DNA from: Salinibacterium sp. SWN248
GTDB taxonomy: Bacteria > Actinomycetota > Actinomycetes > Actinomycetales > Microbacteriaceae
Assembly: GCF_015864575.1 (NCBI RefSeq)
Contig: NZ_JADYWW010000002.1
Coordinates: 62,001-126,000, forward strand
Reading direction: 5' to 3'
Length of the DNA stretch: 64,000 nucleotides
This document shows, one piece after another, positions 1-64,000 of the stretch; the stretch's first letter is position 1; each line of letters opens with the position of its first letter. The notes under the pieces are model-generated. The model made no database searches. It saw only the letters and a program-made list of their open reading frames with translations, and was not told where the DNA came from. A program made the translations under genes and the position numbers.

Positions 1-182
1 AGTGTTACCGCCGCATCGAGGAACTCTTGAAGGGCGGCCGCACGCTCTTCTTCGTCTCCCACAACGAACGAGACCTGCGCCGCTTCTGCACGCGAGGCCT
101 CTACCTCGACAAGGGTGAGCTCGTGCTCGACGGGCCGATCAACGATGTGCTCGCGCGCTATAACGAGGACTACGGCGCCTAA
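1..182 (+). CDS. ABC transporter ATP-binding subunit, C-terminal fragment (polysaccharide/teichoic acid export type)
   Basis: The reading frame is open from the window edge to a TAA at 180-182 and gives about 59 residues. It contains FFVSHN, which fits the switch/H-loop His of an ABC ATPase, followed by a typical C-terminal run (YLDKGELVLDGP...VLARYNEDY). That ending is characteristic of the Wzt/TagH/RfbE class, which powers export of lipid-linked polysaccharide or teichoic acid across the membrane. The Walker motifs lie upstream, outside the window. The nearby glycerophosphotransferase-like and glycosyltransferase genes agree with a surface-polymer locus. The subfamily assignment rests on only the last fifth of the protein. 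Confidence 0.75.
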   Translation, partial: CYRRIEELLKGGRTLFFVSHNERDLRRFCTRGLYLDKGELVLDGPINDVLARYNEDYGA

Positions 183-267
183 CCGCCCAACGACGCACCA
201 ACGACGCACCAACGTCACGGTTGCTCAACGGCTGCCCAACTCTCGGAGTGCCGTCAGAGTCCTCCGG

Positions 268-273
268 TACGGT
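268..273 (+). promoter_or_regulatory. -10 element TACGGT of a probable leaderless promoter
   Basis: TACGGT matches TANNNT and ends 7 nt before the ATG at 281, so transcription would begin at or next to the start codon. No Shine-Dalgarno sequence precedes that ATG. The same geometry recurs at several other genes in the window. Confidence 0.5.
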
Positions 274-280
274 TAAAACT

Positions 281-1123
281 ATGGCTAAAATCGAAGTGAG
301 CACCTCACACCCCATGGTGGTGCGCGGAATCGACCGAGTACTCACCGTGCAGCGTCCCGTCGTGTTGGCCCACATCCGCAGCATCCGTCGCAGCAAGCCG
401 CACGCGACTCCGGATGAGATTATTGCCGTTCTGGAGCGCCGCTATCTGGCCGCCGTCACCACCGGTGGCGCCCTCGTAGGCGCAAGTGCCGCCATCCCCG
501 CCGTCGGCACGGGAACCTCGCTCGCGCTCTCGAGCGTTGAGACGGCCGGGTTCCTTGAGGCCAGCGCGCTCTTTGCTCAATCGGTCACTGAAGTGCACGG
601 CATCGTCGTTGATGACCCCGACCGCGCACGCGCGCTCGTTATGACGATGGTGCTCGGCACCGCCGGCAGCGACCTCGTGAAACAACTGGCCGCTCAAGCA
701 AGCGGCACGGGCGCCGCGCGCTCGGCGTACTGGGGCGAAACCCTCGCCAAGGGCCTGCCAACCACGCTCATGGGTCCGATTGCTGACCGCATCAAGCACA
801 CCTTCCTCAAACGGTACGCTGCAGCCCAAGGCACCAACATCGTGGGTCGCCTCATGCCCTTCGGTATCGGCGCCGTGATCGGCGGTGGCGGAAACAACAT
901 TCTGGGCCGTCAGATTATCCGCACAGCCCGCCAAGGCTTCGGGCCAGCACCGGCAACCCTGCCATCCTGGCTTGAGCCCGTAATTGCGCTGCCGAAAGCG
1001 CCCAAGACGCCCAAAATGCGGGGCGAGCGCAAGAAGCTACCGGCGCTGCCCAAATTGCCGCAGTTGCCACAGCGACGCAAGCGCCAAGGATGGGTCGAGC
1101 TCGAGAGCGATGACCAGCCCTAG
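281..1123 (+). CDS. conserved actinobacterial protein with hydrophobic Gly/Ala segments, function unknown
   Basis: The product is 280 residues. The frame stays open 20 codons upstream (ATG at 221), but the ATG at 281 is preferred because a -10-like element sits 7 nt before it and the upstream residues look non-coding. The first 50 residues are basic. Two Gly/Ala-rich hydrophobic stretches follow, around residues 65-85 and 190-215 (including GIGAVIGGGGNN). The C-terminus is Pro/Lys/Arg-rich (repeated KLP/LPK). The hydrophobic segments recall EcsC-like membrane-associated proteins, but I cannot assign a family with certainty. It lies between the ABC ATPase and the convergent glycerophosphotransferase-like gene, leaving 5 bp to the latter. 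Confidence 0.7.
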   Translation: MAKIEVSTSHPMVVRGIDRVLTVQRPVVLAHIRSIRRSKPHATPDEIIAVLERRYLAAVTTGGALVGASAAIPAVGTGTSLALSSVETAGFLEASALFAQSVTEVHGIVVDDPDRARALVMTMVLGTAGSDLVKQLAAQASGTGAARSAYWGETLAKGLPTTLMGPIADRIKHTFLKRYAAAQGTNIVGRLMPFGIGAVIGGGGNNILGRQIIRTARQGFGPAPATLPSWLEPVIALPKAPKTPKMRGERKKLPALPKLPQLPQRRKRQGWVELESDDQP

Positions 1124-1128
1124 ATCAG

Positions 1129-2421
1129 CTACTCGTTAGACGTCGGCTCATCGTCGTCATCCTCGAAAGGATCCGCTTCGCTCGACGGTCGATCGCCAAT
1201 GTGCAACTGGGCGTGACGGTGCCACAGGGCGATCAACGTTTCAACGGCCGCGTGGAAGCGAGCAGTCGCGGCGCCAGGAGTCGTGTCACCGAAGTGACGC
1301 TCAGCCCAATAACCGAGGCGTTCCTTCGCCTCAGTGTCGAATTGCACGCGCTGGGCGATCGCAAGGATGTCGCCAGCTTGGTCGGCGCGTAACCACTCGC
1401 ACGCTCCAAGGTAGCCACCCTCATCGATGTCAGCGTGCTCGGAGAGCGGACGCGTGACGATGAGCGGTTTGCCGGTGGCGAGCCGGTCATAGACCATCGC
1501 CGAGACGTCAGTGATGGCGACATCCGCTGCGACAAGCTGCCAGCCCATCTCTTTGCCGTCGTCGTAGATGTGCTGCACCGACGGGTCAGTTTCGTTCGCT
1601 TCGGCAATCGCAGCAATGATCGCGATGTTGGCGCGCTTGTATTCAGGGTCGACAACACCACTGCGCGGGTGCGGGCGATAAATCAGGCGGTGCTTGTCGC
1701 TCGCGAGAACCGCGTTCGTCAACGTAACGCCGTGACTGGCGATGGAACCGTAGGCGGCAGCATCGCGGTCGCCCTCCCAGGTGGGGGCGTAGAGCACAAC
1801 GGTGCGGTCGTCGGGAGCGTACGGCAATTCTCCGGCGAAATGGTCGGCCTGCGGACGCCCGATCGGGATTGCCTTCTTGGCGACATCGAAATCCCAGAGC
1901 TTGTAGCTCAAACGATCGAGCGCGGCATCCCCGGCTACAAGACTGAAGTCATAGGCCTTGAACTGGTTCGTCGTCATGTACATCTTGTCGCTCTCACCAT
2001 GGTTGATGAAAACGTGCCACATGTGGCCGTACCGGAACATCTGGAAGTTTTTGGCGTTCTGGTTGACGTAGAAGATGATCTTCAACGGCTGCTCCGCCAC
2101 AAACTGCTCAAGCTCAGACACTCGACGCAAATAGACGGTTGGTACCGGCGCTTCATCCCACAACGCCAGCACTGAACTCGGTGACCGCGAAATGATCGCC
2201 ACCGGAAAGCTCTTCGAGAGCTCTGCTAGCGGGGCATACCACTGGCGCATTTGGTAAAGATTGACCTTGGTATCAGCGAAGTAGACCGCGATGCTCACCG
2301 AACCAGGAACGGGTAGCGGATGCTCAGCCATGAGGTTCGCCACACGACGCCGATTGCGGCGCGAACGCAACATAGAGCGCACCACCTTGCGTGCGGTTAT
2401 GAAGTCTTTCAGTAGCGCCAT
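1129..2421 (-). CDS. CDP-glycerol glycerophosphotransferase family protein (teichoic-acid-type polymerase/primase)
   Basis: The 430-residue product fits the Glyphos_transf family, which transfers glycerol-phosphate or a related polyol-phosphate from a CDP donor onto a lipid-linked acceptor at the inner membrane face. Visible signatures are FINHGESDK near residue 140, VLYAPTWEGDR near 210, RPHPRSG near 255 and the acceptor-side TDVSAMVYDRLATGKPLIVTRP near 310-335. The ATG at 2421 is chosen over an in-frame TTG four codons upstream. The acidic C-terminus (EDDDDE) is unusual. It is near the export ATPase at the window start, but no TagF-type N-terminal domain is visible. The true polymer is unknown. 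Confidence 0.8.
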   Translation of the reverse strand: MALLKDFITARKVVRSMLRSRRNRRRVANLMAEHPLPVPGSVSIAVYFADTKVNLYQMRQWYAPLAELSKSFPVAIISRSPSSVLALWDEAPVPTVYLRRVSELEQFVAEQPLKIIFYVNQNAKNFQMFRYGHMWHVFINHGESDKMYMTTNQFKAYDFSLVAGDAALDRLSYKLWDFDVAKKAIPIGRPQADHFAGELPYAPDDRTVVLYAPTWEGDRDAAAYGSIASHGVTLTNAVLASDKHRLIYRPHPRSGVVDPEYKRANIAIIAAIAEANETDPSVQHIYDDGKEMGWQLVAADVAITDVSAMVYDRLATGKPLIVTRPLSEHADIDEGGYLGACEWLRADQAGDILAIAQRVQFDTEAKERLGYWAERHFGDTTPGAATARFHAAVETLIALWHRHAQLHIGDRPSSEADPFEDDDDEPTSNE

Positions 2422-2599
2422 GGTCACAATCAAATCGTCGGAGGGTCAATAGAACACCTCACCCGCCGCTCCGTTATCGAGCCGATGCTGATCCAGCGGC
2501 AGGTAATTGGACCGCGCTTTCGATAGTACCTGCCCTCCCCTCGGAGGCCTCTACCCGGCGAGACCGCTGGGAACCGCAGGATTTTGGGGATTATAGAGG

Positions 2600-2605
2600 T
2601 ACGAT
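2600..2605 (+). promoter_or_regulatory. -10 element TACGAT, probable leaderless promoter of the DEAD-box helicase
   Basis: TACGAT ends 7 nt before the helicase ATG at 2613, and there is no purine-rich ribosome binding site between them. The 170-nt region upstream, between the divergent genes, is otherwise free of ORFs. Confidence 0.5.
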
Positions 2606-2612
2606 TGATAGA

Positions 2613-4547
2613 ATGACCGATTCTGATTCAACCGCACCGTCTGATACCACCGAGACCGCGATCACTTTCTCCGACCTCGCTCTCAGCGATGCGGTACTGA
2701 AAGCGGTTCGCGACATTGGCTACGAGACGCCTTCGGCTATCCAAGCAGCCACTATTCCTACTCTTCTGGAGGGGCGCGACGTAGTCGGCCTCGCCCAGAC
2801 CGGCACGGGAAAAACTGCAGCGTTCGCGCTGCCGATTCTCTCGCGCCTCGACGTTTCCCAGAGCAAGCCTCAGGCACTCGTGCTCTCCCCCACCCGCGAA
2901 CTCGCGTTGCAGGTGTGTGAGGCATTCGAGAAGTACGCCACCCACATGCGCGGCGTGCACGTGCTCCCCGTTTACGGTGGACAGGCCTACGGCGTTCAGC
3001 TGTCGGCACTGCGCCGCGGCGTTCACGTTGTTGTCGGTACCCCCGGCCGCATCATGGACCACCTCGCCAAGGGCACGCTCGACCTTTCCGAGCTCAAGTA
3101 CCTCGTTCTCGATGAGGCCGACGAAATGCTCAAGATGGGTTTCGCCGAAGACGTTGAGACGATCCTCGCTGACACCCCTGACGACAAACAGGTTGCACTC
3201 TTCTCGGCCACGATGCCGGCGCAAATCCGCCGCATCTCCAAGAAGTACCTGAACAACGCCGAAGAAATTACGGTCAAGTCGCAGACCACCACCTCGGCAA
3301 ACACGAGCCAGCGTTACCTCGTTGTCTCGTACCCGCAGAAGGTCGATGCGCTCACCCGCATCCTCGAAGTCGAAAACTTCGAAGGAATGATCGTCTTCGT
3401 TCGCACCAAGAGCGAAACCGAAAACTTGGCGGAGAAGCTGCGCGCCCGTGGTTACTCGGCCGCCGCCATCAGCGGTGACGTGGCCCAGGCCCAGCGAGAG
3501 CGCACCGTCAACCAGCTCAAGTCGGGCAAGCTCGACATCCTCGTAGCAACAGACGTTGCAGCTCGTGGACTCGACGTTGACCGCATCAGCCACGTCGTGA
3601 ACTTCGACATCCCCGTTGACACCGAGTCGTACGTGCACCGCATTGGTCGCACAGGTCGCGCCGGTCGCAGTGGTTCGGCAATCAGCTTCGTCACTCCTCG
3701 CGAGCGTCGACTGCTGACTGCCATCGAGAAGGCAACACGCCAGCCGCTCACTCAGATGCAGCTTCCTTCGGTTGAAGACGTGAACTCCACGCGACTCACT
3801 CGCTTCGATGACGCCATCACCGAAGCGCTCAACCAGCAGCCTCGCATTTCGGCCTTCCGCGACATCATTGCTCACTACGTTGAGCACCACGATATTCCTG
3901 AGGCGGATGTTGCTGCCGCTCTTGCCGTTGTAGCCCAGGGCGAGACTCCCCTGTTGCTGTCGGCAGAAGAAGAACGCGCCCAGCGCTTCATCGAGCGCGA
4001 TGACCGCAAGGCACGCACCGATCGCCCCGAGCGTGGCGGAGAACGCGGCGGAGATCGTGGCGACCGCCCCGAGCGTCGCCCCCGTTCGACCAAGCCGATG
4101 GCTGCCTACCGCATTGAGGTCGGCAAGCGTCACCGCGTTGAACCCCGCCAGATCGTTGGCGCTCTCGCCAACGAGGGTGGCCTCAGCCGCGACGACTTCG
4201 GTCACATTCAGATTCGTCCGGACTTCTCGCTCGTCGAGTTGCCCGCCGACATGTCGAAAGATGTGTTGGAGCGACTGCGCGACACTCGCATCAGCGGCAA
4301 GCTGATCGAGATCGCTCCCGACCGCAAGGCAAACGGGGGCGGAGCGCGAGGCGGAGACGGCAAGTACCCCAGCCGCGATCGCTCATTCGAGGGTGGCGCT
4401 CGCGCCAACCGCGAACGTGAAGAATCACGTGGCTACAACAACCGTGATTCTGCGCCCCGGAACGATGCCGGTCGCGACAACACATCGCGTGACAGTGGCA
4501 ACCGCTACGAAGACCGTCCGACGCGCAAGCCTCGTACCAAGTACTAA
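2613..4547 (+). CDS. deaD: DEAD-box ATP-dependent RNA helicase (DeaD/CsdA type)
   Basis: The 644-residue protein unwinds structured RNA in cold adaptation, ribosome assembly and mRNA turnover in family members. All core motifs are visible in order: Q motif (SAIQ, near 40), AQTGTGKT (near 60), PTRELA, GTPGR, DEAD, SAT, and in the second RecA domain ATDVAARGLDV and HRIGRTGR. A DbpA-like RNA-binding domain follows at roughly residues 495-565 (AYRIEVGKRHRVEPRQIVGA onward). Arg/Gly/Asp-rich low-complexity segments at about 455-490 and 570-644 are typical of actinobacterial DeaD and may bind RNA or drive condensation. The start has no Shine-Dalgarno and a well-placed -10 element. The gene stands alone, with a terminator directly after it. 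Confidence 0.95.
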   Translation: MTDSDSTAPSDTTETAITFSDLALSDAVLKAVRDIGYETPSAIQAATIPTLLEGRDVVGLAQTGTGKTAAFALPILSRLDVSQSKPQALVLSPTRELALQVCEAFEKYATHMRGVHVLPVYGGQAYGVQLSALRRGVHVVVGTPGRIMDHLAKGTLDLSELKYLVLDEADEMLKMGFAEDVETILADTPDDKQVALFSATMPAQIRRISKKYLNNAEEITVKSQTTTSANTSQRYLVVSYPQKVDALTRILEVENFEGMIVFVRTKSETENLAEKLRARGYSAAAISGDVAQAQRERTVNQLKSGKLDILVATDVAARGLDVDRISHVVNFDIPVDTESYVHRIGRTGRAGRSGSAISFVTPRERRLLTAIEKATRQPLTQMQLPSVEDVNSTRLTRFDDAITEALNQQPRISAFRDIIAHYVEHHDIPEADVAAALAVVAQGETPLLLSAEEERAQRFIERDDRKARTDRPERGGERGGDRGDRPERRPRSTKPMAAYRIEVGKRHRVEPRQIVGALANEGGLSRDDFGHIQIRPDFSLVELPADMSKDVLERLRDTRISGKLIEIAPDRKANGGGARGGDGKYPSRDRSFEGGARANREREESRGYNNRDSAPRNDAGRDNTSRDSGNRYEDRPTRKPRTKY

Positions 4548-4558
4548 ATTCACACCGA

Positions 4559-4594
4559 CGAACGGCGTTCTGCGAAAGCGGGGCGCCGTTCGTT
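4559..4594 (+). terminator. intrinsic-type terminator after the RNA helicase
   Basis: A perfect 10-bp stem (ACGAACGGCG at 4559-4568 with CGCCGTTCGT at 4585-4594) encloses a 16-nt loop, 12 bp after the stop codon. The following T content is modest. The hairpin may also serve the converging reverse-strand glycosyltransferase gene. Confidence 0.65.
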
Positions 4595-4615
4595 CGTTAA
4601 CGCGAGAGGGGCGCT

Positions 4616-5482
4616 CTAGATCACTGGAGGGCGCCCGGCACGCGCCATCCGCACCACGGTCGCCCAGCCCATGCCTCGGCGACCACCCGGGTTCTCTCGC
4701 CAGCCCGCAAACCAGCCGCCCCACCAGGCACGCATGCCCACCGGGTTCTTCGCTGCACGCAGGACCTGAATTGCGGTCCAGCTGGCAACATAGATTGGCA
4801 CCAACAGCACCGGCAGGTTGCGCTTGGCCAACCACACGCGGTTGCGGGCATTGAGGCGGTAGTAGTAGCTGTGACGAGCCGGATCGATTGCCGGATGATT
4901 CGCCACCAAGTTGCCGGCGTACCAAGCGCGTTTGCCGGCACCCCACACTCGCCACGCGAGCTCTATGCCTTCGTGGGCATAGAAGTAGGGGTCGCCCCAC
5001 CCACCGATCTCGTCGAAGAGCGGACGCGGCATCAATACAGCGCCCTCCCACACGGAAAACACATCACTCGGATGCCGTGGGTCGCCCTTGCGAATGCGCG
5101 GAATCCAGCGGCGTGGGTTCTCTTTTCCCTCGGCATCCTCAACGCGCGGCTGCAGCAGTCCAATGCTCGGATCAGCCTGCATGAGCGCCACAGCGTCGCT
5201 GAGGAACGTCGGAGATGGGATGCTGGCGTCGTCGTCGAGGAAGAAAATCCAGTCACCCTGCACGTGCTCGACACCGCGGTTGCGGCCTGCGGGGATGCCC
5301 AGGTTGGCCTCGAGGTGAAGACCGCGGACGGCATCCGGAAGCCCGGTGGGGTTCCAGCCATTGCCGACCACGATGATGTCGAGTTCAACGCCTTGCTGCG
5401 CCTGCAGCGAGGCAAGGCCGCGCGCGAGGTCGTCGGGGCGCTTTCCCTGACTGAGCGAAACAACGCCGATGCGGTGGGTCAT
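4616..5482 (-). CDS. family 2 glycosyltransferase
   Basis: The 288-residue protein has a GT-A fold N-terminus (RIGVVSLSQGKRPDDL...), the nucleotide-sugar/metal site FFLDDDASIP with Asp83-85, and a downstream YAHEGIELAWRVWG segment that fits the catalytic-base region. A hydrophobic stretch near residues 225-245 (VLLVPIYVASWTAIQVL) suggests membrane association. Its ATG overlaps the stop of the CDP-alcohol phosphotransferase gene by 4 bp, so the two are translationally coupled. With the third gene of the run it probably assembles or decorates a lipid-linked glycan or polyol polymer. Sugar specificity cannot be read from the sequence. Confidence 0.85.
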   Translation of the reverse strand: MTHRIGVVSLSQGKRPDDLARGLASLQAQQGVELDIIVVGNGWNPTGLPDAVRGLHLEANLGIPAGRNRGVEHVQGDWIFFLDDDASIPSPTFLSDAVALMQADPSIGLLQPRVEDAEGKENPRRWIPRIRKGDPRHPSDVFSVWEGAVLMPRPLFDEIGGWGDPYFYAHEGIELAWRVWGAGKRAWYAGNLVANHPAIDPARHSYYYRLNARNRVWLAKRNLPVLLVPIYVASWTAIQVLRAAKNPVGMRAWWGGWFAGWRENPGGRRGMGWATVVRMARAGRPPVI

Positions 5483-6297
5483 GAGCGAACGCGCTTGGAC
5501 GCCATGATGGCCACAAAGTGACCGGCGAGTGCGAGAAGTGCGAGCGGCAGCAGAATGAGCAGCACAGTGCGCTCTGCGGCGAGTGCGGGCACGAAGAGTG
5601 CGACGATCGCCGTTGCGAACGCGATCATCGTGAGCTCAACCGAGTGGTACAGGCGATGGAAAGGTACGAAGCGAGCAAGGCGACGGAGTTTCGCCACGAC
5701 GCTATGGCTCGGCACCGCCTCACCCTTGCGGTCGCTGAGTTTGTCGAGGCCGGCATTGGCTCGAGCAACGTGCACCATGTCATTGAGCGCCTTGTTCAGC
5801 ACGATGATGAGGGCAAGAGCGAAACCGGCAGTGGTCCACGCGAAGTCGGCGGGGAAGTCGAGCGGCCAGCCCGCGGCGCGGAGGCCGAGGGCAATCGGGA
5901 TGAGCGCTTCTGTGCTGTAGTGCCCGACCTTGTCGAGGAACACCCCTGCTGGCGAACGCGTGTTGCGCCAGCGAGCAACTTCACCATCGCTGCAGTCAAC
6001 GAGCATCTGCAGTTGGCCGAGGATGAGGGCGAGAGCAGCACCCGTCATTCCGGGGATGAGCAACGCGGCGGCCGTGAGCCAACCGGTGAGGATCATGAGC
6101 CCGGTGACACCGTTAGCGCTGATGGACGTTTTGAGGAGCATCCACGTCAGGTAGGGGGAAATGTCGCGCAGGTAGAGCGATGCCGTCCAGTGTTCAGCAT
6201 TGGCTCGCAGGCGCACCTCTGGCGGTTGCGTTACTTCGCGCAGTTGGGCGATGCTTTCGGGGCGCGTAGCGGGCTGCGGTGGTGTGTGAGGAGACAC
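5479..6297 (-). CDS. CDP-alcohol phosphatidyltransferase family membrane protein with variant active site
   Basis: This 272-residue integral membrane protein belongs to the family that transfers a phospho-alcohol from CDP-alcohol to an acceptor. The signature D101-x2-DG-x2-AR-x8-G-x3-D122-x3 is clear (DCSDGEVAR...GVFLDKVGH), but the last position, normally the catalytic-base Asp, is His126. Hydrophobic segments occur near 65-100, 140-165, 205-225 and 235-262. The start is GTG with a GGAAGG ribosome binding site 7 nt upstream, located inside the end of the preceding glycosyltransferase gene. Wedged between two glycosyltransferases, it more likely acts on a glycan or polyol intermediate than on bulk phospholipid. 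That role is inferred. Confidence 0.85.
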   Translation of the reverse strand: MSPHTPPQPATRPESIAQLREVTQPPEVRLRANAEHWTASLYLRDISPYLTWMLLKTSISANGVTGLMILTGWLTAAALLIPGMTGAALALILGQLQMLVDCSDGEVARWRNTRSPAGVFLDKVGHYSTEALIPIALGLRAAGWPLDFPADFAWTTAGFALALIIVLNKALNDMVHVARANAGLDKLSDRKGEAVPSHSVVAKLRRLARFVPFHRLYHSVELTMIAFATAIVALFVPALAAERTVLLILLPLALLALAGHFVAIMASKRVRS

Positions 6298-6301
6298 GGT
6301 A

Positions 6302-7330
6302 TTACCTTCCCGTATGCGCTGTGATGTTCTTGGTGAGTTTCAGGAATCCGAGAATGAACCCGCTGCCCCAGCCAAAGTGGATACAGGGAAGCACGATCAG
6401 ATACCAAAGACCTGATCGTAGCCCGTCTTTCGCCGCGGCAACAGCAGCCGCAGCAATGACGAAGAGTGCGTAGATCGCGGGCGCAGCGTAGGCGACGGCC
6501 AGCCAGCCGGTGCCGGTGCTGCTCGCAACAATTCCGAGGATGAGCCCGACTACGGTGCCGACAACAGCCAACGGTGGCACGAAATAGCGCAGCGAATTTG
6601 CCGTTCCAAAGCGGCGAGCGAGCTCACCGCGCCAAATGCCGGTGGCAACGAACTGTCGAATAAGGGTGCGCAGGTTGGACCGCGGCCGGTAGACGACTTC
6701 AAGTTCGGGCGTGAACCAGACGGTGCCGCCGGTAGCGCGCAAACGGCGGTTCAGCTCCCAGTCTTGGCCGCGCTTAATGTCTTCGTCAAAGAGTCCGACC
6801 TCAACGAGACGTGCACGCTGGAAGACGCCAAGGTAAGCGGTATCGGCTGGGCCCTCTTTGCCGCCCGTGTGATGCTGGGTGCCACCGAGACCTTCAGGCG
6901 ACCCGTAGGCGTGAGCGACAGCCCGTTCGAAAGGCGTGCGGCCTTGAGCTTTCATGATGCCGCCAACGTTGTCGGCACCGGTGCGTTCAAGAGTGTCAAC
7001 CGCGACGCGGGTGTAGTTGGTCGGCAACACGGAGTGCGCATCGACACGAACCACGATCGGATACGTGGAAGCGCGGATAGCAGCGTTGAGCCCGCCGGGA
7101 GTGGAACCAAGTTCGTTGGTGATGTGACGGATGCGCGGATCAACCCGCGCCATTTCGTCGATGACGGCATTAGTGCCATCGATGCTCGGACCCAGCGCGA
7201 GCACGATCTCGAAGGGACCCTCATAGTCTTGCGCTGTGAGGCTGGCGACGGCTGCCTCAATGTGTTCAACTTCGTTGAGTACGGGCATCACGTACGACAC
7301 ACCAGTGAGGGCTTGAGCCTTCTTTGCCAT
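6302..7330 (-). CDS. family 2 glycosyltransferase with C-terminal membrane segments (ExoA-like)
   Basis: The 342-residue product begins SYVMPVLNEVEHIEAAVASL, a GT2 start, with the substrate-binding VRVDAHS near residue 95 and QDWELNRRLRATGG near 190, equivalent to the ED/QxxRW region of processive enzymes. Three hydrophobic stretches between residues 250 and 330 anchor it in the membrane. The overall form resembles succinoglycan-type ExoA transferases. The ATG at 7330 is preferred to an in-frame TTG at 7339. It is the first gene of a three-gene reverse-strand operon and ends 4 bp before the GTG of the CDP-alcohol phosphotransferase. Confidence 0.83.
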   Translation of the reverse strand: MAKKAQALTGVSYVMPVLNEVEHIEAAVASLTAQDYEGPFEIVLALGPSIDGTNAVIDEMARVDPRIRHITNELGSTPGGLNAAIRASTYPIVVRVDAHSVLPTNYTRVAVDTLERTGADNVGGIMKAQGRTPFERAVAHAYGSPEGLGGTQHHTGGKEGPADTAYLGVFQRARLVEVGLFDEDIKRGQDWELNRRLRATGGTVWFTPELEVVYRPRSNLRTLIRQFVATGIWRGELARRFGTANSLRYFVPPLAVVGTVVGLILGIVASSTGTGWLAVAYAAPAIYALFVIAAAAVAAAKDGLRSGLWYLIVLPCIHFGWGSGFILGFLKLTKNITAHTGR

Positions 7331-7406
7331 GGGTTCCAATACGTCGGGCCGGGTTGTCGGTCGAGCTTATCGCGTAGGGCGCGAATTGCAGCGGTTACAC
7401 ACGTAT

Positions 7407-7441
7407 GCGGCGTGCGCAGGCTTAGGGCCCGCACACGCCGC
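7407..7441 (-). terminator. hairpin downstream of the HtrA-type protease gene
   Basis: GCGGCGTG (7407-7414) pairs with CACGCCGC (7434-7441). Outer ACGT arms at 7401-7404 and 7444-7447 extend it after a 2-nt bulge. It lies between the protease stop and the glycosyltransferase operon, both on the reverse strand. There is no clear T tract, so its role as a terminator is tentative. Confidence 0.45.
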
Positions 7442-7459
7442 ACACGTGGTCATTCGGTG

Positions 7460-9121
7460 TTACTGGAGAGCACCGAGAGTGACGTCGACGGTGTATCCCT
7501 TGCCGTCACGCACGTAGGTGAGAGGCGTGGTTTCGCCTGCCGATTGAGCACGCACCTGAGCGGTGAGGTCTGTCTTGTTGGTGATGGGGAGTCCATCGAA
7601 TCCGGTGACGATGTCGCCTACCTTGAGTCCGGCATCCTCAGCTGCTCCACCGGCGACGATGTCGACGATGCTGGCACCGACTACTTCGGCATCGCTCTGG
7701 ATGGGGTCGTCAGTCACATCGGCGACTGCGGCTCCGAGGAGACCGTGGGTGGCCGTTCCGCTTTCGAGGATCTCGTTGGCGACACGGCTGGCAACGTTCG
7801 AGGGGATCGCGAAGCCAACACCGATGCTGCCTGCGGTTCCACCGGAGGAGGCGATGGCGACGTTGATTCCGATGAGTTCACCGTCGGAGTTCAGCAGGGC
7901 GCCACCGGAGTTGCCGGGGTTAATTGCGGCATCCGTCTGAATCACGGCAAGGGCTACTGAGGCCTGAGCTGACGAGTTTTGTCCGTTATCCTGGCCGTTT
8001 TCGCCGAAGAGGTCGAAGTTCCAGAGGTCTTGGTCGCCGCTGTCGTCGGGGGCTTCAGTGCTTGCCTCGGGGTCTTCGGATAGCGCCGATGAAGCGATCG
8101 TGATGCTGCGGTTGAGTGCGCTCACAATTCCGCTCGTGACGGTTCCCGAGAGTCCCAGGGGCGCACCGATCGCGACGGTGCTGTCTCCTACGTTGAGCTC
8201 ACTGGAGTCCGCAATGCTGATGAAAGGCATGTCGCTGACGTCATCAATGTGAATGACGGCGATATCGGAGATGGCATCGAAGCCGATGACGGTCGCGGAA
8301 AGCAAGCGTCCGTCGCTGGTGGTGACGGTGACGGCGGGGTCTGCGACTTCACCATCGAGGGTAACTACGTGAGCGTTGGTGATGACGTTGCCGTCTTCAC
8401 TAATGATCACGCCGGATCCGCTTCCGCCTGCGTTCTGGCCCGTCACGTTGATGGTGACGATCGCGGGAGCAGCCTTAGCGACAACCGAGGTGACGAGAGT
8501 TGCGTTCCCCGGGTCGTTGACGGTGATGGATGCGGGGCTCGCGGTGCCGCTGACAGCTGACGTCGCTTGGTTTCCGAGCGCCCAGAGCGTGACGCCTGCA
8601 CCGGATGCACCGCCGAGGAGCGCGACGATGGCGAATCCGGCGACGAGGCCGAGAGTCATGCGGGGCTTCTTTTTGGGTGCGGCAGATTCCGCGGATGCTG
8701 CCGCTGGAACTGCTGCAGGGCCGAAGCTTGCGCCGGAGTGTGCCCCTGCTTCTGCAGAGGCTGCATCCGCCTGCACGGTGGGTGCAGCGGGAGCCGTGGC
8801 GGCCGAAGATGTGACGAGCTCAGCAGGTGCACTTGGAGTCGCAGCGTTCGCGGCGATCGCTGTACCTGCAGCGGGCGGGGCTTCCACCGGGGCGGCACCG
8901 GGTGCGGCTTCGGTGGAGGAAGTCTGTGTGGGCGCGCTGTCGACGCCGGCGGGTGTTTCCGCGGAGTTGCCTGCTGCGGGAGTTTCCGCAGTGTTGGCTG
9001 CGACGGGAGTCGCTGAAACCTGGGGTGCTGTTTCGGGGGTGCTGGTTGGGGTGCTGTTCTTTTCGGGTGTTACGTCTTCGGGTGTTTCTTCGGGGGTGGG
9101 TTCTTCGGGGACCTGAGTCAT
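7460..9121 (-). CDS. HtrA/DegP-family trypsin-like serine protease with PDZ domain
   Basis: The 553-residue protein has a cytoplasmic Pro/Ala/Glu/Thr-rich N-terminus (about 1-150), one membrane span near 155-178 (LGLVAGFAIVALLGGASGAG), an extracytoplasmic chymotrypsin-fold protease domain and a C-terminal PDZ domain (about 455-550). The catalytic triad is visible: His in VITNAHVV, Asp in AISDIAVIHID and Ser in INPGNSGGALLNS. Family members degrade or sense misfolded exported proteins. An insertion of about 50 residues rich in Asp, Glu, Gln and Asn (EDPEASTEAPDDSGDQD...) sits between Asp and Ser, longer than in classical DegP. The ATG has an AAAGGAG site about 7 nt upstream. The gene is monocistronic. 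Confidence 0.93.
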   Translation of the reverse strand: MTQVPEEPTPEETPEDVTPEKNSTPTSTPETAPQVSATPVAANTAETPAAGNSAETPAGVDSAPTQTSSTEAAPGAAPVEAPPAAGTAIAANAATPSAPAELVTSSAATAPAAPTVQADAASAEAGAHSGASFGPAAVPAAASAESAAPKKKPRMTLGLVAGFAIVALLGGASGAGVTLWALGNQATSAVSGTASPASITVNDPGNATLVTSVVAKAAPAIVTINVTGQNAGGSGSGVIISEDGNVITNAHVVTLDGEVADPAVTVTTSDGRLLSATVIGFDAISDIAVIHIDDVSDMPFISIADSSELNVGDSTVAIGAPLGLSGTVTSGIVSALNRSITIASSALSEDPEASTEAPDDSGDQDLWNFDLFGENGQDNGQNSSAQASVALAVIQTDAAINPGNSGGALLNSDGELIGINVAIASSGGTAGSIGVGFAIPSNVASRVANEILESGTATHGLLGAAVADVTDDPIQSDAEVVGASIVDIVAGGAAEDAGLKVGDIVTGFDGLPITNKTDLTAQVRAQSAGETTPLTYVRDGKGYTVDVTLGALQ

Positions 9122-9284
9122 GGTGTGCTCCTTTCAGCGATGCAAGCTTCCATCGCTAACCTGTGCATTCTATTTAGGTCTGCTGTGGGTGGGCTGCGCG
9201 GTTGAAAGGAGTTGGCCTAGACACCGAGCTGGTAGCCCGGTTTTGTGGGGTTCTTGTTCTGTGTTCGGTTTGCGGCCGAAAGGA

Positions 9285-10091
9285 TTAGCAGCCAATTCCC
9301 GTGGGGTTGGCGATGCAGTCTTGGTCAACAAGGACTGTGGTGGCGTGCCCGGCGGTCGCTGTGAGGGGCGGCGCGACGATGGTGAGGGTACCGACGACGT
9401 TCTGCCAGCTGCTGCCGGCGACACGGTATTCGGCGGCGTAGGTGACGGCGAGAGTGATCGTGTAATTGCCGGGTTCTTCGAAGACGTGGCTGGTGGGTGT
9501 CGGATCGAATTCGGCGATCTTGCTCTTCGCCCAGGTGGTTCCTGCAGTGCCGAGGGTGGAGGTGGTGCCGTCGCCGTAGTCCCAGTTGTAGGAGGTGGGC
9601 GTGAATCTGACTTGGGCGGTGCCGCCGAAGAGGGTGCCGTCTACGACGTGGGCGGATGTCGTGGCGTAGAAGTTGGTGTCGAGGCCGACGATCATCCACT
9701 GGTTAGGTTGCATCCCCGCGGCGGGGGCTTGCGGGCGGAAGGTGGCGATGGCGGAGATAGTGACGGGGCCAGAAGCTGCGACTTCAGCAGGTTCAGGAGC
9801 AAGGCATGGAACACGAGGAATCACGCACCAGCTCTCGTCTTCTGCTTCCTCCGCTGCACCATCCGCTGGAGACTGAAAATTCTCAGATGAGGTGCCAGAA
9901 TTTCCGTGGACTTCGGCTGTAGCTCCGATTTCTACCCCGCCGCCGACCACACCTGCCGTAGCGCAGAGGCCTTCGGCATAGTCCTGTTCGCTGCATCGAT
10001 CAGCTGTCGCCGCGAACGCAGAGGTGGTCGAACCCGCGCCCAGACACGCTCCAACTGTAAGAACTAGGACGAGCGCGGCTGGCTTCAACAT
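9285..10091 (-). CDS. exported PKD-domain protein
   Basis: The 268-residue product starts with a cleavable-looking signal peptide (MLKPAALVLVLTVGACLGAG...SAFA) and carries a PKD-like beta-sandwich at roughly 160-230 (YNWDYGDGTTS ... SHVFEEPGNYTITLAVTY), a fold used in extracellular adhesion or protein-protein contact. ATG 10091 is chosen because GGAG lies 9 nt upstream. A TTG five codons earlier is an alternative. The start overlaps the stop of the lipoprotein gene upstream by 7 bp, so the pair forms an operon. The Cys-containing DRCSEQDYAEGLC segment just after the signal may form a disulfide. The specific function is unknown. Confidence 0.75.
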   Translation of the reverse strand: MLKPAALVLVLTVGACLGAGSTTSAFAATADRCSEQDYAEGLCATAGVVGGGVEIGATAEVHGNSGTSSENFQSPADGAAEEAEDESWCVIPRVPCLAPEPAEVAASGPVTISAIATFRPQAPAAGMQPNQWMIVGLDTNFYATTSAHVVDGTLFGGTAQVRFTPTSYNWDYGDGTTSTLGTAGTTWAKSKIAEFDPTPTSHVFEEPGNYTITLAVTYAAEYRVAGSSWQNVVGTLTIVAPPLTATAGHATTVLVDQDCIANPTGIGC

Positions 10092-10639
10092 TCCCCACTG
10101 CTCCAAAGCAGCTGGTCTGAAACCATCAGAGCTGCTCGATCTTCAACGTAATCGAAAGTGACCTGCATAATCGATGAGTCGTCGCGCTCCGGTGAAACAA
10201 CGGATTGACCTGAGCTATCGAGAACATCAACCCCTGAGATATTGCGGCAAACGTAGATAGTGATGATCTCGCGCGAGCCGCCTGATGGCGAGTAGCGCTG
10301 CAGCTCAGCATTGCCGACTTTTGACTCGCCGGTCTGACGTTTTCCTGCTTCTTCAAACTCACGGAGACCCTCTATCGATGAGGCGAGAAAGTCGCCCGTC
10401 ACAACTGTTTCCAGCCGCTCAGGGTCAGCACCGCCTTGTTCCAAGATCTCGCCAGAAACTCTCACGTACTCCGCATACGCCTCCTCGGCCGCCGCGAGCG
10501 CCTCTTCGTCTGACGCGTAGGGCGCAACGAAGGAGGCCGTCTGCTCGGGTGGAGGTGTCGTACCGGAGGGCACGCATCCACTCAGCAGCACTAAGAGGAG
10601 CACGCCGCCCGATACACGTACGAGGTTCGGTAGCCGCAT
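10085..10639 (-). CDS. small exported lipoprotein, function unknown
   Basis: The 184-residue protein has a signal peptide with lipobox LLSGC (Cys22), so it should be diacylated and anchored on the outer membrane face. The mature part has an Ala/Glu-rich helix (EEALAAAEEAYAEYVRVSGEIL) followed by a compact beta-type region with one further Cys near residue 130 and one at the C-terminus, which could form a disulfide. It is the first gene of a two-gene operon with the PKD protein, which suggests a shared envelope role. The start codon lies 6 nt after a TAGCGT -10-like element and lacks a Shine-Dalgarno. No named family was recognised. Confidence 0.7.
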   Translation of the reverse strand: MRLPNLVRVSGGVLLLVLLSGCVPSGTTPPPEQTASFVAPYASDEEALAAAEEAYAEYVRVSGEILEQGGADPERLETVVTGDFLASSIEGLREFEEAGKRQTGESKVGNAELQRYSPSGGSREIITIYVCRNISGVDVLDSSGQSVVSPERDDSSIMQVTFDYVEDRAALMVSDQLLWSSGEC

Positions 10640-10645
10640 ACAACG

Positions 10646-10651
10646 ACGCTA
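10646..10651 (-). promoter_or_regulatory. -10 element TAGCGT, probable leaderless promoter of the lipoprotein operon
   Basis: On the reverse strand TAGCGT lies 6 nt before the ATG at 10639, with no purine-rich site between. Confidence 0.45.
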
Positions 10652-10733
10652 GGCATCCCCCACGATCCGGGCAGTCAACTTTCCACAGCCAGACGCCGCA
10701 TCCGGCACCGCAAGTGGTTAGGCTTGCGGAACA

Positions 10734-11936
10734 ATGACAGTCACCGGATCTTGGGAACGCGCCGCCAATGGCGCCATGCTGCTCGGCGCCGACGGGCAGC
10801 TGAGTCAAACAATTTTTGCCGAAATGTCGGCCCTCGCCGTTACCAGCGGTGCCATCAATTTGGGTCAAGGTTTTCCTGACGAAGACGGCCCCGCCGAAGT
10901 GTTGGATGCCGCCCGCAAAGCAATCAGTGACGGTGCCAACCAGTACCCACCAGGCAACGGTTTCCCGGTGCTGCGCAACGCGATCGTCGAACACCAAGAA
11001 CGTTTCTACGGAATCGAACTCGACCCCGACACCGAAGTTCTCGCGACAGCGGGTGCCACCGAGGCGCTAGCCGCCACGATCCTTGCACTCACCAACGAAG
11101 GCGACGAGGTCATCACCCTCGAACCGTTCTACGACGCCTACGGCGCCATGATCAACTACGCGCGCGCCACCCACGTGACGGTGCCGCTGCGCTCCCCCGA
11201 CTTTCAGCCCAACCACGACGACATCCGCGCCGCCTTCAGCGGACGCACTCGCCTCATTATCCTGAACAGCCCACACAACCCCACCGGTGCTGTGCTCGAC
11301 CGCGAAACCCTCGAACTGATCGTGGAGCTCGCCCACAAATATGACGCGCTTATCGTCACCGACGAAGTGTACGAACACATCACCTTCGGCTTCGAGCACA
11401 TCCCGGTCGCCAGCCTTCCGGGTGCGTTCGACCGCACGATCAGCATCTCGAGTGGCGGCAAAACGTTCAACACCACGGGCTGGAAAATCGGGTGGATCAC
11501 CGCACCCCAGCCCATCCTGCAGGCCATCATGGCGGTGAAGCAATACCTCACCTACGTCAACGGCGCACCACTCCAGCACGGCATCGCGGCAGGCCTTGGT
11601 CTCCCCGACAGCTACTTCGACGACCTCTCCAGCGGCCTCGCCCGCAAACGCGACACCCTGGGCACGGGTCTCCGCAACGCAGGCTTCGACGTGAGCACAC
11701 CCCAAGCCGGCTACTTCATCATTGCGGATGCCGCACCCCTCGGAGTCACGGACGCTGCCGAGTTCTGCCGCCAGCTGCCCGAACTCGCCGGAGTCGTCGG
11801 AATCCCTGTCACCGCGTTCGTGCACCCCGCGAACCACGGCGACTACAACACGCTCATCCGCTTCGCTTACTGCAAGAAGCCTGACGTGCTCGAGCGGGCT
11901 GCAGCTCAGCTCTCAGGGATGAAGCTGCGTCACTAG
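10734..11936 (+). CDS. class I/II pyridoxal-phosphate aminotransferase
   Basis: The 400-residue protein is a fold-type I aminotransferase. The PLP lysine is Lys243 in SSGGKTFNTTGWKIGW, the NSPHNPTG motif binds the cofactor region, and VTDEVYEH holds the pyridine-contacting Asp. The N-terminal SGAINLGQGFPDEDGP segment is typical of the branch that includes kynurenine/methionine aminotransferases and actinobacterial N-succinyldiaminopimelate aminotransferase (DapC), so substrate specificity is open. A TAGGCT -10-like element lies 9 nt before the ATG, giving at most a very short leader. Its last 4 bp overlap the convergent nitrilase-family gene. Confidence 0.88.
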   Translation: MTVTGSWERAANGAMLLGADGQLSQTIFAEMSALAVTSGAINLGQGFPDEDGPAEVLDAARKAISDGANQYPPGNGFPVLRNAIVEHQERFYGIELDPDTEVLATAGATEALAATILALTNEGDEVITLEPFYDAYGAMINYARATHVTVPLRSPDFQPNHDDIRAAFSGRTRLIILNSPHNPTGAVLDRETLELIVELAHKYDALIVTDEVYEHITFGFEHIPVASLPGAFDRTISISSGGKTFNTTGWKIGWITAPQPILQAIMAVKQYLTYVNGAPLQHGIAAGLGLPDSYFDDLSSGLARKRDTLGTGLRNAGFDVSTPQAGYFIIADAAPLGVTDAAEFCRQLPELAGVVGIPVTAFVHPANHGDYNTLIRFAYCKKPDVLERAAAQLSGMKLRH

Positions 11937-12745
11937 CCCTCGAGCGGGTGCACTCCATAGCGACGCAACGATAGCGCCGGGTTGGTCGCCCGCACCTCGT
12001 CAAGGCGAGCCAGTTCAATGTGGGCGACAGCGACATCCGTGCGCTCCCCAATCGTCACGAGCTCGACCCCCATGGGATCAACGACCATGCTGTTGCCGAC
12101 ACCAATCGGCGGGGCGTGATCGGCAGCGGCGACAAAGACAGTGTTCTCGATCGCCCGCGCTGTGAGCAGCGTGCGCCAGTGATACTCCTTGAGCGGTCCG
12201 CGCACCCACTCGGCGGGCACCACAATGAGGTTGGCTCCGGCATCCACCAAACGGCGTGACACCTCTGGAAAACGGACGTCGTAGCAAGTCTGCAAACCGA
12301 CCGTGAAGTCCTCCCAAGCGAAGGTCTGCGGCGCGGCAATCGACCCGGGAATGACCCAGTCAGATTCGCGCTGACCGAACGCGTCGTAGAGGTGCTGCTT
12401 GCTATAGGTCGCGACGATGGCGCCGGTGGGAGCAATCGCGACGAGGGTGTTCCAAAAGCGGTTATCTTCGTCGCTCGACTGCAACATGCCCGCAGCGACA
12501 TGAATCCGCAACCGCTGGGCGAGCGAGGTCAGAGCCTGCACGAATGGGCCATCAAGCGGCTCGGCGGCGGTGACCCAGTCTTCGCCCATCGTGGCGGTGA
12601 AGTACGACGAGTACTCCGGGAACACCACAAAGCTCGCGCCGCGCTCGACGGCGCGCTCAGCGAGCTCCGTGATCTGCGCGATGTTCTCATCACGGTCAGA
12701 ACCGGGCACAAACTGGGCAACAGCAACAGTCGAAGCGGGAGTCAT
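11933..12745 (-). CDS. nitrilase-superfamily carbon-nitrogen hydrolase
   Basis: The 270-residue protein has the Glu-Lys-Cys triad of the family: Glu44 in VVFPEYSS, Lys near 115 in TYSKQHLYD, and the nucleophile Cys near 152 in VGLQTCYDVRFPE. Members hydrolyse small amides or omega-amides such as alpha-ketoglutaramate in the cytoplasm. Pairing with an aminotransferase gene would fit omega-amidase-type salvage of keto-acid amides, although the two genes are convergent, not co-transcribed. The start codon lies 6 nt after a TAGGCT -10-like element with no Shine-Dalgarno. Confidence 0.87.
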   Translation of the reverse strand: MTPASTVAVAQFVPGSDRDENIAQITELAERAVERGASFVVFPEYSSYFTATMGEDWVTAAEPLDGPFVQALTSLAQRLRIHVAAGMLQSSDEDNRFWNTLVAIAPTGAIVATYSKQHLYDAFGQRESDWVIPGSIAAPQTFAWEDFTVGLQTCYDVRFPEVSRRLVDAGANLIVVPAEWVRGPLKEYHWRTLLTARAIENTVFVAAADHAPPIGVGNSMVVDPMGVELVTIGERTDVAVAHIELARLDEVRATNPALSLRRYGVHPLEG

Positions 12746-12751
12746 AACCCC

Positions 12752-12757
12752 AGCCTA
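12752..12757 (-). promoter_or_regulatory. -10 element TAGGCT, probable leaderless promoter of the nitrilase-family gene
   Basis: On the reverse strand TAGGCT is followed by 6 nt and the ATG at 12745. The 56-bp gap to the ferredoxin reductase gene holds nothing else obvious. Confidence 0.5.
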
Positions 12758-12801
12758 CGACCCCGCCGGGACAGCCAGCAGGGAACCGTCGGAGAAAGCG
12801 A

Positions 12802-14028
12802 CTACGCGCCGCCCTCCGCAATCTGCTTGCGATACGGCAGCAGCGCGGCCTTCATGCCAATTCCGAGCACGCCTACGAGGCGGTCGTCGCGATAGTAACC
12901 AACGGCAGCCTGGTCGCTGAGGTCTCCCTCAAGGACGCGGATGTCGTCATCCGACACCAGGCCCAACAGACCGTAAGCCTGCAGTTTGATCTCGAACTGG
13001 TTAGACCAGAACGACGGCACCGGAGCGAAGGGTTTCGCCACTACATCAGCGAATGATCCGTCGTCGGCGAGGTGCGCCGCGAGCACAGCGCCCGCACGTT
13101 TGCCAGTGTCGGTCGGGATGTTCCAGTGCTCGATACGACGAGCAACGTCATCGAACATAGGGTTCGGGAAGCGCGCAATATCACCAACGACATACACGTC
13201 ATCGCGAGCGACTCCCGAGGTCGTGACCGCACGCATCGCGTTATCGGCGAGCACACCATCGCTCAGATCGAGGTCTGTGCTCTCGAGCCACTCGGTGTTG
13301 CACTCCGAGCCAACCGACTCGATCAGAACATCGGCGGGCACAACCGTGCCATCGCTCAGCTCAACAGACTCGACCGTGGTCTCGCCGTTGATCGCCGCAA
13401 CAGTCACGCCCGAGAAAATATCCACGCCCTCGTTGGTGAGACGGCGACGCATTTCTTTCGCCACCAGCTCGCCAAGCGGCCGCATCATCGGCTCCGCACT
13501 CGGCGTCACAATCGTGACTTCACAGCCCAACTTGCGGGCCGTAGCGCTCAGTTCGCAGCCCAAGAAACCCGAACCGACAACAACAACGCGTGCACCCTCG
13601 GTGAGTTCGGCACGCAACGCCATCGCATCATCGAGCGAACGAACCACGTGACGGCCGGCAATCGGCGCAAAGTCCAAACGGCGAGCGCGCAATCCGGTCG
13701 CGATAACGAGTGCACGCCAGGGCTGCACCTCGCCATCATCGGTGGTCAGCGTTCGAGCATCAAGGTCGACCGCGGTGGCCCGCACTCCGAGCATCCACTC
13801 AACGTCGCCCATTTCAGCTCGCGACGGGAACGCCACCGCCTCGTGAGTCACGTCAGTGGCCAACACCTCTTTTGACAGCGGCGGACGGTTATAGGGGGCG
13901 TGAAGTTCTTCGCCAACCACGCGGATAGCACCGGTGTAGCCCGAACGGCGAAGAGACTCCGCCGCGCGCAGCCCACCCATCGCCGCACCGACAATAACGA
14001 CCGGTGCGGCGGGGTTAGCCACAGTCAC
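12802..14028 (-). CDS. FAD-dependent ferredoxin reductase (P450 redox partner type)
   Basis: The 408-residue flavoprotein passes electrons from NAD(P)H to a ferredoxin. The N-terminal VVIVGAAMGGLRAAESLRRSGY binds FAD, VVVGSGFLGCELSATARKLG near residues 145-165 is the NAD(P) Rossmann motif, and VYVVGDIARFPNP near 280 is the second FAD contact. The C-terminal domain resembles the dioxygenase/P450-type reductase family. The GTG at 14028 is chosen because it overlaps the ferredoxin stop as TAGTG, indicating coupled translation. A longer in-frame start at 14061 would overlap the ferredoxin by 34 bp. It is the last gene of the ring-cleavage operon and probably serves the P450 encoded divergently at 18224. 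Confidence 0.9.
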   Translation of the reverse strand: MTVANPAAPVVIVGAAMGGLRAAESLRRSGYTGAIRVVGEELHAPYNRPPLSKEVLATDVTHEAVAFPSRAEMGDVEWMLGVRATAVDLDARTLTTDDGEVQPWRALVIATGLRARRLDFAPIAGRHVVRSLDDAMALRAELTEGARVVVVGSGFLGCELSATARKLGCEVTIVTPSAEPMMRPLGELVAKEMRRRLTNEGVDIFSGVTVAAINGETTVESVELSDGTVVPADVLIESVGSECNTEWLESTDLDLSDGVLADNAMRAVTTSGVARDDVYVVGDIARFPNPMFDDVARRIEHWNIPTDTGKRAGAVLAAHLADDGSFADVVAKPFAPVPSFWSNQFEIKLQAYGLLGLVSDDDIRVLEGDLSDQAAVGYYRDDRLVGVLGIGMKAALLPYRKQIAEGGA

Positions 14029-14219
14029 TATTCGACGATTCGGATGGCCTGCATCGGGCACACATCAACAGCAGCTTCAATGTTGTCGCGCTCCGAGTCT
14101 GGCGCTTCAGCCACGTACTCGAGCTTGTCGTCGTCGTTGAGCTTGAAGTTGTCAGGTGCCTCAAACACGCACTGGCCGTAGTGCTGGCACTGGTTCATGT
14201 CGACTTCGATTTTGATCAT
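14028..14219 (-). CDS. 3Fe-4S ferredoxin of the cytochrome P450 type
   Basis: The 63-residue acidic protein has the cluster pattern CQHYGQC (Cys11 and Cys17, with Tyr in the position that would be the fourth ligand of a 4Fe-4S cluster) and a distal CP pair in VDVCPMQAI. This is the layout of the small ferredoxins that donate electrons to actinobacterial class I P450s. The ATG overlaps the upstream hydrolase stop as ATGA and its TAG overlaps the reductase GTG. A P450 gene only a few kilobases away on the other side of the MarR regulator makes it the likely partner. Confidence 0.92.
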   Translation of the reverse strand: MIKIEVDMNQCQHYGQCVFEAPDNFKLNDDDKLEYVAEAPDSERDNIEAAVDVCPMQAIRIVE

Positions 14220-15094
14220 CGCTTTTCCTCAACTTTCGACGGGTAGAGATCTTTCGACGGAGTTCGAATGCCTCGGAACTCCCAGTCGCCACCCATTGCT
14301 GTCGACATTACCTCTTCGCTCTCGGTCGGCTGCGCTCCCACGTCGGTGCGGATCGCAGTCGGGCCCGTAACGATACGGTTCGTGAGCTTGCCCAGGCCTT
14401 CAACTTCGACCTCAACAACGTCGCCAGGCTGAACCGGACGCGAGAACGCGGGCGTTCCCGAGAACAGCATGTCGCCGGGGCTCAACGTGATCGTGCGCGC
14501 GATGTCGGCCACGAGGTAGTTCATGTCCCACTCCATGTTGTCGGTGCTGTCGTCTTGCTTGACCTCACCGTTCACAATGGTGCGCAACTGCTTGCCGCGG
14601 AAATCCCAGTCGGTCACGAGACCGGGGCCCACGGGAGCGAGTGTGTCGCTGCCCTTCACTCGAAGCATGGAACCGGCATCCGTGTCGCGGAAATCGTGCA
14701 GACCGTAGTCGTTACCGATCGAGTAACCGGCGATGTAGTCGCTGGCCTGGTCAGGCGACACGTTGCGGCAGGTGCGGCCGATCACAATGACGATTTCGCC
14801 TTCGAAGTTCAACCACTTGCAGCCCTCGGGGCGCACGACATCACCCTTGTGGGTGTTGAGCGCGGTGACCGGCTTCTGAAAGTAGGTCGGAGCTGCGGGC
14901 AGCTTGGTCATGAACTCTTCGGTGCGGCTGGCGTAGTTCAAGTGCACGGCAATGATCTTGCTCGGCTCGGTCGGCGGCAAGTGGATTGCCTCGTCGACAC
15001 CAACCTCGCGGCCATCGCCGGCGACGAGAACATCGCCGTGACGCGTTACCTGCGTCGGGTAGCCATCAAGAAGTACTCTGCGGAACTCAGTCAC
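14216..15094 (-). CDS. fumarylacetoacetate hydrolase family enzyme (HpaG/HpcE-like isomerase/decarboxylase or hydratase)
   Basis: The 292-residue protein has the FAH fold. The carboxylate triad for the divalent metal is visible in the segment FEGEIVIVIGR...GNDYGLHDFRD, and KPVTALNTHKGD and GDMLFSGTPAFSRPVQPGDVVEVEVEGLG are typical. In homoprotocatechuate degradation, FAH-family HpaG isomerises and decarboxylates the ring-cleavage product after oxidation. The position directly after the extradiol dioxygenase supports such a role. GTG 15094 overlaps the upstream stop by 8 bp and begins the natural MTEFRRVLLDG; an ATG at 15109 is possible. The exact reaction is inferred from neighbours. Confidence 0.82.
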   Translation of the reverse strand: MTEFRRVLLDGYPTQVTRHGDVLVAGDGREVGVDEAIHLPPTEPSKIIAVHLNYASRTEEFMTKLPAAPTYFQKPVTALNTHKGDVVRPEGCKWLNFEGEIVIVIGRTCRNVSPDQASDYIAGYSIGNDYGLHDFRDTDAGSMLRVKGSDTLAPVGPGLVTDWDFRGKQLRTIVNGEVKQDDSTDNMEWDMNYLVADIARTITLSPGDMLFSGTPAFSRPVQPGDVVEVEVEGLGKLTNRIVTGPTAIRTDVGAQPTESEEVMSTAMGGDWEFRGIRTPSKDLYPSKVEEKR

Positions 15095-15998
15095 GAGAAA
15101 GGACCACATCCTTTGCTGCCGGGAAGCCGCCTTCGGGCTTCGGGAACCAGACGTGCACCTGACCGGTGCCGATCGAATTTTCGTACTCGCTGTACATCAC
15201 GCCGGGAGCAGTGCAGGCTTCTTCACCGATCGCACCGGCAGTCATCAGCCAGTGGCCAAACATGGCCTCGGGGCGCACCTTCTGGAACGCGGGCATGGTT
15301 TCCAATACCTGAGCGTGGTCGCCAGCCTTGAACCAGTCGAGACGTTCGTAATCTGCCTCGCGGGCAGCATCCGAGAAAATGTGGGCCGGATCGGCCATCT
15401 CGTGCTTGCGCAGATCGCGCAGCTTGTAGAACGTGTGCGATAGAGCACCCGATGCCAGCAGGATGACGCGGCGGTCGCTCTTGGCGATCGCTTCGCCAAT
15501 GGCGCGACCGGCACGGAGGAAGTCTTCGTCGGTAGCGGTCTGGCAGATCGAGACGCTGACCCACTTCTTGTCAGGCAGGCCCTTGCCGAGGTACTCCCAC
15601 AGGTTGATCGTGGCGTACATGATCGGCAAGTACTCGTCGTCGATCGGAGTGATCCACGTGCCGTTCTTTTCGGCTTGCTCCCCCATGAGCTTTGCGAGCT
15701 CGGGGTCACCAATGAAGTCATACGGCACACCGCTCATGCCGCGGGGCAGTTCTTCTGACGTGAACTTGCCGTGACGACGCTCGTGCGCGGTGACGACGAA
15801 TTCAACCGTGGTCGCCCAGTGGCTGTCGAGCACAACAACAGTGTCGTAATCATCATTCTCGAAGTAGTCCTTGCGGAGTCGTTCGAGGCCTTCAACGAGC
15901 GTTGAATCTTTGCCCTCATTGAGTTCCATGCGGATCTCTTGGGGCAACATGATCGTAGGTACGTGGGCGATCAGCCCAGCGCCAACAACTTCTCCCAT
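15087..15998 (-). CDS. class III extradiol ring-cleavage dioxygenase (3,4-dihydroxyphenylacetate 2,3-dioxygenase-like)
   Basis: The 303-residue protein is a LigB-fold dioxygenase using a non-haem Fe(II) site. Matches to the HpaD pattern run along its length: IAHVPTIML near the N-terminus (His ligand), VVVLDSHW (second His), TSEELPRGM, GDPELAKLM, LASGALSHTF with the catalytic-region His, and GTGQVHVWFP at the end. The expected reaction is proximal cleavage of homoprotocatechuate or a related catechol. The ATG at 15998 has GGAAGGA 6 nt upstream, itself overlapping the stop of the aldehyde dehydrogenase gene, which argues against the longer frame from 16013. The aromatic substrate has not been proved. 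Confidence 0.88.
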   Translation of the reverse strand: MGEVVGAGLIAHVPTIMLPQEIRMELNEGKDSTLVEGLERLRKDYFENDDYDTVVVLDSHWATTVEFVVTAHERRHGKFTSEELPRGMSGVPYDFIGDPELAKLMGEQAEKNGTWITPIDDEYLPIMYATINLWEYLGKGLPDKKWVSVSICQTATDEDFLRAGRAIGEAIAKSDRRVILLASGALSHTFYKLRDLRKHEMADPAHIFSDAAREADYERLDWFKAGDHAQVLETMPAFQKVRPEAMFGHWLMTAGAIGEEACTAPGVMYSEYENSIGTGQVHVWFPKPEGGFPAAKDVVLSRD

Positions 15999-16000
15999 GA

Positions 16001-17464
16001 CTATTCCTTCCATCCGTTAGGTGCGAACACCGTGTTCTTAACATCTGCGTAGAAATCGAACGACCAGGTGCCGCCCTCACGGCCAACACCCGACTTCTTG
16101 GAGCCGCCGAACGGTGCGCGCAAGTCGCGCACGAAGAAGCAGTTGACCCAGATCGTGCCGGCGACAAGCTGCTTGGCGATCACGTCGGCGTGCTCGCGGT
16201 TGCCTGCGACGAGGATGGCGGCGAGACCGAATTCGGTTCCGTTGGCCATCGCGACAAGTTCTTCGTCGGTCGTGAAGGTTTGCATTGTCAGCACCGGCCC
16301 GAAGACCTCCTGAGTGACAATTTCGCTTCCAAGCGCAGGGTTCTTGACGAGCGTTGGCGTGAAATAGAGGCCGCCGAGTTCAGCGTTTGGCCCACCGCCG
16401 AAGAGGATGTCTGCTCCGCCCTCCTTGGCGCGATCGACGAATCCCTTGATCCGCTCGAAGTGCACGCGATGAACCTGCGGCCCGATATCGGTCTCGAGGT
16501 CGCGAGGGTCACCCTGACGCAGGGTCTCGACCTTCGCTTGGAATGCTGCGGCAAAGGCATCCGCAATGTTCTCGTGAACGAGGATGCGCGTGCCCGAGAG
16601 ACAGACCTGACCAGCGTTGTCGTACTGCTCAACCGCGAGCGTCGCAGCGAGTTCGAGGTCGGCATCTTCCATGACGATGCAGGGGCTCTTGCCCCCGAGC
16701 TCGAAGCTGCAGGGGGTGAGGTTGTCGGCGGCGGCGCGAGCGATCGACTTGGCCGTCGGCACCGAACCGGTGAACGAGATACGGCTGAGGTCGGGGTGCT
16801 CCACGAGCGAGGCACCCGCTTCTTTTCCATAACCCTGAACCACGTTGAACACACCGGCGGGCAATCCCGCTTCGGCAGTAATGTCGGCGAAGAGGGATGC
16901 CGTGAGCGGCGTCCATTCGGCCGGCTTCAGTACGACAGTGTCGCCTGCGGCGAGCGCCGGAGCGATCTTCCACGTGGCGAGCATGAGGGGCGCGTTCCAG
17001 GGCGTGATGAGCGCGGCAACTCCCGAAGGATCCCACGAGACGTGGTTGTTGTGGCCGCGGGTTTCGAAGTCCGGATGCCCGAGGTCGTTCACAAGGTAGT
17101 CAGCAAAGAACCTAAAGTTGTGGGCCACTCGCGGCATGACACCGCGCAGGTGGCTGCGCAGGAGCGCACCGTTGTCCATCGTCTCGACGTTTGCGAGGTC
17201 GCTGACGCGCTCCTCAACGAGGTCGGCGATCTTGTGCATGATTGCTGCACGATCCTGGGGACTGGTGGCAGCCCAGCCGGGGAATGCTGCGCGGGCGGCG
17301 GCGACGGCCAAGTCAACTTCGCGTTGACCTCCGCGAGAGATTTCACCGAGTGCACTGGCATCGATCGGTGACACGTTGGTGAAGGTGTCGTCTGAAGCGA
17401 CGCGTTCTCCGTTGATGAAGTGCCGGGTGTCGACGGTCACTCCTGCTACTTGAACGTTGGTCAT
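16001..17464 (-). CDS. NAD(P)-dependent aldehyde dehydrogenase (5-carboxymethyl-2-hydroxymuconate-semialdehyde dehydrogenase-like)
   Basis: The 487-residue protein has the full ALDH core: TPWNAPLMLATWKIAPALAAG, VVLKPAEWTP, FTGSVPTAKSI (NAD site), the general base Glu in FELGGKSPC and the nucleophile Cys in DNAGQVCLSGTR. It is the promoter-proximal gene of a five-gene coupled operon, followed by the extradiol dioxygenase. In the homoprotocatechuate pathway this step oxidises the ring-fission semialdehyde. An alternative is oxidation of an arylacetaldehyde before ring cleavage. A strong palindrome 29 nt upstream of the ATG is a likely repressor site. Confidence 0.88.
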   Translation of the reverse strand: MTNVQVAGVTVDTRHFINGERVASDDTFTNVSPIDASALGEISRGGQREVDLAVAAARAAFPGWAATSPQDRAAIMHKIADLVEERVSDLANVETMDNGALLRSHLRGVMPRVAHNFRFFADYLVNDLGHPDFETRGHNNHVSWDPSGVAALITPWNAPLMLATWKIAPALAAGDTVVLKPAEWTPLTASLFADITAEAGLPAGVFNVVQGYGKEAGASLVEHPDLSRISFTGSVPTAKSIARAAADNLTPCSFELGGKSPCIVMEDADLELAATLAVEQYDNAGQVCLSGTRILVHENIADAFAAAFQAKVETLRQGDPRDLETDIGPQVHRVHFERIKGFVDRAKEGGADILFGGGPNAELGGLYFTPTLVKNPALGSEIVTQEVFGPVLTMQTFTTDEELVAMANGTEFGLAAILVAGNREHADVIAKQLVAGTIWVNCFFVRDLRAPFGGSKKSGVGREGGTWSFDFYADVKNTVFAPNGWKE

Positions 17465-17492
17465 AGTGTTCCCGTCTCGAATCGCTCGCCGT

Positions 17493-17518
17493 TAAGTCAT
17501 TCGGATACTAATGACTTA
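17493..17518. promoter_or_regulatory. palindromic operator A before the ring-cleavage operon
   Basis: Arms TAAGTCATT and AATGACTTA are perfect 9-bp inverted repeats around CGGATACT, so the inner part reads TCATTCG-GATA-CTAATGA. The reverse-strand TAGTAT inside it could be the -10 hexamer of the aldehyde dehydrogenase promoter, which would put the site in position for repression. It shares its GATA/TATC core with the other three sites described here. Confidence 0.7.
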
Positions 17519-17584
17519 CCTTAGCGAGTGATTCGACCCCAAACAAGAGTTCAGAGCATCCGGCCACTAAAAAATCGGTGCGGG

Positions 17585-18085
17585 TTAGTTCTTGGGCTCC
17601 ACGCCAGCCGTGATCACGCGCAGCATCTCGGCCAGCTCTTCCCTCTTGCTGGGATCAACCGGGCCAGTGACGGCCTGCTCTTGCAGGTTGAACGCCGGAA
17701 AGAGTTCCGTCATGAGTTCGCGCCCACGATCAGTGAGCTTCACGACGACGAGTCGACCATCGGTCTCGCTGCGTTCGCGTGTGAGCCAGCCACGGCGCTC
17801 AAGAGTCGTGAGCACTCCGGTCAGAGTCGCCTTAGAGAAGCCTCCCTCAAGCGCGATCTGGCGAGTTTCAATCGGTTCCCAGATCCACGTGACCCAGAGA
17901 ACGACAAACGCTGTCCAGGAGAGATTGTGCTCCGACAACACGGTGCGCTCGAAGTGATTACGCACGGCGTTTGCCGCCCGAAAAAGGTTCGATGCGACGG
18001 CCATTGCGGAGTAGTCCAGCGGAAGGCCGCCGACTCTCGCTTGTACTTGGCGTTCAGTCTCAGTCAGTGTGTGTGGTCCGGCCAC
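17585..18085 (-). CDS. MarR-family transcriptional regulator
   Basis: The 166-residue protein has a winged helix typical of MarR: the recognition region IALEGGFSKATLTGVLTTLERRGWLTRERSETDGRLVVVKLTDRGREL lies near residues 75-125 and includes the DxR wing tip. MarR proteins bind palindromes as dimers and release DNA on binding a phenolic or other ligand. The gene lies between operator A and operator B and reads in the same direction as the ring-cleavage operon. The GTG start has AAGGGGA about 6 nt upstream. It is the natural candidate for control of the surrounding pathway, including through the distant sites near 25.5-25.6 kb. That link is inferred. Confidence 0.9.
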   Translation of the reverse strand: MAGPHTLTETERQVQARVGGLPLDYSAMAVASNLFRAANAVRNHFERTVLSEHNLSWTAFVVLWVTWIWEPIETRQIALEGGFSKATLTGVLTTLERRGWLTRERSETDGRLVVVKLTDRGRELMTELFPAFNLQEQAVTGPVDPSKREELAEMLRVITAGVEPKN

Positions 18086-18189
18086 GGAGGGTCCCCTTGC
18101 TCGCGTTTAGCTGCGGTTACTCTATCTAACCCCCGGCGTTCAGAAAGTTTTTGGGGACATCGCTCACAGAAACGCGCCGATGTGGCATA

Positions 18190-18207
18190 TTGTTTGTATC
18201 CAAACAA
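18190..18207. promoter_or_regulatory. palindromic operator B before the cytochrome P450
   Basis: TTGTTTG-TATC-CAAACAA is a perfect 7-bp inverted repeat with a 4-nt spacer, 16 nt before the P450 TTG start. Spacer and arm layout match operators A, C and D. It lies in the divergent gap between marR and the P450, so it could also mediate autoregulation of marR. Confidence 0.7.
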
Positions 18208-18223
18208 CCCACGGAGGATTGAG

Positions 18224-19477
18224 TTGACTTCAATGGCGAACGTCACCCTGGCAGACCTAGATCTGTTCGAGAACGGCACACCCTGGCACGTATTCGACAA
18301 GCTTCGAACTGACGCCCCCGTGCACTGGTCAGAAGAGCCAGCCCCCAACCATGGGTTCTGGTCGCTCACCCGTTATCACGACATCGTTTCCGTATTGCGA
18401 GACACTGAAACGTTCTCGAGCGAACGCGGCACCGTCAACCTCGAAGAGCTCGACGCTGACCAAATCGAAGCTCGCAAGTCAATGCTCGAAACGGATGGCG
18501 TGCGTCACCGGGCGCTCCGTCGCCTTATGCAGGGTGAGTTCACGCCCCGCGCCGTCGCCGGGTACGAGACGTTCCTCCGCGGACTCACCGCCAGCACTCT
18601 TGACGCTGCCTTTGCGAACCCCGAGTTCGAATTCGTCGACCAGGTGGCCGCCGACTTCCCCATCCGGGTTCTCGCCAAGATGCTCGACGTGCCCGACACC
18701 GACATTTACAAGCTCATTGACTGGGGCAACCGGATGATCGGAAACGACGATCCGGAACACGCCGACGTACTGGCAAGCTCCGCCGAGAGCGAAGAGTTCC
18801 GACTGCTGCCCTTCCGCTCCCCCGCAGCTCGGGAGGTTTTCGAGTACGGCAACGACCTCGCCAACCAGCGTCGCGGCAAGGACGGCAACGACCTCGTGTC
18901 GCGCCTCGTCAACCAGACGCCGATGGACGGCCAAGCGCTCAGCGAGCGCGACTTCAATAGCTACTTTCTGCTGCTCGTCGTCGCCGGCAACGAGACCACA
19001 CGCCACACCATCACGCACTCCATGAACTACCTCATGGATAACCCCGACCAGCTTGAGCTACTCCAAGAAAAACCAGAACTCATCCCGTGGGCGGTCGAAG
19101 AGTTCTTGCGCATGGCCAGCCCGGTTTACCACTTCCGTCGCACCGCGACCAAGGACACCGAGATCAACGGTCAAGCGATCAAGGAAGGCCAGAAAGTTGT
19201 CACGTGGTTCGCCGCCGGCAACCGCGACCCCGAGATCTTTGAAGATCCTTACAAGATGGATGTCACCCGCAACCCGAACGAGCACATGGCGTTCGGTCGC
19301 GGTGGCCCGCACATGTGTCTCGGAAACTCACTGGCACGCCTTGAGATCCGTATTATGTTCGAGAACCTGTTGCCCCGTATCTCGGGCATGACGAAGCTGG
19401 CTGAACCTGACCGCTTGCGCAGCAATTTCGTCAACGGAATCAAACGACTCCCAGTACGCGTCGAATTAGCAAAGTAG
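18224..19477 (+). CDS. cytochrome P450 (bacterial class I)
   Basis: The 417-residue haem monooxygenase has the oxygen-activation helix motif AGNETTRH, the K-helix ExxR in EEFLR, and the haem loop FGRGGPHMCLGNSLARLE with the thiolate Cys365. It needs separate redox partners, and a P450-type ferredoxin and reductase gene pair lies 4 kb away on the opposite strand. GGAGG at 18213-18217 is spaced 6 nt from a TTG at 18224; ATG at 18233 (spacing about 15 nt) is the alternative. The frame continues far upstream only as the antisense of marR. A substrate feeding the adjacent catechol ring-cleavage genes, such as an aryl methyl ether or a phenol, is plausible but unproved. Confidence 0.92.
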   Translation: MTSMANVTLADLDLFENGTPWHVFDKLRTDAPVHWSEEPAPNHGFWSLTRYHDIVSVLRDTETFSSERGTVNLEELDADQIEARKSMLETDGVRHRALRRLMQGEFTPRAVAGYETFLRGLTASTLDAAFANPEFEFVDQVAADFPIRVLAKMLDVPDTDIYKLIDWGNRMIGNDDPEHADVLASSAESEEFRLLPFRSPAAREVFEYGNDLANQRRGKDGNDLVSRLVNQTPMDGQALSERDFNSYFLLLVVAGNETTRHTITHSMNYLMDNPDQLELLQEKPELIPWAVEEFLRMASPVYHFRRTATKDTEINGQAIKEGQKVVTWFAAGNRDPEIFEDPYKMDVTRNPNEHMAFGRGGPHMCLGNSLARLEIRIMFENLLPRISGMTKLAEPDRLRSNFVNGIKRLPVRVELAK

Positions 19478-19498
19478 GCACATGAGCGAGGTAGTTGC

Positions 19499-20869
19499 AT
19501 GAGCGAAGTTCGGCCGCAGGGCAGACCCCACGCTGTCTGGGGCGATGAGACTGAAGTCGTTCAGCTCGCCATTGACTGGACCTCTAAGAGAATGGTTCGC
19601 GAGACCGACCCGTTTTCGACAGCGCGACCCGCGGCCGATTTGGCGGCAGAGGTTGGTGAAGCGATCCGCCCCAAAGGCATCGGCGGCGCAGAGGCACTGC
19701 GTATTTTTGACGAAATTCTTGAGCCGGCAACTCGTGCTCAGGATGACCCGTTGAACCTCGCTTATATTGCGGCCGCACCGACTCGCGCGGCAGTTGCGTT
19801 TGACCTCGTCACCAGTTCTGCTAACATTTTTGGTGGCCTCTGGGAGTCGGGTGCTGGCGCGATCTTTGCCGAAAACCAAGCCCTGCAGTGGATCATCGGG
19901 CTGCTCGGTTGGCCAGAGACCGCTGGCGGCACTTTTGTTTCCGGCGGCACCTCGGGCAACCTTTCAGCGCTCATGACCGCGCGAGAAACAGCCAAGACTC
20001 GTCGCGGTGGCCGCCCGGCTGGGGGCTGGCAACTGGCCTACACTTCCAACGCTCACTCGTCGATCAACTCGGCAGCGAGAGCACTCGACGTTGACAGGGT
20101 TGACGTGCCCATCGATGACCGTGGGCACATGACCGGGGCAGCGCTGCGCGCCGTTCTCGAACAGAACCCGAACGTGTTTGCGGTGGTCGCATCCGCTGGA
20201 ACAACTAACGAGGGCCTTGTCGACGACCTGGCCGATATCGCCGACGTCTGCGAAGAGTTTGGTGTTTGGATGCACGTTGACGGCGCCTACGGTGGCGCAG
20301 GGCTCGCCGCCCCGAGCATCCGCCCCCTCTTTGACGGCATCGAACGAGCAGACAGCTTTATCGTCGACCCGCATAAGTGGCTCTTCGCCCCCTACGACTG
20401 CTGTGCGCTGATCTATCGCGAACCCCAGCTGGCGCGGGCCGTGCACTCTCAGCACGCCAGCTATTTGGATGCCATTGACCGCAACGAGTCGAACCCCAGC
20501 GAGCTCGCCCTGCACCTCTCGCGGCGCGTGCGAGGCCTTCCACTGTGGTTCAGCCTCGCCACCCACGGCACCGATAAGTATCGGGATGCGGTCGAAGCAT
20601 CGGTGTCGACCGCTCGCGAAGTCGCCCGCGCAATCGACGCGACCGACTACCTCGAACTCGTGCGTGAGCCCGAACTCTCAGTGCTGCTGTTTGTGCGGAG
20701 CGGGTGGACGGCCGAACAGTACTCGGCGTGGTCGAAGCAAGTGGCGCACGACGGTGTCATCCTGTGCGTACCGACGAAATGGCGTGGTCAGACCGTGTTG
20801 CGGCTCGCTTTCGTAAATCCTGATAGCGAGGCAGCCAAGGTCATGGCGGCGTTGGAGACGCTGCGGTAG
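19499..20869 (+). CDS. PLP-dependent decarboxylase of the aromatic-L-amino-acid/glutamate decarboxylase group
   Basis: The 456-residue protein is a fold-type I group II decarboxylase. Lys293 in SFIVDPHKWLFAPYDC is the Schiff-base residue, MHVDGAYGG supplies the Asp that contacts the pyridine nitrogen, and TSNAHSSINSAAR carries the His that stacks on the ring. Members decarboxylate DOPA, tyrosine, tryptophan or related amino acids. It follows the P450 by 21 bp and is probably co-transcribed. The start is duplicated: a hexapeptide ORF at 19482-19502 (MSEVVA) ends in a TGA that overlaps the ATG. An aromatic amine product would suit the nearby gamma-glutamyl ligase and catechol pathway. Confidence 0.86.
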   Translation: MSEVRPQGRPHAVWGDETEVVQLAIDWTSKRMVRETDPFSTARPAADLAAEVGEAIRPKGIGGAEALRIFDEILEPATRAQDDPLNLAYIAAAPTRAAVAFDLVTSSANIFGGLWESGAGAIFAENQALQWIIGLLGWPETAGGTFVSGGTSGNLSALMTARETAKTRRGGRPAGGWQLAYTSNAHSSINSAARALDVDRVDVPIDDRGHMTGAALRAVLEQNPNVFAVVASAGTTNEGLVDDLADIADVCEEFGVWMHVDGAYGGAGLAAPSIRPLFDGIERADSFIVDPHKWLFAPYDCCALIYREPQLARAVHSQHASYLDAIDRNESNPSELALHLSRRVRGLPLWFSLATHGTDKYRDAVEASVSTAREVARAIDATDYLELVREPELSVLLFVRSGWTAEQYSAWSKQVAHDGVILCVPTKWRGQTVLRLAFVNPDSEAAKVMAALETLR

Positions 20870-20947
20870 CAAGCGCCGTGACGGAGCCCCAATCACGGCA
20901 CACCGCCGTCGGTGCGAAGCCTGGCGGTACAATGCGACCCTGACTGC

Positions 20948-21889
20948 TCAACCTGTAAAGCTTCTTACCGTGGCTGCGATCATTATTGCGATCTGCGCTA
21001 TGCCCCAGACGACCGGAATACCGATGACTATCGAAGTCACCCATACGGCTATCTTCAGGGGCGGAGCCATCCCCCGTTTCAGCCTCGCGCCAGCAGCGCT
21101 GACTTGGTTGTGCGCCATTCGATCGCTGACCCCAGCACCAACAGAGCCGCTGACCGCCTCGCCACCCAGGTTATGCCGTGAATCGGCATAGTGGACGGTG
21201 CGAGCGAGCGTCTTTGCCCCAACAGTTTCGATGATGCCAAATAGCGTGGCCATCGTTTGCGGATTCGACAGATCGAAACCACCGAACTGGTAGAGAAACA
21301 TCCAATCGTCGATGATCTCGGCATCCACCGAAACGGCTTCGTCGATCATCAACGCCATCAGGTCGGGGGTGAACACGTACAGCGCATCCCGCTCGTAGCC
21401 TTTGGGGCAGTACATCGTGAAGTACTCGTCAAAGTTGCCCTCAAGCGAGATGCGCTGTTTGCTCGAAAAACCGACGGGAAGCTGAGTCGCGCCGAGAAAG
21501 TTGTTCTTATTCGAGTCAAGCACGAGGTGAGGCATCCGACGCTGCAGCTTGATAGCGACGAATCCGTAGCCATAGCTGAACTCAGTCTTGCCATCATTCA
21601 CCGTGTAGCCGTAGTTGCCGATATCGAGGAAATTTTCGCCTCGACGAAGGATGTGCTGCGATACGCCTCGGTTGTAACCCAAGCCGAAAATCATTCCGGG
21701 GTAGTTAACGGCGCCGCGGTGAGCGCCAAATTCAAAGCCGTTGAGGGCCGCAAACAGGCTCAACCGCAGTCGCTGCTCAGCGCTACCGGCAGGCTGGACC
21801 GAACCGTCTTTCGCTCGCTCACGGAAGTCCTGGATTTCGGCTTCGCTGAGCTGCGCATCCAGCGCACCTAAGTCGACAATCGATGTCAT
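20948..21889 (-). CDS. conserved hypothetical protein with one C-terminal membrane span
   Basis: The 313-residue protein has an N-terminal acidic helix, a long soluble domain (LDIGNYGYTVNDGKTEFSYG, VLDSNKNNFLGA, and LYVFTPDLMALMIDEAVSVDAEIIDDWMFLY) and a single hydrophobic segment near residues 278-303. The soluble part looks like a recurrent actinobacterial family of unknown function in which the LMALMIDEA...DDWMF stretch is conserved. I cannot name a domain. It is convergent with the decarboxylase and divergent from the cupin gene. No pathway role is evident. Confidence 0.72.
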   Translation of the reverse strand: MTSIVDLGALDAQLSEAEIQDFRERAKDGSVQPAGSAEQRLRLSLFAALNGFEFGAHRGAVNYPGMIFGLGYNRGVSQHILRRGENFLDIGNYGYTVNDGKTEFSYGYGFVAIKLQRRMPHLVLDSNKNNFLGATQLPVGFSSKQRISLEGNFDEYFTMYCPKGYERDALYVFTPDLMALMIDEAVSVDAEIIDDWMFLYQFGGFDLSNPQTMATLFGIIETVGAKTLARTVHYADSRHNLGGEAVSGSVGAGVSDRMAHNQVSAAGARLKRGMAPPLKIAVWVTSIVIGIPVVWGIAQIAIMIAATVRSFTG

Positions 21890-22108
21890 CTGTATCGTTT
21901 CCCCAGCATCTGGTCGTTGAACCCAATGAATTGAAGATTACTTGCGGTTCGCGACTGCACCCCAGCGGCTGGCCGCGAAGGTGCAGCGCGCTGAGCACGA
22001 AACGAGAACGGACGCACGGTCCGCACGCTTGAGGTCCACGAAAGGGCACGACTGCGGTAGCTTTGCCCCACGGCGATGATGCCGACCGTGCACGAAAGGC
22101 GTGACGAC

Positions 22109-22444
22109 ATGAACACAACTGTTTCTTTGACCGAGCTTGCCGCATCGGAACTGGCGAGCGCTCTTGCCTCGAACAACGGCCGCAGCGCCGTGACGGTGTG
22201 CGGCGGGCGAGATGCCCAGCTCAGACAAACGGTGATGGCGTTGCGGGCTGGTGAAGGGCTCTCCGAGCACTCCAGCCCCGGCGAAGCAACACTGCAGGTA
22301 CTCGTCGGACACATCGCACTGCGGTCCGCCGACGAATCGTGGGAGGGCAAGCCGGGCGATCTGCTGCCAATTCCCACTGAGATCCATGCCGTGGATGCTC
22401 TTGAGGACTCCGTGATTTTGCTCACGGTTATTAAAGCTCAGTAG
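22109..22444 (+). CDS. small cupin-fold protein
   Basis: The 111-residue protein has a single cupin barrel pattern (MALRAGEGLSEHSSPGEATLQVLVGHIALRS...EGKPGDLLPIPTEIHAVDALEDSVILLTVI). The first cupin motif keeps a His and Glu (EHSSPGEATL) and the second keeps a His in TEIHAVDA, so metal binding is possible. The ATG at 22109 has GAAAGG about 9 nt upstream; the frame also offers ATG 22076. It sits among the amidotransferase and ligase genes, but its direct role is unknown. Confidence 0.8.
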   Translation: MNTTVSLTELAASELASALASNNGRSAVTVCGGRDAQLRQTVMALRAGEGLSEHSSPGEATLQVLVGHIALRSADESWEGKPGDLLPIPTEIHAVDALEDSVILLTVIKAQ

Positions 22445-22468
22445 CGGTCAGCGACGCCCTCGCCGCCG

Positions 22469-23176
22469 CTAGACGAGCTTGGCTACTCGCTCCAAGAAAG
22501 CATCCACGAGGGCTGCCGTGCGTTCAGCGGCACGGCCCTCTTCGTCGCGGGTTAGAGCGATCATGATCTCGGGGTTCTGCCCGCTCGCGATCACTTCGTT
22601 GATGCCGCCCTGATCGAGCCAGCCTTCTAAAATTGCCGAGTTGAGTTCGGGATGAAACTGCACGGCCAAGCTGCGGCCGTAGGTGAATGCTTGAGGTGCG
22701 ATCGGGTTGCGAGCGATTTCGACGGCGCCTTCGGGCATCGTCCACTGGTCATAGTGAAACTGAAACCAGGGTCCGTTGGAGACGAGCGAGGTATCGTCGC
22801 TGTAAATCGTTTTCCAACCGATTTCTGATTGGGCTCCACGAGCGACTGTGCCGCCCAGCGCCCGTGCGATCAGCTGGCCGCCGAAGCAGATACCCAGCAC
22901 CGGGATGTCCGCCTCGATGGTGGAGCGCACCCACTCGAGCTCTGGCTGCAACCAGCGGCCGATGCACGCGTCATCCCACGCACCCCACGGCGCTCCCATG
23001 GGGATCACGAGGTCGTACTGCGACGCATCCGGAAACTCAAAATCAACGTTCGGGTTGTCGAAATTCTCCTCGCTGACGACCATGATCTCGTCGATCTCAA
23101 AGCCGCGTTCCCGCAGGCGATCCCCCACTGGGCCGCTCGCGGTGACGTGATCGTGTTGCACCAGGAGAGCTCTCAT
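22469..23176 (-). CDS. class I glutamine amidotransferase-like hydrolase
   Basis: The 235-residue protein is a stand-alone GATase with nucleophile Cys in VLGICFGGQLIARALGG and the His-x-Glu pair in VQFHPELNSAIL. Unlike synthase-fused domains it has no partner, which is the situation for gamma-glutamyl amide hydrolases. It is divergent from a glutamine-synthetase-like ligase across a 110-bp gap, the same ligase/hydrolase pairing that is found in gamma-glutamylation pathways. ATG 23176 with AAAGG 8 nt upstream is chosen over an upstream in-frame codon at 23221. The substrate is not known. Confidence 0.85.
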   Translation of the reverse strand: MRALLVQHDHVTASGPVGDRLRERGFEIDEIMVVSEENFDNPNVDFEFPDASQYDLVIPMGAPWGAWDDACIGRWLQPELEWVRSTIEADIPVLGICFGGQLIARALGGTVARGAQSEIGWKTIYSDDTSLVSNGPWFQFHYDQWTMPEGAVEIARNPIAPQAFTYGRSLAVQFHPELNSAILEGWLDQGGINEVIASGQNPEIMIALTRDEEGRAAERTAALVDAFLERVAKLV

Positions 23177-23247
23177 CTGTGTACCTTTCAGGTAAATTTC
23201 TGGCGATGAGTGGACAGCCACACCGCTGTGTGCCTTAGTATCGCACT

Positions 23248-23269
23248 AATCGTTCAGTGCCGAACGATT
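23248..23269. promoter_or_regulatory. perfect inverted repeat in the divergent amidotransferase/ligase promoter
   Basis: AATCGTTC and GAACGATT are exact 8-bp arms with a 6-nt spacer, ending 17 nt before the ligase ATG. The sequence differs from the MarR-type sites, so another regulator is implied. TTAG and CTAA arms at 23235-23249 partly overlap it. Confidence 0.6.
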
Positions 23270-23286
23270 TATTTTTCGGAGGAAGA

Positions 23287-24633
23287 ATGACTCTCGACAT
23301 AGCAGCACTTCAAGCAGACTTGCAGGCAAAAGGGATCGATGTTCTGCGCCTGATTTTCCCGGATGTGCTGGGAATCACCCGCTCAAAAGATCTTCTCGTC
23401 AGCCAATTACATCGCACGAAGTCTCCGCTGTTCTGCCAAGGCGTGTGGGTAACAACCACCGGCGGGGGCGTGCTCGACGGAAACGACATCATGTCATCCG
23501 GCCTTCCCGACCTCCTCACCCAGATCGACCCCGAGACCCTCACGATGATGCCGTGGGAGCCCGGCGTTGCCCTCGTCATCGGCGATGCATTCAACCCCGA
23601 CCACAGCCCCAGCGACGTCGCACCGCGTTCGGTGCTGCAGAACGTGATCGCAGAATATGCCGCCCTCGGCCTCACCCCGACCGTCGGCCCCGAACTTGAG
23701 TTCTACATCGCCAACTACGACGAAGACAACGGGTGGAGCCGCAGCCTCAGCCGCACCGGCCGCGTCTACACGACCGGCGAGCACGTCGACCCCGGTGGGC
23801 AATTCTTGAATCTCATGCGCATGCTCGACGGCATGGACATCGGCGTCTTCGCCGGCAACCACGAATTCAGCCCCTCGCAATACGAAATCAATCTCTGGCA
23901 CAGCGAGGCACTGGATGCCGCCGACCGCACTTTCCTCTTCAAGACCGCCGTGCGCGACATCGTCGCCCGCACCGGCAAGCACGCCCTCTTCGTGGGCAAG
24001 CCCTGGGACGACGAAGGCGGCAGCGGATTCCACTTGCACTTCTCCGTCGTCGACAGTGACGGCAACAACATCATGTCGGATGGCGGCGCTGGGCTCTCAG
24101 AGACCGCCAACCACATGATCGGTGGAATCCTCGCCCACGCCGGATCACTCGCAGCACTCTCGAACCCCACCGTTAACGCCTACAAGCGCCTCGGCCCGGA
24201 CACCCTGGCTCCCTACCGCGCCAACTGGGGCCACGATAACCGCAGCGCGATGCTGCGGGTACCGCCTGAGCGCGGCGCCGGCACGCGACTGGAAGTCCGC
24301 CTCGGCGACCCGGCAGCGAACCCGTATCTGCTGATCGCATCCACTCTGGCTGCTGGCCTTGATGGCATCAAGCGCAAGCTCACGGCACCCGCAGCAGTCG
24401 CGGGCTGGGCCTACGAAGACGAGTCGGCACCGATCTTGCCGATGACCCTCAGCGCCGCTCTGGACGCTCTCGACGCCGACACGGTGATGCGCGAGACCAT
24501 GGGCAGCACTGTGATTGATGTCTTCAGCGTGCTCAAGCGCGATGAAGTGATGCGCTACGAAGACTCTGTCGCCGACAAGACGACGCGCGACATCAGCCAG
24601 TGGGAGATCGACGAATACTTCGCCGACTACTAA
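23287..24633 (+). CDS. glutamine-synthetase-family ligase (gamma-glutamyl-amine synthetase-like)
   Basis: The 448-residue protein has the GS catalytic fold: PELEFYI (metal-binding Glu), GNHEFSPSQYEI, GSGFHLHFSV (His/Glu region), the ATP/glutamate-side NPTVNAYKRLGP and NRSAMLRVP. A GlnA-type adenylylation loop is not apparent. Paralogues (PuuA, GlnA3, GlnA4) join glutamate to polyamines or ethanolamine instead of ammonia. Its neighbours are an amidotransferase-type hydrolase, a permease and an amino acid decarboxylase, which supports amine conjugation rather than nitrogen assimilation. ATG 23287 follows GGAGGAAGA closely; an in-frame GTG at 23257 would lie inside the operator palindrome. Confidence 0.88.
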   Translation: MTLDIAALQADLQAKGIDVLRLIFPDVLGITRSKDLLVSQLHRTKSPLFCQGVWVTTTGGGVLDGNDIMSSGLPDLLTQIDPETLTMMPWEPGVALVIGDAFNPDHSPSDVAPRSVLQNVIAEYAALGLTPTVGPELEFYIANYDEDNGWSRSLSRTGRVYTTGEHVDPGGQFLNLMRMLDGMDIGVFAGNHEFSPSQYEINLWHSEALDAADRTFLFKTAVRDIVARTGKHALFVGKPWDDEGGSGFHLHFSVVDSDGNNIMSDGGAGLSETANHMIGGILAHAGSLAALSNPTVNAYKRLGPDTLAPYRANWGHDNRSAMLRVPPERGAGTRLEVRLGDPAANPYLLIASTLAAGLDGIKRKLTAPAAVAGWAYEDESAPILPMTLSAALDALDADTVMRETMGSTVIDVFSVLKRDEVMRYEDSVADKTTRDISQWEIDEYFADY

Positions 24634-24656
24634 GTCGGTGAACCGCTAGACACACG

Positions 24657-24689
24657 AAAAGCCCCGCCGAAGTTCTCGGCGGGGCTTTT
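24657..24689. terminator. bidirectional intrinsic terminator
   Basis: A 13-bp stem AAAAGCCCCGCCG / CGGCGGGGCTTTT with a 7-nt loop lies between the convergent ligase and acetoacetate-decarboxylase-family genes. The A and T tracts on the two sides suit termination in both directions. Confidence 0.93.
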
Positions 24690-24706
24690 CTGCGTGGTGA
24701 AGGAAC

Positions 24707-25516
24707 TTAGATCGCGTTCGAGCGGTCTTCTACGAGCTCGCCACCGTTGAACGTGACTCCGATCTCGCGGTAGTAGCCGCCGAGAATCTCTTGCACGGGC
24801 AGGATCGAGTGCAGCTCATCCCATTGCGAATCTCCGAGGTGAAGCTCGGCGTCGCCCTTCCAGGTCTCGCCAATCTCGACGTCGGTGCCGCCCATGGTGA
24901 TGAGCTGATCGAGGGACATGCCGGCATCCTTGCTGATGGATGGCATGAACCGGCTGTGCAGCATTTTGTGGCCGTTGACGAAGCCGTTGCTTTCAGCAGG
25001 CTCACGCAGCGTGACGACGGCCGAGGCGAGGCGGTGGTCGTACGCCGCGATGGAGGCGCCGAACTGGCCACCGTTCTCGAGCTTGGGGGTTGCTTTGCCC
25101 GTGTTGAAGACGCGAGTAACGGCGATGTTGCCGAGCTTCTTGGGGTAGCCCTGGAACCAGCCGCGGCCGATCGCGAAGTCTTTATTGACCCAGATGGCGA
25201 CACAGCGGCTGTAGACGATGCCCTTGTGGGAGCAGCGCACCACCATGAAGGCTTCGAGGTATTGAGCGCGAACAGGGTCGAGCAGTTCGAGGCCGCCAGT
25301 GCTGCAGGACTGCCAGTCGGCCCACACGATGGCAACAGCGCCAGGCTGTTCAGGGGCGAGGTCAATATCGTCAGGGAGGATCGCACGTACGTTGGCTGGA
25401 TCGGTCAGATACTCGACAGTGAGCAGCGTTCCCGAGTAGTACCAGGGCATCTTCGGCACGAGCGAACTTGACCCTTGAGGGGTGAGTGGAGGAAGAAATC
25501 CGTTGAGTTCGGTCAT
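24707..25516 (-). CDS. acetoacetate decarboxylase superfamily protein
   Basis: The 269-residue protein has the ADC fold signature. GWFQGYPKKLGNI near residues 120-130 carries the adjacent lysines, the first of which would form the Schiff base in true acetoacetate decarboxylase. The N-terminal PWYYSGTLLTVEYLTDPANVRAILPDDIDL is typical. The superfamily also includes enzymes that process other keto acids and aldol products, so decarboxylation of acetoacetate itself is not certain. An operator of the MarR type lies 25 nt before the ATG, linking it to the ring-cleavage regulon and suggesting a role late in the same pathway, for instance on an oxo-acid intermediate. Confidence 0.85.
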   Translation of the reverse strand: MTELNGFLPPLTPQGSSSLVPKMPWYYSGTLLTVEYLTDPANVRAILPDDIDLAPEQPGAVAIVWADWQSCSTGGLELLDPVRAQYLEAFMVVRCSHKGIVYSRCVAIWVNKDFAIGRGWFQGYPKKLGNIAVTRVFNTGKATPKLENGGQFGASIAAYDHRLASAVVTLREPAESNGFVNGHKMLHSRFMPSISKDAGMSLDQLITMGGTDVEIGETWKGDAELHLGDSQWDELHSILPVQEILGGYYREIGVTFNGGELVEDRSNAI

Positions 25517-25540
25517 GCGCCAGAGTGTAGCCCAAAACAG

Positions 25541-25552
25541 TTCGTATCCGAA
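25541..25552. promoter_or_regulatory. palindromic operator C before the acetoacetate-decarboxylase-family gene
   Basis: TTCG-TATC-CGAA has perfect 4-bp arms around the same TATC core as operator B. It starts 25 nt upstream of the reverse-strand ATG at 25516. Confidence 0.62.
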
Positions 25553-25609
25553 TGAATTTCCAGAAACCCTTGACTAAGTCACCCTGTCTTCGCCATTGTT
25601 GAACCCAAC

Positions 25610-25627
25610 TCGTTCGGATACGGACGA
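25610..25627. promoter_or_regulatory. palindromic operator D before the APC permease
   Basis: TCGTTCG-GATA-CGGACGA has 6 of 7 matching arm positions. It lies just downstream of a plausible promoter (TTGACT at 25570-25575, CATTGT at 25594-25599, 18-bp spacing) and 31 nt before the permease ATG, as expected for a repressor site. Confidence 0.65.
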
Positions 25628-25658
25628 CTTGATTTAGAACTCAACGAGGAGTTTCACT

Positions 25659-27155
25659 ATGGCGCTTGACCAAAAATCCCAGGAAAGCCCCGATCGGACC
25701 CTGCGCAAAGGGCGACTCGGTGTAATCGGAATCGTCTTCTTTGTCGTGGCCGCCGCCGCACCGCTGGTCGGAATGACCGGCGCCGTGCCCGTGGCCATCG
25801 TTCTCGGTAACGGTGCAGCCGCCCCCGGCGCGTACTTGTTTGCCGGCATCGTGCTTCTCCTGTTCAGCGTCGGTTACGCCGCGATGAGCCAACGCGTTAC
25901 CAATACCGGCGCCTTCTTCGCCTATGTCGGCCGCGGACTCGGGCGCAACGCCGGAATCGCCTCCTCGTTCGTGTCGATCCTCGCGTACCTCACCATCCAG
26001 CTCGCCATCTATGGCTTCTTCGGTGGCGTCATGGCCGGCCAGGTCGGACTTCTCCCCTGGTGGGCCTGGACGCTTCTCGCGTGGCTCGTCGTTACCGGCC
26101 TCTCGCTTGCTCGCGTGGACGTCGGCGCCAAGCTACTCGGTGTGCTCATGCTCGCCGAAGTCACCGTGCTTGTCATCGCAGCCGTGGCAATCCTCGCCGA
26201 TGGTGGCCCCGAGGGCCTCAACTGGGGTGCCTCCTTCTCCCCTGACCTGATTCTTGCTGGTGGCCTCGCAGGCTCCGCCGGTATCGCGTTCGCGTTCGCC
26301 TTCGCCTCCTTCATCGGCTTCGAAGCAACCGCCATCTACGGCGAAGAGAGCGTCAACCCGAAGCGTGCCGTACCGCGCGCTACCTACCTTGCTGTTGGCC
26401 TCATCACCGTACTGTTTGCCTTCACCGCTTTCGCCCTTGTCACCGGTATGGGCGCCTCGAACGTGATCGACCAGACGCTCGAACGTTCAGCCGGTCTCGA
26501 AGACCCGGCCGCTGTGCTCTTCACTCTGGCCAGCGAATACGTCGGACCATGGCTCGCCACGCTCATGAGCATCCTCGTGCTCTCGAGCCTGTTCGCCGGA
26601 CTGCTCGCATTCCAGAACGCCGCAAGCCGCTACCTCTTCGCCCTCGGCCGCGGTGGCGTGCTGGCGAGCTCGGTGGGAACCGTGAATGGTCGCGGAGCCC
26701 CCGGTCGTGCATCCATCATCGTGTCGATCATTAGCGGTGTTGTGATCGTGCTGTTCGCTGCGTTCCAGCTCGACCCCATCGGCAACATGTTCTTCTGGTT
26801 CAGTGGCCTCGCCGTGGTGGCGATCGTGCTGATCGAAGCGCTCGTCTGCGTGGCGATCATCCGCTTCTTCCTGATGAACAAGGGCACCGAGAACATCTTC
26901 GTGACGATGATCGCTCCGGTGCTGGCCTTCATCGGTCTCGTGCTGGCCGAGTACCTGCTGATGTCACGCTTCGGCCTGCTCGCCGGCGACCTCACGCTTG
27001 CTGCCGGAGTCGACCCGACCGTCACCGCCTTCGGACTCAACGCCTTCGGCTGGTTCCTCGTGCTGTCACCGTTCATCGCTCTCGTGATCGGCTACATCGT
27101 GTCGATGGTTCGCAAGGACCTCAACGAAGAACTGCTGCAGGATGTGATTTCTTAA
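25659..27155 (+). CDS. APC-family amino acid/amine permease
   Basis: The 498-residue membrane protein has about twelve to fourteen hydrophobic spans. The first begins at VIGIVFFVVAAAAPLVGMTGAVPVAIV, and the conserved span 6 region reads FASFIGFEATAIYGEESVNPKRAVPRATY, typical of APC transporters of the YveA/gamma-aminobutyrate branch. It should import an amino acid, amine or related compound in symport with protons. CGAGGAG lies about 7 nt before the ATG. With operator D upstream and a strong terminator downstream it is a single-gene unit of the proposed MarR regulon and a candidate importer for the pathway substrate. Confidence 0.9.
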   Translation: MALDQKSQESPDRTLRKGRLGVIGIVFFVVAAAAPLVGMTGAVPVAIVLGNGAAAPGAYLFAGIVLLLFSVGYAAMSQRVTNTGAFFAYVGRGLGRNAGIASSFVSILAYLTIQLAIYGFFGGVMAGQVGLLPWWAWTLLAWLVVTGLSLARVDVGAKLLGVLMLAEVTVLVIAAVAILADGGPEGLNWGASFSPDLILAGGLAGSAGIAFAFAFASFIGFEATAIYGEESVNPKRAVPRATYLAVGLITVLFAFTAFALVTGMGASNVIDQTLERSAGLEDPAAVLFTLASEYVGPWLATLMSILVLSSLFAGLLAFQNAASRYLFALGRGGVLASSVGTVNGRGAPGRASIIVSIISGVVIVLFAAFQLDPIGNMFFWFSGLAVVAIVLIEALVCVAIIRFFLMNKGTENIFVTMIAPVLAFIGLVLAEYLLMSRFGLLAGDLTLAAGVDPTVTAFGLNAFGWFLVLSPFIALVIGYIVSMVRKDLNEELLQDVIS

Positions 27156-27165
27156 ATCCCGCACA

Positions 27166-27201
27166 CGAATGGCCCCGACACTTCGGTGTCGGGGCCATTC
27201 G
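27166..27201. terminator. strong intrinsic terminator with a TTCG tetraloop
   Basis: A 16-bp perfect stem starting CGAATGGCCCCGACAC closes on a TTCG loop, 10 bp after the permease stop. It also lies beyond the end of the converging sulfurtransferase gene. Confidence 0.93.
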
Positions 27202-27246
27202 GTAGTTAAAGGGAGCGCGGTGAAACGCCGTTAGATCGTCGCGCCG

Positions 27247-28107
27247 TTAGGGCGTAGCCCCAGTCGCGACGGGCCGCTCCGGCTGATTGGCCCAAGCGGA
27301 CCACGATCCGGGAAAGACGGCCGGGCGGAAGCCCGCAACCGTCAGCGCCAGAGCATCGTGCGCCGCCGTCACCCCGGAACCGCAATACACCCCCACCGCA
27401 CGATCGACACTGACGCCGAGGGCTTCGTAGCGTTCGCGCAATGTGTCGGGGTCGAGAAAGTGACCAGCGTCATCCAAGTTTGCTGATGTCGGAGCGCTGA
27501 TCGCCCCAGGGATGTGGCCGGCACGAGGATCGATCGGCTCGGTCTCGCCCCGGTAGCGTTCGCCGGCGCGAGCATCGAGCAGCACGCCATTCGCCGGAAG
27601 CGACGCAGCGTCGTCGGCACTCAACACGGGCTCGTGACCAGCGCTCAGCGTGATCGCGCCCGGCACGACACTCGTCATATCGTCAGCGCCGACAGCGAGT
27701 GGATGCCCGGCCGTCGTCCACGCGGACAGCGCGCCATCGAGCACCCGCACGTCGGAAGCGCCCATGTAACGCAGCAACCACCACGCGCGGCCCGCAGCAA
27801 GACTGTTCCAGTCGTCATAGACAACAACCGTGTCGCCATCGTTGAGACCCCAGCCGCGCGCGGCAGCCTGAAAATCTGCGGCATCAGGCAACGGATGCCG
27901 CCCCTCCTGCGGTTCCCCCTGGCGGGCGAGCTCGGTGTCGAGGTCGACGTACACCGCACCAGGGATGTGCCCTTCCCTATAAAGAGGTAGCCCAGCGGGC
28001 CCGCCCAAGCTCCAGCGCACATCGAGAACCCGTACCGGCGCTCCCCCGGAGGCCGCATCGTCGAGCAGTGCGGCAAGTTCGTTCGCGGTGACGAGGGGGT
28101 GTGGCAT
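27247..28107 (-). CDS. tandem-rhodanese sulfurtransferase (thiosulfate/3-mercaptopyruvate type)
   Basis: The 286-residue protein has two rhodanese domains. The N-terminal one (LLDDAAS...VRVLDVRWSLGG...) is inactive and the C-terminal one carries the nucleophile in VYCGSGVTAAHDALAL. The CGSGV loop resembles 3-mercaptopyruvate sulfurtransferases more than the CRKGV loop of thiosulfate enzymes. It moves sulfane sulfur to cyanide or thiol acceptors in the cytoplasm. ATG 28107 with GGAG 6 nt upstream is preferred; the frame extends to 28194 with other candidate starts. Confidence 0.88.
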   Translation of the reverse strand: MPHPLVTANELAALLDDAASGGAPVRVLDVRWSLGGPAGLPLYREGHIPGAVYVDLDTELARQGEPQEGRHPLPDAADFQAAARGWGLNDGDTVVVYDDWNSLAAGRAWWLLRYMGASDVRVLDGALSAWTTAGHPLAVGADDMTSVVPGAITLSAGHEPVLSADDAASLPANGVLLDARAGERYRGETEPIDPRAGHIPGAISAPTSANLDDAGHFLDPDTLRERYEALGVSVDRAVGVYCGSGVTAAHDALALTVAGFRPAVFPGSWSAWANQPERPVATGATP

Positions 28108-28261
28108 CCGGGGCTCCGATCGTGGGGATAGCTCCATGATGACATTCGCCGCGGCGATGCCGTGACTGGCCACAACACTGGCGCCCATCTCCACGCGCCC
28201 AGATGAGGGGGATGCTTAATTCCGAAATTATCTCAATAATGGTGTGTAGCGTCGCGGTAAC

Positions 28262-28281
28262 GCGAGGTATTGCGAGGTATT
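28262..28281. repeat. short tandem repeat, 10 bp x 2
   Basis: GCGAGGTATT is repeated exactly twice, with GCGA of a third copy following. It lies in the leader of the small zinc-ribbon gene, after a TAGCGT -10-like element at 28247-28252. Confidence 0.6.
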
Positions 28282-28305
28282 GCGAACAGGGAGCCAGATT
28301 CAACG

Positions 28306-28461
28306 ATGTCGAACACCACGGCCGAATGTCCCCTGTGCGAAAACTATGGTGCCCACGAACGCTCTGATAGCAATTGGTTCCGCTGTGCGCACTGCACCAC
28401 GTCGTGGGGGTGCCCCGCCGACATCCCTAAAGATGCCGACGGGGCTGTACAACTCAATTAG
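28306..28461 (+). CDS. small Cys-rich (zinc-ribbon-like) protein
   Basis: The 51-residue product has CPLC near residue 8 and CAHC near residue 27, spaced as in a zinc ribbon, plus one extra Cys in WGCPADIP. It resembles short actinobacterial zinc-ribbon proteins of unknown role. The ATG at 28306 is the natural start, although the ribosome binding site is weak and distant (GGGAG about 13 nt upstream). The last 4 bp overlap the convergent permease gene. Confidence 0.6.
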   Translation: MSNTTAECPLCENYGAHERSDSNWFRCAHCTTSWGCPADIPKDADGAVQLN

Positions 28462-30002
28462 CTCCGAGGTTCGTCCCGACCGTCAGCAGCGAGAAGTTCC
28501 TCCTCGACGGCACCGCCATACCCCTCCTTTTGAGGATCCCCGTGGAGCCCGCCAGAGATCGCGTATTCCTCTTCAGGCGAGAGCACGAGGCGCTTGCGAC
28601 CGTAGAGCCCGAAGATCGCAAGCATCACGATGTAGACCACAGCGATGGCCCCGATCGCCGGACGAGCGGGCTCGTTGATGAAGAAGCCGAAGAAGATCGC
28701 CAACGAAAGAACGCCGCCGATAATGGCTCCGGGAACACCCCAGGGGCTGCGGTAGGGGCGGTTTGCGTTCGGGTATTTCTTGCGCAAAATCAAGAACGAC
28801 ACCATCTGCAGCACGTAAGCAATAACAGCGCCCCACACCGCGATGTTCAAGACGATTGCACCCGCGACGCCATCTGCGCCGCCGAGGCTGTCAACGAGAA
28901 CCAGAGCGACGTAGCCGATAATTGCGCCCACTAAGAGCGCAACAGCGGGAGTCTGACGCTTGCCTGTGAGTGACAAGAATTTCGGGTAATAACCGGCGCG
29001 TGACAGTGAATACATGTTGCGTCCGTAAGCAAACATGATTCCCTGCAACGACGCGAAGAGCCCGATGAGCGCAAACAACGCGAGGGCCGCCGCTGCTTGG
29101 TCTCCGACGATCGCACGGAATCCATCGAGTAGGGGCTCTCCCGAAGTAGAAATCTCAGAAGCACCAACGATTCCAGTGTTGAGGAAGAGCACCAGAAGAC
29201 CCGTGATGATCAGCGTCGTGCGAGCGATCAACCCGGCCTTCGGGATGTCACGCACAGGGTTGTGAGCCTCTTCCGCAGCGAGCGGCAATTCTTCGATTCC
29301 CAAGAAGAACCACATGGCATAAGGAAGCGCGAAGAGAATCGGCACTATGCCATGAGGCAGGAAGGATGATTGCCCCGGATCGGCAGCGATGTTGAACAAG
29401 TTGTCCCAGCTGAAAAGACCGGAGAATGCTGCCATGACGGAGAAAACGAGCAGGATGGTGATCGAAACAATCGCCACGATGATCGCAAATTTGAATGAAA
29501 TCGCTGCGCCGGCCGAGTTCAGCCCGATGAACACGATGTACAGAATCAGCCACCACACTGGCGCCGGCAGCGAGAAGCCCAAGAGCTCGCTCGTAATGAA
29601 GTCGGCATATCCCGCTGAGAAGTAAACGATGACCGCCGTAGTAGCAACGTATTCAATCGTCTCAGCGAGCCCCGTTACGAAGCCACCCCACGGGCCCATT
29701 GCGGCACGAGCGAAGGAGTAAGCTCCGCCGGTGTGTGGCATGGCGGATGCCATTTCACCGATGCTGAAGATCATTCCGTAATACATAAAGATGAGCAGGG
29801 CGAAGGCGATCAGCATTCCGCCGAAGCCAGCGAACCCGATTCCGAAGTTCCAGCCGGAGAAGTCGCCCGAGATAACGGCTGCAACCGCGAGCCCCCACAG
29901 CCCCCAGATTCCCGCCGTGCGTTTGAGTGTGCGTTTCTCGAAATACCCGGCCGCAGCCGTCGTGTATTTCACCCCGGAGACGTTCAGTGTGTCTTTGGAC
30001 AT
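28458..30002 (-). CDS. APC-superfamily permease, ethanolamine permease-like
   Basis: The 514-residue protein has an N-terminus GVKYTTAAAGYFEKRTLKRTAGIWGLW and a conserved MPHTGGAYSFARAAMGPWGG segment, both features of the ethanolamine permease (Eat/EutP-type) branch of the APC family. About twelve hydrophobic spans follow, with FFLGIEELPLAAEEAHNPVRDIPKA near residue 235. Import of ethanolamine or a similar small amine is expected. It is divergent from a gamma-glutamyl-ligase operon across a 218-bp promoter region, the arrangement expected for transporter and catabolic genes under shared control. Confidence 0.87.
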   Translation of the reverse strand: MSKDTLNVSGVKYTTAAAGYFEKRTLKRTAGIWGLWGLAVAAVISGDFSGWNFGIGFAGFGGMLIAFALLIFMYYGMIFSIGEMASAMPHTGGAYSFARAAMGPWGGFVTGLAETIEYVATTAVIVYFSAGYADFITSELLGFSLPAPVWWLILYIVFIGLNSAGAAISFKFAIIVAIVSITILLVFSVMAAFSGLFSWDNLFNIAADPGQSSFLPHGIVPILFALPYAMWFFLGIEELPLAAEEAHNPVRDIPKAGLIARTTLIITGLLVLFLNTGIVGASEISTSGEPLLDGFRAIVGDQAAAALALFALIGLFASLQGIMFAYGRNMYSLSRAGYYPKFLSLTGKRQTPAVALLVGAIIGYVALVLVDSLGGADGVAGAIVLNIAVWGAVIAYVLQMVSFLILRKKYPNANRPYRSPWGVPGAIIGGVLSLAIFFGFFINEPARPAIGAIAVVYIVMLAIFGLYGRKRLVLSPEEEYAISGGLHGDPQKEGYGGAVEEELLAADGRDEPRS

Positions 30003-30173
30003 CCTGTTTCCTTTGCAGTCTGGTTGCGTGCACCGACGGGTCGATCACACAATGCTGGGAGAATCCTTGCGATGACTATACGGTTATCAATGGTTGTTGA
30101 CTACCCATAATCCACAGAAATTTCCCGCGATGGTGGGGAAGATTTATGAGCAACACAGTCATCAATGTGTTCT

Positions 30174-30195
30174 AATGGTCGGAAAGCGCACCATT
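30174..30195. promoter_or_regulatory. inverted repeat AATGGT-N10-ACCATT, candidate GntR/FadR operator
   Basis: Exact 6-bp arms lie 25 nt before the ligase ATG in the divergent promoter gap. FadR-group sites centre on a TGGT...ACCA pattern, and a FadR-like gene ends this operon, but the 10-nt spacing is longer than usual. Confidence 0.45.
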
Positions 30196-30220
30196 TGACT
30201 TGCTTAATGAGGAGAAGTTA

Positions 30221-31588
30221 ATGTCCCCCAGCTCCGGTAACCTCACGCTCGCAGAACTCAAAGACGATGTTGCCAGTGGCGCAGTCGACACGGTTCTCGT
30301 AGCCTTCACCGACATGCAGGGACGACTGGTGGGCAAGCGCCTCTCGGCGAGACTCTTTCTTGAGGATGCCGCGGCTCACGGTGCCGAATGCTGCAACTAT
30401 CTCTTGGCCGTTGACGTCGACATGAACACTGTCGAGGGCTACGCCATGTCGAGCTGGTCGCGCGGTTATGGCGACATGGTGATGGTGCCCGACATCGGCA
30501 CCCTCCGTCGCGCGCCCTGGCTCACGGCAACCGCCCTAGTAACTGCCGATCTGCGCTGGCATGACGAAACGCCCGTAGCGCCCTCTCCTCGTCAGATCCT
30601 CAAAGCCCAACTCGCCCGCCTCGCAGAACGTGGCCTCGACACGTTCGTCGCCACTGAGCTCGAGTTCATTGTATTTGACGACAGTTACCGCGAGGCGTGG
30701 AAGAAGGGTTACCGGGAACTTTCTGCCGCCACCGACTACAACATCGACTACAACGTGCTGGCGTCCACGCGCATGGAACCACTGCTGCGCGACATCCGTA
30801 ACGGCATGGATGGCGCCGGCATGTATTGCGAGGGCGTCAAAGGCGAATGCAATCCTGGCCAGCAAGAGATCGGCTTCCGCTACGCCTCAGCCCTCGACAC
30901 GTGCGACAACCACTCGATCTACAAGAACGGCGCGAAAGAAATCGCCGATGCGCACGGCAAGAGCCTCACCTTCATGGCGAAGTACAACGAGAAGGAAGGC
31001 AATAGCTGCCACATCCACATCAGCCTGCGAGGAACCGACGGCACCGCCGTCTTTGCCGACAAGGATGCCGAACACGGCATGTCAAAAATGTTCCGTCACT
31101 TTATTGCAGGCCAGCTCGCGGTCATGCGGGAACTCACTCTGTTCTCCGCCCCCAACATCAACTCGTACAAGCGCTACGTTCCGGGAAGCTTTGCACCCAC
31201 CGCACTCGCGTGGGGTCTCGATAACCGCACGTGTGCCCTGCGCGTCGTTGGGCAGGGCCACGGAATGCGCGTCGAGAACCGCGTTCCCGGCGGAGACGTG
31301 AATCAGTACCTTGCCGTCAGCGCCCTCATTGCGGCCGGGCTCTACGGCATCGACAACGAGCTTGAACTCGACGATGCCTTTGAAGGCAACGCCTACACGA
31401 GCGATGTTCCGCGGGTTCCGGCAACGCTGCGTGAAGCGGCCGACCTGTTCGCGTCATCCACGTTTGCCCGTGACGCTTTCGGCGACGAAGTAGTTGACCA
31501 TTACCTCAACTACGCCGCAATTGAACTGGCTGCCTTTGATTCTGCAGTAACCGATTGGGAAAAGGTGCGCGGCTTTGAACGACTCTGA
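30221..31588 (+). CDS. glutamine-synthetase-family ligase (gamma-glutamylpolyamine/ethanolamide synthetase-like)
   Basis: The 455-residue protein shows the GS fold: TELEFIVFDD, GECNPGQQEIGFRYAS, GNSCHIHISL, NINSYKRYVPGSFAP and NRTCALRVVG. The sequence pattern follows the PuuA/GlnA3/GlnA4 branch rather than housekeeping GlnA. It would condense glutamate with the imported amine using ATP. The ATG has GAGGAG 6 nt upstream; the frame extends to 30200 but without support. The stop overlaps the TTG start of the gamma-glutamyl hydrolase by 14 bp. Given the ethanolamine-type permease opposite, gamma-glutamylethanolamide is the favoured product, with polyamines as the alternative. Confidence 0.88.
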   Translation: MSPSSGNLTLAELKDDVASGAVDTVLVAFTDMQGRLVGKRLSARLFLEDAAAHGAECCNYLLAVDVDMNTVEGYAMSSWSRGYGDMVMVPDIGTLRRAPWLTATALVTADLRWHDETPVAPSPRQILKAQLARLAERGLDTFVATELEFIVFDDSYREAWKKGYRELSAATDYNIDYNVLASTRMEPLLRDIRNGMDGAGMYCEGVKGECNPGQQEIGFRYASALDTCDNHSIYKNGAKEIADAHGKSLTFMAKYNEKEGNSCHIHISLRGTDGTAVFADKDAEHGMSKMFRHFIAGQLAVMRELTLFSAPNINSYKRYVPGSFAPTALAWGLDNRTCALRVVGQGHGMRVENRVPGGDVNQYLAVSALIAAGLYGIDNELELDDAFEGNAYTSDVPRVPATLREAADLFASSTFARDAFGDEVVDHYLNYAAIELAAFDSAVTDWEKVRGFERL

Positions 31589-32318
31589 TCGGCCCATTAT
31601 CGGCCTGACCACCTACCTCGAACAGTCGCAGACTGGTGTGTGGGATGTTCCCGCATCCTTCTTGCCGAAGGCCTACTTTGAAGCGGTCACTCGCGCCGGT
31701 GGCATCGTCGTGCTGCTGCCGCCACAACCGGTCAGCCCCGAGCTTGCTCGCCGGGTGCTGAACGGTCTCGACGGCCTCATCATCACCGGTGGCAAAGACA
31801 TCAATCCGGCGCGCTACGGCCACGAGCCGCATCCCACCACCGATGATCCTCGACTCGATCGTGATGCGTGGGAAGACGAACTGATGCGTCAGGCTCTCGA
31901 AGCCGACCTCCCTTTTCTCGGCATCTGTCGCGGGGCTCAAATTCTCAATGTCGCGTTGGGAGGCACCCTGCACCAACACCTCCCTGAAGTGGTCGGCCAC
32001 AGTGACTATCAACTCGGCGGTGGCAACTTTAGCCAAACCCCCGTAGAGATCGAGCCCAACACCCGAATCGATAAGGTGCTCGGCGGACAAACCGAACCAC
32101 TCGTCGTTCCCCTCTATCACCACCAAGCGATCGATCAGCTGGCCGAGGGGCTCGTCGTCACGGCCCGCACGAGTGACGGCGTGATCGAAGCTATAGAACT
32201 GCCTACCGCGACTTTTGCGGTTGCAGTGCAGTGGCATCCCGAGGCAGCGCCAGAAGACATCCGACTATTCGAGGGCTTGGTCGACGCAGCCCGAATCAAC
32301 CGAAAGGCTCTCGCGTGA
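31575..32318 (+). CDS. PuuD-type gamma-glutamyl hydrolase (class I GATase fold)
   Basis: The 247-residue protein begins IIGLTTYLEQSQTGVWD, has GGKDINPARYG near residue 70, the nucleophile in LPFLGICRGAQILNVALGGTLHQ and the His/Glu dyad in VAVQWHPEAAP. These are the marks of the peptidase C26 gamma-glutamyl-GABA hydrolase family, which releases glutamate from gamma-glutamyl conjugates. The TTG start overlaps the ligase end and has AAAAGG about 8 nt upstream. The TGA overlaps the next GTG as GTGA, so translation of ligase, hydrolase and dehydrogenase is coupled. Confidence 0.9.
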   Translation: MNDSDRPIIGLTTYLEQSQTGVWDVPASFLPKAYFEAVTRAGGIVVLLPPQPVSPELARRVLNGLDGLIITGGKDINPARYGHEPHPTTDDPRLDRDAWEDELMRQALEADLPFLGICRGAQILNVALGGTLHQHLPEVVGHSDYQLGGGNFSQTPVEIEPNTRIDKVLGGQTEPLVVPLYHHQAIDQLAEGLVVTARTSDGVIEAIELPTATFAVAVQWHPEAAPEDIRLFEGLVDAARINRKALA

Positions 32319-33676
32319 GCACCTATACCGTCATCAATCCCGCAACCGAGGCCGAGATCGGCTCTGTCGATCTCCTCGACATCGAAGCGACGGATGCCGC
32401 GATCGCCCGCGCCGCAGTCGCCCAGAAAGCATGGGCTCGCGTCTCCCCCGCCGACAAGGCGCTCATGCTGCGTCGCTTCGCGCACACTGTCGACGGCGAC
32501 GTCGAGAACCTTGCAGCGCTGGAGGTCAGCAACTCCGGGCATCCGATCTCGCAGGCTCGCTGGGAAGCCGGTCACGTTCGTGACGTTCTCAACTACTACG
32601 CTGCAGCTCCCGAGCGGATGTTCGGCCAGCAGATTCCCGTAGCTGGCGGACTCAACGTCACCTTCCACGAGCCGCTCGGCGTTGTGGGCGTCATCACTCC
32701 GTGGAACTTCCCGATGACGATCGCGGCATGGGGATTCGCTCCGGCACTCGCCGCCGGCAACGCCGTCGTGCTGAAGCCTGCCGAGTGGACGCCGCTCACG
32801 AGCATCCGTCTCGGTGAACTTGCTCTCGAAGCGGGCCTCCCCGAAGGGCTATTTCAGGTTCTTCCCGGCAAGGGGTCGGTAGTCGGCGAGCGCTTCGTGA
32901 CGAACCCCACCGTGCGCAAAGTGGTGTTCACTGGGTCGACTGCCGTCGGCAAAAAGATCATGGCCGGCTGCGCGGATCAAGTGAAGCGCGTCACGCTCGA
33001 ACTGGGCGGCAAGAGCGCCAACATCGTGTTCGCGGATGCCGATCTAGAGAAAGCTGCGGCGTCGGCACCCTACGGCGTCTTTGAGAACGCAGGCCAGGAC
33101 TGCTGTGCCCGCAGCCGCATTCTGGTGGAGCGCAGCGCCTACGACCGCTTCATGGAACTTCTTGAACCTGCCGTTGCTGGAGTGAAGGTGGGAGATCCAC
33201 TGGATGAAGCGACAGAAATGGGGCCGTTGGTGTCAGCAAAGCACCTCGCTTCTGTGCAGTCCTACGTGCCGGCCGATGCGCCTGTTGCTTTCCGCGGCAG
33301 CGCTCCCGACGGAGCAGGCTACTGGTTCGCCCCGACGGTGTTGACGCCAGCATCGCGCAATGATCGCTGCGTGACCGATGAGATCTTCGGGCCCGTGGTC
33401 ACGGTGCTTCCCTTCGACGACGAGAACGATGCTCTGCAGTTGGCCAACGACTCCGACTATGGGCTTTCGGGTTCGATTTGGACTCGGGATGTCAGCCGGG
33501 CAATTCGGGTTTCCCGAGGTGTCGAGGCCGGCAACCTCTCCGTGAACTCGCACTCCTCGGTGCGGTACTCCACGCCCTTCGGTGGCTTCAAGCAGTCCGG
33601 CCTCGGCCGCGAGCTTGGCCCCGATGCACCGCTGAATTTCACGGAAACCAAGAACGTTTTCATCGCTGTTGATTAA
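32315..33676 (+). CDS. NAD(P)-dependent aldehyde dehydrogenase (gamma-glutamyl-aminoaldehyde type)
   Basis: The 453-residue protein carries TPWNFPMTIAAWGFAPALAAG, VLKPAEWTPLTS, FTGSTAVGKKIM, the base Glu in VTLELGGKSAN and nucleophile Cys in NAGQDCCARSRI. It would oxidise the aldehyde formed from the gamma-glutamylated amine. The GTG has AAAGG 7 nt upstream and overlaps the hydrolase stop. It falls in the group of amine-pathway dehydrogenases (PuuC/betaine-aldehyde-like), but specificity is inferred from the operon. Confidence 0.88.
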   Translation: MSTYTVINPATEAEIGSVDLLDIEATDAAIARAAVAQKAWARVSPADKALMLRRFAHTVDGDVENLAALEVSNSGHPISQARWEAGHVRDVLNYYAAAPERMFGQQIPVAGGLNVTFHEPLGVVGVITPWNFPMTIAAWGFAPALAAGNAVVLKPAEWTPLTSIRLGELALEAGLPEGLFQVLPGKGSVVGERFVTNPTVRKVVFTGSTAVGKKIMAGCADQVKRVTLELGGKSANIVFADADLEKAAASAPYGVFENAGQDCCARSRILVERSAYDRFMELLEPAVAGVKVGDPLDEATEMGPLVSAKHLASVQSYVPADAPVAFRGSAPDGAGYWFAPTVLTPASRNDRCVTDEIFGPVVTVLPFDDENDALQLANDSDYGLSGSIWTRDVSRAIRVSRGVEAGNLSVNSHSSVRYSTPFGGFKQSGLGRELGPDAPLNFTETKNVFIAVD

Positions 33677-33709
33677 CCCTCTCGACACCTTTTATCCAAG
33701 GAGCATCAC

Positions 33710-34498
33710 ATGACCATTACCCCTCTTGACCTCACGCAGCGCCTCGCAGGCAAAGTGGCCGTCATTACCGGCGGAGCGAGCGGCATCGGCCTGGCCACCG
33801 CGCGCCGCTTCGCCGCCGAGGGCGCCACCGTCGTCATCGGCGACATGGACGAGACGACGGGTCTCGCGGCCGCTGAACTTGTTGGCGGCCACTTCATCAA
33901 AGTCAACGTGACGGATGAGGCGCAGGTGAACGCCCTCTTCGACACCACCGCCAGCACCTACGGCTCAGTCGATATCGCCTTCAACAACGCCGGGATATCC
34001 CCGCCAGAGGATGACTCGATCGTGACGACCGAACTGCCGGCGTGGGAAAAGGTTCAAGACGTCAATCTCAAGTCTGTGTACCTGTGCTGCCGCGCGGCTC
34101 TCCGACACATGGTCAAGCAGGGCAAGGGCTCGATCATTAACACGGCATCCTTCGTCGCTATTATGGGATCAGCGACCAGCCAGATTTCGTACACCGCTTC
34201 CAAAGGTGGCGTGCTGGCGATGAGCCGTGAGTTGGGCGTGCAGTTCGCCCGGGAGGGAATTCGAGTCAATGCACTCTGCCCTGGCCCCACAAGCACCCCG
34301 CTTCTTCAGGAGCTCTTTGCGAAAGACCCCGAACGTGCCGCTCGTCGTCTCGTTCACATTCCGATGGGCCGTTTTGCCGAAGCGGATGAGCTCGCCGCTG
34401 CGGTTGCCTTCCTCGCCAGCGATGACTCGTCGTTCATTACCGCGTCGACGTTCATCGTCGATGGCGGCATCAGCTCTGCCTACACAACACCGCTGTAA
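33710..34498 (+). CDS. short-chain dehydrogenase/reductase
   Basis: The 262-residue classical SDR has the cofactor motif GGASGIGLATA, an Asp at the end of beta 2 (GDMDET) favouring NAD, NNAG and the catalytic YTASK with upstream Ser. The ATG follows AAGGAG. In this operon it may oxidise the hydroxyl of gamma-glutamylethanolamide to the aldehyde that the preceding dehydrogenase uses; no amine oxidase is present to do a comparable step. Its stop overlaps the GntR ATG as TAATG. Confidence 0.87.
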   Translation: MTITPLDLTQRLAGKVAVITGGASGIGLATARRFAAEGATVVIGDMDETTGLAAAELVGGHFIKVNVTDEAQVNALFDTTASTYGSVDIAFNNAGISPPEDDSIVTTELPAWEKVQDVNLKSVYLCCRAALRHMVKQGKGSIINTASFVAIMGSATSQISYTASKGGVLAMSRELGVQFAREGIRVNALCPGPTSTPLLQELFAKDPERAARRLVHIPMGRFAEADELAAAVAFLASDDSSFITASTFIVDGGISSAYTTPL

Positions 34499-35241
34499 TG
34501 GATGAGCCGACCGGTCTCCACGGAGAGTTACTACTGCGCCCGGTGCGCGGGGGCAACTCTTTCGAGGAGACCGTTCAGCGCCTCCTTCAGACAGTTCGAC
34601 TTGGGCTGGTCGCTCCCGGCGAACGGTTACCCGCTGAACGAGAACTCGCCACGATGCTCTCGGTCAGTCGAGACACGGTGCGTGACGCTATCGCCTCGCT
34701 CAGCGACGCTGGCTATTTGGTGTCTCGACGCGGTCGCTATGGGGGCACATTCGTCAGCGACGTTCTGCCGACGCACATTCCGGGAACGCCCTCGGGCGAC
34801 TCGGTGGGGCCAGCACGCCCGCTAACTCCCGAAGTGATCGAAGACACGCTCACTCTGCGGGAGATCCTCGAAGTCGGCGGAGCGCGCGCGGCTGCAGGTC
34901 GCGCCCTGACTCCCACTGAGCGAGAACTTCTCTGGCAGAGCCTGAGCAATGCGAACGCCGCGAATGACGAAGAATACCGTCGGCTAGATTCGCGCTTTCA
35001 CCTCATGGTGGGCGAGCTCGCGGGTTCCGCATCCCTCACTCCACTGATTGCCGATGTACGCATGCGCGTGAATGAGTTGCTCGACAGCATCCCCTCGCTC
35101 GGCCCCAACATCGCGCACTCCAACACTCAGCACGAACAAATCGCCATTGCGATTCTTACCGGACGTCCGGATGCTGCCGCCCAAGCAATGAGCGAACACC
35201 TCGCGGGCACGGCGCTCTTGCTGCGCGGCTTCCTCGAGTAG
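34498..35241 (+). CDS. GntR-family regulator, FadR (FCD) subfamily
   Basis: The 247-residue protein has an N-terminal winged helix (LVAPGERLPAERELATMLSVSRDTVRDAIASLSDAGYLVSRRGRYGGTFV, about residues 35-90) and a C-terminal all-helical FCD ligand-binding domain with the metal-site residues in DSRFHLMVGEL and the later HEQIAIAI. As last gene of the operon it likely senses a pathway metabolite and controls the divergent permease/ligase promoters. Confidence 0.9.
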   Translation: MDEPTGLHGELLLRPVRGGNSFEETVQRLLQTVRLGLVAPGERLPAERELATMLSVSRDTVRDAIASLSDAGYLVSRRGRYGGTFVSDVLPTHIPGTPSGDSVGPARPLTPEVIEDTLTLREILEVGGARAAAGRALTPTERELLWQSLSNANAANDEEYRRLDSRFHLMVGELAGSASLTPLIADVRMRVNELLDSIPSLGPNIAHSNTQHEQIAIAILTGRPDAAAQAMSEHLAGTALLLRGFLE

Positions 35242-35295
35242 CGGCCGAAGCTCCGATTCACGTTGCGGGCACTCCCGCTACTCAGAAATCCGGCA

Positions 35296-35301
35296 TACGC
35301 T
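35296..35301 (+). promoter_or_regulatory. -10 element TACGCT, probable leaderless promoter of the oligopeptidase gene
   Basis: TACGCT is followed by 6 nt and the ATG at 35308, and no Shine-Dalgarno is present. This supports the start at 35308 over the in-frame codon at 35263. Confidence 0.5.
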
Positions 35302-35307
35302 GAAGGC

Positions 35308-37524
35308 ATGCTCACCCCACCTGAAGCCGCGAAGGTTCCCACCGAACGCATCCAGCATGGCGACCACTACATCGACAATTACGAGTGGATGCGCGACAAA
35401 GAGAGCCCCGACACCCTCGCGCATCTCCACGCCGAGAACGCGTTCACCGCTGCGCGCACGAGTCACCTGAGCGTGTTGCAGGAGCAGATCTTTGAAGAGA
35501 TCAAGGCCCGCACACAGGAGACCGATCTGAGCGTTCCGGTTCGTCGCGGCCAGTGGTGGTATTTCAGCCGCACCGAAGAGGGCAAGCAGTACGCGATCCA
35601 TTGCCGCGCGCCGATTGCGGCCGACGACGACTGGACTCCGCCGACGATTGCCGAGCCTGTGGCTGGTGACGCTGGGGGTGCTGCCACGGATGCCGCTGCC
35701 GCCGCTCCCACCACGCTCCCCGGTGAGCAGATCCTTCTCGACAACAACGTCGAAGCAGAGGGGCACGACTTCTTCAGCCTCGGCTCGTTCTCGCTCAGCG
35801 ACGACGGAACCCTGTTGCTCTACGGCGTCGATATCGAGGGCGACGAGCGCTACACACTGCGCGTGCGCCAGCTCGGCGATGCCGCTGCAGCGAGCGCTCC
35901 CTCCGACGCTGAGACCGTCATCCGCTTCAGCTCCGCCGCTGACCTTCCGGATGAGATTCCGGGCACCGCGGGTGGCGCGCTCTTGGATGCCACGGGCAAG
36001 TACGTCTTCTATACGACGGTTGATGATGCGTGGCGCCCCGATACCGTCTGGCGCTACGAGTTGGGCACTGCTGCGGCATCCGCGGTGCAGGTGTTTCACG
36101 AGCCCGACGAGAGTTTCTGGGTGGGCGTTGGGCGTTCGCGCAGTGGCAAGTATCTGACGATCGAGGCCGGTTCGCGCCTCACGAGCGAGACGCGACTGCT
36201 CGACACGAGCGACCCGACCGGTGAGTTCGAGGTTGTCTGGCCGCGCGAAGTCGGCGTCGAGTACGACGTCGAGCACGTGGTGGTGGGCACGCAAGATCGT
36301 CTGCTGATTGTGCACAACAAAGAGGCGATCAACTTCGAGCTCGTGAGTGTTGCGGCGGCGGATCCCCTCGGCGAGCGCCGCGTGATCCTCCCCCACAACG
36401 AAGCCGTGCGCCTCGAGGGTGTGGATGCCTTCAAGGACTTTGTGGCCATCGAGTACCGCCGCGAGGGTCTCACCCGCGTGGCGATTGCGATCGTTCCCAA
36501 GCATGGCGGCCGCTATGAAGACATTCCGCACGAACTGAAGTTCGACGACGAACTCTTCACGGTGGGCCTCAGTTCTAACCCCGAGTGGAACCAGCCGAGC
36601 ATCCGTCTCAGCTATGGCAGTTTCGTGACCCCGACGATCGTCTACGACTACCTCGTGGATGACAACGAGCTCGTCGTGCGCAAACAGCAGCCGGTGCTTG
36701 GTCGCTTTGATCCAGCGCTGTACACCCAGCGTCGGGAGTGGGCCACTGCCTCTGATGGCACTCGCGTGCCAATCTCCCTCGTGTACCGCAACGACCTCGT
36801 GGTGCCCGGCACCCCGGCGCCGACGGTGCTCTACGGCTACGGCTCCTATGAGATCAGCATTGACCCGGGCTTCACCGCTGCCCGCCTGAGCTTGCTCGAC
36901 CGCGGCATGGTGTTCGCTGTCGCCCACGTGCGCGGCGGTGGCGAACTGGGCCGCACCTGGTACGAGGGCGGCAAGAAGCTACACAAGCGCAACACGTTCA
37001 CCGACTTTGTCGCGTGCGCCCATCACCTCATCGACACCGATGTCACGTCAAGCGATCGCCTTGTCGCTGAGGGCGGAAGCGCCGGCGGCCTGCTCATGGG
37101 TGCCGTCGCGAACCTTGCCCCGCAACTGTTCTCGGGCATCCTCGCGGTTGTCCCCTTCGTCGACCCGCTCACCTCGATCCTCGATCCATCGCTGCCGCTG
37201 ACCGTCATCGAGTGGGACGAGTGGGGTGACCCCCTGCACAACGAGGAGGTTTACTACTACATGAAGTCGTACTCCCCCATCGAGAATGTGCACGACACTC
37301 ACTACCCGCGCATCCTCGCCGTGACCTCGCTCAATGACACGCGCGTGCTCTACGTCGAGCCGGCCAAATGGGTTGCCCGACTGCGTGAGGTGGGGGCGGA
37401 TGCTCTGCTCAAGACCGAGATGGCGGCGGGCCACGGCGGCGTCTCCGGTCGCTACGACGCGTGGCGCGAGCGTGCCTTCAACTACGCGTGGATGGTGGAT
37501 GTGACGCGTCCGTCAGCGCACTGA
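35308..37524 (+). CDS. oligopeptidase B-type prolyl oligopeptidase (S9 family)
   Basis: The 738-residue cytosolic serine peptidase has an N-terminal segment typical of oligopeptidase B (HGDHYIDNYEWMRDKESPDTLAHL), a seven-bladed propeller region and a C-terminal alpha/beta-hydrolase. The catalytic residues are Ser in AEGGSAGGLLMGAV, Asp in SLNDTRVLYVEP and His in AGHGGVSGRYD. It cleaves short peptides after basic residues. An Ala-rich insertion near residue 120 (GDAGGAATDAAAAAP) is probably a surface loop. It is monocistronic. Confidence 0.92.
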   Translation: MLTPPEAAKVPTERIQHGDHYIDNYEWMRDKESPDTLAHLHAENAFTAARTSHLSVLQEQIFEEIKARTQETDLSVPVRRGQWWYFSRTEEGKQYAIHCRAPIAADDDWTPPTIAEPVAGDAGGAATDAAAAAPTTLPGEQILLDNNVEAEGHDFFSLGSFSLSDDGTLLLYGVDIEGDERYTLRVRQLGDAAAASAPSDAETVIRFSSAADLPDEIPGTAGGALLDATGKYVFYTTVDDAWRPDTVWRYELGTAAASAVQVFHEPDESFWVGVGRSRSGKYLTIEAGSRLTSETRLLDTSDPTGEFEVVWPREVGVEYDVEHVVVGTQDRLLIVHNKEAINFELVSVAAADPLGERRVILPHNEAVRLEGVDAFKDFVAIEYRREGLTRVAIAIVPKHGGRYEDIPHELKFDDELFTVGLSSNPEWNQPSIRLSYGSFVTPTIVYDYLVDDNELVVRKQQPVLGRFDPALYTQRREWATASDGTRVPISLVYRNDLVVPGTPAPTVLYGYGSYEISIDPGFTAARLSLLDRGMVFAVAHVRGGGELGRTWYEGGKKLHKRNTFTDFVACAHHLIDTDVTSSDRLVAEGGSAGGLLMGAVANLAPQLFSGILAVVPFVDPLTSILDPSLPLTVIEWDEWGDPLHNEEVYYYMKSYSPIENVHDTHYPRILAVTSLNDTRVLYVEPAKWVARLREVGADALLKTEMAAGHGGVSGRYDAWRERAFNYAWMVDVTRPSAH

Positions 37525-37536
37525 TCGGGCAGGCGC

Positions 37537-37556
37537 AGCTCGCGAACTAGCGAGCT
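37537..37556. terminator. short hairpin between convergent oligopeptidase and NAD synthetase genes
   Basis: AGCTCGC and GCGAGCT form a perfect 7-bp stem with a 6-nt loop, overlapping the nadE stop by 2 bp. There is no T tract, so it is a weak candidate. Confidence 0.35.
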
Positions 37557-38379
37557 AGTCAGTCCACCACTCGTCGTACATCGACACCGGCACGGAACGC
37601 TTGTGGCGAGTGTTGAGGAACTTCTTCTCGATATCGGCGGCGGCCTCGGCGGGCACGTCGAGGCCCTCGAGGTAGTCATCGATGTGCTCGTAGGTGACGC
37701 CGAGGTTGGCTTCGTCGGCCTGGCCGGGCGTGTGGTCGAGCAGGTCGGCGGTCGGCACCTTTTCATAGAGGCGCTCGGGAGCATTGAGGTGCTTGAGTAG
37801 CTGCTTGCCCTGGCGCTTCGTGAGGCCCGTGAGCGGCAGCACGTCGGCACCGCCGTCGCCGAATTTGGTGAAGAAGCCCGTGACGGCTTCGGCGGCGTGG
37901 TCCGTTCCGACCACGAGGTAGCCGAGCTGCCCCGCAATCGCGTACTGCGCCACCATGCGCTCGCGTGCCTTCACGTTGCCCTTGTTGAAGTCTGTAATCG
38001 GCTCGCCCATCGCATCCGCGAATTCGGCGGCAATGCCGTCGACAGCCCGCTGGATGTTGAACGTCACTTCGCGGTCAGCCTCAATAAAGTCGAGCGCCAA
38101 TTGCGCATCGTCTTCGTCGTGCTGCACCCCGTGCGGCAGCCGCACGGCCACGAACTGTGCTTCGACTCCCTCCGCGCGCAGTTCAGTGACGGCAAGCTGA
38201 CAGATTCGCCCGGCGAGCGACGAATCCTGACCACCGCTGATGCCCAAGACGAGGCCCTTGGCGTGCGAAGCCGTGAGATATTCCTTGAGAAACTCAATGC
38301 GCCGGCGAATCTGTCCAGCAGGGTCGATCGTGGCTTGGGTGTTTAACTCGGAAATGATGCGCGCCTGCAACGAAGTCAT
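37555..38379 (-). CDS. nadE: ammonia-dependent NAD(+) synthetase
   Basis: The 274-residue enzyme amidates nicotinate adenine dinucleotide to NAD using ammonia and ATP. The ATP-pyrophosphatase P-loop [13 protein letters not shown] lies near residues 42-54, [22 protein letters not shown] near 175-196 and [13 protein letters not shown] near 205. The length matches short NadE without a glutaminase domain. The start codon lies 6 nt after a TAGATT -10-like element, indicating a leaderless mRNA. Confidence 0.95.
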
Positions 38380-38385
38380 GCGTTA

Positions 38386-38391
38386 AATCTA
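38386..38391 (-). promoter_or_regulatory. -10 element TAGATT, probable leaderless promoter of nadE
   Basis: On the reverse strand TAGATT is followed by 6 nt and the ATG at 38379, with no Shine-Dalgarno. Confidence 0.5.
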
Positions 38392-38491
38392 ACCCGGAGC
38401 GGTGTCATTAGGATTGTTCATTTTTACTGCGCCGCAGACTCTCGGCGGGTTAGCCTGAAACTGTTACGCCCACGAAACACAGGAGCTCCGG

Positions 38492-38764
38492 ATGATCGAC
38501 CAACTACTTCGCCCCAAGATTGCGTTTTGGACAGGGCTCGGCCTGCTCATCGTCGGATTCGTTCTGGGCAACTTCGTGATTCCCAACCTCTATTGGGCCG
38601 CGCAATCGATCGGCTTCCCGCTCGCTTCGCAGTTCGCGAGCGGCCTTGCCGGTGGGGTCGAGTTTCTCACTCAGATCGCACGCCTCGTCGGCCCGGTGCT
38701 GATCGTCGGCGCACTCGTCATGCTGAAGATCGAGCGCACTTCTGGGGGAACGCGCGCGAGCTAA
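38492..38764 (+). CDS. small two-span membrane protein
   Basis: The 90-residue product has two hydrophobic segments, near residues 12-35 (FWTGLGLLIVGFVLGNFVIP) and 60-80 (LVGPVLIVGALVML), and a short basic C-terminus. An AGGAG site lies about 7 nt before the ATG. No family was recognised. Its last 4 bp overlap the convergent VOC gene. Confidence 0.7.
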   Translation: MIDQLLRPKIAFWTGLGLLIVGFVLGNFVIPNLYWAAQSIGFPLASQFASGLAGGVEFLTQIARLVGPVLIVGALVMLKIERTSGGTRAS

Positions 38765-39153
38765 CCCAGCTCCTGCGCAATCTCCCACGGCAGCCCAGAC
38801 GGGTCGAGAAACACGGCAGTACGACGACCCCATGGCCGATCGATGGGGCCGTTGACGAGCTCGACGCCATGCTCGCGCACAGCAGCGCACGCGGCATCCA
38901 CATCGGGCACATTCACTGTCAGCATGACGGATGCCGCCACTCCCGCTTCTGCGATCGGCTCGGGCGCTATCAACGCGGGGGCTTCGGTTCGCGCCAAGAC
39001 GTTGATCACGATGGCACCAACGCGCAGCGCGACCGAGACGTCGTCTTCAAAGAGGATGGGCGCGGCAAAGACGGTGGTGTAGAACTCTCGGGATGCAGGA
39101 ATGTCATCCGCAAACACCGTAATCGCTTCAACGTTGTCTAACGAACTGGTCAT
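38761..39153 (-). CDS. VOC-superfamily (glyoxalase/bleomycin-resistance-like) protein
   Basis: The 130-residue protein has two beta-alpha-beta-beta-beta modules (VEAITVFADDIPASREFYTTVFAAPILFEDDVSVALRVG... and VNVPDVDAACAAVREHGVELVNGPIDRPWGRRTAVFLDPSGLPWEIAQEL). These proteins bind metals for isomerase, dioxygenase or resistance functions; which one is not evident. ATG 39153 has GGAGGG 7 nt upstream; the frame extends to 39279 without support. It is divergent from a TetR gene across 104 bp, so it is the likely TetR target. Confidence 0.87.
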   Translation of the reverse strand: MTSSLDNVEAITVFADDIPASREFYTTVFAAPILFEDDVSVALRVGAIVINVLARTEAPALIAPEPIAEAGVAASVMLTVNVPDVDAACAAVREHGVELVNGPIDRPWGRRTAVFLDPSGLPWEIAQELG

Positions 39154-39230
39154 CGGTCTTTCCCTCCGTTTTTCCCCAACGACACGTCCTGAACGGCACA
39201 CGATTGTTTTGATACCGGTGGGTTCTAAAT

Positions 39231-39255
39231 ATCCACGAATGGACGTAGAGTGGAT
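39231..39255. promoter_or_regulatory. inverted repeat ATCCAC-N13-GTGGAT before the TetR gene
   Basis: Exact 6-bp arms end 2 nt before the tetR ATG, in the divergent gap with the VOC gene. A TetR autoregulatory site is plausible, though the arms are short. Confidence 0.45.
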
Positions 39256-39257
39256 GA

Positions 39258-39869
39258 ATGAGCACCACATTAACACCAACCGCTGGCCGCCCTCGAGCGT
39301 TCGACGAAGAAGCTGTGCTCAACCAGCTCACCGCGCTGTTCTGGCAGCAGGGTTACGGCAATACCTCCATGACAGACATTGTTGAAGCCAGCGGGGTTCA
39401 CAAACCCAGCCTGTACCGCACCTTCGGAAGCAAAGAAGAACTCTTCGCAACCGTGCTGCGGCGCTACCTCAGCGAGCGCATGGCGATGCTCGCGCAGCTG
39501 CGCGCTGAATCCGGGACCGGCATTGCCGGCATCCACACTTTCTTCGACAAGTTCGAAGAATTCGCGAGCACCGACGAGGGCAGTTGGGGCTGCCTCATGG
39601 TGATGAGTGCGAACGAATTGCGGGGCAGCACGCCAGGCTACGAAGACTTCTCCGTCGAGAACAGCCGTGCTCTTCACGCGCAGATGACGGCTCTCGCAGC
39701 CCTCGCGTTCGCCGGTTCGACCGAGAATGATGCGCTCACCGCTCAACGAGCCGACATGCTCTCGCTTCTGTTCTTCGGGCTCCAGGTCACCATCCGCTCC
39801 CGAGCTGGTGCCGAGCACGTCCATTCTGCGTTTGCCTCCATCCACGCGCTCGTCGACACCTGGCGCTAG
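39258..39869 (+). CDS. TetR-family transcriptional regulator
   Basis: The 203-residue protein has the N-terminal TetR helix-turn-helix (GRPRAFDEEAVLNQLTALFWQQGYGNTSMTDIVEASGVHKPSLYRTFGSKEELF, about residues 10-65) and a C-terminal helical ligand domain. The GWFQ/WGCL-type motif (EGSWGCLMVMSANE) resembles the YcdC/AcrR-like branch that includes quinone- or aldehyde-responsive regulators. Divergence from the VOC gene suggests local control of that gene. Confidence 0.9.
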   Translation: MSTTLTPTAGRPRAFDEEAVLNQLTALFWQQGYGNTSMTDIVEASGVHKPSLYRTFGSKEELFATVLRRYLSERMAMLAQLRAESGTGIAGIHTFFDKFEEFASTDEGSWGCLMVMSANELRGSTPGYEDFSVENSRALHAQMTALAALAFAGSTENDALTAQRADMLSLLFFGLQVTIRSRAGAEHVHSAFASIHALVDTWR

Positions 39870-39999
39870 GCGCCCCCGTCTGCTAAGTCGCCAGATAACC
39901 GCGGTCACCCGAATTGGGCGGTGGTCTGGTCGCTTCGTGATCGCTAGAGTTGTGGGGTGATCGTCGCACCCGAAGCGACTTCACGCTAAAGGATTCACT

Positions 40000-41595
40000 G
40001 TGAAGTACCCGATTAAAACTGCACTCGTCGCTGCCCTCGCGACCTCGCTCGTTGCGCTCGTCGCTACGCCGGCATCCGCTGCCACCTATGCGAACGTCTC
40101 GGCCGAAGCATCCGGAAACAACATTGCAGGCCGTGCTGCCGCCACCACCCTTCGCGATGCCTGGGGCGCTGCCATCACTGCGCGTGGCGGAACCGTTCCC
40201 GCGCCTCTCGTCATCAACGGAACCCACAACGACCCGCTGTCAGGAGTAATTGCAACTACCGCCGGGGGCACGACCGTCTCCGTTGAACGCACCATGTACA
40301 CGCCCGGCGCCACAACAACGTATGTCGGCATCAGCCCGAACTCGGGAATCGCACAATGCACGGGCAGCGGCAACACGCTTCAGAGCAGCTCACCCCGGCC
40401 GTCACTTCTCGATGGCAATAGCGGCTGCACGAACGGCGCTGGCTTCAGCTACGGGGCATCCGGCGGCAATTCGCAAGAAGCAAACACCCGTGATGCTTTC
40501 GAATTCACCTTCTCCACGGGCGTACTCGCCTTCGGCGGTTGGTTCGGTGACCTTGAGACGCGCACCGACGGGTCGGGCGTGCCAGCGCTCGTGCGCCTCT
40601 ACGGCACCGATGACCTTCTCCTTTCTGAAGAAGAAGTCGTTCCCAGCGGCGACCAAAGCCTCTGCGGCACCGACCCTGACGGCTGTGGCAACCGCAGCAC
40701 ACGCTGGATCGGATTCACCGCTGACCTCACGACTCCGGTCGCACGCATGGTGGTCATTGTCGGAGACGAACACGAGACAGGAACCGCCGTCGCGGAAGGG
40801 ATGAGCTTCATCGGTCCCTCGGTCGTTGATGGCACTGCGGAACTCACCATCGCGAAGACAGCGATCCCGTTACCCGCGGGCGCGACCGCCGTGGGCGACG
40901 ACATCGACTACAGCTTCCTCGTCACCAACTCAGGAACGCTCGCACTCGGCAACGTCGCCGTCACCGACGCGGGAGCGCACAACCTGTCCTGCCCCGCGAA
41001 TGCCCTCGCGGCGACCGAGACGATGATCTGCACCGCCGAGCATGCCGTAACCCAAGACGACATTGACGCGGGCAGCTACACCAACTCAGCTACCGCATCC
41101 GGCAAGGCCTGGAATGAGACGGTCACCTCGGCCGCAGATACCGCCACAACCACGATCAATCAGGCACCCGCGCTCGACCTCGCTCAGAGCGCAAACACCA
41201 CGACTTATACTGCCGCCGGCGATACCGTGGCGTTCACCGTTTCGGCAACCAACACCGGCAATACGACGCTCGAGAACATCGTCGTCACCAGCACTTTGCC
41301 GACTCTGTCGTTCGACTGTTCGGCAATGCCCGCTGACCTTCTCCCTGGCGCTACGGCGATCTGCACAGCAACCTTGATAGTCACGGATGTCGGAGCCGAC
41401 TTCTCGAGCGTCGCAATGGTGGCATCCGATCAGCTTTCACTCGCATCAGATGCCACCACCATCCGTTTCGCTGGAGCTTTACTGCCGGCAACCGGCTCGG
41501 ACGCCACACACACGATTCTCGCAGCAGCCTTCCTGCTCATCGCAGGGTCGACGCTGCTCGCCGTCCGCCGAAACCCAGCACGGCGACGTCAGTAA
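40000..41595 (+). CDS. LPxTG-type surface protein with DUF11-like repeats
   Basis: The 531-residue protein has a signal peptide (MKYPIKTALVAALATSLVALVATPASA, cleavage after ASA), an N-terminal beta-rich domain of about 240 residues, and two DUF11/conserved-repeat modules (LTIAKTAIPLPAGATAVGDDIDYSF..., LDLAQSANTTTYTAAGDTVAF...). The C-terminus reads LLPATGSD, a hydrophobic span, then RRNPARRRQ, the classic sortase anchoring signal, so the mature protein should be attached to peptidoglycan. The GTG start has AAAGGA 6 nt upstream. Adhesion or a structural surface role is likely but unproved. Confidence 0.88.
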   Translation: MKYPIKTALVAALATSLVALVATPASAATYANVSAEASGNNIAGRAAATTLRDAWGAAITARGGTVPAPLVINGTHNDPLSGVIATTAGGTTVSVERTMYTPGATTTYVGISPNSGIAQCTGSGNTLQSSSPRPSLLDGNSGCTNGAGFSYGASGGNSQEANTRDAFEFTFSTGVLAFGGWFGDLETRTDGSGVPALVRLYGTDDLLLSEEEVVPSGDQSLCGTDPDGCGNRSTRWIGFTADLTTPVARMVVIVGDEHETGTAVAEGMSFIGPSVVDGTAELTIAKTAIPLPAGATAVGDDIDYSFLVTNSGTLALGNVAVTDAGAHNLSCPANALAATETMICTAEHAVTQDDIDAGSYTNSATASGKAWNETVTSAADTATTTINQAPALDLAQSANTTTYTAAGDTVAFTVSATNTGNTTLENIVVTSTLPTLSFDCSAMPADLLPGATAICTATLIVTDVGADFSSVAMVASDQLSLASDATTIRFAGALLPATGSDATHTILAAAFLLIAGSTLLAVRRNPARRRQ

Positions 41596-41748
41596 GTTCA
41601 GCGGAGACAACTCCCGTCTCGCCCGACCTCCACGGCTCGGAAACACAAGCACCATGAGGCGCACTAGGGCGATCCACATTCGCTGTTGTCGACGATTCCG
41701 CGTACGTTTCATACACACCGGTTTGTCTACAACGGAGGACGCTGGAGC

Positions 41749-43668
41749 ATGAGACACGCGCTGCGCCGACTGACTCTTCGAGTGCTCGTCGTCGCTGCCT
41801 GCTCTGCCGCAGCACTCGCGTTAGCCGCACCGGCGGCGGCCGCACCCGCCTCCCCCGCGTCTGCGTCCGCGTCCGCGTCCGCAACAGCGTTCTCGCCGGC
41901 CTTCTCGATCAACGCCACAGCGAGCGGCACCGCCGTGGCCGCTGTCGACGACCCCGATGCGCTTGACCCCGGAGCGCCAGAGACTCCCCCAGCGACGATC
42001 ACTCCGAGCCCGACTTCTACGATCGATCCAATCCCAACACCGACTGCCCCTTCCACTTCGATTCCCACCCCCACTCCGGTCCCCTCCGAGACCGCTACTC
42101 CGACCCCCAGCGTCACGCCCACGCCGGTCGAGACTCCCGTCGATGAGGTCGAGGTTGTTCCGCTGCCGGCAACACCACCAAGTGTTGCGACATCCACCGT
42201 TTCGCTCACATCACTACTGATCGCGATCGCCGTGCTGGCCGCGAGCCTCTTTGTGCTCTGGCTCGCCCTTCGCCGGCGCTCCCACCCAGAGCACACCACC
42301 GCACCGGCAGCACCGTCGCGCGACAGAAACACCTCCGCTGGTGTGGTGCTCGATTCATTGGCGGATGTCGGTGAAGCGATGATCGACAGCGGCTATCCGG
42401 TCAGCATGGTTCGTTCTGCGGTCCAGGATGTGGCCACCGCAAACGGGTATCCCTCCGCTGAAGTCATCGTGTTTCCGACAGCGATACTGGTGTCGTTGGA
42501 TGCCGACGGCTCCGCCCAGACCCGCGCCGTCTCGGCTGGCCGACGCTCCTATCTGCTTCACCATGTTGACGTGATTGACCGCGTCGTCAAAGTGGGGCGA
42601 GTTCGGGCTGGCTCTAGCGCATGGGTAACTCGCCAGCTCACCAAGGTGCGAGAGCTTTCTGCACCGTTTTCTCCCGTTCAACGAGTCTTCGCCTATGCCC
42701 TCACGTCAGCAGCAATCTCGGTTCTTTTGGGATCGTCATGGCTGGGAGTGCTGTTAGCTGCGGTTCTTGGCCTCGGTGTCGGCACGCTGCTCTTGCTTGG
42801 CGAACGACTCCCCTCCGCCTACACGGCTCTCGTCATTGTGGGGGCAGCGCTCGGCTCGTCACTGATTGTGCTGCTTGTAGCCCGCATCTCCGCGGACTCC
42901 GGAGTGCTGCCGTCGCTCGTGGCCCCGCTCGTCATCCTGTTGCCGGGCGGGCTGCTCACGACAGCTGTGATCGAGCTTGCGACCGGCCACATCATGTCGG
43001 GTTCTGCCCGCGCCGCAGCCGGAGCCATGCGACTGCTGCTGCTCGCCGTCGGCATTGTGTCCGCCGGCGCCCTCGTGGGAGTTCCCACGATCAATCTCGA
43101 CGTGTCGAGCGAGCCACTCGGCCCGATCGCACCGTGGGTTGCGGTCGCCGTGTTCGGAATAGGCATCACGGTCTATCAGTGCGCTCGGCCCACATCCATT
43201 CCGTGGATCATGCTCGTGCTCTACGTTGCCTACGGCGCCCAGGTAATCGGTGACGTGCTGTTCGGTGGCGTGCTCTCGGCTCTCATCGGTGCCATCGCCA
43301 TGACTCCCGTCGCGGTTCTCGTCGCCCGACACCGCAGCGGGCCTCCCGCCATCGTCAGCTTCCTCCCTGCGTTCTGGTTGCTCGTACCGGGGGCGCTGGG
43401 CCTCGTGGGCGTCACAGAGGTCTTAGGCGGCAACACAGGAGCGTTCAGCAGCCTCGTCACGACCGTCGGAACGATGATCGCAATCGCCTTGGGCGTGCTC
43501 ATCGGCCTTGCCGCTTCAAGCTCGCTACGGGACCAACGCATCCCGCAACTCTTCGACTTCCTTGAGCCCGCTCCCGCGACCGAGCCAGTAACGGTGTCGG
43601 CACCGACCCATCAGCACGACGGCGAACAGGACGCTGAACCCGCGGTTGAACCCGCGGCCGACAAATAG
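41749..43668 (+). CDS. ThrE-family threonine/serine exporter with long Pro/Thr-rich N-terminal segment
   Basis: The 639-residue protein has an N-terminal hydrophobic signal/anchor (LTLRVLVVAACSAAALALAAPAAAA), a low-complexity region of about 120 residues rich in Pro, Thr and Ser, a span near 155-175, then the ThrE domain (VLDSLADVGEAMIDSGYPVSMVRSAVQDVATANGYPSAEVIVFPTAILVSL) and about ten C-terminal spans covering both YjjP- and YjjB-like halves. The family exports threonine and serine. The long extracytoplasmic Pro/Thr region goes well beyond the family core. ATG 41749 is preferred; GGAGG lies about 10 nt upstream. Confidence 0.88.
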   Translation: MRHALRRLTLRVLVVAACSAAALALAAPAAAAPASPASASASASATAFSPAFSINATASGTAVAAVDDPDALDPGAPETPPATITPSPTSTIDPIPTPTAPSTSIPTPTPVPSETATPTPSVTPTPVETPVDEVEVVPLPATPPSVATSTVSLTSLLIAIAVLAASLFVLWLALRRRSHPEHTTAPAAPSRDRNTSAGVVLDSLADVGEAMIDSGYPVSMVRSAVQDVATANGYPSAEVIVFPTAILVSLDADGSAQTRAVSAGRRSYLLHHVDVIDRVVKVGRVRAGSSAWVTRQLTKVRELSAPFSPVQRVFAYALTSAAISVLLGSSWLGVLLAAVLGLGVGTLLLLGERLPSAYTALVIVGAALGSSLIVLLVARISADSGVLPSLVAPLVILLPGGLLTTAVIELATGHIMSGSARAAAGAMRLLLLAVGIVSAGALVGVPTINLDVSSEPLGPIAPWVAVAVFGIGITVYQCARPTSIPWIMLVLYVAYGAQVIGDVLFGGVLSALIGAIAMTPVAVLVARHRSGPPAIVSFLPAFWLLVPGALGLVGVTEVLGGNTGAFSSLVTTVGTMIAIALGVLIGLAASSSLRDQRIPQLFDFLEPAPATEPVTVSAPTHQHDGEQDAEPAVEPAADK

Positions 43669-43678
43669 CCGCCGAACC

Positions 43679-44629
43679 TTACTGAGCCGTCCCCTTTTCC
43701 AACACGCTCCACAGCGCGCGCTGCCCGTCCGGGTTCGTGAAATGGCTCTGGGTTGCGGCGGTGAGCGGTCCCGTCATTTTCTTCGGCGGTGATGCGAAGA
43801 AGGTGCCGGTCACCTCATCTGAGAATTCGATCGCGCTGAGGTAGCGAGCAGCCGCCGTCGGAACGCTGTGCGAGACACCAGGAATGAGTTTCATGAGCGG
43901 CAGCAGCACTCTGCGCATGATCGCGGGCATCCCCCGCGACGCTTTCGTATCCGGAGTGTTGCCTGGCGACACCGCGTTCACCGTAATGCCTGCGGGAAGT
44001 TGGGTGGCGAGCTCTTTCGTCCACCAGACAGCAAACGTCTTGGCCGTCGCATACTGACTGTTGTTGCTGTATTTCAGCAGTGGCTCTGCGCGAAGAACCG
44101 CCTCGATCGCGCGTTCCAAATCGCCATCGAAGGATGCCGCAGCCAACTCAGCAACGTCAACGACCGTGAACGAGGGAACATCTCCGCGCGCGGCCTCCGA
44201 CCCGGCAATGATGATGCGCGCGTGGGCGCTCAGCATCCCGCCCCGGAGCAGGTGCATAGTAAAAGCGTGGTGGCCGGTGAGCGTGGCTGACATGATCTGT
44301 TCGATGCCCGCCGATGTTCGGCGCAATTGCGTCGTGGAGGCGACGCCCGCGTTGAGGATGAGAGCGTCGATAGCAGTGCCGTCGGCGATGAGCACGTCAG
44401 CGGCCCGTGCGACGGAGCTAAAGTCGTCAAGGTCGAGAGTTACGGGCACAAACTGCGCGCCGGGAACTCGTGCACTGAGTGAAGCCCCAGCCTCCGCGAC
44501 TTTCTCGTCCGTGCGCGCCGTGATGATGATGCGGCCGTAGCCTGCCTCGGCGAGTTGCGCTGCGGCTTCCCAGCCCACACCGGAGCTTGCACCTGTGACG
44601 AGGGCGGTCATGCGTGCGTGGGAATTCAT
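43679..44629 (-). CDS. short-chain dehydrogenase/reductase (retinol-dehydrogenase-like)
   Basis: The 316-residue SDR has TGASSGVGWEAAAQL as cofactor motif, with Arg after beta 2 (TARTDEKV) favouring NADP, LNAGV, and the catalytic YATAK. The long C-terminal tail and the tail sequence GKFFASPPKK-like segment resemble the protochlorophyllide/retinol dehydrogenase-like SDR group. ATG 44629 is used; GTG at 44650 and ATG at 44611 are alternatives. It ends 11 bp from the convergent ThrE-type gene. The substrate is unknown. Confidence 0.82.
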   Translation of the reverse strand: MNSHARMTALVTGASSGVGWEAAAQLAEAGYGRIIITARTDEKVAEAGASLSARVPGAQFVPVTLDLDDFSSVARAADVLIADGTAIDALILNAGVASTTQLRRTSAGIEQIMSATLTGHHAFTMHLLRGGMLSAHARIIIAGSEAARGDVPSFTVVDVAELAAASFDGDLERAIEAVLRAEPLLKYSNNSQYATAKTFAVWWTKELATQLPAGITVNAVSPGNTPDTKASRGMPAIMRRVLLPLMKLIPGVSHSVPTAAARYLSAIEFSDEVTGTFFASPPKKMTGPLTAATQSHFTNPDGQRALWSVLEKGTAQ

Positions 44630-44765
44630 CGTGGGTCTCTCTCTGGTCACACACCGTCGAAAAGTGTCGCAGAACCGGCGACCAGCGAGAACAGTGCAGC
44701 CAAGAATCTCACACCCGTGGGCGGATCCCGCATCCGAAGGCGCTGCCTGAACTCGTTAACGCAAA

Positions 44766-44792
44766 AATCCCGGTCTCAATGAGACCGGGATT
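44766..44792 (-). terminator. intrinsic terminator of the initiator tRNA gene
   Basis: A perfect 12-bp stem (AATCCCGGTCTC / GAGACCGGGATT) with a 3-nt loop is followed on the reverse strand by a run of T. It begins 8 nt after the tRNA 3' end. Confidence 0.9.
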
Positions 44793-44799
44793 CTTTACG

Positions 44800-44876
44800 T
44801 GGTTGCGGGGACAGGATTTGAACCTGCGACCTCTGGGTTATGAGCCCAGCGAGCTACCGAACTGCTCCACCCCGCG
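44800..44876 (-). tRNA. initiator tRNA-fMet (CAT)
   Basis: The 77-nt reverse-strand gene folds as a cloverleaf. The acceptor strands are CGCGGGG and CCCCGCA, giving the C1-A72 mismatch that marks initiator tRNA. The anticodon arm is CTGGG-CTCATAA-CCCAG with three G-C pairs next to the loop and a CAT anticodon. The T arm carries GGTTCAAATCC. The CCA end is encoded. Confidence 0.95.
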
Positions 44877-44965
44877 GCGTATATAAAGCGTAACACAGGG
44901 TGAACGGCACGAAAACCGAACTCAGCGGGCTCACAGTGTGCTGCGGCCCGCTGAGTCAGAATTCG

Positions 44966-47845
44966 CTATTCGGTGGCGGCGATTGCACGCTCGATTGCGT
45001 CGACCATTTTCTGGTCAGCTTCTGCAGCAGCGACGAGGTCGTTGTCTGCATAGGCGGCGTTACGGTCGGCAAGCGCTGACTTGTAGTCGGCGAGTGCACT
45101 GTCGAGTGCCGCATTGTCACCGGGAGTGACAATCGGTGCATCCGGGTCTACTGGCGCATCCGGGTCAACGGGAACATCCGGCGTTACCGGAACTTCACCG
45201 TCGCCGGCTTCGGCGCCAGAGTCTCCACCAAACAGTGTGTCGAGTGCTTCGTCGAGAGTGTCTTCGAAGGCAATCTCGTCACCGAACGACACCAGCACCT
45301 TGCGCAGCAGTGGGTACTGAGTTCCGCTGGTCGACTGAACATAGACCGGCTGCACGTACAGCAGCCCGCCGCCGACGGGGAGCGTCAGCAAGTTACCAAG
45401 CTTCACCTCGGTGTCGCCCTGCTGGAGAAGTGCCAGCTGGTTGGCCACGATCGTGTCGGTATTGAAGCTGTTCTGCACCTGTCCGGGACCAGGAATCGTG
45501 TCCTGCTTCGGCAGCGTCAGCAACGTGAGCTTGCCATAATCAGGTCCCGCATCCGAGTTCGCCGTCAAATAACCGGTGAGAACACTTCGACTGGCGTCTG
45601 CTGTTCCCTTAGGAATGAAGGTCGAGTAGAGAGTGAACGCGGGGTCTTCTGTTCCCGGAACCTGCATAGTGAGGTAGTACGGGGGCTGAAGCGAACCGGT
45701 TCCAGAAACCGGATCCTCCGGGCTAACCCACTGGTCATCACTCGAGTAGAACGAGCCAGCATCCGTCACGTGGAAGGATCCCAGAATTTCGCGCTGAACC
45801 TTGAACAGGTCGGCGGGGTACCGCACGTGATCGAGCAACTCAACGCTCATGTCGCTTTGCGGCAACAGGGTGTTCGGGAAGATCTTGTTCCACGTTTGCA
45901 GAACTGGTTCCTCGTCATCCCAGGCGTAGAGCTTCACCGAACCGTCATACGCATCAACAGTCGCCTTGACCGAGTTGCGGATGTAGTTGATGTCGTCGAG
46001 CGCGAACTGCGGCGCCGGCGTGTAGCTGTCGGCAATCGCGCTAGAAAGCTGCTCAACCTGCGAGTACGGGTAGTTAGCACCCGTGGTGTAGCCGTCGACG
46101 ATCCACACAATCCGGTCGTCCACAATGGCCGGGTACACGTCACTGTCAAGGGTGAGGTACGGAGCAACCTTCGCTACACGCTCGAGAGGCTCGCGATCGT
46201 AGAGAATCTGCGACTCGTCAGTTACGTCTGAGGCGAGGAAGATCTGCTCAGACTGGAACTTCACCGCGTAGACAAGCTTCTTGAAGATGTTGTCGAGCAC
46301 AGGCCCGCCGTCGCCCTCAAACGTCGTCGTGGCGTTCTGTTCGCTGTCTTCTCCACCCGAGGGGTAGTCGAGTTCGATGTCGTCAGAGCCTTCAGGGGCA
46401 CCAACAATCGAGTACTCGGGTGAATTTTCACCGAAGTACACGCGAGGGTTGTAATCGCCGAGATCTCCAGTGCTCGGGATGCCCGACTCGAGGAACACCG
46501 GCTGACCGTCGGCAGCACGCTGGTTACCGAAAGCCGCAACGACGCCATAACCGTGGGTGTAGACGACTGCGTTGTTGTACCAGGACTGTGACTCGCCAAG
46601 ACCGGACTGGTTGAGCTCACGAACCGCAATCACGGTGTCTTGAGTTTCGCCATCAATCTCATAGCGGTCAACGTCGAGGTGGCTACCGAACTGGTAGTAC
46701 TGCTTGAACTGCTCGAGCTGCGCAAATGCCGCTGGGGCGATCGCGGGGTCGAGAATTCGGATGTTGGCCGTCGTGGCCGCGTCTGCACGAAGCGCACCGG
46801 GCTCAGCATCCGTTGTCGCACTGTAAGGAACTTCGTCTACTTCAGCGACACCGTACGCATCCCTCGTCGCTTGAATACTTCGATCAATATATTCGGACTC
46901 GTAGGTACGCGCGTTGGGGTCTACCTGGAAGCGCTGAACGATCCACGGGTAGAGGTTTCCGACGACCAGGCCACTAATGAGCAGCAGGGCGGTACCGATC
47001 ATCGGAAGACGCCAGCGGCCAATGATCGCCGTGACGATGAAGAGGATGGCCACGATCGCCGCGATGCCGGCGAGAATCGCACGGCCCGGGATGGTGGCGT
47101 TTGCCTCGGTGTAGCTTGCACCGGTCTGCAGGAAGCCCTGGCTGGTGGAATACAACGTCGTGTACTGGTCAAGCCAGATGCTGACGGCCTGCAGCGCGAA
47201 GAAAATGCTTGCGGTGATCGCAAGCTGCACTCGAGCGGAACGAGAAATGCGTACCTCACGACCGTGAACGCTCAGAGCACCGTAAAGGTAGCTTGTGGCG
47301 AGCGCGCCGATGAACGAGATGATCAACACGGCGGACGCGAAGCCAACGATGGAGTGGTACATCGGGAGCTCGTAGAAGTAGAACGAGATGTCCAAGCCGA
47401 ACTGCGGGTCGGTCTCACCGAACGAGCTGCGGTTCAGCCATTGCAAAGCAACGGGCCAGGCGCTCGCTGAGGAGACACCACCGAAGATGCCGAGCAGAAC
47501 CGGGATGCCCACCATCGCGAGCTTGCGCAGCGGTTCGACAACCTGCTGGTAGCCCTCAAGCTGTGCATTGAGTTTGGCGTAGATGGGGCGTGCGCGGAAG
47601 GCGACCAGCAGGCTGACGCCTACGGGAACGGCCATCGCGACGAAGCCGATGATGAACATCACGGCTGTAGCGATCCACTGGGTAGTGAGAACCTCCAGAT
47701 ACCCGGCCTGGCTAAACCAGAGCACATCGGCGTAGAGGTTCGAGAACAAGAAGAACGCGATAACAATGACAGCGAGAATTATCGCCGTAATCGTAAACGC
47801 AGACCTCGTCTTGCTCGTCGGGGCTGATTGGGTTTGGCTCGACAC
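44966..47845 (-). CDS. UPF0182 family large membrane protein
   Basis: The 959-residue protein has seven hydrophobic spans in the first 330 residues, starting with FTITAIILAVIVIAFFLFSNLYADVLWFSQAGY, then a large extracytoplasmic domain with ILDPAIAPAAFAQLEQFKQYYQFGSHLDVDRY and YTHGYGVVAAFGN, conserved in UPF0182. The C-terminal 100 residues are Asp/Pro-rich followed by an Ala/Asp-rich helix. Function is unknown in all actinobacteria. The GTG start has AGGAG 9 nt upstream. It begins the conserved block with the YlbL protease and DUF2342 zincin. Confidence 0.92.
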   Translation of the reverse strand: MSSQTQSAPTSKTRSAFTITAIILAVIVIAFFLFSNLYADVLWFSQAGYLEVLTTQWIATAVMFIIGFVAMAVPVGVSLLVAFRARPIYAKLNAQLEGYQQVVEPLRKLAMVGIPVLLGIFGGVSSASAWPVALQWLNRSSFGETDPQFGLDISFYFYELPMYHSIVGFASAVLIISFIGALATSYLYGALSVHGREVRISRSARVQLAITASIFFALQAVSIWLDQYTTLYSTSQGFLQTGASYTEANATIPGRAILAGIAAIVAILFIVTAIIGRWRLPMIGTALLLISGLVVGNLYPWIVQRFQVDPNARTYESEYIDRSIQATRDAYGVAEVDEVPYSATTDAEPGALRADAATTANIRILDPAIAPAAFAQLEQFKQYYQFGSHLDVDRYEIDGETQDTVIAVRELNQSGLGESQSWYNNAVVYTHGYGVVAAFGNQRAADGQPVFLESGIPSTGDLGDYNPRVYFGENSPEYSIVGAPEGSDDIELDYPSGGEDSEQNATTTFEGDGGPVLDNIFKKLVYAVKFQSEQIFLASDVTDESQILYDREPLERVAKVAPYLTLDSDVYPAIVDDRIVWIVDGYTTGANYPYSQVEQLSSAIADSYTPAPQFALDDINYIRNSVKATVDAYDGSVKLYAWDDEEPVLQTWNKIFPNTLLPQSDMSVELLDHVRYPADLFKVQREILGSFHVTDAGSFYSSDDQWVSPEDPVSGTGSLQPPYYLTMQVPGTEDPAFTLYSTFIPKGTADASRSVLTGYLTANSDAGPDYGKLTLLTLPKQDTIPGPGQVQNSFNTDTIVANQLALLQQGDTEVKLGNLLTLPVGGGLLYVQPVYVQSTSGTQYPLLRKVLVSFGDEIAFEDTLDEALDTLFGGDSGAEAGDGEVPVTPDVPVDPDAPVDPDAPIVTPGDNAALDSALADYKSALADRNAAYADNDLVAAAEADQKMVDAIERAIAATE

Positions 47846-47959
47846 AGTACTTTGCTCCTGAAATTGGGGGCTTAGAGCTATCTTAAAGGTCTTTCATGGG
47901 CGCGGGGCTGGTGATCGCTCTCAGCGTTACACAAGCTCCGTGCAATGTTCTACACAGGG

Positions 47960-47983
47960 CTGTGTGCTGGAGGCAGCACACAG
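47960..47983 (-). terminator. strong hairpin between the YlbL-type protease and UPF0182 genes
   Basis: CTGTGTGCTG and CAGCACACAG form a perfect 10-bp stem with a GAGG loop, about 40 bp downstream of the protease stop. It lacks a T tract and so could also be a protein site in the UPF0182 leader. Confidence 0.5.
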
Positions 47984-48019
47984 GAAGGTTCGTAGCAAAG
48001 TTGACGGATCAGGCAGCGC

Positions 48020-49132
48020 TCAATTGGCGCTGCATGAAGGCAGTCCCGCGCCGCTCAAGCCGCCGCGAATGCTGGCAAGCGCGACAAGCGCATCGTTGAG
48101 GTCGTCGACCGCATAGACGGTGAGTCCCTTGGGAGTGTTTTCTGCGACCTCGTCACAGTTTTCGACGGGCGCAAGGAAGAAGTCAGCACCGGCAGCCTGG
48201 GCACCATACATCTTCTGCTGGATGCCACCGATCGGTCCGACATCGCCTGTTGCGGTGATCGTTCCTGTGCCAGCAACTTCGGTGCCGCCGTTGATTGCGC
48301 CAGGTGTGAGCTTGTCGATGATTCCGAGCGCAAACATCATTCCCGCGCTCGGTCCGCCAACGTTCTCCAACTGGATCTTCACGTCGACCGGGAAGTTGTA
48401 CGCGCTACCCACCACAACACCAATGACCGGGATGGCGTCGTCGCCTTCGCTCATTGTGGGGGTGATCTCGACGGTCAATTCTTCGTCTTCGCGCTCGAAG
48501 ACAACCTCGGCGGGAGTTGTGGTTCCGTTTGCTGCGATCTCGTCGCGCAGTCCAGCAACGTCGGCAAAAGTCTCACCGTTCACGCTGCGGATGATGTCGC
48601 CTGCTTCGAGCACGCCTTCTGATGGCCCGCCAGCGGAGGTTTCGGCGACGGTCAGCGTGGCATCAAATTCGTAGCCCAGGTTAGAGAGCGCTGCGGCAAT
48701 TGCTTCCTGCTGCGAGGTCTCCATCTGGATGCGACCGGCTTCAGTGGAATCCTCGACCGTCACCCCAACGGGATAAACAGCTTCGACCGGAACGATTGCT
48801 TTGCTGCGATCGAAATAGGCGGCGCCAACCTCAAACCAGCTAAGCGGTGAATCGGGGTTTCCCAACACGTTGACTGTCAGCATGTCGAGCGCACCCTCAG
48901 TGGGGTACGTCGTCTCGACCGGAATCTGAATGAGCGGCACGAGGGCGCCTTCAATTTCCACGTCGCCCAAAGTGTCGTACACCGGGCCAGGTTGCTCGAT
49001 GATGTACGGCGAAGGTACGAGGGTTGCCAGCAGGGTTCCTACAAGCGCGACGCTCAGAACCAGCCATCCCAGCCAGCCACTTCGGGCGCGGCTCGATGAA
49101 GGTTCGGGTCGATTATCAGTAAACAGGGCCAC
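48020..49132 (-). CDS. PDZ and Lon-type S16 membrane-anchored protease (YlbL family)
   Basis: The 370-residue protein has an N-terminal membrane anchor (LGWLVLSVALVGTLLATLVPSPYII), a PDZ-like domain (about 150-240, EAGDIIRSVNGETFADVAGL) and a Lon-type proteolytic domain with Ser in NVGGPSAGMMFALGI and Lys in GGIQQKMYGAQAAG. The active site faces outside the cell. Homologues degrade or quality-control membrane and exported proteins. The GTG start has AAGGA 6 nt upstream. A further hairpin (GCAGCGC / GCGCTGC at 48013-48033) overlaps its stop. Confidence 0.92.
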   Translation of the reverse strand: MALFTDNRPEPSSSRARSGWLGWLVLSVALVGTLLATLVPSPYIIEQPGPVYDTLGDVEIEGALVPLIQIPVETTYPTEGALDMLTVNVLGNPDSPLSWFEVGAAYFDRSKAIVPVEAVYPVGVTVEDSTEAGRIQMETSQQEAIAAALSNLGYEFDATLTVAETSAGGPSEGVLEAGDIIRSVNGETFADVAGLRDEIAANGTTTPAEVVFEREDEELTVEITPTMSEGDDAIPVIGVVVGSAYNFPVDVKIQLENVGGPSAGMMFALGIIDKLTPGAINGGTEVAGTGTITATGDVGPIGGIQQKMYGAQAAGADFFLAPVENCDEVAENTPKGLTVYAVDDLNDALVALASIRGGLSGAGLPSCSAN

Positions 49133-49228
49133 CTAGGTCCTTACGGGGTGGGAGCGGTGTTCGCCACAGGCGCACGGTAAGAGTCACTAGCCTAGGTCAA
49201 AACTCAGCCGCGCACGGCATCGAGCGGC

Positions 49229-49234
49229 TAGCGT
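49229..49234 (+). promoter_or_regulatory. -10 element TAGCGT, probable leaderless promoter of the DUF2342 zincin gene
   Basis: TAGCGT is followed by 6 nt and the ATG at 49241, with no Shine-Dalgarno. Confidence 0.5.
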
Positions 49235-49240
49235 TAAAGC

Positions 49241-50584
49241 ATGGCTGACGATGCTGAGAACAATTCCGAAGACGAGTTCCGCGACATGATGCGCGACTTT
49301 CTGTCGGGCGAGGGCGAAATCGATCCGGCGAAATTGGCTGGTGCGGCAGGGCTGCCCAACGATCCTGCGATGATTCAGCAACTGCTGAGCCAGCTCCAGA
49401 ACGCGCTCGGCAAGAGCGGCGATGGAATTAACTGGGACATTGCTCTTGAGCAGGCCAAGAACCTCGCGTCGCAAAGCACCGTGGTGTCATTGCCTGCCGA
49501 ACGCACCAAACTCGAGCAGGCCCTCCATGTGGCTGCGCTCTGGCTCGACGAGGTCACCGACATCTCCGAGCTCACTGTGGAACCCAAACTGCTCAGCCGC
49601 AGCGAATGGGTCACCATCACGATGCCCATCTGGACCCAGCTTGCTGAACCAGTGGCCAACTCGATCGCCAATTCCCTCACGGACGTTCTCAAGCAGAACG
49701 CACCCGAAGAGATGGATGAGATGCTCAGCGGTGCCAGCAAAGTCATGCGCAACATCGGCGGCACCCTCTTCGCCATGCAGCTCGGCCAGGTCGTTGGTCA
49801 GTTGTCGAGCGAAGTGGTGTCGGGCGGCGACATCGGCATCCCCCTCTTCGACGAGCAACAAGCGGTGCTCGTTCCGCAGAGTGTCTTCGCGTTCGGCAAC
49901 GGTCTCGACCTGCCCGACAGCGAGATTCACCTCTACTTGGCGGTGCGCGAGCTCGCGCACGCCCGACTCTTCCGCCACGCAAAGTGGCTGCGTCTGCAGT
50001 TCATGACCTCCGTCACGGCCTATGCGCACGACATCCACATTGATTCGGATGCCATTGCTGAGCTAGCCAGCGGCTTCGACCCCAACAACCCTGAAGAGCT
50101 TCGTGACGCAATGACCAACGGTTCGCTGATTCCACCGAAGAGCGAAGAACAGCGCGAGGCCCTAGAGCGCCTCGAGACCGTGCTTGCCCTTGTCGAAGGC
50201 TGGGTGGATGTTGTGACGGCGGCCGCTACTTCGCGACTTCCTGCGCGCAGCGCGATCGCGGAGACAGTACGACGCCGTCGTGCTTCTGGCGGCCCCGCCG
50301 AGTCTGCCTTTGCCACTCTCGTGGGTCTCGAATTGCGCCCGCGCCGCCTGCGTGAAGCGGCAGCAATGTGGCAACACGTCACCGACGAACTTGGCGCCGA
50401 CCAACGCGATGCACTGTGGTCACACCCCGACTTGATGCCGACGGCAGCCGATATCGACGATCCCGCGGCTCTGGTAGCGCGACTGCGTGATGGTGGCAGC
50501 ACTCTGGACGACGTTGATCAAGCCATCAATGACCTTCTCAACGATGAGTCGGGAGATCGCCCTCACGAGGGCGAAGGCTCCTAG
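49241..50584 (+). CDS. zincin-like metallopeptidase/hydrolase family protein (DUF2342)
   Basis: The 447-residue protein has the acidic N-terminus (DDAENNSEDEFRDMMRDFLSGEG), the conserved SRSEWVTITMPIW and the zincin-like helix VRELAHARLFRHAKWLR near residue 235, where a canonical HExxH is replaced by the family ELAHxRLF form. Enzymatic activity has not been shown for most relatives. It is divergent from YlbL, an arrangement conserved in actinobacteria. Confidence 0.88.
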   Translation: MADDAENNSEDEFRDMMRDFLSGEGEIDPAKLAGAAGLPNDPAMIQQLLSQLQNALGKSGDGINWDIALEQAKNLASQSTVVSLPAERTKLEQALHVAALWLDEVTDISELTVEPKLLSRSEWVTITMPIWTQLAEPVANSIANSLTDVLKQNAPEEMDEMLSGASKVMRNIGGTLFAMQLGQVVGQLSSEVVSGGDIGIPLFDEQQAVLVPQSVFAFGNGLDLPDSEIHLYLAVRELAHARLFRHAKWLRLQFMTSVTAYAHDIHIDSDAIAELASGFDPNNPEELRDAMTNGSLIPPKSEEQREALERLETVLALVEGWVDVVTAAATSRLPARSAIAETVRRRRASGGPAESAFATLVGLELRPRRLREAAAMWQHVTDELGADQRDALWSHPDLMPTAADIDDPAALVARLRDGGSTLDDVDQAINDLLNDESGDRPHEGEGS

Positions 50585-50601
50585 CCCTCAGCGAGCAAAC
50601 T

Positions 50602-50641
50602 GCGCGCCCCGCTACGACGGGCGCGCGCGTGGCAAGTTTTT
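50602..50641 (+). terminator. intrinsic terminator after the DUF2342 gene
   Basis: GCGCGCCC (50602-50609) and GGGCGCGC (50619-50626) pair perfectly around a 9-nt loop. A T5 run at 50637-50641 follows. Confidence 0.65.
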
Positions 50642-50713
50642 GTCGCCCATAGTTCATCTTCGGGCTGTGGAATCTTCACACTGACCAATCGGACAGTTGT
50701 GCACAATGGGCAC

Positions 50714-51604
50714 ATGATGCTGCGTGTAGACCCCCGACTACCGCTCGTGTGGCGATCCCCGACGAGTGCTCAGTTCGGCATTGACCCACCCGTCGTTGTA
50801 TTGCCCCGCGTCACCGAGACTCAAGAGAAGATCCTCTCAGCTCTCGTGGCCGGCATCAGCCGGAGTGGCATCGCCATGCTTGCGAAGTCGCACCCCGACG
50901 AATGCAACGATCTGCTTGATGCGCTTTCGCGGGTGCTGGTCGCTACGCCCCCGCAGCCGCCGAGCGCTCACGTCGCGGTTCTCGGTTCAGGCGTTCTCGT
51001 CGAGTCCATTGCGCGCATTCTCGCCGCCAGTGGGGTGAGCGTTGATGTCGCTTCCACTCCTGATGAACTCACTAACCCCGACCCAGATCTTGCGATCGTC
51101 GTCGGTCACTTCGTGATTCCGCCATCGGTGCACTCACACTGGCTTCGCCGCGATGTGCCCCACATGCCCGTCGTCATCACCGACTCTGCTGCCGAAATTG
51201 GTCCGGTCGTTACTCCTGGAATCACCGGATGCTTGTTATGCATCGATCTTCATCGCCGAGATGCCGACCCGTCCTGGCCCGCCATCGCCACCCAGCTCAT
51301 GGGTCGCACCTCACTCGCGCACACCCCCACGCTCGTTGCTGAAGCCGCCGGCGAGGCGAGCCGCATGGCCCTGCATCGTCTCGGTCGCAGCGGTTACACC
51401 GTCTTCGACCAGACACCGGCCGACGCTACGTCATCGGTGCGCATCGATCACGCCACGGGCCGTCGCGATGAAAGCTTGCGCTTTCGGCATCCAGAATGTG
51501 GCTGCCAACAGGTGACGAACGTTACAAGCGTTGAGTCCGGTCCCGAACGTCGTCGAGGAAGCGGCTGGGGGCACGACGCGCAGCCCGGCCTGTTTGTGCG
51601 CTAG
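50714..51604 (+). CDS. ThiF/TOMM cyclodehydratase-like protein (E1-like, Cys cluster), orphan
   Basis: The 296-residue protein has a Rossmann-like core (AHVAVLGSGVLVESIARILAASGVSVDV) and a zinc-type Cys pattern: GITGCLLCIDLHRRDADPSWP near 180 and HPECGC near 268. This pattern is seen in E1-like and cyclodehydratase C proteins of thiazole/oxazole peptide systems. No YcaO partner or precursor peptide is nearby, and a gene of similar size occupies the same place in the mycobacterial block (Rv3196 by position), so a housekeeping role is more likely than toxin maturation. The last 83 bp are antisense to uvrD2. Start choice among GTG 50699 and ATG 50714/50717 is uncertain. Confidence 0.7.
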   Translation: MMLRVDPRLPLVWRSPTSAQFGIDPPVVVLPRVTETQEKILSALVAGISRSGIAMLAKSHPDECNDLLDALSRVLVATPPQPPSAHVAVLGSGVLVESIARILAASGVSVDVASTPDELTNPDPDLAIVVGHFVIPPSVHSHWLRRDVPHMPVVITDSAAEIGPVVTPGITGCLLCIDLHRRDADPSWPAIATQLMGRTSLAHTPTLVAEAAGEASRMALHRLGRSGYTVFDQTPADATSSVRIDHATGRRDESLRFRHPECGCQQVTNVTSVESGPERRRGSGWGHDAQPGLFVR

Positions 51605-53216
51605 CCGACCACGACATCCCGAGTGATCGTCGCGCACGGGTAATACCGACGTACAGCAGACGACGTTCTTCGTCGATCGCTTCTGGGGTGCGGGCGTAGC
51701 TGATGGGCAAAAGGCCCTCATTGAGGCCGATGAGGTGCACGCACTCCCACTCGAGGCCCTTGGCCGAGTGCAGGGTCGCGAGGTTCACAGCGGAACGCAG
51801 AGGTTCGTTGTTGCTGCTCTGGCGATCGACAAGGTCGGCCACGAACTCCCGCAGCGTCATCTCGGCAGCGGCATCCTCGGCGAGACGCATGATCACGTTG
51901 AGCGATTCCCACCGCTCGCGAACGGCACCGGCGGTCTCCGGTGGTTCTTGCGACCACCCAATGGAGCGCAGGATGTCGCTGACTGACTTGAACAGTGGCT
52001 CGGTAGCGGTCGTGATGGAGGCACCACGCAACAGCATGATGGCCTCTTTAACTTCGCGCTGGTCAAAGAAGCGAGTCGCTCCGCGCACGAGGAATGGCAC
52101 GCCGGCCGCGGTGAGCGCGGCCTCAATGGGCTGCGACTGAGCGTTGATGCGATAGAGCACGGCGATGTCTTCGGGGCTGGTTCCCGCGGCAATTTGGGCC
52201 GCGACTGCGGCGGCAATCGCGGCGGCCTCGGCGTTGTCATCGTCGTAGCCAATGACCTGCGGGGTCGGAGAGTGCTCGGTTGTTGCCGCCTGCAGGGTGA
52301 GCGCACCCTTCTGGTTCGCCATCAACTTGTTCGCGGTGTGCACAATCTCGGGAGTCGAACGGTAGTTGCGTTCGAGTCGAAGTACCGCAGCGTTGTCATG
52401 TTGCGAAGCGAAGCGCAGCAAGAAGTCAGGGCTCGCTCCGGCAAAGGAGTAAATGGTCTGGCTCACATCGCCGACGACACAAAGATCATCGCGGTCGCCC
52501 ACCCACAGCCGCAGCAGTTCGTGTTGCAGCGGGGAAACGTCCTGATATTCATCCACGACAAAGAAACGGTATTGCTCGCGCACCTGCTGAGCGATGCGGG
52601 GCTCAGCCTCGATCATGCCTGCTGCAGCCAAAAGCACGTCTTCGAAATCGATCTGGCGCCGGGCATCCTTGATCGACTCGTACGCGGATTGGAGTTCGAC
52701 CATCTTGTCGATAGTCAGGGCCGCGGGCACCGTACGGCCAGCGTTGCCGTATTGTTCCACCGACATCCGCGACGTCTTTCGCCACTCGATTTCGGCCGCG
52801 ACATCCCGCAACGTTGCGGTATCGAGCTTGAGTTTGATGGAGTCGGCAGCGTGCGCAATCATGCGCGCTTTGCCCTCGAGGAGACGCGGCATCGTGCCAC
52901 CGATGGTCTGCGGCCAAAAAGCGTTGAGCTGGGAGAGAGCCGAGGCGTGGAAGGTGCGCGCGGCGACGCCTTCTGCCCCGAGGCCACGTAGGCGCCCGCG
53001 CAGTTCCCCCGCGGCGCGATTCGTGAAGGTCAGAGCCATCACTCGGCCAGGAGGGTACACACCGGTAGCGACGCCGTACGCAATGCGGTGAGTGATTGCG
53101 CGAGTCTTTCCCGTGCCGGCACCCGCGAGAAGGCATACCGGTCCGAGGAGCGTTTCGGCGGCCTGACGCTGGCCCTCGTCTAGTGCGTCGAGTAATTCGT
53201 TAGCGTCAAGCGTCAC
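51522..53216 (-). CDS. uvrD2: ATP-dependent DNA helicase UvrD2-like, without C-terminal HRDC region
   Basis: The 564-residue SF1A helicase has Walker A (LLAGAGTGKTRAITHR), TFTNRAA, DEYQD (Walker B), GDVSQTIYSFAGA, YRSTPEIV (motif IV), TLHSAKGLEWE (V) and LLYVGITRAR (VI). It ends soon after motif VI, while mycobacterial UvrD2 continues with an HRDC domain and a tetracysteine element, so this form is shorter. The GTG overlaps the nudC stop as GTGA. It should unwind DNA during repair. The 3' end overlaps the opposite-strand cyclodehydratase-like gene by 83 bp. Confidence 0.9.
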   Translation of the reverse strand: MTLDANELLDALDEGQRQAAETLLGPVCLLAGAGTGKTRAITHRIAYGVATGVYPPGRVMALTFTNRAAGELRGRLRGLGAEGVAARTFHASALSQLNAFWPQTIGGTMPRLLEGKARMIAHAADSIKLKLDTATLRDVAAEIEWRKTSRMSVEQYGNAGRTVPAALTIDKMVELQSAYESIKDARRQIDFEDVLLAAAGMIEAEPRIAQQVREQYRFFVVDEYQDVSPLQHELLRLWVGDRDDLCVVGDVSQTIYSFAGASPDFLLRFASQHDNAAVLRLERNYRSTPEIVHTANKLMANQKGALTLQAATTEHSPTPQVIGYDDDNAEAAAIAAAVAAQIAAGTSPEDIAVLYRINAQSQPIEAALTAAGVPFLVRGATRFFDQREVKEAIMLLRGASITTATEPLFKSVSDILRSIGWSQEPPETAGAVRERWESLNVIMRLAEDAAAEMTLREFVADLVDRQSSNNEPLRSAVNLATLHSAKGLEWECVHLIGLNEGLLPISYARTPEAIDEERRLLYVGITRARRSLGMSWSASAQTGRAARRAPSRFLDDVRDRTQRL

Positions 53217-54139
53217 GGTTGTTCGTCAATCGGTTGGCCGTACCAGTGCTCGATGATGGCGCGAGCGATCGAAGCATGGCCCGGCAGGCGGATGTCATTG
53301 AGAGAGTTCGCAAGCTCGTCGCGGCTGAACCAACGCAGGTCAAGAATCTCGGTGCCATCCGGGGTGCCGGGGCCCGTGAAACCGGGAGCAACGGATGCCG
53401 TGAAGCCGAGCATGAGCGAGGCCGGAAACGGCCAGGGCTGGCTGCCCAAATAGACGGGATCAACCACGGGAACACCGGATTCCTCAAAGATCTCGCGCTG
53501 CACGGCAGACTCCAACGACTCCCCCGGCTCCACAAAGCCGGCAAGCAACGAGTACCGGTTCGACTCCCACAGCGCGTTCGACCCGAGAAGCAAGCGGTCG
53601 TCGTTGTCGGTGACGCCCACAATGATCGCGGGATCAGTGCGCGGAAAAACTTCAAGTTTGGAGGCGACATCACGACGCACCCAACCGGCCTTCTCCACGA
53701 CGGTCGGCTCTCCCGTGCGAGGTGAGAACAAGTGCGAGGAATGCCAATTCAAGATCGCGAGCGCTTCAGTGAAGAGCCCCGCATCGCGGTCGCTCAGCTG
53801 CGGAGCAATGCTGCGCAGGTTGCCCCACTCGGCCTCGGCAAAGTGGCCGGCATCCTCAAGTTCGACCGTCACGATAGGGGTGCCCACTGGTTCCGGACTC
53901 GTGGTCGACATCGAGCGCCCCAAATAGACGCTCGTGTGGCCGCGCTCGATCGCATCCGGGTGCAAGAGCGCTAACGAACCATCGGCAGACAGCAGCGCCG
54001 AGCCATTGAAAATGGGCAGCACGCGGGTGCCCGATTCGCGCCACAAGCGGTCAAGAAGACGCGGGTCTTCCCGAGCTAGGTGGTCACGATCGATCTCATA
54101 TCGCGACAATGGCAGTCGCGAAAGAAAAGCCTGTGACAT
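53213..54139 (-). CDS. nudC: NAD(+) diphosphatase (Nudix)
   Basis: The 308-residue enzyme splits NADH/NAD into NMN(H) and AMP and may remove NAD caps from RNA. The Nudix box GFVEPGESLESAVQREIFEESG lies near residues 195-216, and the NudC-specific SQPWPFPASLMLGF array follows. The zinc-binding Cys motif of E. coli NudC is not visible. ATG 54139 is the chosen start; the frame extends to 54460 without support. The stop overlaps uvrD2 by 4 bp, so the two form an operon. Confidence 0.92.
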   Translation of the reverse strand: MSQAFLSRLPLSRYEIDRDHLAREDPRLLDRLWRESGTRVLPIFNGSALLSADGSLALLHPDAIERGHTSVYLGRSMSTTSPEPVGTPIVTVELEDAGHFAEAEWGNLRSIAPQLSDRDAGLFTEALAILNWHSSHLFSPRTGEPTVVEKAGWVRRDVASKLEVFPRTDPAIIVGVTDNDDRLLLGSNALWESNRYSLLAGFVEPGESLESAVQREIFEESGVPVVDPVYLGSQPWPFPASLMLGFTASVAPGFTGPGTPDGTEILDLRWFSRDELANSLNDIRLPGHASIARAIIEHWYGQPIDEQP

Positions 54140-54193
54140 GTATCGACCCCGTCCCAAGTGCGTGGCGTGCGGCAAATGCACGTCAGAGCAACC

Positions 54194-54199
54194 TACCCT
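54194..54199 (+). promoter_or_regulatory. -10 element TACCCT, probable leaderless promoter of the phosphotransferase gene
   Basis: TACCCT is followed by 7 nt and the ATG at 54207, with no Shine-Dalgarno. Confidence 0.5.
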
Positions 54200-54206
54200 G
54201 AGTGTT

Positions 54207-55208
54207 ATGGCCAGATCACATCTCACTCTAGCCGCGCTGGCGACCTCTGCTGTCGAGGGACTCGAAGTTGCCGCAGCCGCCCCGTTCGGCACCGGCAACG
54301 GAAACGACTTCGATTCCGCGCTCATCACTGACCGCGCCGGCAAACACTGGATTATTCGTGTGCCGCGAAACGCTGCGGCCGAGAACGTACAGTCCGCCGA
54401 CCTCGTCGCTTTGCGCGCCTTGAGCGCCGGTGTGCGCACCCGTCTCCCCTTCAACGTCACGAGCTATGCGGGCCAGGTTCCCGTCGGACAAACGCGCGGC
54501 ATCGTCTACGAATTTGTGTACGGCAGCAAAGTTCCGATGCGCTCGTACACCACCGGTGCTGGGTCGCTTGCGGCATCCATCGGTTCCGCGATCGCCGCGA
54601 TTCACGCCCTTCCCACAAGCTTCGTGGCGGATGCCGGACTCCCCGTGCAGACCGCCGGCGAGTGCCTACGTTCCTGCATTTCGATCATCGATCGCGCCGC
54701 CGCCACTAAGTTGGTGCCCGCAGCACTGCTCGAACGCTGGCGCAAAGCGGCCGAAGATTCCAAGCTCTGGCAGTTCCAGCCCAGCGTCGTCAACGGTTCC
54801 CTCGTCTCCGATTCGTTCTTGAGCGCCGACAACGCAGTAACCGGCGTGCTCGGCTGGCAAGACATCAAGGTCGGCGATCCCGCCACAGACCTACAGTGGC
54901 TGCTTGGTCCACGCAACGACGCGATCATCGACACGGCGTTCGGAGCGTATGCGGATGCTCGCGGAGCGGGCGACCGCCAGCTCAAGCAACGCGCCACCTT
55001 CTATGCCGAACTTTCGGTCGCGAAGTGGTTGCTGCACGGCACCGAAGTGCGCAGTACCGAAATCGTCGACGACGCCGGTGAGATGCTCACGACGCTGCTC
55101 GATGACATCCGCGACGACGTCATGAACCCCATCAGCGCCAACACGATGCCGACCATGGCAGTGGACGAAGTTGAGGCAATGCTGCGCAAAGACAACCGCG
55201 CAGTTTAG
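54207..55208 (+). CDS. aminoglycoside/macrolide phosphotransferase-fold kinase
   Basis: The 333-residue protein has an APH-like fold: an N-terminal lobe (DRAGKHWIIRVPRNAAAE), the hinge (GIVYEFVYGSKVP), and the C-lobe metal site GVLGWQDIKVGDPATDLQWLL near residues 215-235, where the second Asp-containing motif is WQDIKVGDPATDL. The usual catalytic HxDxxxxN is degenerate (VVNGSLVSDSF, with Asn and Ser in place of His and Asp), so kinase activity is uncertain. It lies opposite nudC and is part of the conserved block. A resistance role is not implied by the sequence. Confidence 0.8.
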   Translation: MARSHLTLAALATSAVEGLEVAAAAPFGTGNGNDFDSALITDRAGKHWIIRVPRNAAAENVQSADLVALRALSAGVRTRLPFNVTSYAGQVPVGQTRGIVYEFVYGSKVPMRSYTTGAGSLAASIGSAIAAIHALPTSFVADAGLPVQTAGECLRSCISIIDRAAATKLVPAALLERWRKAAEDSKLWQFQPSVVNGSLVSDSFLSADNAVTGVLGWQDIKVGDPATDLQWLLGPRNDAIIDTAFGAYADARGAGDRQLKQRATFYAELSVAKWLLHGTEVRSTEIVDDAGEMLTTLLDDIRDDVMNPISANTMPTMAVDEVEAMLRKDNRAV

Positions 55209-55234
55209 GTTCATCTGCTGACCGCGCCTGCTCG

Positions 55235-56692
55235 CTACTTGCGTTCGCGGCGCCTCTTCGACGAAGAACGTAGGAGCGTCGAGCGCAACTTTCGCAACTT
55301 CATGCCGCGAGGTTCCGACGGCACTGCTTCAGCATCCACGATGGTGATGGGCTCGGTGATTGCGCGCGACTGATGCTTCGGCACAATGGCCACCCAACGA
55401 CCGGCTCGGCGCGGCGCCACTTTTACTGTGAGGCGACCGGAGCGGGCGAGCACGATAGCGATGCCGATCGCGACCGCAGCGGGCACACCACCGGCGATGA
55501 CGAAGGCAAGCTTGGCACCCCAGAGTTCGGCGATGGTTCCCATGAGCGGACCGCCAACGGCCTGACCGCCAAGAATCACCATGACCCAGAAGGCCATAAC
55601 GCGACCACGAATGACGAGGTTCGACGAGAGTTGAACCATCGTTTCAGCGGCAGTCATGAGGAGGAGTCGGCTGAGGCCGATACCGATCAGCACACCCAAG
55701 AACATGCCGTAAATGGGCACGATGCCCGCGAGCATCATCATGGCGCCGTAGAGCACCGCGCCAAAGATGATCGTGCGCAGGCGGAGACTCGCTCGGCGGG
55801 CTGAAGCAAGTGCTCCGAGCAGGGCGCCGATCGCAGCGAGTGAGTTGTACAGGCCGTAACCGCTGGCGCCGGTGTCGTAGACGGTGTTGGCCATGGCGGC
55901 GAGAAGCGTGGGCATCGGCATCCCGAACACAGCGACAACGAAGACCATCACCATTGTCCAGAACAGTGTGGGTTTGGCACGAATGTAGCGAATTGCTTCG
56001 CGAATTTGGCCCTTCGATTCGGGAGCCCGCGGGGCGATCAGCAGTTCGTTCTTGCGCATGGACGCCAGGATGATCACTCCGATGACCACCGCGACGGCGT
56101 TGATGCCGATTGCCCAGCCGGAGCCAGCGGCCACGATGAGTGCTCCACTCAGGGCAGGCCCGAGGAAGGCGCCCGAGTGGAAAATCGACGCGTTGAGGCT
56201 GATGGCATTGCGCAAATGGCGAGGGCCAACGAGCTCGTTGACGAACACCGCACGAGCAGGGTTGTCGAAGACCTGGATGATGCCCATCAGGAGCACGAGC
56301 AGATAGACGAGCCAGAGCTGGGCGACTCCCATGATGGTGATGATTGCGAGCGCAAGACTGAGCATGCCGATGATGGACTGTGCGACCATCAAAGTCGCCC
56401 GCTTGTCGAAACGGTCGGCGATCACTCCGGCATACGCGCCAAGGATGATCGTCGGCGTGAACTGAATGGCGATCGTCAGGCCGACGAGCGCTACGTTTCC
56501 CGTGAGCTCCAGAACGAGCCAGTCGACGGCGATGCGCTGCACCCACGCCGCCGTGTACGCGATGAATTGCGCGATGACGTAGAGGCGGTAGTTGTGGAGC
56601 CGCAGGGAGCTGAAGGTATCGCGCCAGAGCGGCCGTTGCATGACCGCCGATATTGGCACGGTCGCCGGCGACGTCTCAGATGGCATGCTCAC
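55235..56692 (-). CDS. MFS transporter (EntS-like, MFS_3)
   Basis: The 485-residue membrane protein has twelve hydrophobic spans, with the family markers LHNYRLYVIAQFIAYTAAWVQRIAVDWLVLELT and GVIADRFDKRATLM (motif A) near residues 30-110, and a basic Arg/Lys-rich C-terminus. Members export drugs or siderophores. The GTG at 56692 is favoured because a TACGCT -10-like element lies 7 nt upstream; ATG 56686 is an alternative. The divergent LysR gene 81 bp away is the probable regulator. Confidence 0.87.
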   Translation of the reverse strand: MSMPSETSPATVPISAVMQRPLWRDTFSSLRLHNYRLYVIAQFIAYTAAWVQRIAVDWLVLELTGNVALVGLTIAIQFTPTIILGAYAGVIADRFDKRATLMVAQSIIGMLSLALAIITIMGVAQLWLVYLLVLLMGIIQVFDNPARAVFVNELVGPRHLRNAISLNASIFHSGAFLGPALSGALIVAAGSGWAIGINAVAVVIGVIILASMRKNELLIAPRAPESKGQIREAIRYIRAKPTLFWTMVMVFVVAVFGMPMPTLLAAMANTVYDTGASGYGLYNSLAAIGALLGALASARRASLRLRTIIFGAVLYGAMMMLAGIVPIYGMFLGVLIGIGLSRLLLMTAAETMVQLSSNLVIRGRVMAFWVMVILGGQAVGGPLMGTIAELWGAKLAFVIAGGVPAAVAIGIAIVLARSGRLTVKVAPRRAGRWVAIVPKHQSRAITEPITIVDAEAVPSEPRGMKLRKLRSTLLRSSSKRRRERK

Positions 56693-56699
56693 ACGCTCA

Positions 56700-56705
56700 A
56701 GCGTA
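56700..56705 (-). promoter_or_regulatory. -10 element TACGCT, probable leaderless promoter of the MFS gene
   Basis: On the reverse strand TACGCT is followed by 7 nt and the GTG at 56692. Confidence 0.45.
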
Positions 56706-56750
56706 TTGTCTCCTCACTCATTCCACGGCATAATCAACGCTATAAATTCG

Positions 56751-56765
56751 ATTACGTTTCGTAAT
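56751..56765. promoter_or_regulatory. palindrome ATTACG-TTT-CGTAAT, candidate LysR site
   Basis: Perfect 6-bp arms contain the T-N11-A pattern expected for LysR-type regulators (T at 56752, A at 56764). It lies 8 nt before the lysR GTG and 58 nt from the MFS start in the divergent gap. Confidence 0.7.
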
Positions 56766-56773
56766 GGGGCATT

Positions 56774-57628
56774 GTGTTCGATCCTGTCTTGCTGAAATCC
56801 TTCGTCGCCGTCGCCGACACCCGCAGCTTCACCGACGCCGCTCGCACCCTCGAACTCAGCCAGCCCACGATCAGTCAACACATCCGCAAGCTTGAGGCTG
56901 CTGCAGGCCGGATGCTCGTACTGCGCGATACCCGCACCGTCTCCCTCACGGACAACGGTGAAGCCATGCTCGGCTTTGCGCGCGCGATCCTCGCGGCCGA
57001 AGACCAGGCGGTGAAGTACTTCACTGGCTCTGCGATGCGCGGCCGGCTTCGGTTCGGATCAGCCGATGACCTTGCCCTTACCCAGTTGCCGCGCATCCTG
57101 CGTGACTTTCGCCAGCTCTACCCACACATCAATCTCGAACTCACCGTGAGCCAGAGCGGCAATCTCGTACGCCGCCTGCAGGCCGGTCAGCTCGACCTCA
57201 TTTTCGTCAAACAAGACGCTGGAGCGGAGGGCGGACGCTTAGTGCGCCGCGACCGGATGGTGTGGCTAGGCCACAAGAGCATGACCGTGGAATCGGGGAC
57301 ACCGGTTCCACTCATCGCTTATCAGGCGCCCAGTCTGGGGCGTGCGTACGCGATGCGCGCGCTTGAGGCTGTCGGACGCACCTGGCGCATCACCTGCAAT
57401 GTGAAGGAAGTGAATGGGGCTCTCGCCGCTGTGCGGGCAGGCATCGGAATCGCAGTATTTCCGCAGTCGCTCATCCCGCCCGACTTGGCCCAGGTGCCAG
57501 CATCATTCGATCTGCCAGAGCTCGGCGACGTCGACTTTGTGTTGCTCGACAACCCCATGGCAGCCCGAGAACCAATCGAAGCGCTCAGCACCGCCATTCT
57601 GAGCCGCCCGGTGCAGCGGCGCGCCTAG
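56774..57628 (+). CDS. LysR-family transcriptional regulator
   Basis: The 284-residue protein has the N-terminal winged helix (LLKSFVAVADTRSFTDAARTLELSQPTISQHIRKLEAAAGRMLVLRDTRTVSLTDNGEAML, residues 6-65) and a periplasmic-binding-protein-like effector domain (LRFGSADDLALTQLPRILRDF onward). The GTG start sits just after a GGGG. It is divergent from the MFS transporter, and a palindrome in the gap supports joint control. Confidence 0.9.
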   Translation: MFDPVLLKSFVAVADTRSFTDAARTLELSQPTISQHIRKLEAAAGRMLVLRDTRTVSLTDNGEAMLGFARAILAAEDQAVKYFTGSAMRGRLRFGSADDLALTQLPRILRDFRQLYPHINLELTVSQSGNLVRRLQAGQLDLIFVKQDAGAEGGRLVRRDRMVWLGHKSMTVESGTPVPLIAYQAPSLGRAYAMRALEAVGRTWRITCNVKEVNGALAAVRAGIGIAVFPQSLIPPDLAQVPASFDLPELGDVDFVLLDNPMAAREPIEALSTAILSRPVQRRA

Positions 57629-57630
57629 CC

Positions 57631-57662
57631 ACCGGCGCACCTACACACCGGCGCACCTACAC
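57631..57662. repeat. perfect tandem repeat, 16 bp x 2
   Basis: ACCGGCGCACCTACAC occurs twice without a break, directly after the lysR stop at 57628. Confidence 0.85.
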
Positions 57663-57684
57663 ACACTGACTGGCTCCGCCAGCG

Positions 57685-57713
57685 GCAGGCTCAGGCAGGC
57701 GCAGGCTCAGGCA
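57685..57713. repeat. direct repeat with 16-bp period, 13 bp x 2
   Basis: GCAGGCTCAGGCA occurs at 57685 and 57701. The period equals that of the neighbouring tandem repeat although the sequences differ. Both lie in the 94-bp gap between convergent lysR and adnB. Confidence 0.8.
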
Positions 57714-57722
57714 CCGACAGAC

Positions 57723-60700
57723 TCAGCCACCGAAACTGGGTGCGGCGCCGACAGACTTCGCCCAGGCGTCACGCAGTTCGGCCTCGTCGGAGATGTGTTC
57801 AGGCCGAATCACGATGTCATCAGCGACGAAGTAGAACGCCGCATCGATCTTCTCGGGCGGCACGCCCTTCCACTGCGCGTAGGCCAGGCGGTAAAGCGCA
57901 AGCTGCAGTTGCTTCGCTTCGAGGTCGGCCGCATCCTGCGGAGCCCGACCGGTCTTCCAATCGACGATTTCGAAACGGTCACCGTCGGCATACACGGCAT
58001 CGATCTTGCAAATGACGACGCGGTCGCCGAAGGGGACGTGAATCTCGATCTCAACATCGACCGGTTTGCGCGTGGCCCACGCCGAACGCTCGAAGGTGGC
58101 TTGCAGCTCGGCGAGCTTTTCGACATCCGCCGCGTTCTCGCCTTCGAACCCATCGAAGTCAGTGCCATCAATTTCGAGAACAAAAGCATCAAGCGTTTCG
58201 GTGGATGCTGTAGAACCGAATCGCGATTCGACCCACTCGTGAAATTGGGTTCCGAGGCGCGTGGCCCGGTAGGGCCTTTCGGGCATGGGACGACGGAGCG
58301 AGAGAGCGACGGCTTCGGGGTCGGCGATGTAGTCCTTGAAGCGCGAGGCCGGGATGCGCTGCGGCAGTGGAGTGCGGCGGGCTTCGCTCGCGGCACGACT
58401 GCGTTCGGCAAGCAGCAGGTCGATCTCGTGCGACCAGAGGCCGTCGGCGCCGGGGTCGGCTGTGGCGACGAGGTGCGCGGCGGTTTCAACGCTCGTACGA
58501 CGGTTGCCGAGCGGATCGAACGGCCAGAGCGGGTCGACGACATCGTTGAGTGTGGGGTTCTCGTCGTTGACCGGGTCGGCGGGAAGCTCTTCGATCAGCC
58601 CGCGCTCTTCGAGCTCTTGCAGGAAGATACTCGGTGCTTGTGGTTTGCTGCGGCTCGACCAGAACGAACCGGTCAGCAGCAGATTGTCGCGGGCACGCGT
58701 GATCGCAACGTAGCCGAGGCGTCGTTCTTCTGCCTGATGACGGTCAGCCAGTGCCGATTTGAATTCTTTGAGAGAGCCATCGAACTCGGATTGGTAGTGC
58801 GCACTCTCCCACTCGAGTTCGGGTAGTTCGCCGGCGTCGCCACGAAATGCGAAGGGCAGCTTGCCAAAACTTACCCACCCTTTGCCCTCGCGGGAGGTGG
58901 CTGGCACTTCGCCCTCCACCAAGCGGGGCACGGCCACGAGATCCCATTCCAACCCTTTGGAGGCGTGAATCGTGAGCAATTGCACCGTGCCGGCTTCGGC
59001 ATCGTCACTGCGCGGGCCCATCATGTCTTGCTGCGTTGCTCGTCGTAGCCACGACAAGAAGCTGCCCAAGTTCGCCTGATCATCACTGGCCAAGAAGCCT
59101 GCAAGCTCATCGTGGAAGGCATACAGATTCGCCATTCCGTGGGCCTGCGGGCGACTCGCCACTACTTCGATGTCAAGGAGCAGCTCTTGCTCAAGCAAGC
59201 GCACGAGGTCGCCGAGTTCGAGCCCTGCACGCGAGCGGAAGAATGCCAATTGCTTGGCGGCATCCTTGAGCCGAGACAGGCCTTCTTCGCTGAAACCCTT
59301 GAGCTGCGAGTGGCTTGCGGGAGCTTCGCCTACGAAGTCGAGAGCATCCACAATGGATGCCGAATCATCGACGGCGACGGAGTCCCGCATCCGTTGGCGC
59401 ACTTCGGCGCTCAGCTCCTGCTGCGTGACTGAGCGGCTCAGCAACCAGCGCGAGAGTGACGCGAGCTCTTGCAGATCGCGCGGGCCGATGGACCAGCGCG
59501 CGCCCGACAGCAGCCGAATGAGTTCAGAGCCAGCGGTGGGGTCGTGGATCACGGTGAGCGCGCTCACAAGATCAACGATTTCGGGGGTCGAGAGCAGGCC
59601 ACCGATGCCGAGCACGTGGTACGGAACGTCTTCTGCGCCTAGGGCAGTTGCGAAACGCTCCATGTCGCTGCGACGCCGGAACAGGATGGCGGCGGTCGGC
59701 GGGGTGGGAGCCTCAGCGTCAGGATCGGGGTTGTAGTGGTTCCACGCCTGCGGCGCTAGGGCACGAGCAAACCACTTCGCGACGCCGTGGGCTTCTTCAT
59801 CAATGTGTTCGAAATAAAACGTGTCGACCGATCCAGCGGGGGCGGCGGGCCGAGCACCGAGCGATTCGACGCGCACCGGTGAGCGTGCGCTGAGCGGTTC
59901 GACGATCACGTTGGCGGCGTCGAGCACGGTGGTGGCATTGCGCCAACTCGTAGAGAGAGCGAAATATTGCGCATCAGCGTTCTCGGTGAAGTCACGGCTG
60001 AAGCGCGCGAGGTTGGCAGCACTGGCGCCACGCCAGCCATAAATCGACTGGTGCGGGTCGCCGACGGCCATGACCGAATGGTTGCCGAAGAGGCGTGCGA
60101 GCAGTCGGGTTTGCACGACGCTCGTGTCTTGGTATTCGTCGAGAAGAACGACTCGATAGCGGTCTTGGTAGTGCGCAACAACGTCGTCGGAGCGCTCAGC
60201 CACCTCAAGCGCGAGCGCAACCTGGTCGCTAAATTCGAGGAGACCCTGCGCCCGCTTCTGCTGGGCATACTGAACAGCCAACGTCAGCAGCGGCGCAAGC
60301 GAACCAACCTCTTTCACGGCATCAATAACCGAGGCGTAGGGTGTTTTCTTGCGGGCAGTCTCGGCGTAGGGAAGTTCGGAAATCTGGGTGAAGCGCTCCG
60401 CGTAGACGGCAACGTCAGCGGCATTGGCGACGTTGTCACTGAGCGCATGGCTGAGGTCGAGAACGGCCTCAGTGAGCGCGCTGATCGACTTTTCGAGGCC
60501 GATGAGCCGTTCATCCGTGCTCGACACCACAAGCTTGCGGGCCAGTTGCCACGAGGACGGATCGTTGAGGAGAGTCGATTCGGGTTCGCGACCGATGAGG
60601 AGCGCATTTTCGGTGAAGAGTGCGCTGGCAAAGGAGTTGTAGGTGGAGATCGTGGGCTGATCAAACTCGATCGAAGCTGTTTCGGGGGTCGCCATAAATC

Positions 60701-60989
60701 GTTCGGGATGCGCGCTCTGCACCTCGCGCAGGATCGCGATGCGTTCGCTCACCCGTTTGCTGAGCGAACCAGCGGCCTTGCGCGTGAAAGTGAGGCCGAG
60801 AATTTGGTCGGGGCTCACGAGGTTGTTGGCGACGAGCCACACGACGCGGCTGGCCATCGTATCGGTCTTGCCGCTGCCCGCGCCGGCGACGACGAGGGCG
60901 GGGCTGAGTGGAGCCTCGATCACGACACGTTGCTGTTCGGTGGGAGCGTGGATGCCCATGAGACCGGCGAGGTCGACAGAAGAGATCAT
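57723..60989 (-). CDS. adnB: AdnB-like helicase-nuclease subunit
   Basis: The 1088-residue protein combines an N-terminal UvrD-type motor (VVAGAGSGKTDTMASR, LTFTRKAA, LLDEYQDTS, GDPHQSIYGWRGA, TIHASKGLEWD, LGYVAITRARDNLL) with a C-terminal RecB-like nuclease (GTQFHEWVESRFG, ICKIDAVYADGDRFEIVDWKTGRAP, LQLALYRLAYA). These carry the His, Asp and DWK residues of the PD-(D/E)XK fold. AdnAB resects double-strand breaks in actinobacteria in place of RecBCD. The ATG overlaps the adnA stop as ATGA. The length is close to the mycobacterial AdnB (about 1,095). Confidence 0.93.
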   Translation of the reverse strand: MISSVDLAGLMGIHAPTEQQRVVIEAPLSPALVVAGAGSGKTDTMASRVVWLVANNLVSPDQILGLTFTRKAAGSLSKRVSERIAILREVQSAHPERFMATPETASIEFDQPTISTYNSFASALFTENALLIGREPESTLLNDPSSWQLARKLVVSSTDERLIGLEKSISALTEAVLDLSHALSDNVANAADVAVYAERFTQISELPYAETARKKTPYASVIDAVKEVGSLAPLLTLAVQYAQQKRAQGLLEFSDQVALALEVAERSDDVVAHYQDRYRVVLLDEYQDTSVVQTRLLARLFGNHSVMAVGDPHQSIYGWRGASAANLARFSRDFTENADAQYFALSTSWRNATTVLDAANVIVEPLSARSPVRVESLGARPAAPAGSVDTFYFEHIDEEAHGVAKWFARALAPQAWNHYNPDPDAEAPTPPTAAILFRRRSDMERFATALGAEDVPYHVLGIGGLLSTPEIVDLVSALTVIHDPTAGSELIRLLSGARWSIGPRDLQELASLSRWLLSRSVTQQELSAEVRQRMRDSVAVDDSASIVDALDFVGEAPASHSQLKGFSEEGLSRLKDAAKQLAFFRSRAGLELGDLVRLLEQELLLDIEVVASRPQAHGMANLYAFHDELAGFLASDDQANLGSFLSWLRRATQQDMMGPRSDDAEAGTVQLLTIHASKGLEWDLVAVPRLVEGEVPATSREGKGWVSFGKLPFAFRGDAGELPELEWESAHYQSEFDGSLKEFKSALADRHQAEERRLGYVAITRARDNLLLTGSFWSSRSKPQAPSIFLQELEERGLIEELPADPVNDENPTLNDVVDPLWPFDPLGNRRTSVETAAHLVATADPGADGLWSHEIDLLLAERSRAASEARRTPLPQRIPASRFKDYIADPEAVALSLRRPMPERPYRATRLGTQFHEWVESRFGSTASTETLDAFVLEIDGTDFDGFEGENAADVEKLAELQATFERSAWATRKPVDVEIEIHVPFGDRVVICKIDAVYADGDRFEIVDWKTGRAPQDAADLEAKQLQLALYRLAYAQWKGVPPEKIDAAFYFVADDIVIRPEHISDEAELRDAWAKSVGAAPSFGG

Positions 60990-63900
60990 CGGGCACTCAC
61001 CGCCGGCACGACGTGGATGCGGCAGTTGCCGAAGCTCCACGGATCGGTGCAGTGGCTGCTCACCCTGGCTACGAATACGCTGCCGGCCATTCCGCGGGCA
61101 TCCTCAATCACGCGCTGTCGGAACAGTTCGAGCTGCTCGTCGTTCATCGGTTGCTGCTTGGGTGCGTCATAGTCGCGCGTCTTGGCCGACGGCGAGAGCA
61201 CGACAAGCTTCGCTCCCCCGTTGACGAGATCTTCGGGCACGCCGTCGATGGCTCCGGAGGCGAAGGCGAGTTGGTAAGCGGCGAGCTGCGGATGATCGGC
61301 AACGGCCTTATCGCTCGATGGCTCGTTCTTGCCGGTCTTGAGGTCGACGATCACGGCAGTGGTACCGCCGTACATCTCGACGCGGTCTATCTTTCCGCTC
61401 AGTCGGGCTTGTTCGAGGGGAAGCACGAAGCCCATCTCATTGCTGATGAGTTCTCCACCATCGGCAGTGAAATCACGGAGGTAGGTAGCGAGATGTTGCG
61501 TGAGTTTCTTGGCCCGCAGCTTCTCGGCCTCCGATTGCCAGGAGGCCTCGAAGGTCATCTCGCCCCAGCGTTCTTCGACCGCCTTATACAGCGCATCGGC
61601 ACTGAAGTCGGTAGCTGTTTCTGCAACCCCATGAATGAGTGACCCCAGGTTCGAGGCCACGTTTGTCGTCGAGCCACCCAGCTGGTCGATCACCCAGTGC
61701 AGCGGGCACGTTTCGAACGATTCCATGCGCGAGGGAGACACCCGCACTTCGGCATCCGGTTCGCTCAGGTCGACGAGCGGCGCTGTGGTGCTTGGCGCAC
61801 GAAGCCCGTACCAGGAACGCGGATCGGCACCGGGAACGCTTTCGCCGGCGAGGCGTGCCAGCGACGCGGCAGCAGCCTCCGGCTGAGCGCCCGTGGTCAG
61901 CTCGCGGCGCAGCACGCCCACGAGCCCACGCAGGCTGAGCGGCGGGCGCGAACGCACGGGCTCATCCGGTTCAGGAATGAGCGTCAAGAATGGGGACGGC
62001 ATGTTGTCGTCACCGGCCACGGCAGTGACGATCACCTCGCTCGTGGCCCGCGACACGGCCTGAGCGAACATCCGCAATTCGTCGTGGAGCACTTCGCGGC
62101 GACGGTCGGCGACCGCGAGTTTCTCCCCCGCCAGCACACGCGGCAGATCGTGCGCACCGAGCAGCGACCCACGCACGCGGAGGTTGGGCCACACGTTCTC
62201 TTGCATGCCGGCAACCACCACGACATCGAACTCTTGGCCGATGACGGATGCCGGCGTTCCGACCGTGACCGAGTCAACAATCGAGCGCGCGGCGAGGGTG
62301 TCTTCCGCGACATCGGCCGAGAGCCATTCGTTGAGAAAAACGTTGGCGGGCGCATCCGGTCGACGTTCCACAAAGCGCTTGGCCGAGGAGAACAGGGCAA
62401 CCACGGCATCGAGGTGGCGGTTGGCTTCTTCGGCGACAACGCCCGCGCCCAGTGCTTGCTCGAACCAGCGATCGGCGAGCCCGCTGCGCTGCCATGCGCC
62501 CCACAGGAGTTCTTCGATGGTGTCGCCTGCGGCCCCCGCAGCGGCGGTTTCGCGAAGGTTCTTGGCGACCGCTGCAGCCTGCCGGGCGACGCGATTGTCG
62601 ATCGTGACGAACCCGGCCGGAGCCGCAAGCGCCTGCGCGATCAACTCGTCGGCCGAGTCGTAAATTTCGGCACCGAGCGCTTCGTGACGCAGCGCAGCCT
62701 TGAGGCGCCGCAGCGAGACGGTGTCGAAACCGCCAACGGAACTGCACAGCAGCTCGACGGCTGCTGCGGCATCCAGCGGGCGACGCTCTAATGCCAATTC
62801 AAGCAGAACGATTAAGCCGTTGACGCTGAATTCGTCGCGCACGGCACTGCGCGCACTCGACACGCTGGTCACCACTTCGAGGGTGCGCAACTGCCGGGCC
62901 AGCGATGGAATCAGCGAACCGGTGCGCACAATGACGGCCATGCGCGACCACGGCACCGACTCGAGCACATGCTTCTCGCGCAGGTGGCGCGCGATGAACG
63001 CAATCTCTTCGGCCGGTGTCGTCAGCTGAAAACTGTGGATGCTCGACGGCGCTGTGGCCACCGCCGGCGATTTGCGCTGCTCGATGAGCCCCGCAACACC
63101 GATGCGTTGAGTGAGGTTGGTGACCGTCTGACGCAACTCAGCACTGTGCCGATGCACCGACGACAAAAACAACGATTCGCAGCTCTCCAAGTGAAGGCGC
63201 GTCGCCCACTGCGACAGCACGGCGGGCTGAGCGCCCCGGAACGACCCTGTGGTGAGGTCAGGATCGCCGAAACCGATGATCGTAATGCCGCGACTGGCGA
63301 GTGCCCGCACGAGAGAAATGGTGGCCTCGGTGAGTTCGTGGGCGTCATCGACCACGACCAACCGCAGCCGATCGATCGCCGCATAGTGGCCGCCCTCAAT
63401 CAGCCCGGCGGCCTCAGCCAGCAGCTCGCTCGCGTCGAAATGCCGATCGCGATAGCTGGCCTTCACCTGGTCGTACACAGAAATGAACGCGGATGCCGCC
63501 ACCCATTCCGGTCGATCGGTGCGTTCGCCGAGCGCTGCCAAGTCAGCGGGAGTAACCCCAAACTCGACACAGCGCATCATGAGATCACGCAACTCGGTGC
63601 GGAACCCCCGCAGGCGGCGAACCTCTGGATCGAGGTGAGCCGGCCACGGCGCTCCCGTGCCGTCGGCGATTTCGCCCGCCAGCAGGTCAGAAATAATTTG
63701 GTCTTGCTCGGCGCCTGTGAGCAGTGTTGGCGGGCCTTCACCGGCAACAGCAGCAGCCTCGCGAATCACTTCGAACGCGAGCGAGTTCGCGGTTCGTGCC
63801 ATTGGCCCCAAGGTAGGCGCATCAATGCGCGCCGCCAAACGATCACGCAGCGCCGTCGCGCTCTGACGGGTGGCCGACAGCACCACTATCTGCTCGGGAG

Positions 63901-64000
63901 ACCAGCCGCGGGCGTGCACACGCTGCGCCACCAGCTCAACAAGAGTCTCGGTTTTACCCGTGCCCGGCGCTCCAACAACGATCGCGCTCACACCGTCGGC
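60986..64000 (-). CDS. adnA: AdnA-like helicase-nuclease subunit, 5' end beyond the window
   Basis: The visible 1,004 codons hold a Walker A variant (VVGAPGTGKTETLVEL), LVVVDDAHEL (Walker B without the DEYQD form, so the motor may be degenerate as in known AdnA), and a C-terminal nuclease with GKIDRVEMYGGTTAVIVDLKTGKNEP and QLAAYQLAFASG. One Cys precedes (FETCPLHW) and two end the protein (CTDPWSFGNC); three Cys suggest but do not prove a remnant iron-sulfur site. A GTG at 63991 is possible, but the frame is open to the edge and the Walker A is too near it, so the gene probably starts upstream. It is coupled to adnB. Confidence 0.92.
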   Translation of the reverse strand, partial: ADGVSAIVVGAPGTGKTETLVELVAQRVHARGWSPEQIVVLSATRQSATALRDRLAARIDAPTLGPMARTANSLAFEVIREAAAVAGEGPPTLLTGAEQDQIISDLLAGEIADGTGAPWPAHLDPEVRRLRGFRTELRDLMMRCVEFGVTPADLAALGERTDRPEWVAASAFISVYDQVKASYRDRHFDASELLAEAAGLIEGGHYAAIDRLRLVVVDDAHELTEATISLVRALASRGITIIGFGDPDLTTGSFRGAQPAVLSQWATRLHLESCESLFLSSVHRHSAELRQTVTNLTQRIGVAGLIEQRKSPAVATAPSSIHSFQLTTPAEEIAFIARHLREKHVLESVPWSRMAVIVRTGSLIPSLARQLRTLEVVTSVSSARSAVRDEFSVNGLIVLLELALERRPLDAAAAVELLCSSVGGFDTVSLRRLKAALRHEALGAEIYDSADELIAQALAAPAGFVTIDNRVARQAAAVAKNLRETAAAGAAGDTIEELLWGAWQRSGLADRWFEQALGAGVVAEEANRHLDAVVALFSSAKRFVERRPDAPANVFLNEWLSADVAEDTLAARSIVDSVTVGTPASVIGQEFDVVVVAGMQENVWPNLRVRGSLLGAHDLPRVLAGEKLAVADRRREVLHDELRMFAQAVSRATSEVIVTAVAGDDNMPSPFLTLIPEPDEPVRSRPPLSLRGLVGVLRRELTTGAQPEAAAASLARLAGESVPGADPRSWYGLRAPSTTAPLVDLSEPDAEVRVSPSRMESFETCPLHWVIDQLGGSTTNVASNLGSLIHGVAETATDFSADALYKAVEERWGEMTFEASWQSEAEKLRAKKLTQHLATYLRDFTADGGELISNEMGFVLPLEQARLSGKIDRVEMYGGTTAVIVDLKTGKNEPSSDKAVADHPQLAAYQLAFASGAIDGVPEDLVNGGAKLVVLSPSAKTRDYDAPKQQPMNDEQLELFRQRVIEDARGMAGSVFVARVSSHCTDPWSFGNCRIHVVPAVSAR

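Follow-up and report, generated by a model that had tools for sequence, protein, structure and literature searches.

Five palindromes distributed around a single MarR gene in the 64-kb stretch of DNA analyzed here (the window), which comes from an actinobacterium related to Salinibacterium, are best explained, on sequence grounds, as one well-supported regulon. We consider it highly probable (roughly 0.87) that they are the operators of one MarR-type repressor, the product of that gene at 17585-18085 on the reverse strand, which is the presumed binder. The original prediction had recognized four of these sites, 5′ of a ring-cleavage operon, a P450 gene, an acetoacetate-decarboxylase (ADC)-like gene and an APC permease gene. 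All four are present and fit one operator; however, the set was incomplete, lacking a fifth site 5′ of a glutamine-synthetase (GS)-like gene.

The putative operators and the genes they precede

On direct reading, sites 1-4 aligned on one strand share an 18-bp operator of the approximate form TCGTTCG-NATN-CGAACGA; in the GGATAC-strand alignment they read TCATTCGGATACTAATGA, TTGTTTGGATACAAACAA, TCATTCGGATACGAACTG and TCGTTCGGATACGGACGA. The arms of site 1 are TAAGTCATT (17493-17501) and AATGACTTA (17510-17518), while the others take the forms TTGTTTG-TATC-CAAACAA (site 2, 18190-18207), TTCG-TATC-CGAA (site 3, 25541-25552) and TCGTTCG-GATA-CGGACGA (site 4, 25610-25627). An inverted-repeat scan with arms of at least 6 reported sites 1 and 2 alone, sites 3 and 4 having shorter or mismatched arms. 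GGATAC occurs nine times on the two strands of the window, four of them in the originally predicted sites. When the window is scored with a 24-bp matrix from relatives, the five sites are its top five places (21.7-30.8 bits, with the sixth place at 5.75 and the best of 100 mononucleotide shuffles at 15.9); this ranking is not chance, though the relatives' sites had been chosen with the window matrix, so that this reverse matrix is not fully independent.

Operator 1 (17494-17517, core 17497-17514, reverse strand), at 30.8 bits the top of the window, lies 5′ of the HpaE-HpaD-FAH-ferredoxin-reductase operon, with 32 nt between its core and the HpaE ATG at 17464. Operator 2 (18187-18210, core 18190-18207, forward strand; 25.7 bits) is placed between the MarR and P450 genes, 16 nt from the P450 TTG at 18224. 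Operators 3 (25535-25558, core 25538-25555, reverse strand; 24.1 bits) and 4 (25607-25630, core 25610-25627, forward strand; 22.7 bits) precede the ADC-like ATG at 25516 by 21 nt and the APC ATG at 25659 by 31 nt, respectively. Operator 5 (23247-23270, core 23250-23267, forward strand), fifth in the window at 21.7 bits, lies between the amidotransferase gene and the GS-like gene, 19 nt 5′ of the latter. In the window, the start of the MarR gene itself has no site of its own.

The predicted ring-cleavage operon, on the reverse strand, codes for an HpaE-like aldehyde dehydrogenase (16001-17464; TIGR02299, 510.6 bits against a cut-off of 638.35), an HpaD-like extradiol dioxygenase of the LigB type (15087-16013; Pfam LigB; TIGR02298, 129 against 315.95; nearest solved chain 8iq8), an HpaG-like isomerase/decarboxylase of the FAH family (14216-15109; TIGR02303, 200.2 against 276.4; nearest solved chain 1gtt), a 63-aa single-cluster ferredoxin (14028-14219; Pfam Fer4_13, 48.1 bits) and an FAD ferredoxin reductase (12802-14061; Pfam Pyr_redox_2 and Reductase_C). 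These ring-cleavage enzymes resemble the homoprotocatechuate set, with HpaD-, HpaE- and HpaG-type scores below the curated cut-offs for that meta-cleavage pathway both here and in relatives. The ferredoxin gene sits between those for FAH and the reductase in 55 of the 56 loci with both, and the ferredoxin and reductase are the probable redox partners of the P450 (18224-19477, forward strand; Pfam p450), which is related to CYP125/CYP124 (nearest solved chains CYP125MRCA, CYP125 and CYP124). Starting 21 nt 3′ of the P450 gene, and adjoining it in the loci nearest the window, is a gene for a PLP-dependent decarboxylase (19499-20869, forward strand; Pfam Pyridoxal_deC), whose nearest solved chains include DOPA decarboxylase.

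Farther along, a class I glutamine amidotransferase-like gene (22469-23221, reverse strand; Pfam GATase, 45.8 bits), with a tblastn match in 65 of 73 loci, diverges from the GS-like gene (23287-24633, forward strand; Pfam Gln-synt_C). The product of the latter scores 280 bits with the GlnA and 243 bits with the GGputSyn model, both below the cut-offs, and is possibly a gamma-glutamyl ligase. The MppR-like protein of the ADC family (24707-25516, reverse strand) reaches 174.1 bits against the TIGR04460 cut-off of 380 and has 6eej/4zbo and MppR (4jm3) as its nearest solved chains; the set is completed by the APC-family permease (25659-27155, forward strand; Pfam AA_permease).

The 166-aa regulator matches Pfam MarR at 49.4 bits (cut-off 24.6). 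Its structure model (mean pLDDT 91.6) has the winged-helix MarR fold and finds its closest match in MftR with operator DNA (TM 0.82), with PcaV, HucR and MexR among the fold matches listed. In 26 aligned sequences, positions S84-L88 of the helix-turn-helix region do not vary. With the HpaR equivalog model TIGR02337 the protein scores 55.1 bits, below the cut-off of 121.2.

Conservation, promoter position and specificity

The gene cluster was found at 73 loci of a species-level genome set; an Acidobacteria match (27% identity, without the cluster genes) was dropped. Applied in its correct register to 43 independent loci that carry an ortholog of the MarR gene, the window matrix found a site 5′ of HpaE in 40/41 and of the P450 gene in 38/40 loci, and 5′ of the ADC-like gene in 26/30 and of the APC gene in 22/25, a single site in the divergent ADC-APC gap being scored for both genes in some loci. 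For the GS-like gene the count is 22/36 at 12 bits and 12/36 at 16 bits. The counts for the MarR and amidotransferase genes largely mirror the P450 and GS sites, and the P450-MarR gap bears a second site in 12 of 38 relatives. Shuffled rates were at most 0.012, and the operon-internal genes of the same loci had no site at all (HpaD 0/39, FAH 0/37, FNR 0/31; 0/107 in total). Sites 5′ of orthologous genes and none before operon-internal ones are the pattern of a single-regulator regulon. The arrangement recurs in relatives, a sign that the whole aromatic-compound gene set answers to a single switch.

The sites also occupy promoter positions. A TANNNT box starts 3-12 nt 5′ of the 24-mer at 32/41 HpaE, 25/40 P450 and 23/24 GS loci; in the ADC promoter the order is reversed, with the box downstream of the site and 4-9 nt 5′ of a start codon in 27/27 loci, and at the APC promoter it was seen in 1/23. 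A strict sigma-70 scan of two regions returned no promoters.

A search of the 3.05-Mb genome with a model from the relatives' sites, in which 150 of 711 candidates were scored at the first look, matched the four originally predicted sites alone at E<=10. This bears out the expectation of few other genomic matches, with the caveat that, scored by the 18-bp core alone, up to four outside places come ahead of the weakest sites. Operator 5 is missing from this list; under model R1 it reaches 8.4 bits (E 0.27 over 64 kb), and the first window matrix, in which site 2 was one base out of register, does not distinguish it from the next place (12.8 versus 12.5). On the 24-bp matrix none of the next-best places found elsewhere in the genome (18.3, 16.6, 16.0 and 14.8 bits) reaches the score of any of the five window sites. 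With the core alone, C1:557213 (21.9) exceeds sites 4 (21.3), 3 (17.1) and 5 (14.8), C2:282479 (19.5) exceeds the last two of these, and a further pair of places, both at 16.1, exceeds site 5 only; hence, the core score by itself would not separate them.

We left the four places out of the regulon: C2:282476 (18.3 bits) lies inside a 690-aa ORF, C2:27146 (16.6) inside a 331-aa ORF, and C2:437588 (16.0) inside a 134-aa ORF, 77 nt 5′ of a 562-aa ORF, while C1:557210 (14.8), 163 nt 5′ of a DctP-type gene, is the one whose exclusion is least certain. Low scores ruled out C1:1529598 (12.0) and C1:1903477 (7.95). Of 70 places recorded in the genomes of 16 relatives, 12 were outside the MarR locus. 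Loose patterns are uninformative, their reversed controls being as rich (38 versus 42; 86 versus 78), and thus stringent matches alone count.

Alternative explanations of the palindromes

The palindromes might instead be operators of another regulator, with the neighboring MarR controlling something else. In Aurantimicrobium relatives some good sites are found 5′ of unrelated genes, for example those for cytochrome bd oxidase subunit I and an FTR1-family permease, and these could reflect another regulator. Set against this is the co-occurrence of motif and gene in a sample of 150 family genomes, with MarR presence called at E<=1e-20: an exact motif match is found in 15 of the 18 genomes with the MarR gene, three of the 18 being without one, and in 0 of the 132 without it, so that MarR is present in every motif-positive genome. 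Moreover, of the cluster genes that were scanned MarR alone matched a DNA-binding domain (two ORFs gave no match of any kind), and the 28.4-35.2 kb block, which has its own GntR gene, contributes no top-five place, the best listed there scoring 0.45 bits. We hence regard control by another regulator as improbable.

The repressor-operator reading has also to be weighed against the palindromes acting as RNA hairpins, i.e., attenuators or 5′-leader structures. They can indeed pair, and among the leaders folded (sites 1, 2, 4 and 5) that of site 4 folds better than its shuffles (z -2.48), and site 4 itself was called terminator-like; those of sites 1, 2 and 5 give z-scores of 0.22, -0.24 and -1.53. 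The ADC site lies before the -10-like box in all 27 loci and would thus not be transcribed, and it is the half-site sequence, beyond pairing alone, that is kept across five different promoters; we reject the hairpin reading as very improbable. Least probable of all is that the sites are conserved merely by recent inheritance of the whole block, as the widely kept gene order across the 73 loci might suggest: the 18-bp cores are 69-81% identical between independent loci as against 25-34% for the flanking non-coding DNA (rows picked by score), and three loci of different gene order (L081, L088 and L094) have sites 5′ of several cluster genes. Likewise, in Microcella alkaliphila an APC homologue (61% identity) on another contig has its own 24.3-bit site immediately 5′. 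Together with the positions before orthologous genes and the co-occurrence with MarR, this relocated permease upholds the proposed single regulon joining the P450 and ring-cleavage genes.

Known MarR systems and a possible pathway

MarR regulons are a known kind of system. In Yersinia, as in E. coli W, HpaR represses the homoprotocatechuate (hpa-meta) operon (PMC7180172). It too is a MarR-family protein controlling HpaE/HpaD/HpaG-type genes through an inverted repeat with a 4-bp spacer, a copy of which lies near the transcription start; however, its operator is TTAA-N4-TTAA rather than TTCG-N4-CGAA, the window half-sites being of the TTCG or TTTG type, and the window system has five separate promoters, with the P450, the permease and the GS-like gene among the units they serve. 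The MarR-like repressor PchR/YvmB of Bacillus subtilis has a 14-bp palindrome 5′ of several units, one with a P450 gene, but serves pulcherriminic acid biosynthesis and not ring cleavage (PMC4992311). Among actinobacterial MarR proteins, CouR of Rhodococcus jostii represses aromatic catabolism and is released by a pathway catabolite; the genes it controls are those for p-hydroxycinnamates, and its ligand is p-coumaroyl-CoA (PMC4737184). AesR of Corynebacterium glutamicum has inverted repeats overlapping the promoter, but these are two side-by-side repeats of the ACTATG-N3-CATAGT type, and it represses its own and one divergent operon (PMC13413800). Aromatic amine degradation clusters couple GS-like and amidotransferase-like genes to an aromatic pathway (PMC11335346, PMC4539516), whereas the window set includes a P450 and a LigB-type dioxygenase. 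A literature search found no description of the present regulon, which is no proof of absence.

In the proposed mechanism, each 18-bp site would be occupied by a dimer of MarR, which would thereby repress five promoters by blocking RNA polymerase. These would serve the HpaE-HpaD-FAH-ferredoxin-reductase unit, the P450 gene together with that of the decarboxylase, the GS-like and ADC-like genes, and the APC permease; the divergent amidotransferase gene may also be under control of the GS site. A pathway metabolite would release MarR and so induce, in a single step, uptake, gamma-glutamylation, P450 hydroxylation and meta-cleavage. Such a shared switch makes sense since the P450 is encoded in one transcription unit and its probable ferredoxin and reductase in another.

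GS-like and amidotransferase-like genes have roles in aniline degradation, and relatives of the ADC-family enzyme have aldolase-dehydratase activity. We tentatively suggest, as a possibility that is less probable than not, that the Microbacteriaceae have an undescribed catabolic pathway whose extent the operators define. In it, the GS-like enzyme would gamma-glutamylate an amine supplied by the PLP decarboxylase (in Salinibacterium-type strains) or by APC uptake. The CYP125-related P450, served by a ferredoxin and a reductase of its own, would then hydroxylate the product, the HpaD-like dioxygenase would open the ring, and an ADC-family aldolase-dehydratase would carry out the last step in place of HpaI, with one MarR sensing a pathway intermediate.

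The borders of the regulon would mark out the members of a single pathway: the permease, the GS-like gene, the P450 and its redox partners, the ring-cleavage genes and the ADC-family enzyme. With them come a specific DNA target, a list of genes from which to trace the substrate of a cluster found at 73 loci, and a candidate MarR-operator pair that may be used for inducer screening.

A shared putative operator in the cluster and its relatives

The original prediction placed related palindromes before four transcription units, and reading of the sequence confirmed all of them, the first two also by an inverted-repeat scan: before the HpaE-led ring-cleavage operon (17493), the P450 (18190), the acetoacetate-decarboxylase-family (ADC) gene (25541) and the APC permease (25610). 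When read on the GGATAC strand, the four collapse into a single 18-bp motif. We also uncovered a fifth site, AA-TCGTTCAGTGCCGAACGA-TT (core 23250-23267), 19 nt 5′ of the start codon of the glutamine-synthetase-like (GS) gene, in which the arms are perfect and the centre deviates (AGTGCC).

A search for orthologues of the MarR regulator (17585-18085, minus strand) yielded 74 loci, or 73 after removal of the spurious L107; among the loci found, those nearest by MarR (95-98% identity) come from four Salinibacterium records and the marine actinobacterium PHSC20C1. Forty-four loci share mutual MarR identity below 90%, and setting aside one representative near the window left an independent set of 43, from which loci without a given gene or with too little upstream sequence were excluded gene by gene. 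With a symmetric matrix built from the four window sites, a site was found upstream, at 12 bits (and at 16 bits), of HpaE in 40/41 (39/41), P450 in 38/40 (33/40), ADC in 26/30 (24/30), APC in 22/25 (20/25) and GS in 22/36 (12/36). At 12 bits none preceded the operon-internal genes HpaD (0/39), FAH (0/37) and ferredoxin reductase (0/31) of this set, and shuffled upstream regions gave a site rate of at most 0.012. In the reverse direction, a 24-bp matrix (the core plus flanks) derived from 148 site picks in the relatives, a few of those in the ADC-APC gap counting for both genes, placed the five window sites on top at 30.8-21.7 bits; the next place in the window scored 5.75, and the highest score over 100 mononucleotide shuffles was 15.9. 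Because the window matrix itself served to pick the relatives' sites, the two tests are not wholly independent of each other; the gene positions are independent. Among the independent loci, core identity is 0.69-0.81 by gene, a value raised by the picking of rows by score, versus 0.25-0.34 for the flanks.

The association is also seen in rearranged loci. The MarR locus of Microcella alkaliphila (L053) yielded no APC gene; an APC homologue with 61% identity to that of the window lies on another contig, with a 24.3-bit site directly upstream. Three loci with altered gene order (L081, L088, L094) likewise have sites upstream of several cluster genes.

Co-occurrence with MarR and matches elsewhere

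MarR is present in 18 of 150 family genomes (E<=1e-20). An exact match to TYRTTHGKATMCDAAYRA occurs in 15 of the 150, all within those 18, and in 0 of the 132 genomes without MarR; the reversed pattern matched 1/150. The 16 genomes behind the loci contain 70 places with at most one mismatch, of which, by our own count, 58 belong to the MarR locus and 12 to other parts of the genome; the reversed pattern gave a single match. As the genomes are related, we give counts only, with no p-value.

In the 3.05-Mb genome around the window (G000:C2:62001-126000), a sequence-only model trained on 55 relatives' sites returned six rows at E<=10, all of them the four predicted sites, with 150 of 711 candidates scored in its first look; the fifth site was found with this model only in a search of the window (8.4 bits, E 0.27). 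The expectation of few other genomic matches is borne out by the model at E<=10; on the 18-bp core alone, some places elsewhere equal the weaker window sites (C1:557213, 21.9; C2:282479, 19.5; two places at 16.1). With flanks included, these four drop to 14.8-18.3 bits. One of them, G000:C1:557210-557233 (L108 7211), strong in the core (21.9) and weak with the 24-bp matrix (14.8), precedes a DctP-type gene, and a second Salinibacterium genome carries identical letters (L127 2682).

Further sites were observed in Aurantimicrobium. Two genomes have a strong one, outside the MarR cluster, about 90 nt upstream of the gene for cytochrome bd oxidase subunit I (L112 6255-6278, 22.6 bits; L120 2379-2402, 26.9 bits) and a 24-25-bit one flanked by a small ORF and the gene for an FTR1-family iron permease (L121 2446-2469, gene named by likeness; L122 1869-1892). 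Another has a 27.7-bit site 17 nt upstream of a zinc-binding dehydrogenase gene (L123 2325-2348).

Promoter layout and proposed mode of action

A TANNNT box begins 3-12 nt 5′ of the 24-mer at HpaE (32/41), P450 (25/40) and GS (23/24 loci), and the site would therefore span the transcription start. At ADC the box lies 3′ of the site, with the start codon 4-9 nt further on (27/27 loci), suggesting a leaderless-type layout with the site close to the −35 region. For APC, we counted an upstream TTGAC element in 19 of the 24 rows listed, and the TANNNT box occurs in 1/23 loci. A strict sigma-70 scan recovered no promoters in the two window regions scanned. This predicted layout fits a blocking repressor. 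The modelled MarR structure, a confident prediction, is similar to PcaV, HucR and operator-bound MftR.

Known systems and the predicted pathway

Regulation of aromatic catabolism by MarR proteins is well established. The nearest regulator in role is HpaR, but the window's MarR falls below the HpaR cut-off (55.1 vs 121.2), and its operator reads TTCG-N4-CGAA, whereas PMC7180172 gives TTAA-N4-TTAA for HpaR; the 4-bp spacer is common to both. The HpaE-, HpaD- and HpaG-type enzymes of the window are also below their cut-offs. PchR of B. subtilis (PMC4992311) is a precedent for a MarR protein with a P450 among its targets. No description of this proposed regulon was found in the literature searched.

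The GS-like gene was detected by tblastn in 63/73 loci and an amidotransferase-like gene in 65/73, several loci ending at contig ends. Two cluster ORFs (20948-21889 and 22076-22444) had no Pfam match. In many relatives MarR and HpaE are separated by a peptidase C26 (gamma-glutamyl hydrolase-like) gene (e.g., L092 10492-11190), which the window lacks. A separate block at 28458-35241 codes for a second GS-like protein, a peptidase C26 hydrolase, an aldehyde dehydrogenase, a short-chain dehydrogenase, a GntR regulator and an ethanolamine-permease-like protein (344 bits vs a cut-off of 382); its content resembles that of a gamma-glutamyl-ethanolamide or polyamine route. The window scan with the 24-bp matrix found none of the operators in it.

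The P450 (18224-19477) is kin to CYP125/CYP124. Its probable partners are a 63-aa single-cluster ferredoxin (14028-14219) and a ferredoxin reductase (12802-14061), encoded apart from it by the last genes of the ring-cleavage operon, a split that would make a shared switch sensible. Of the 56 loci with both FAH and the reductase, 55 have the ferredoxin between the two. Next to the P450, the loci closest to the window encode a PLP decarboxylase, whose nearest solved chains include DOPA decarboxylase; for the ADC-like protein, the nearest are 6eej/4zbo and MppR. We infer a route by which an aromatic amine or amino acid would enter meta-cleavage.
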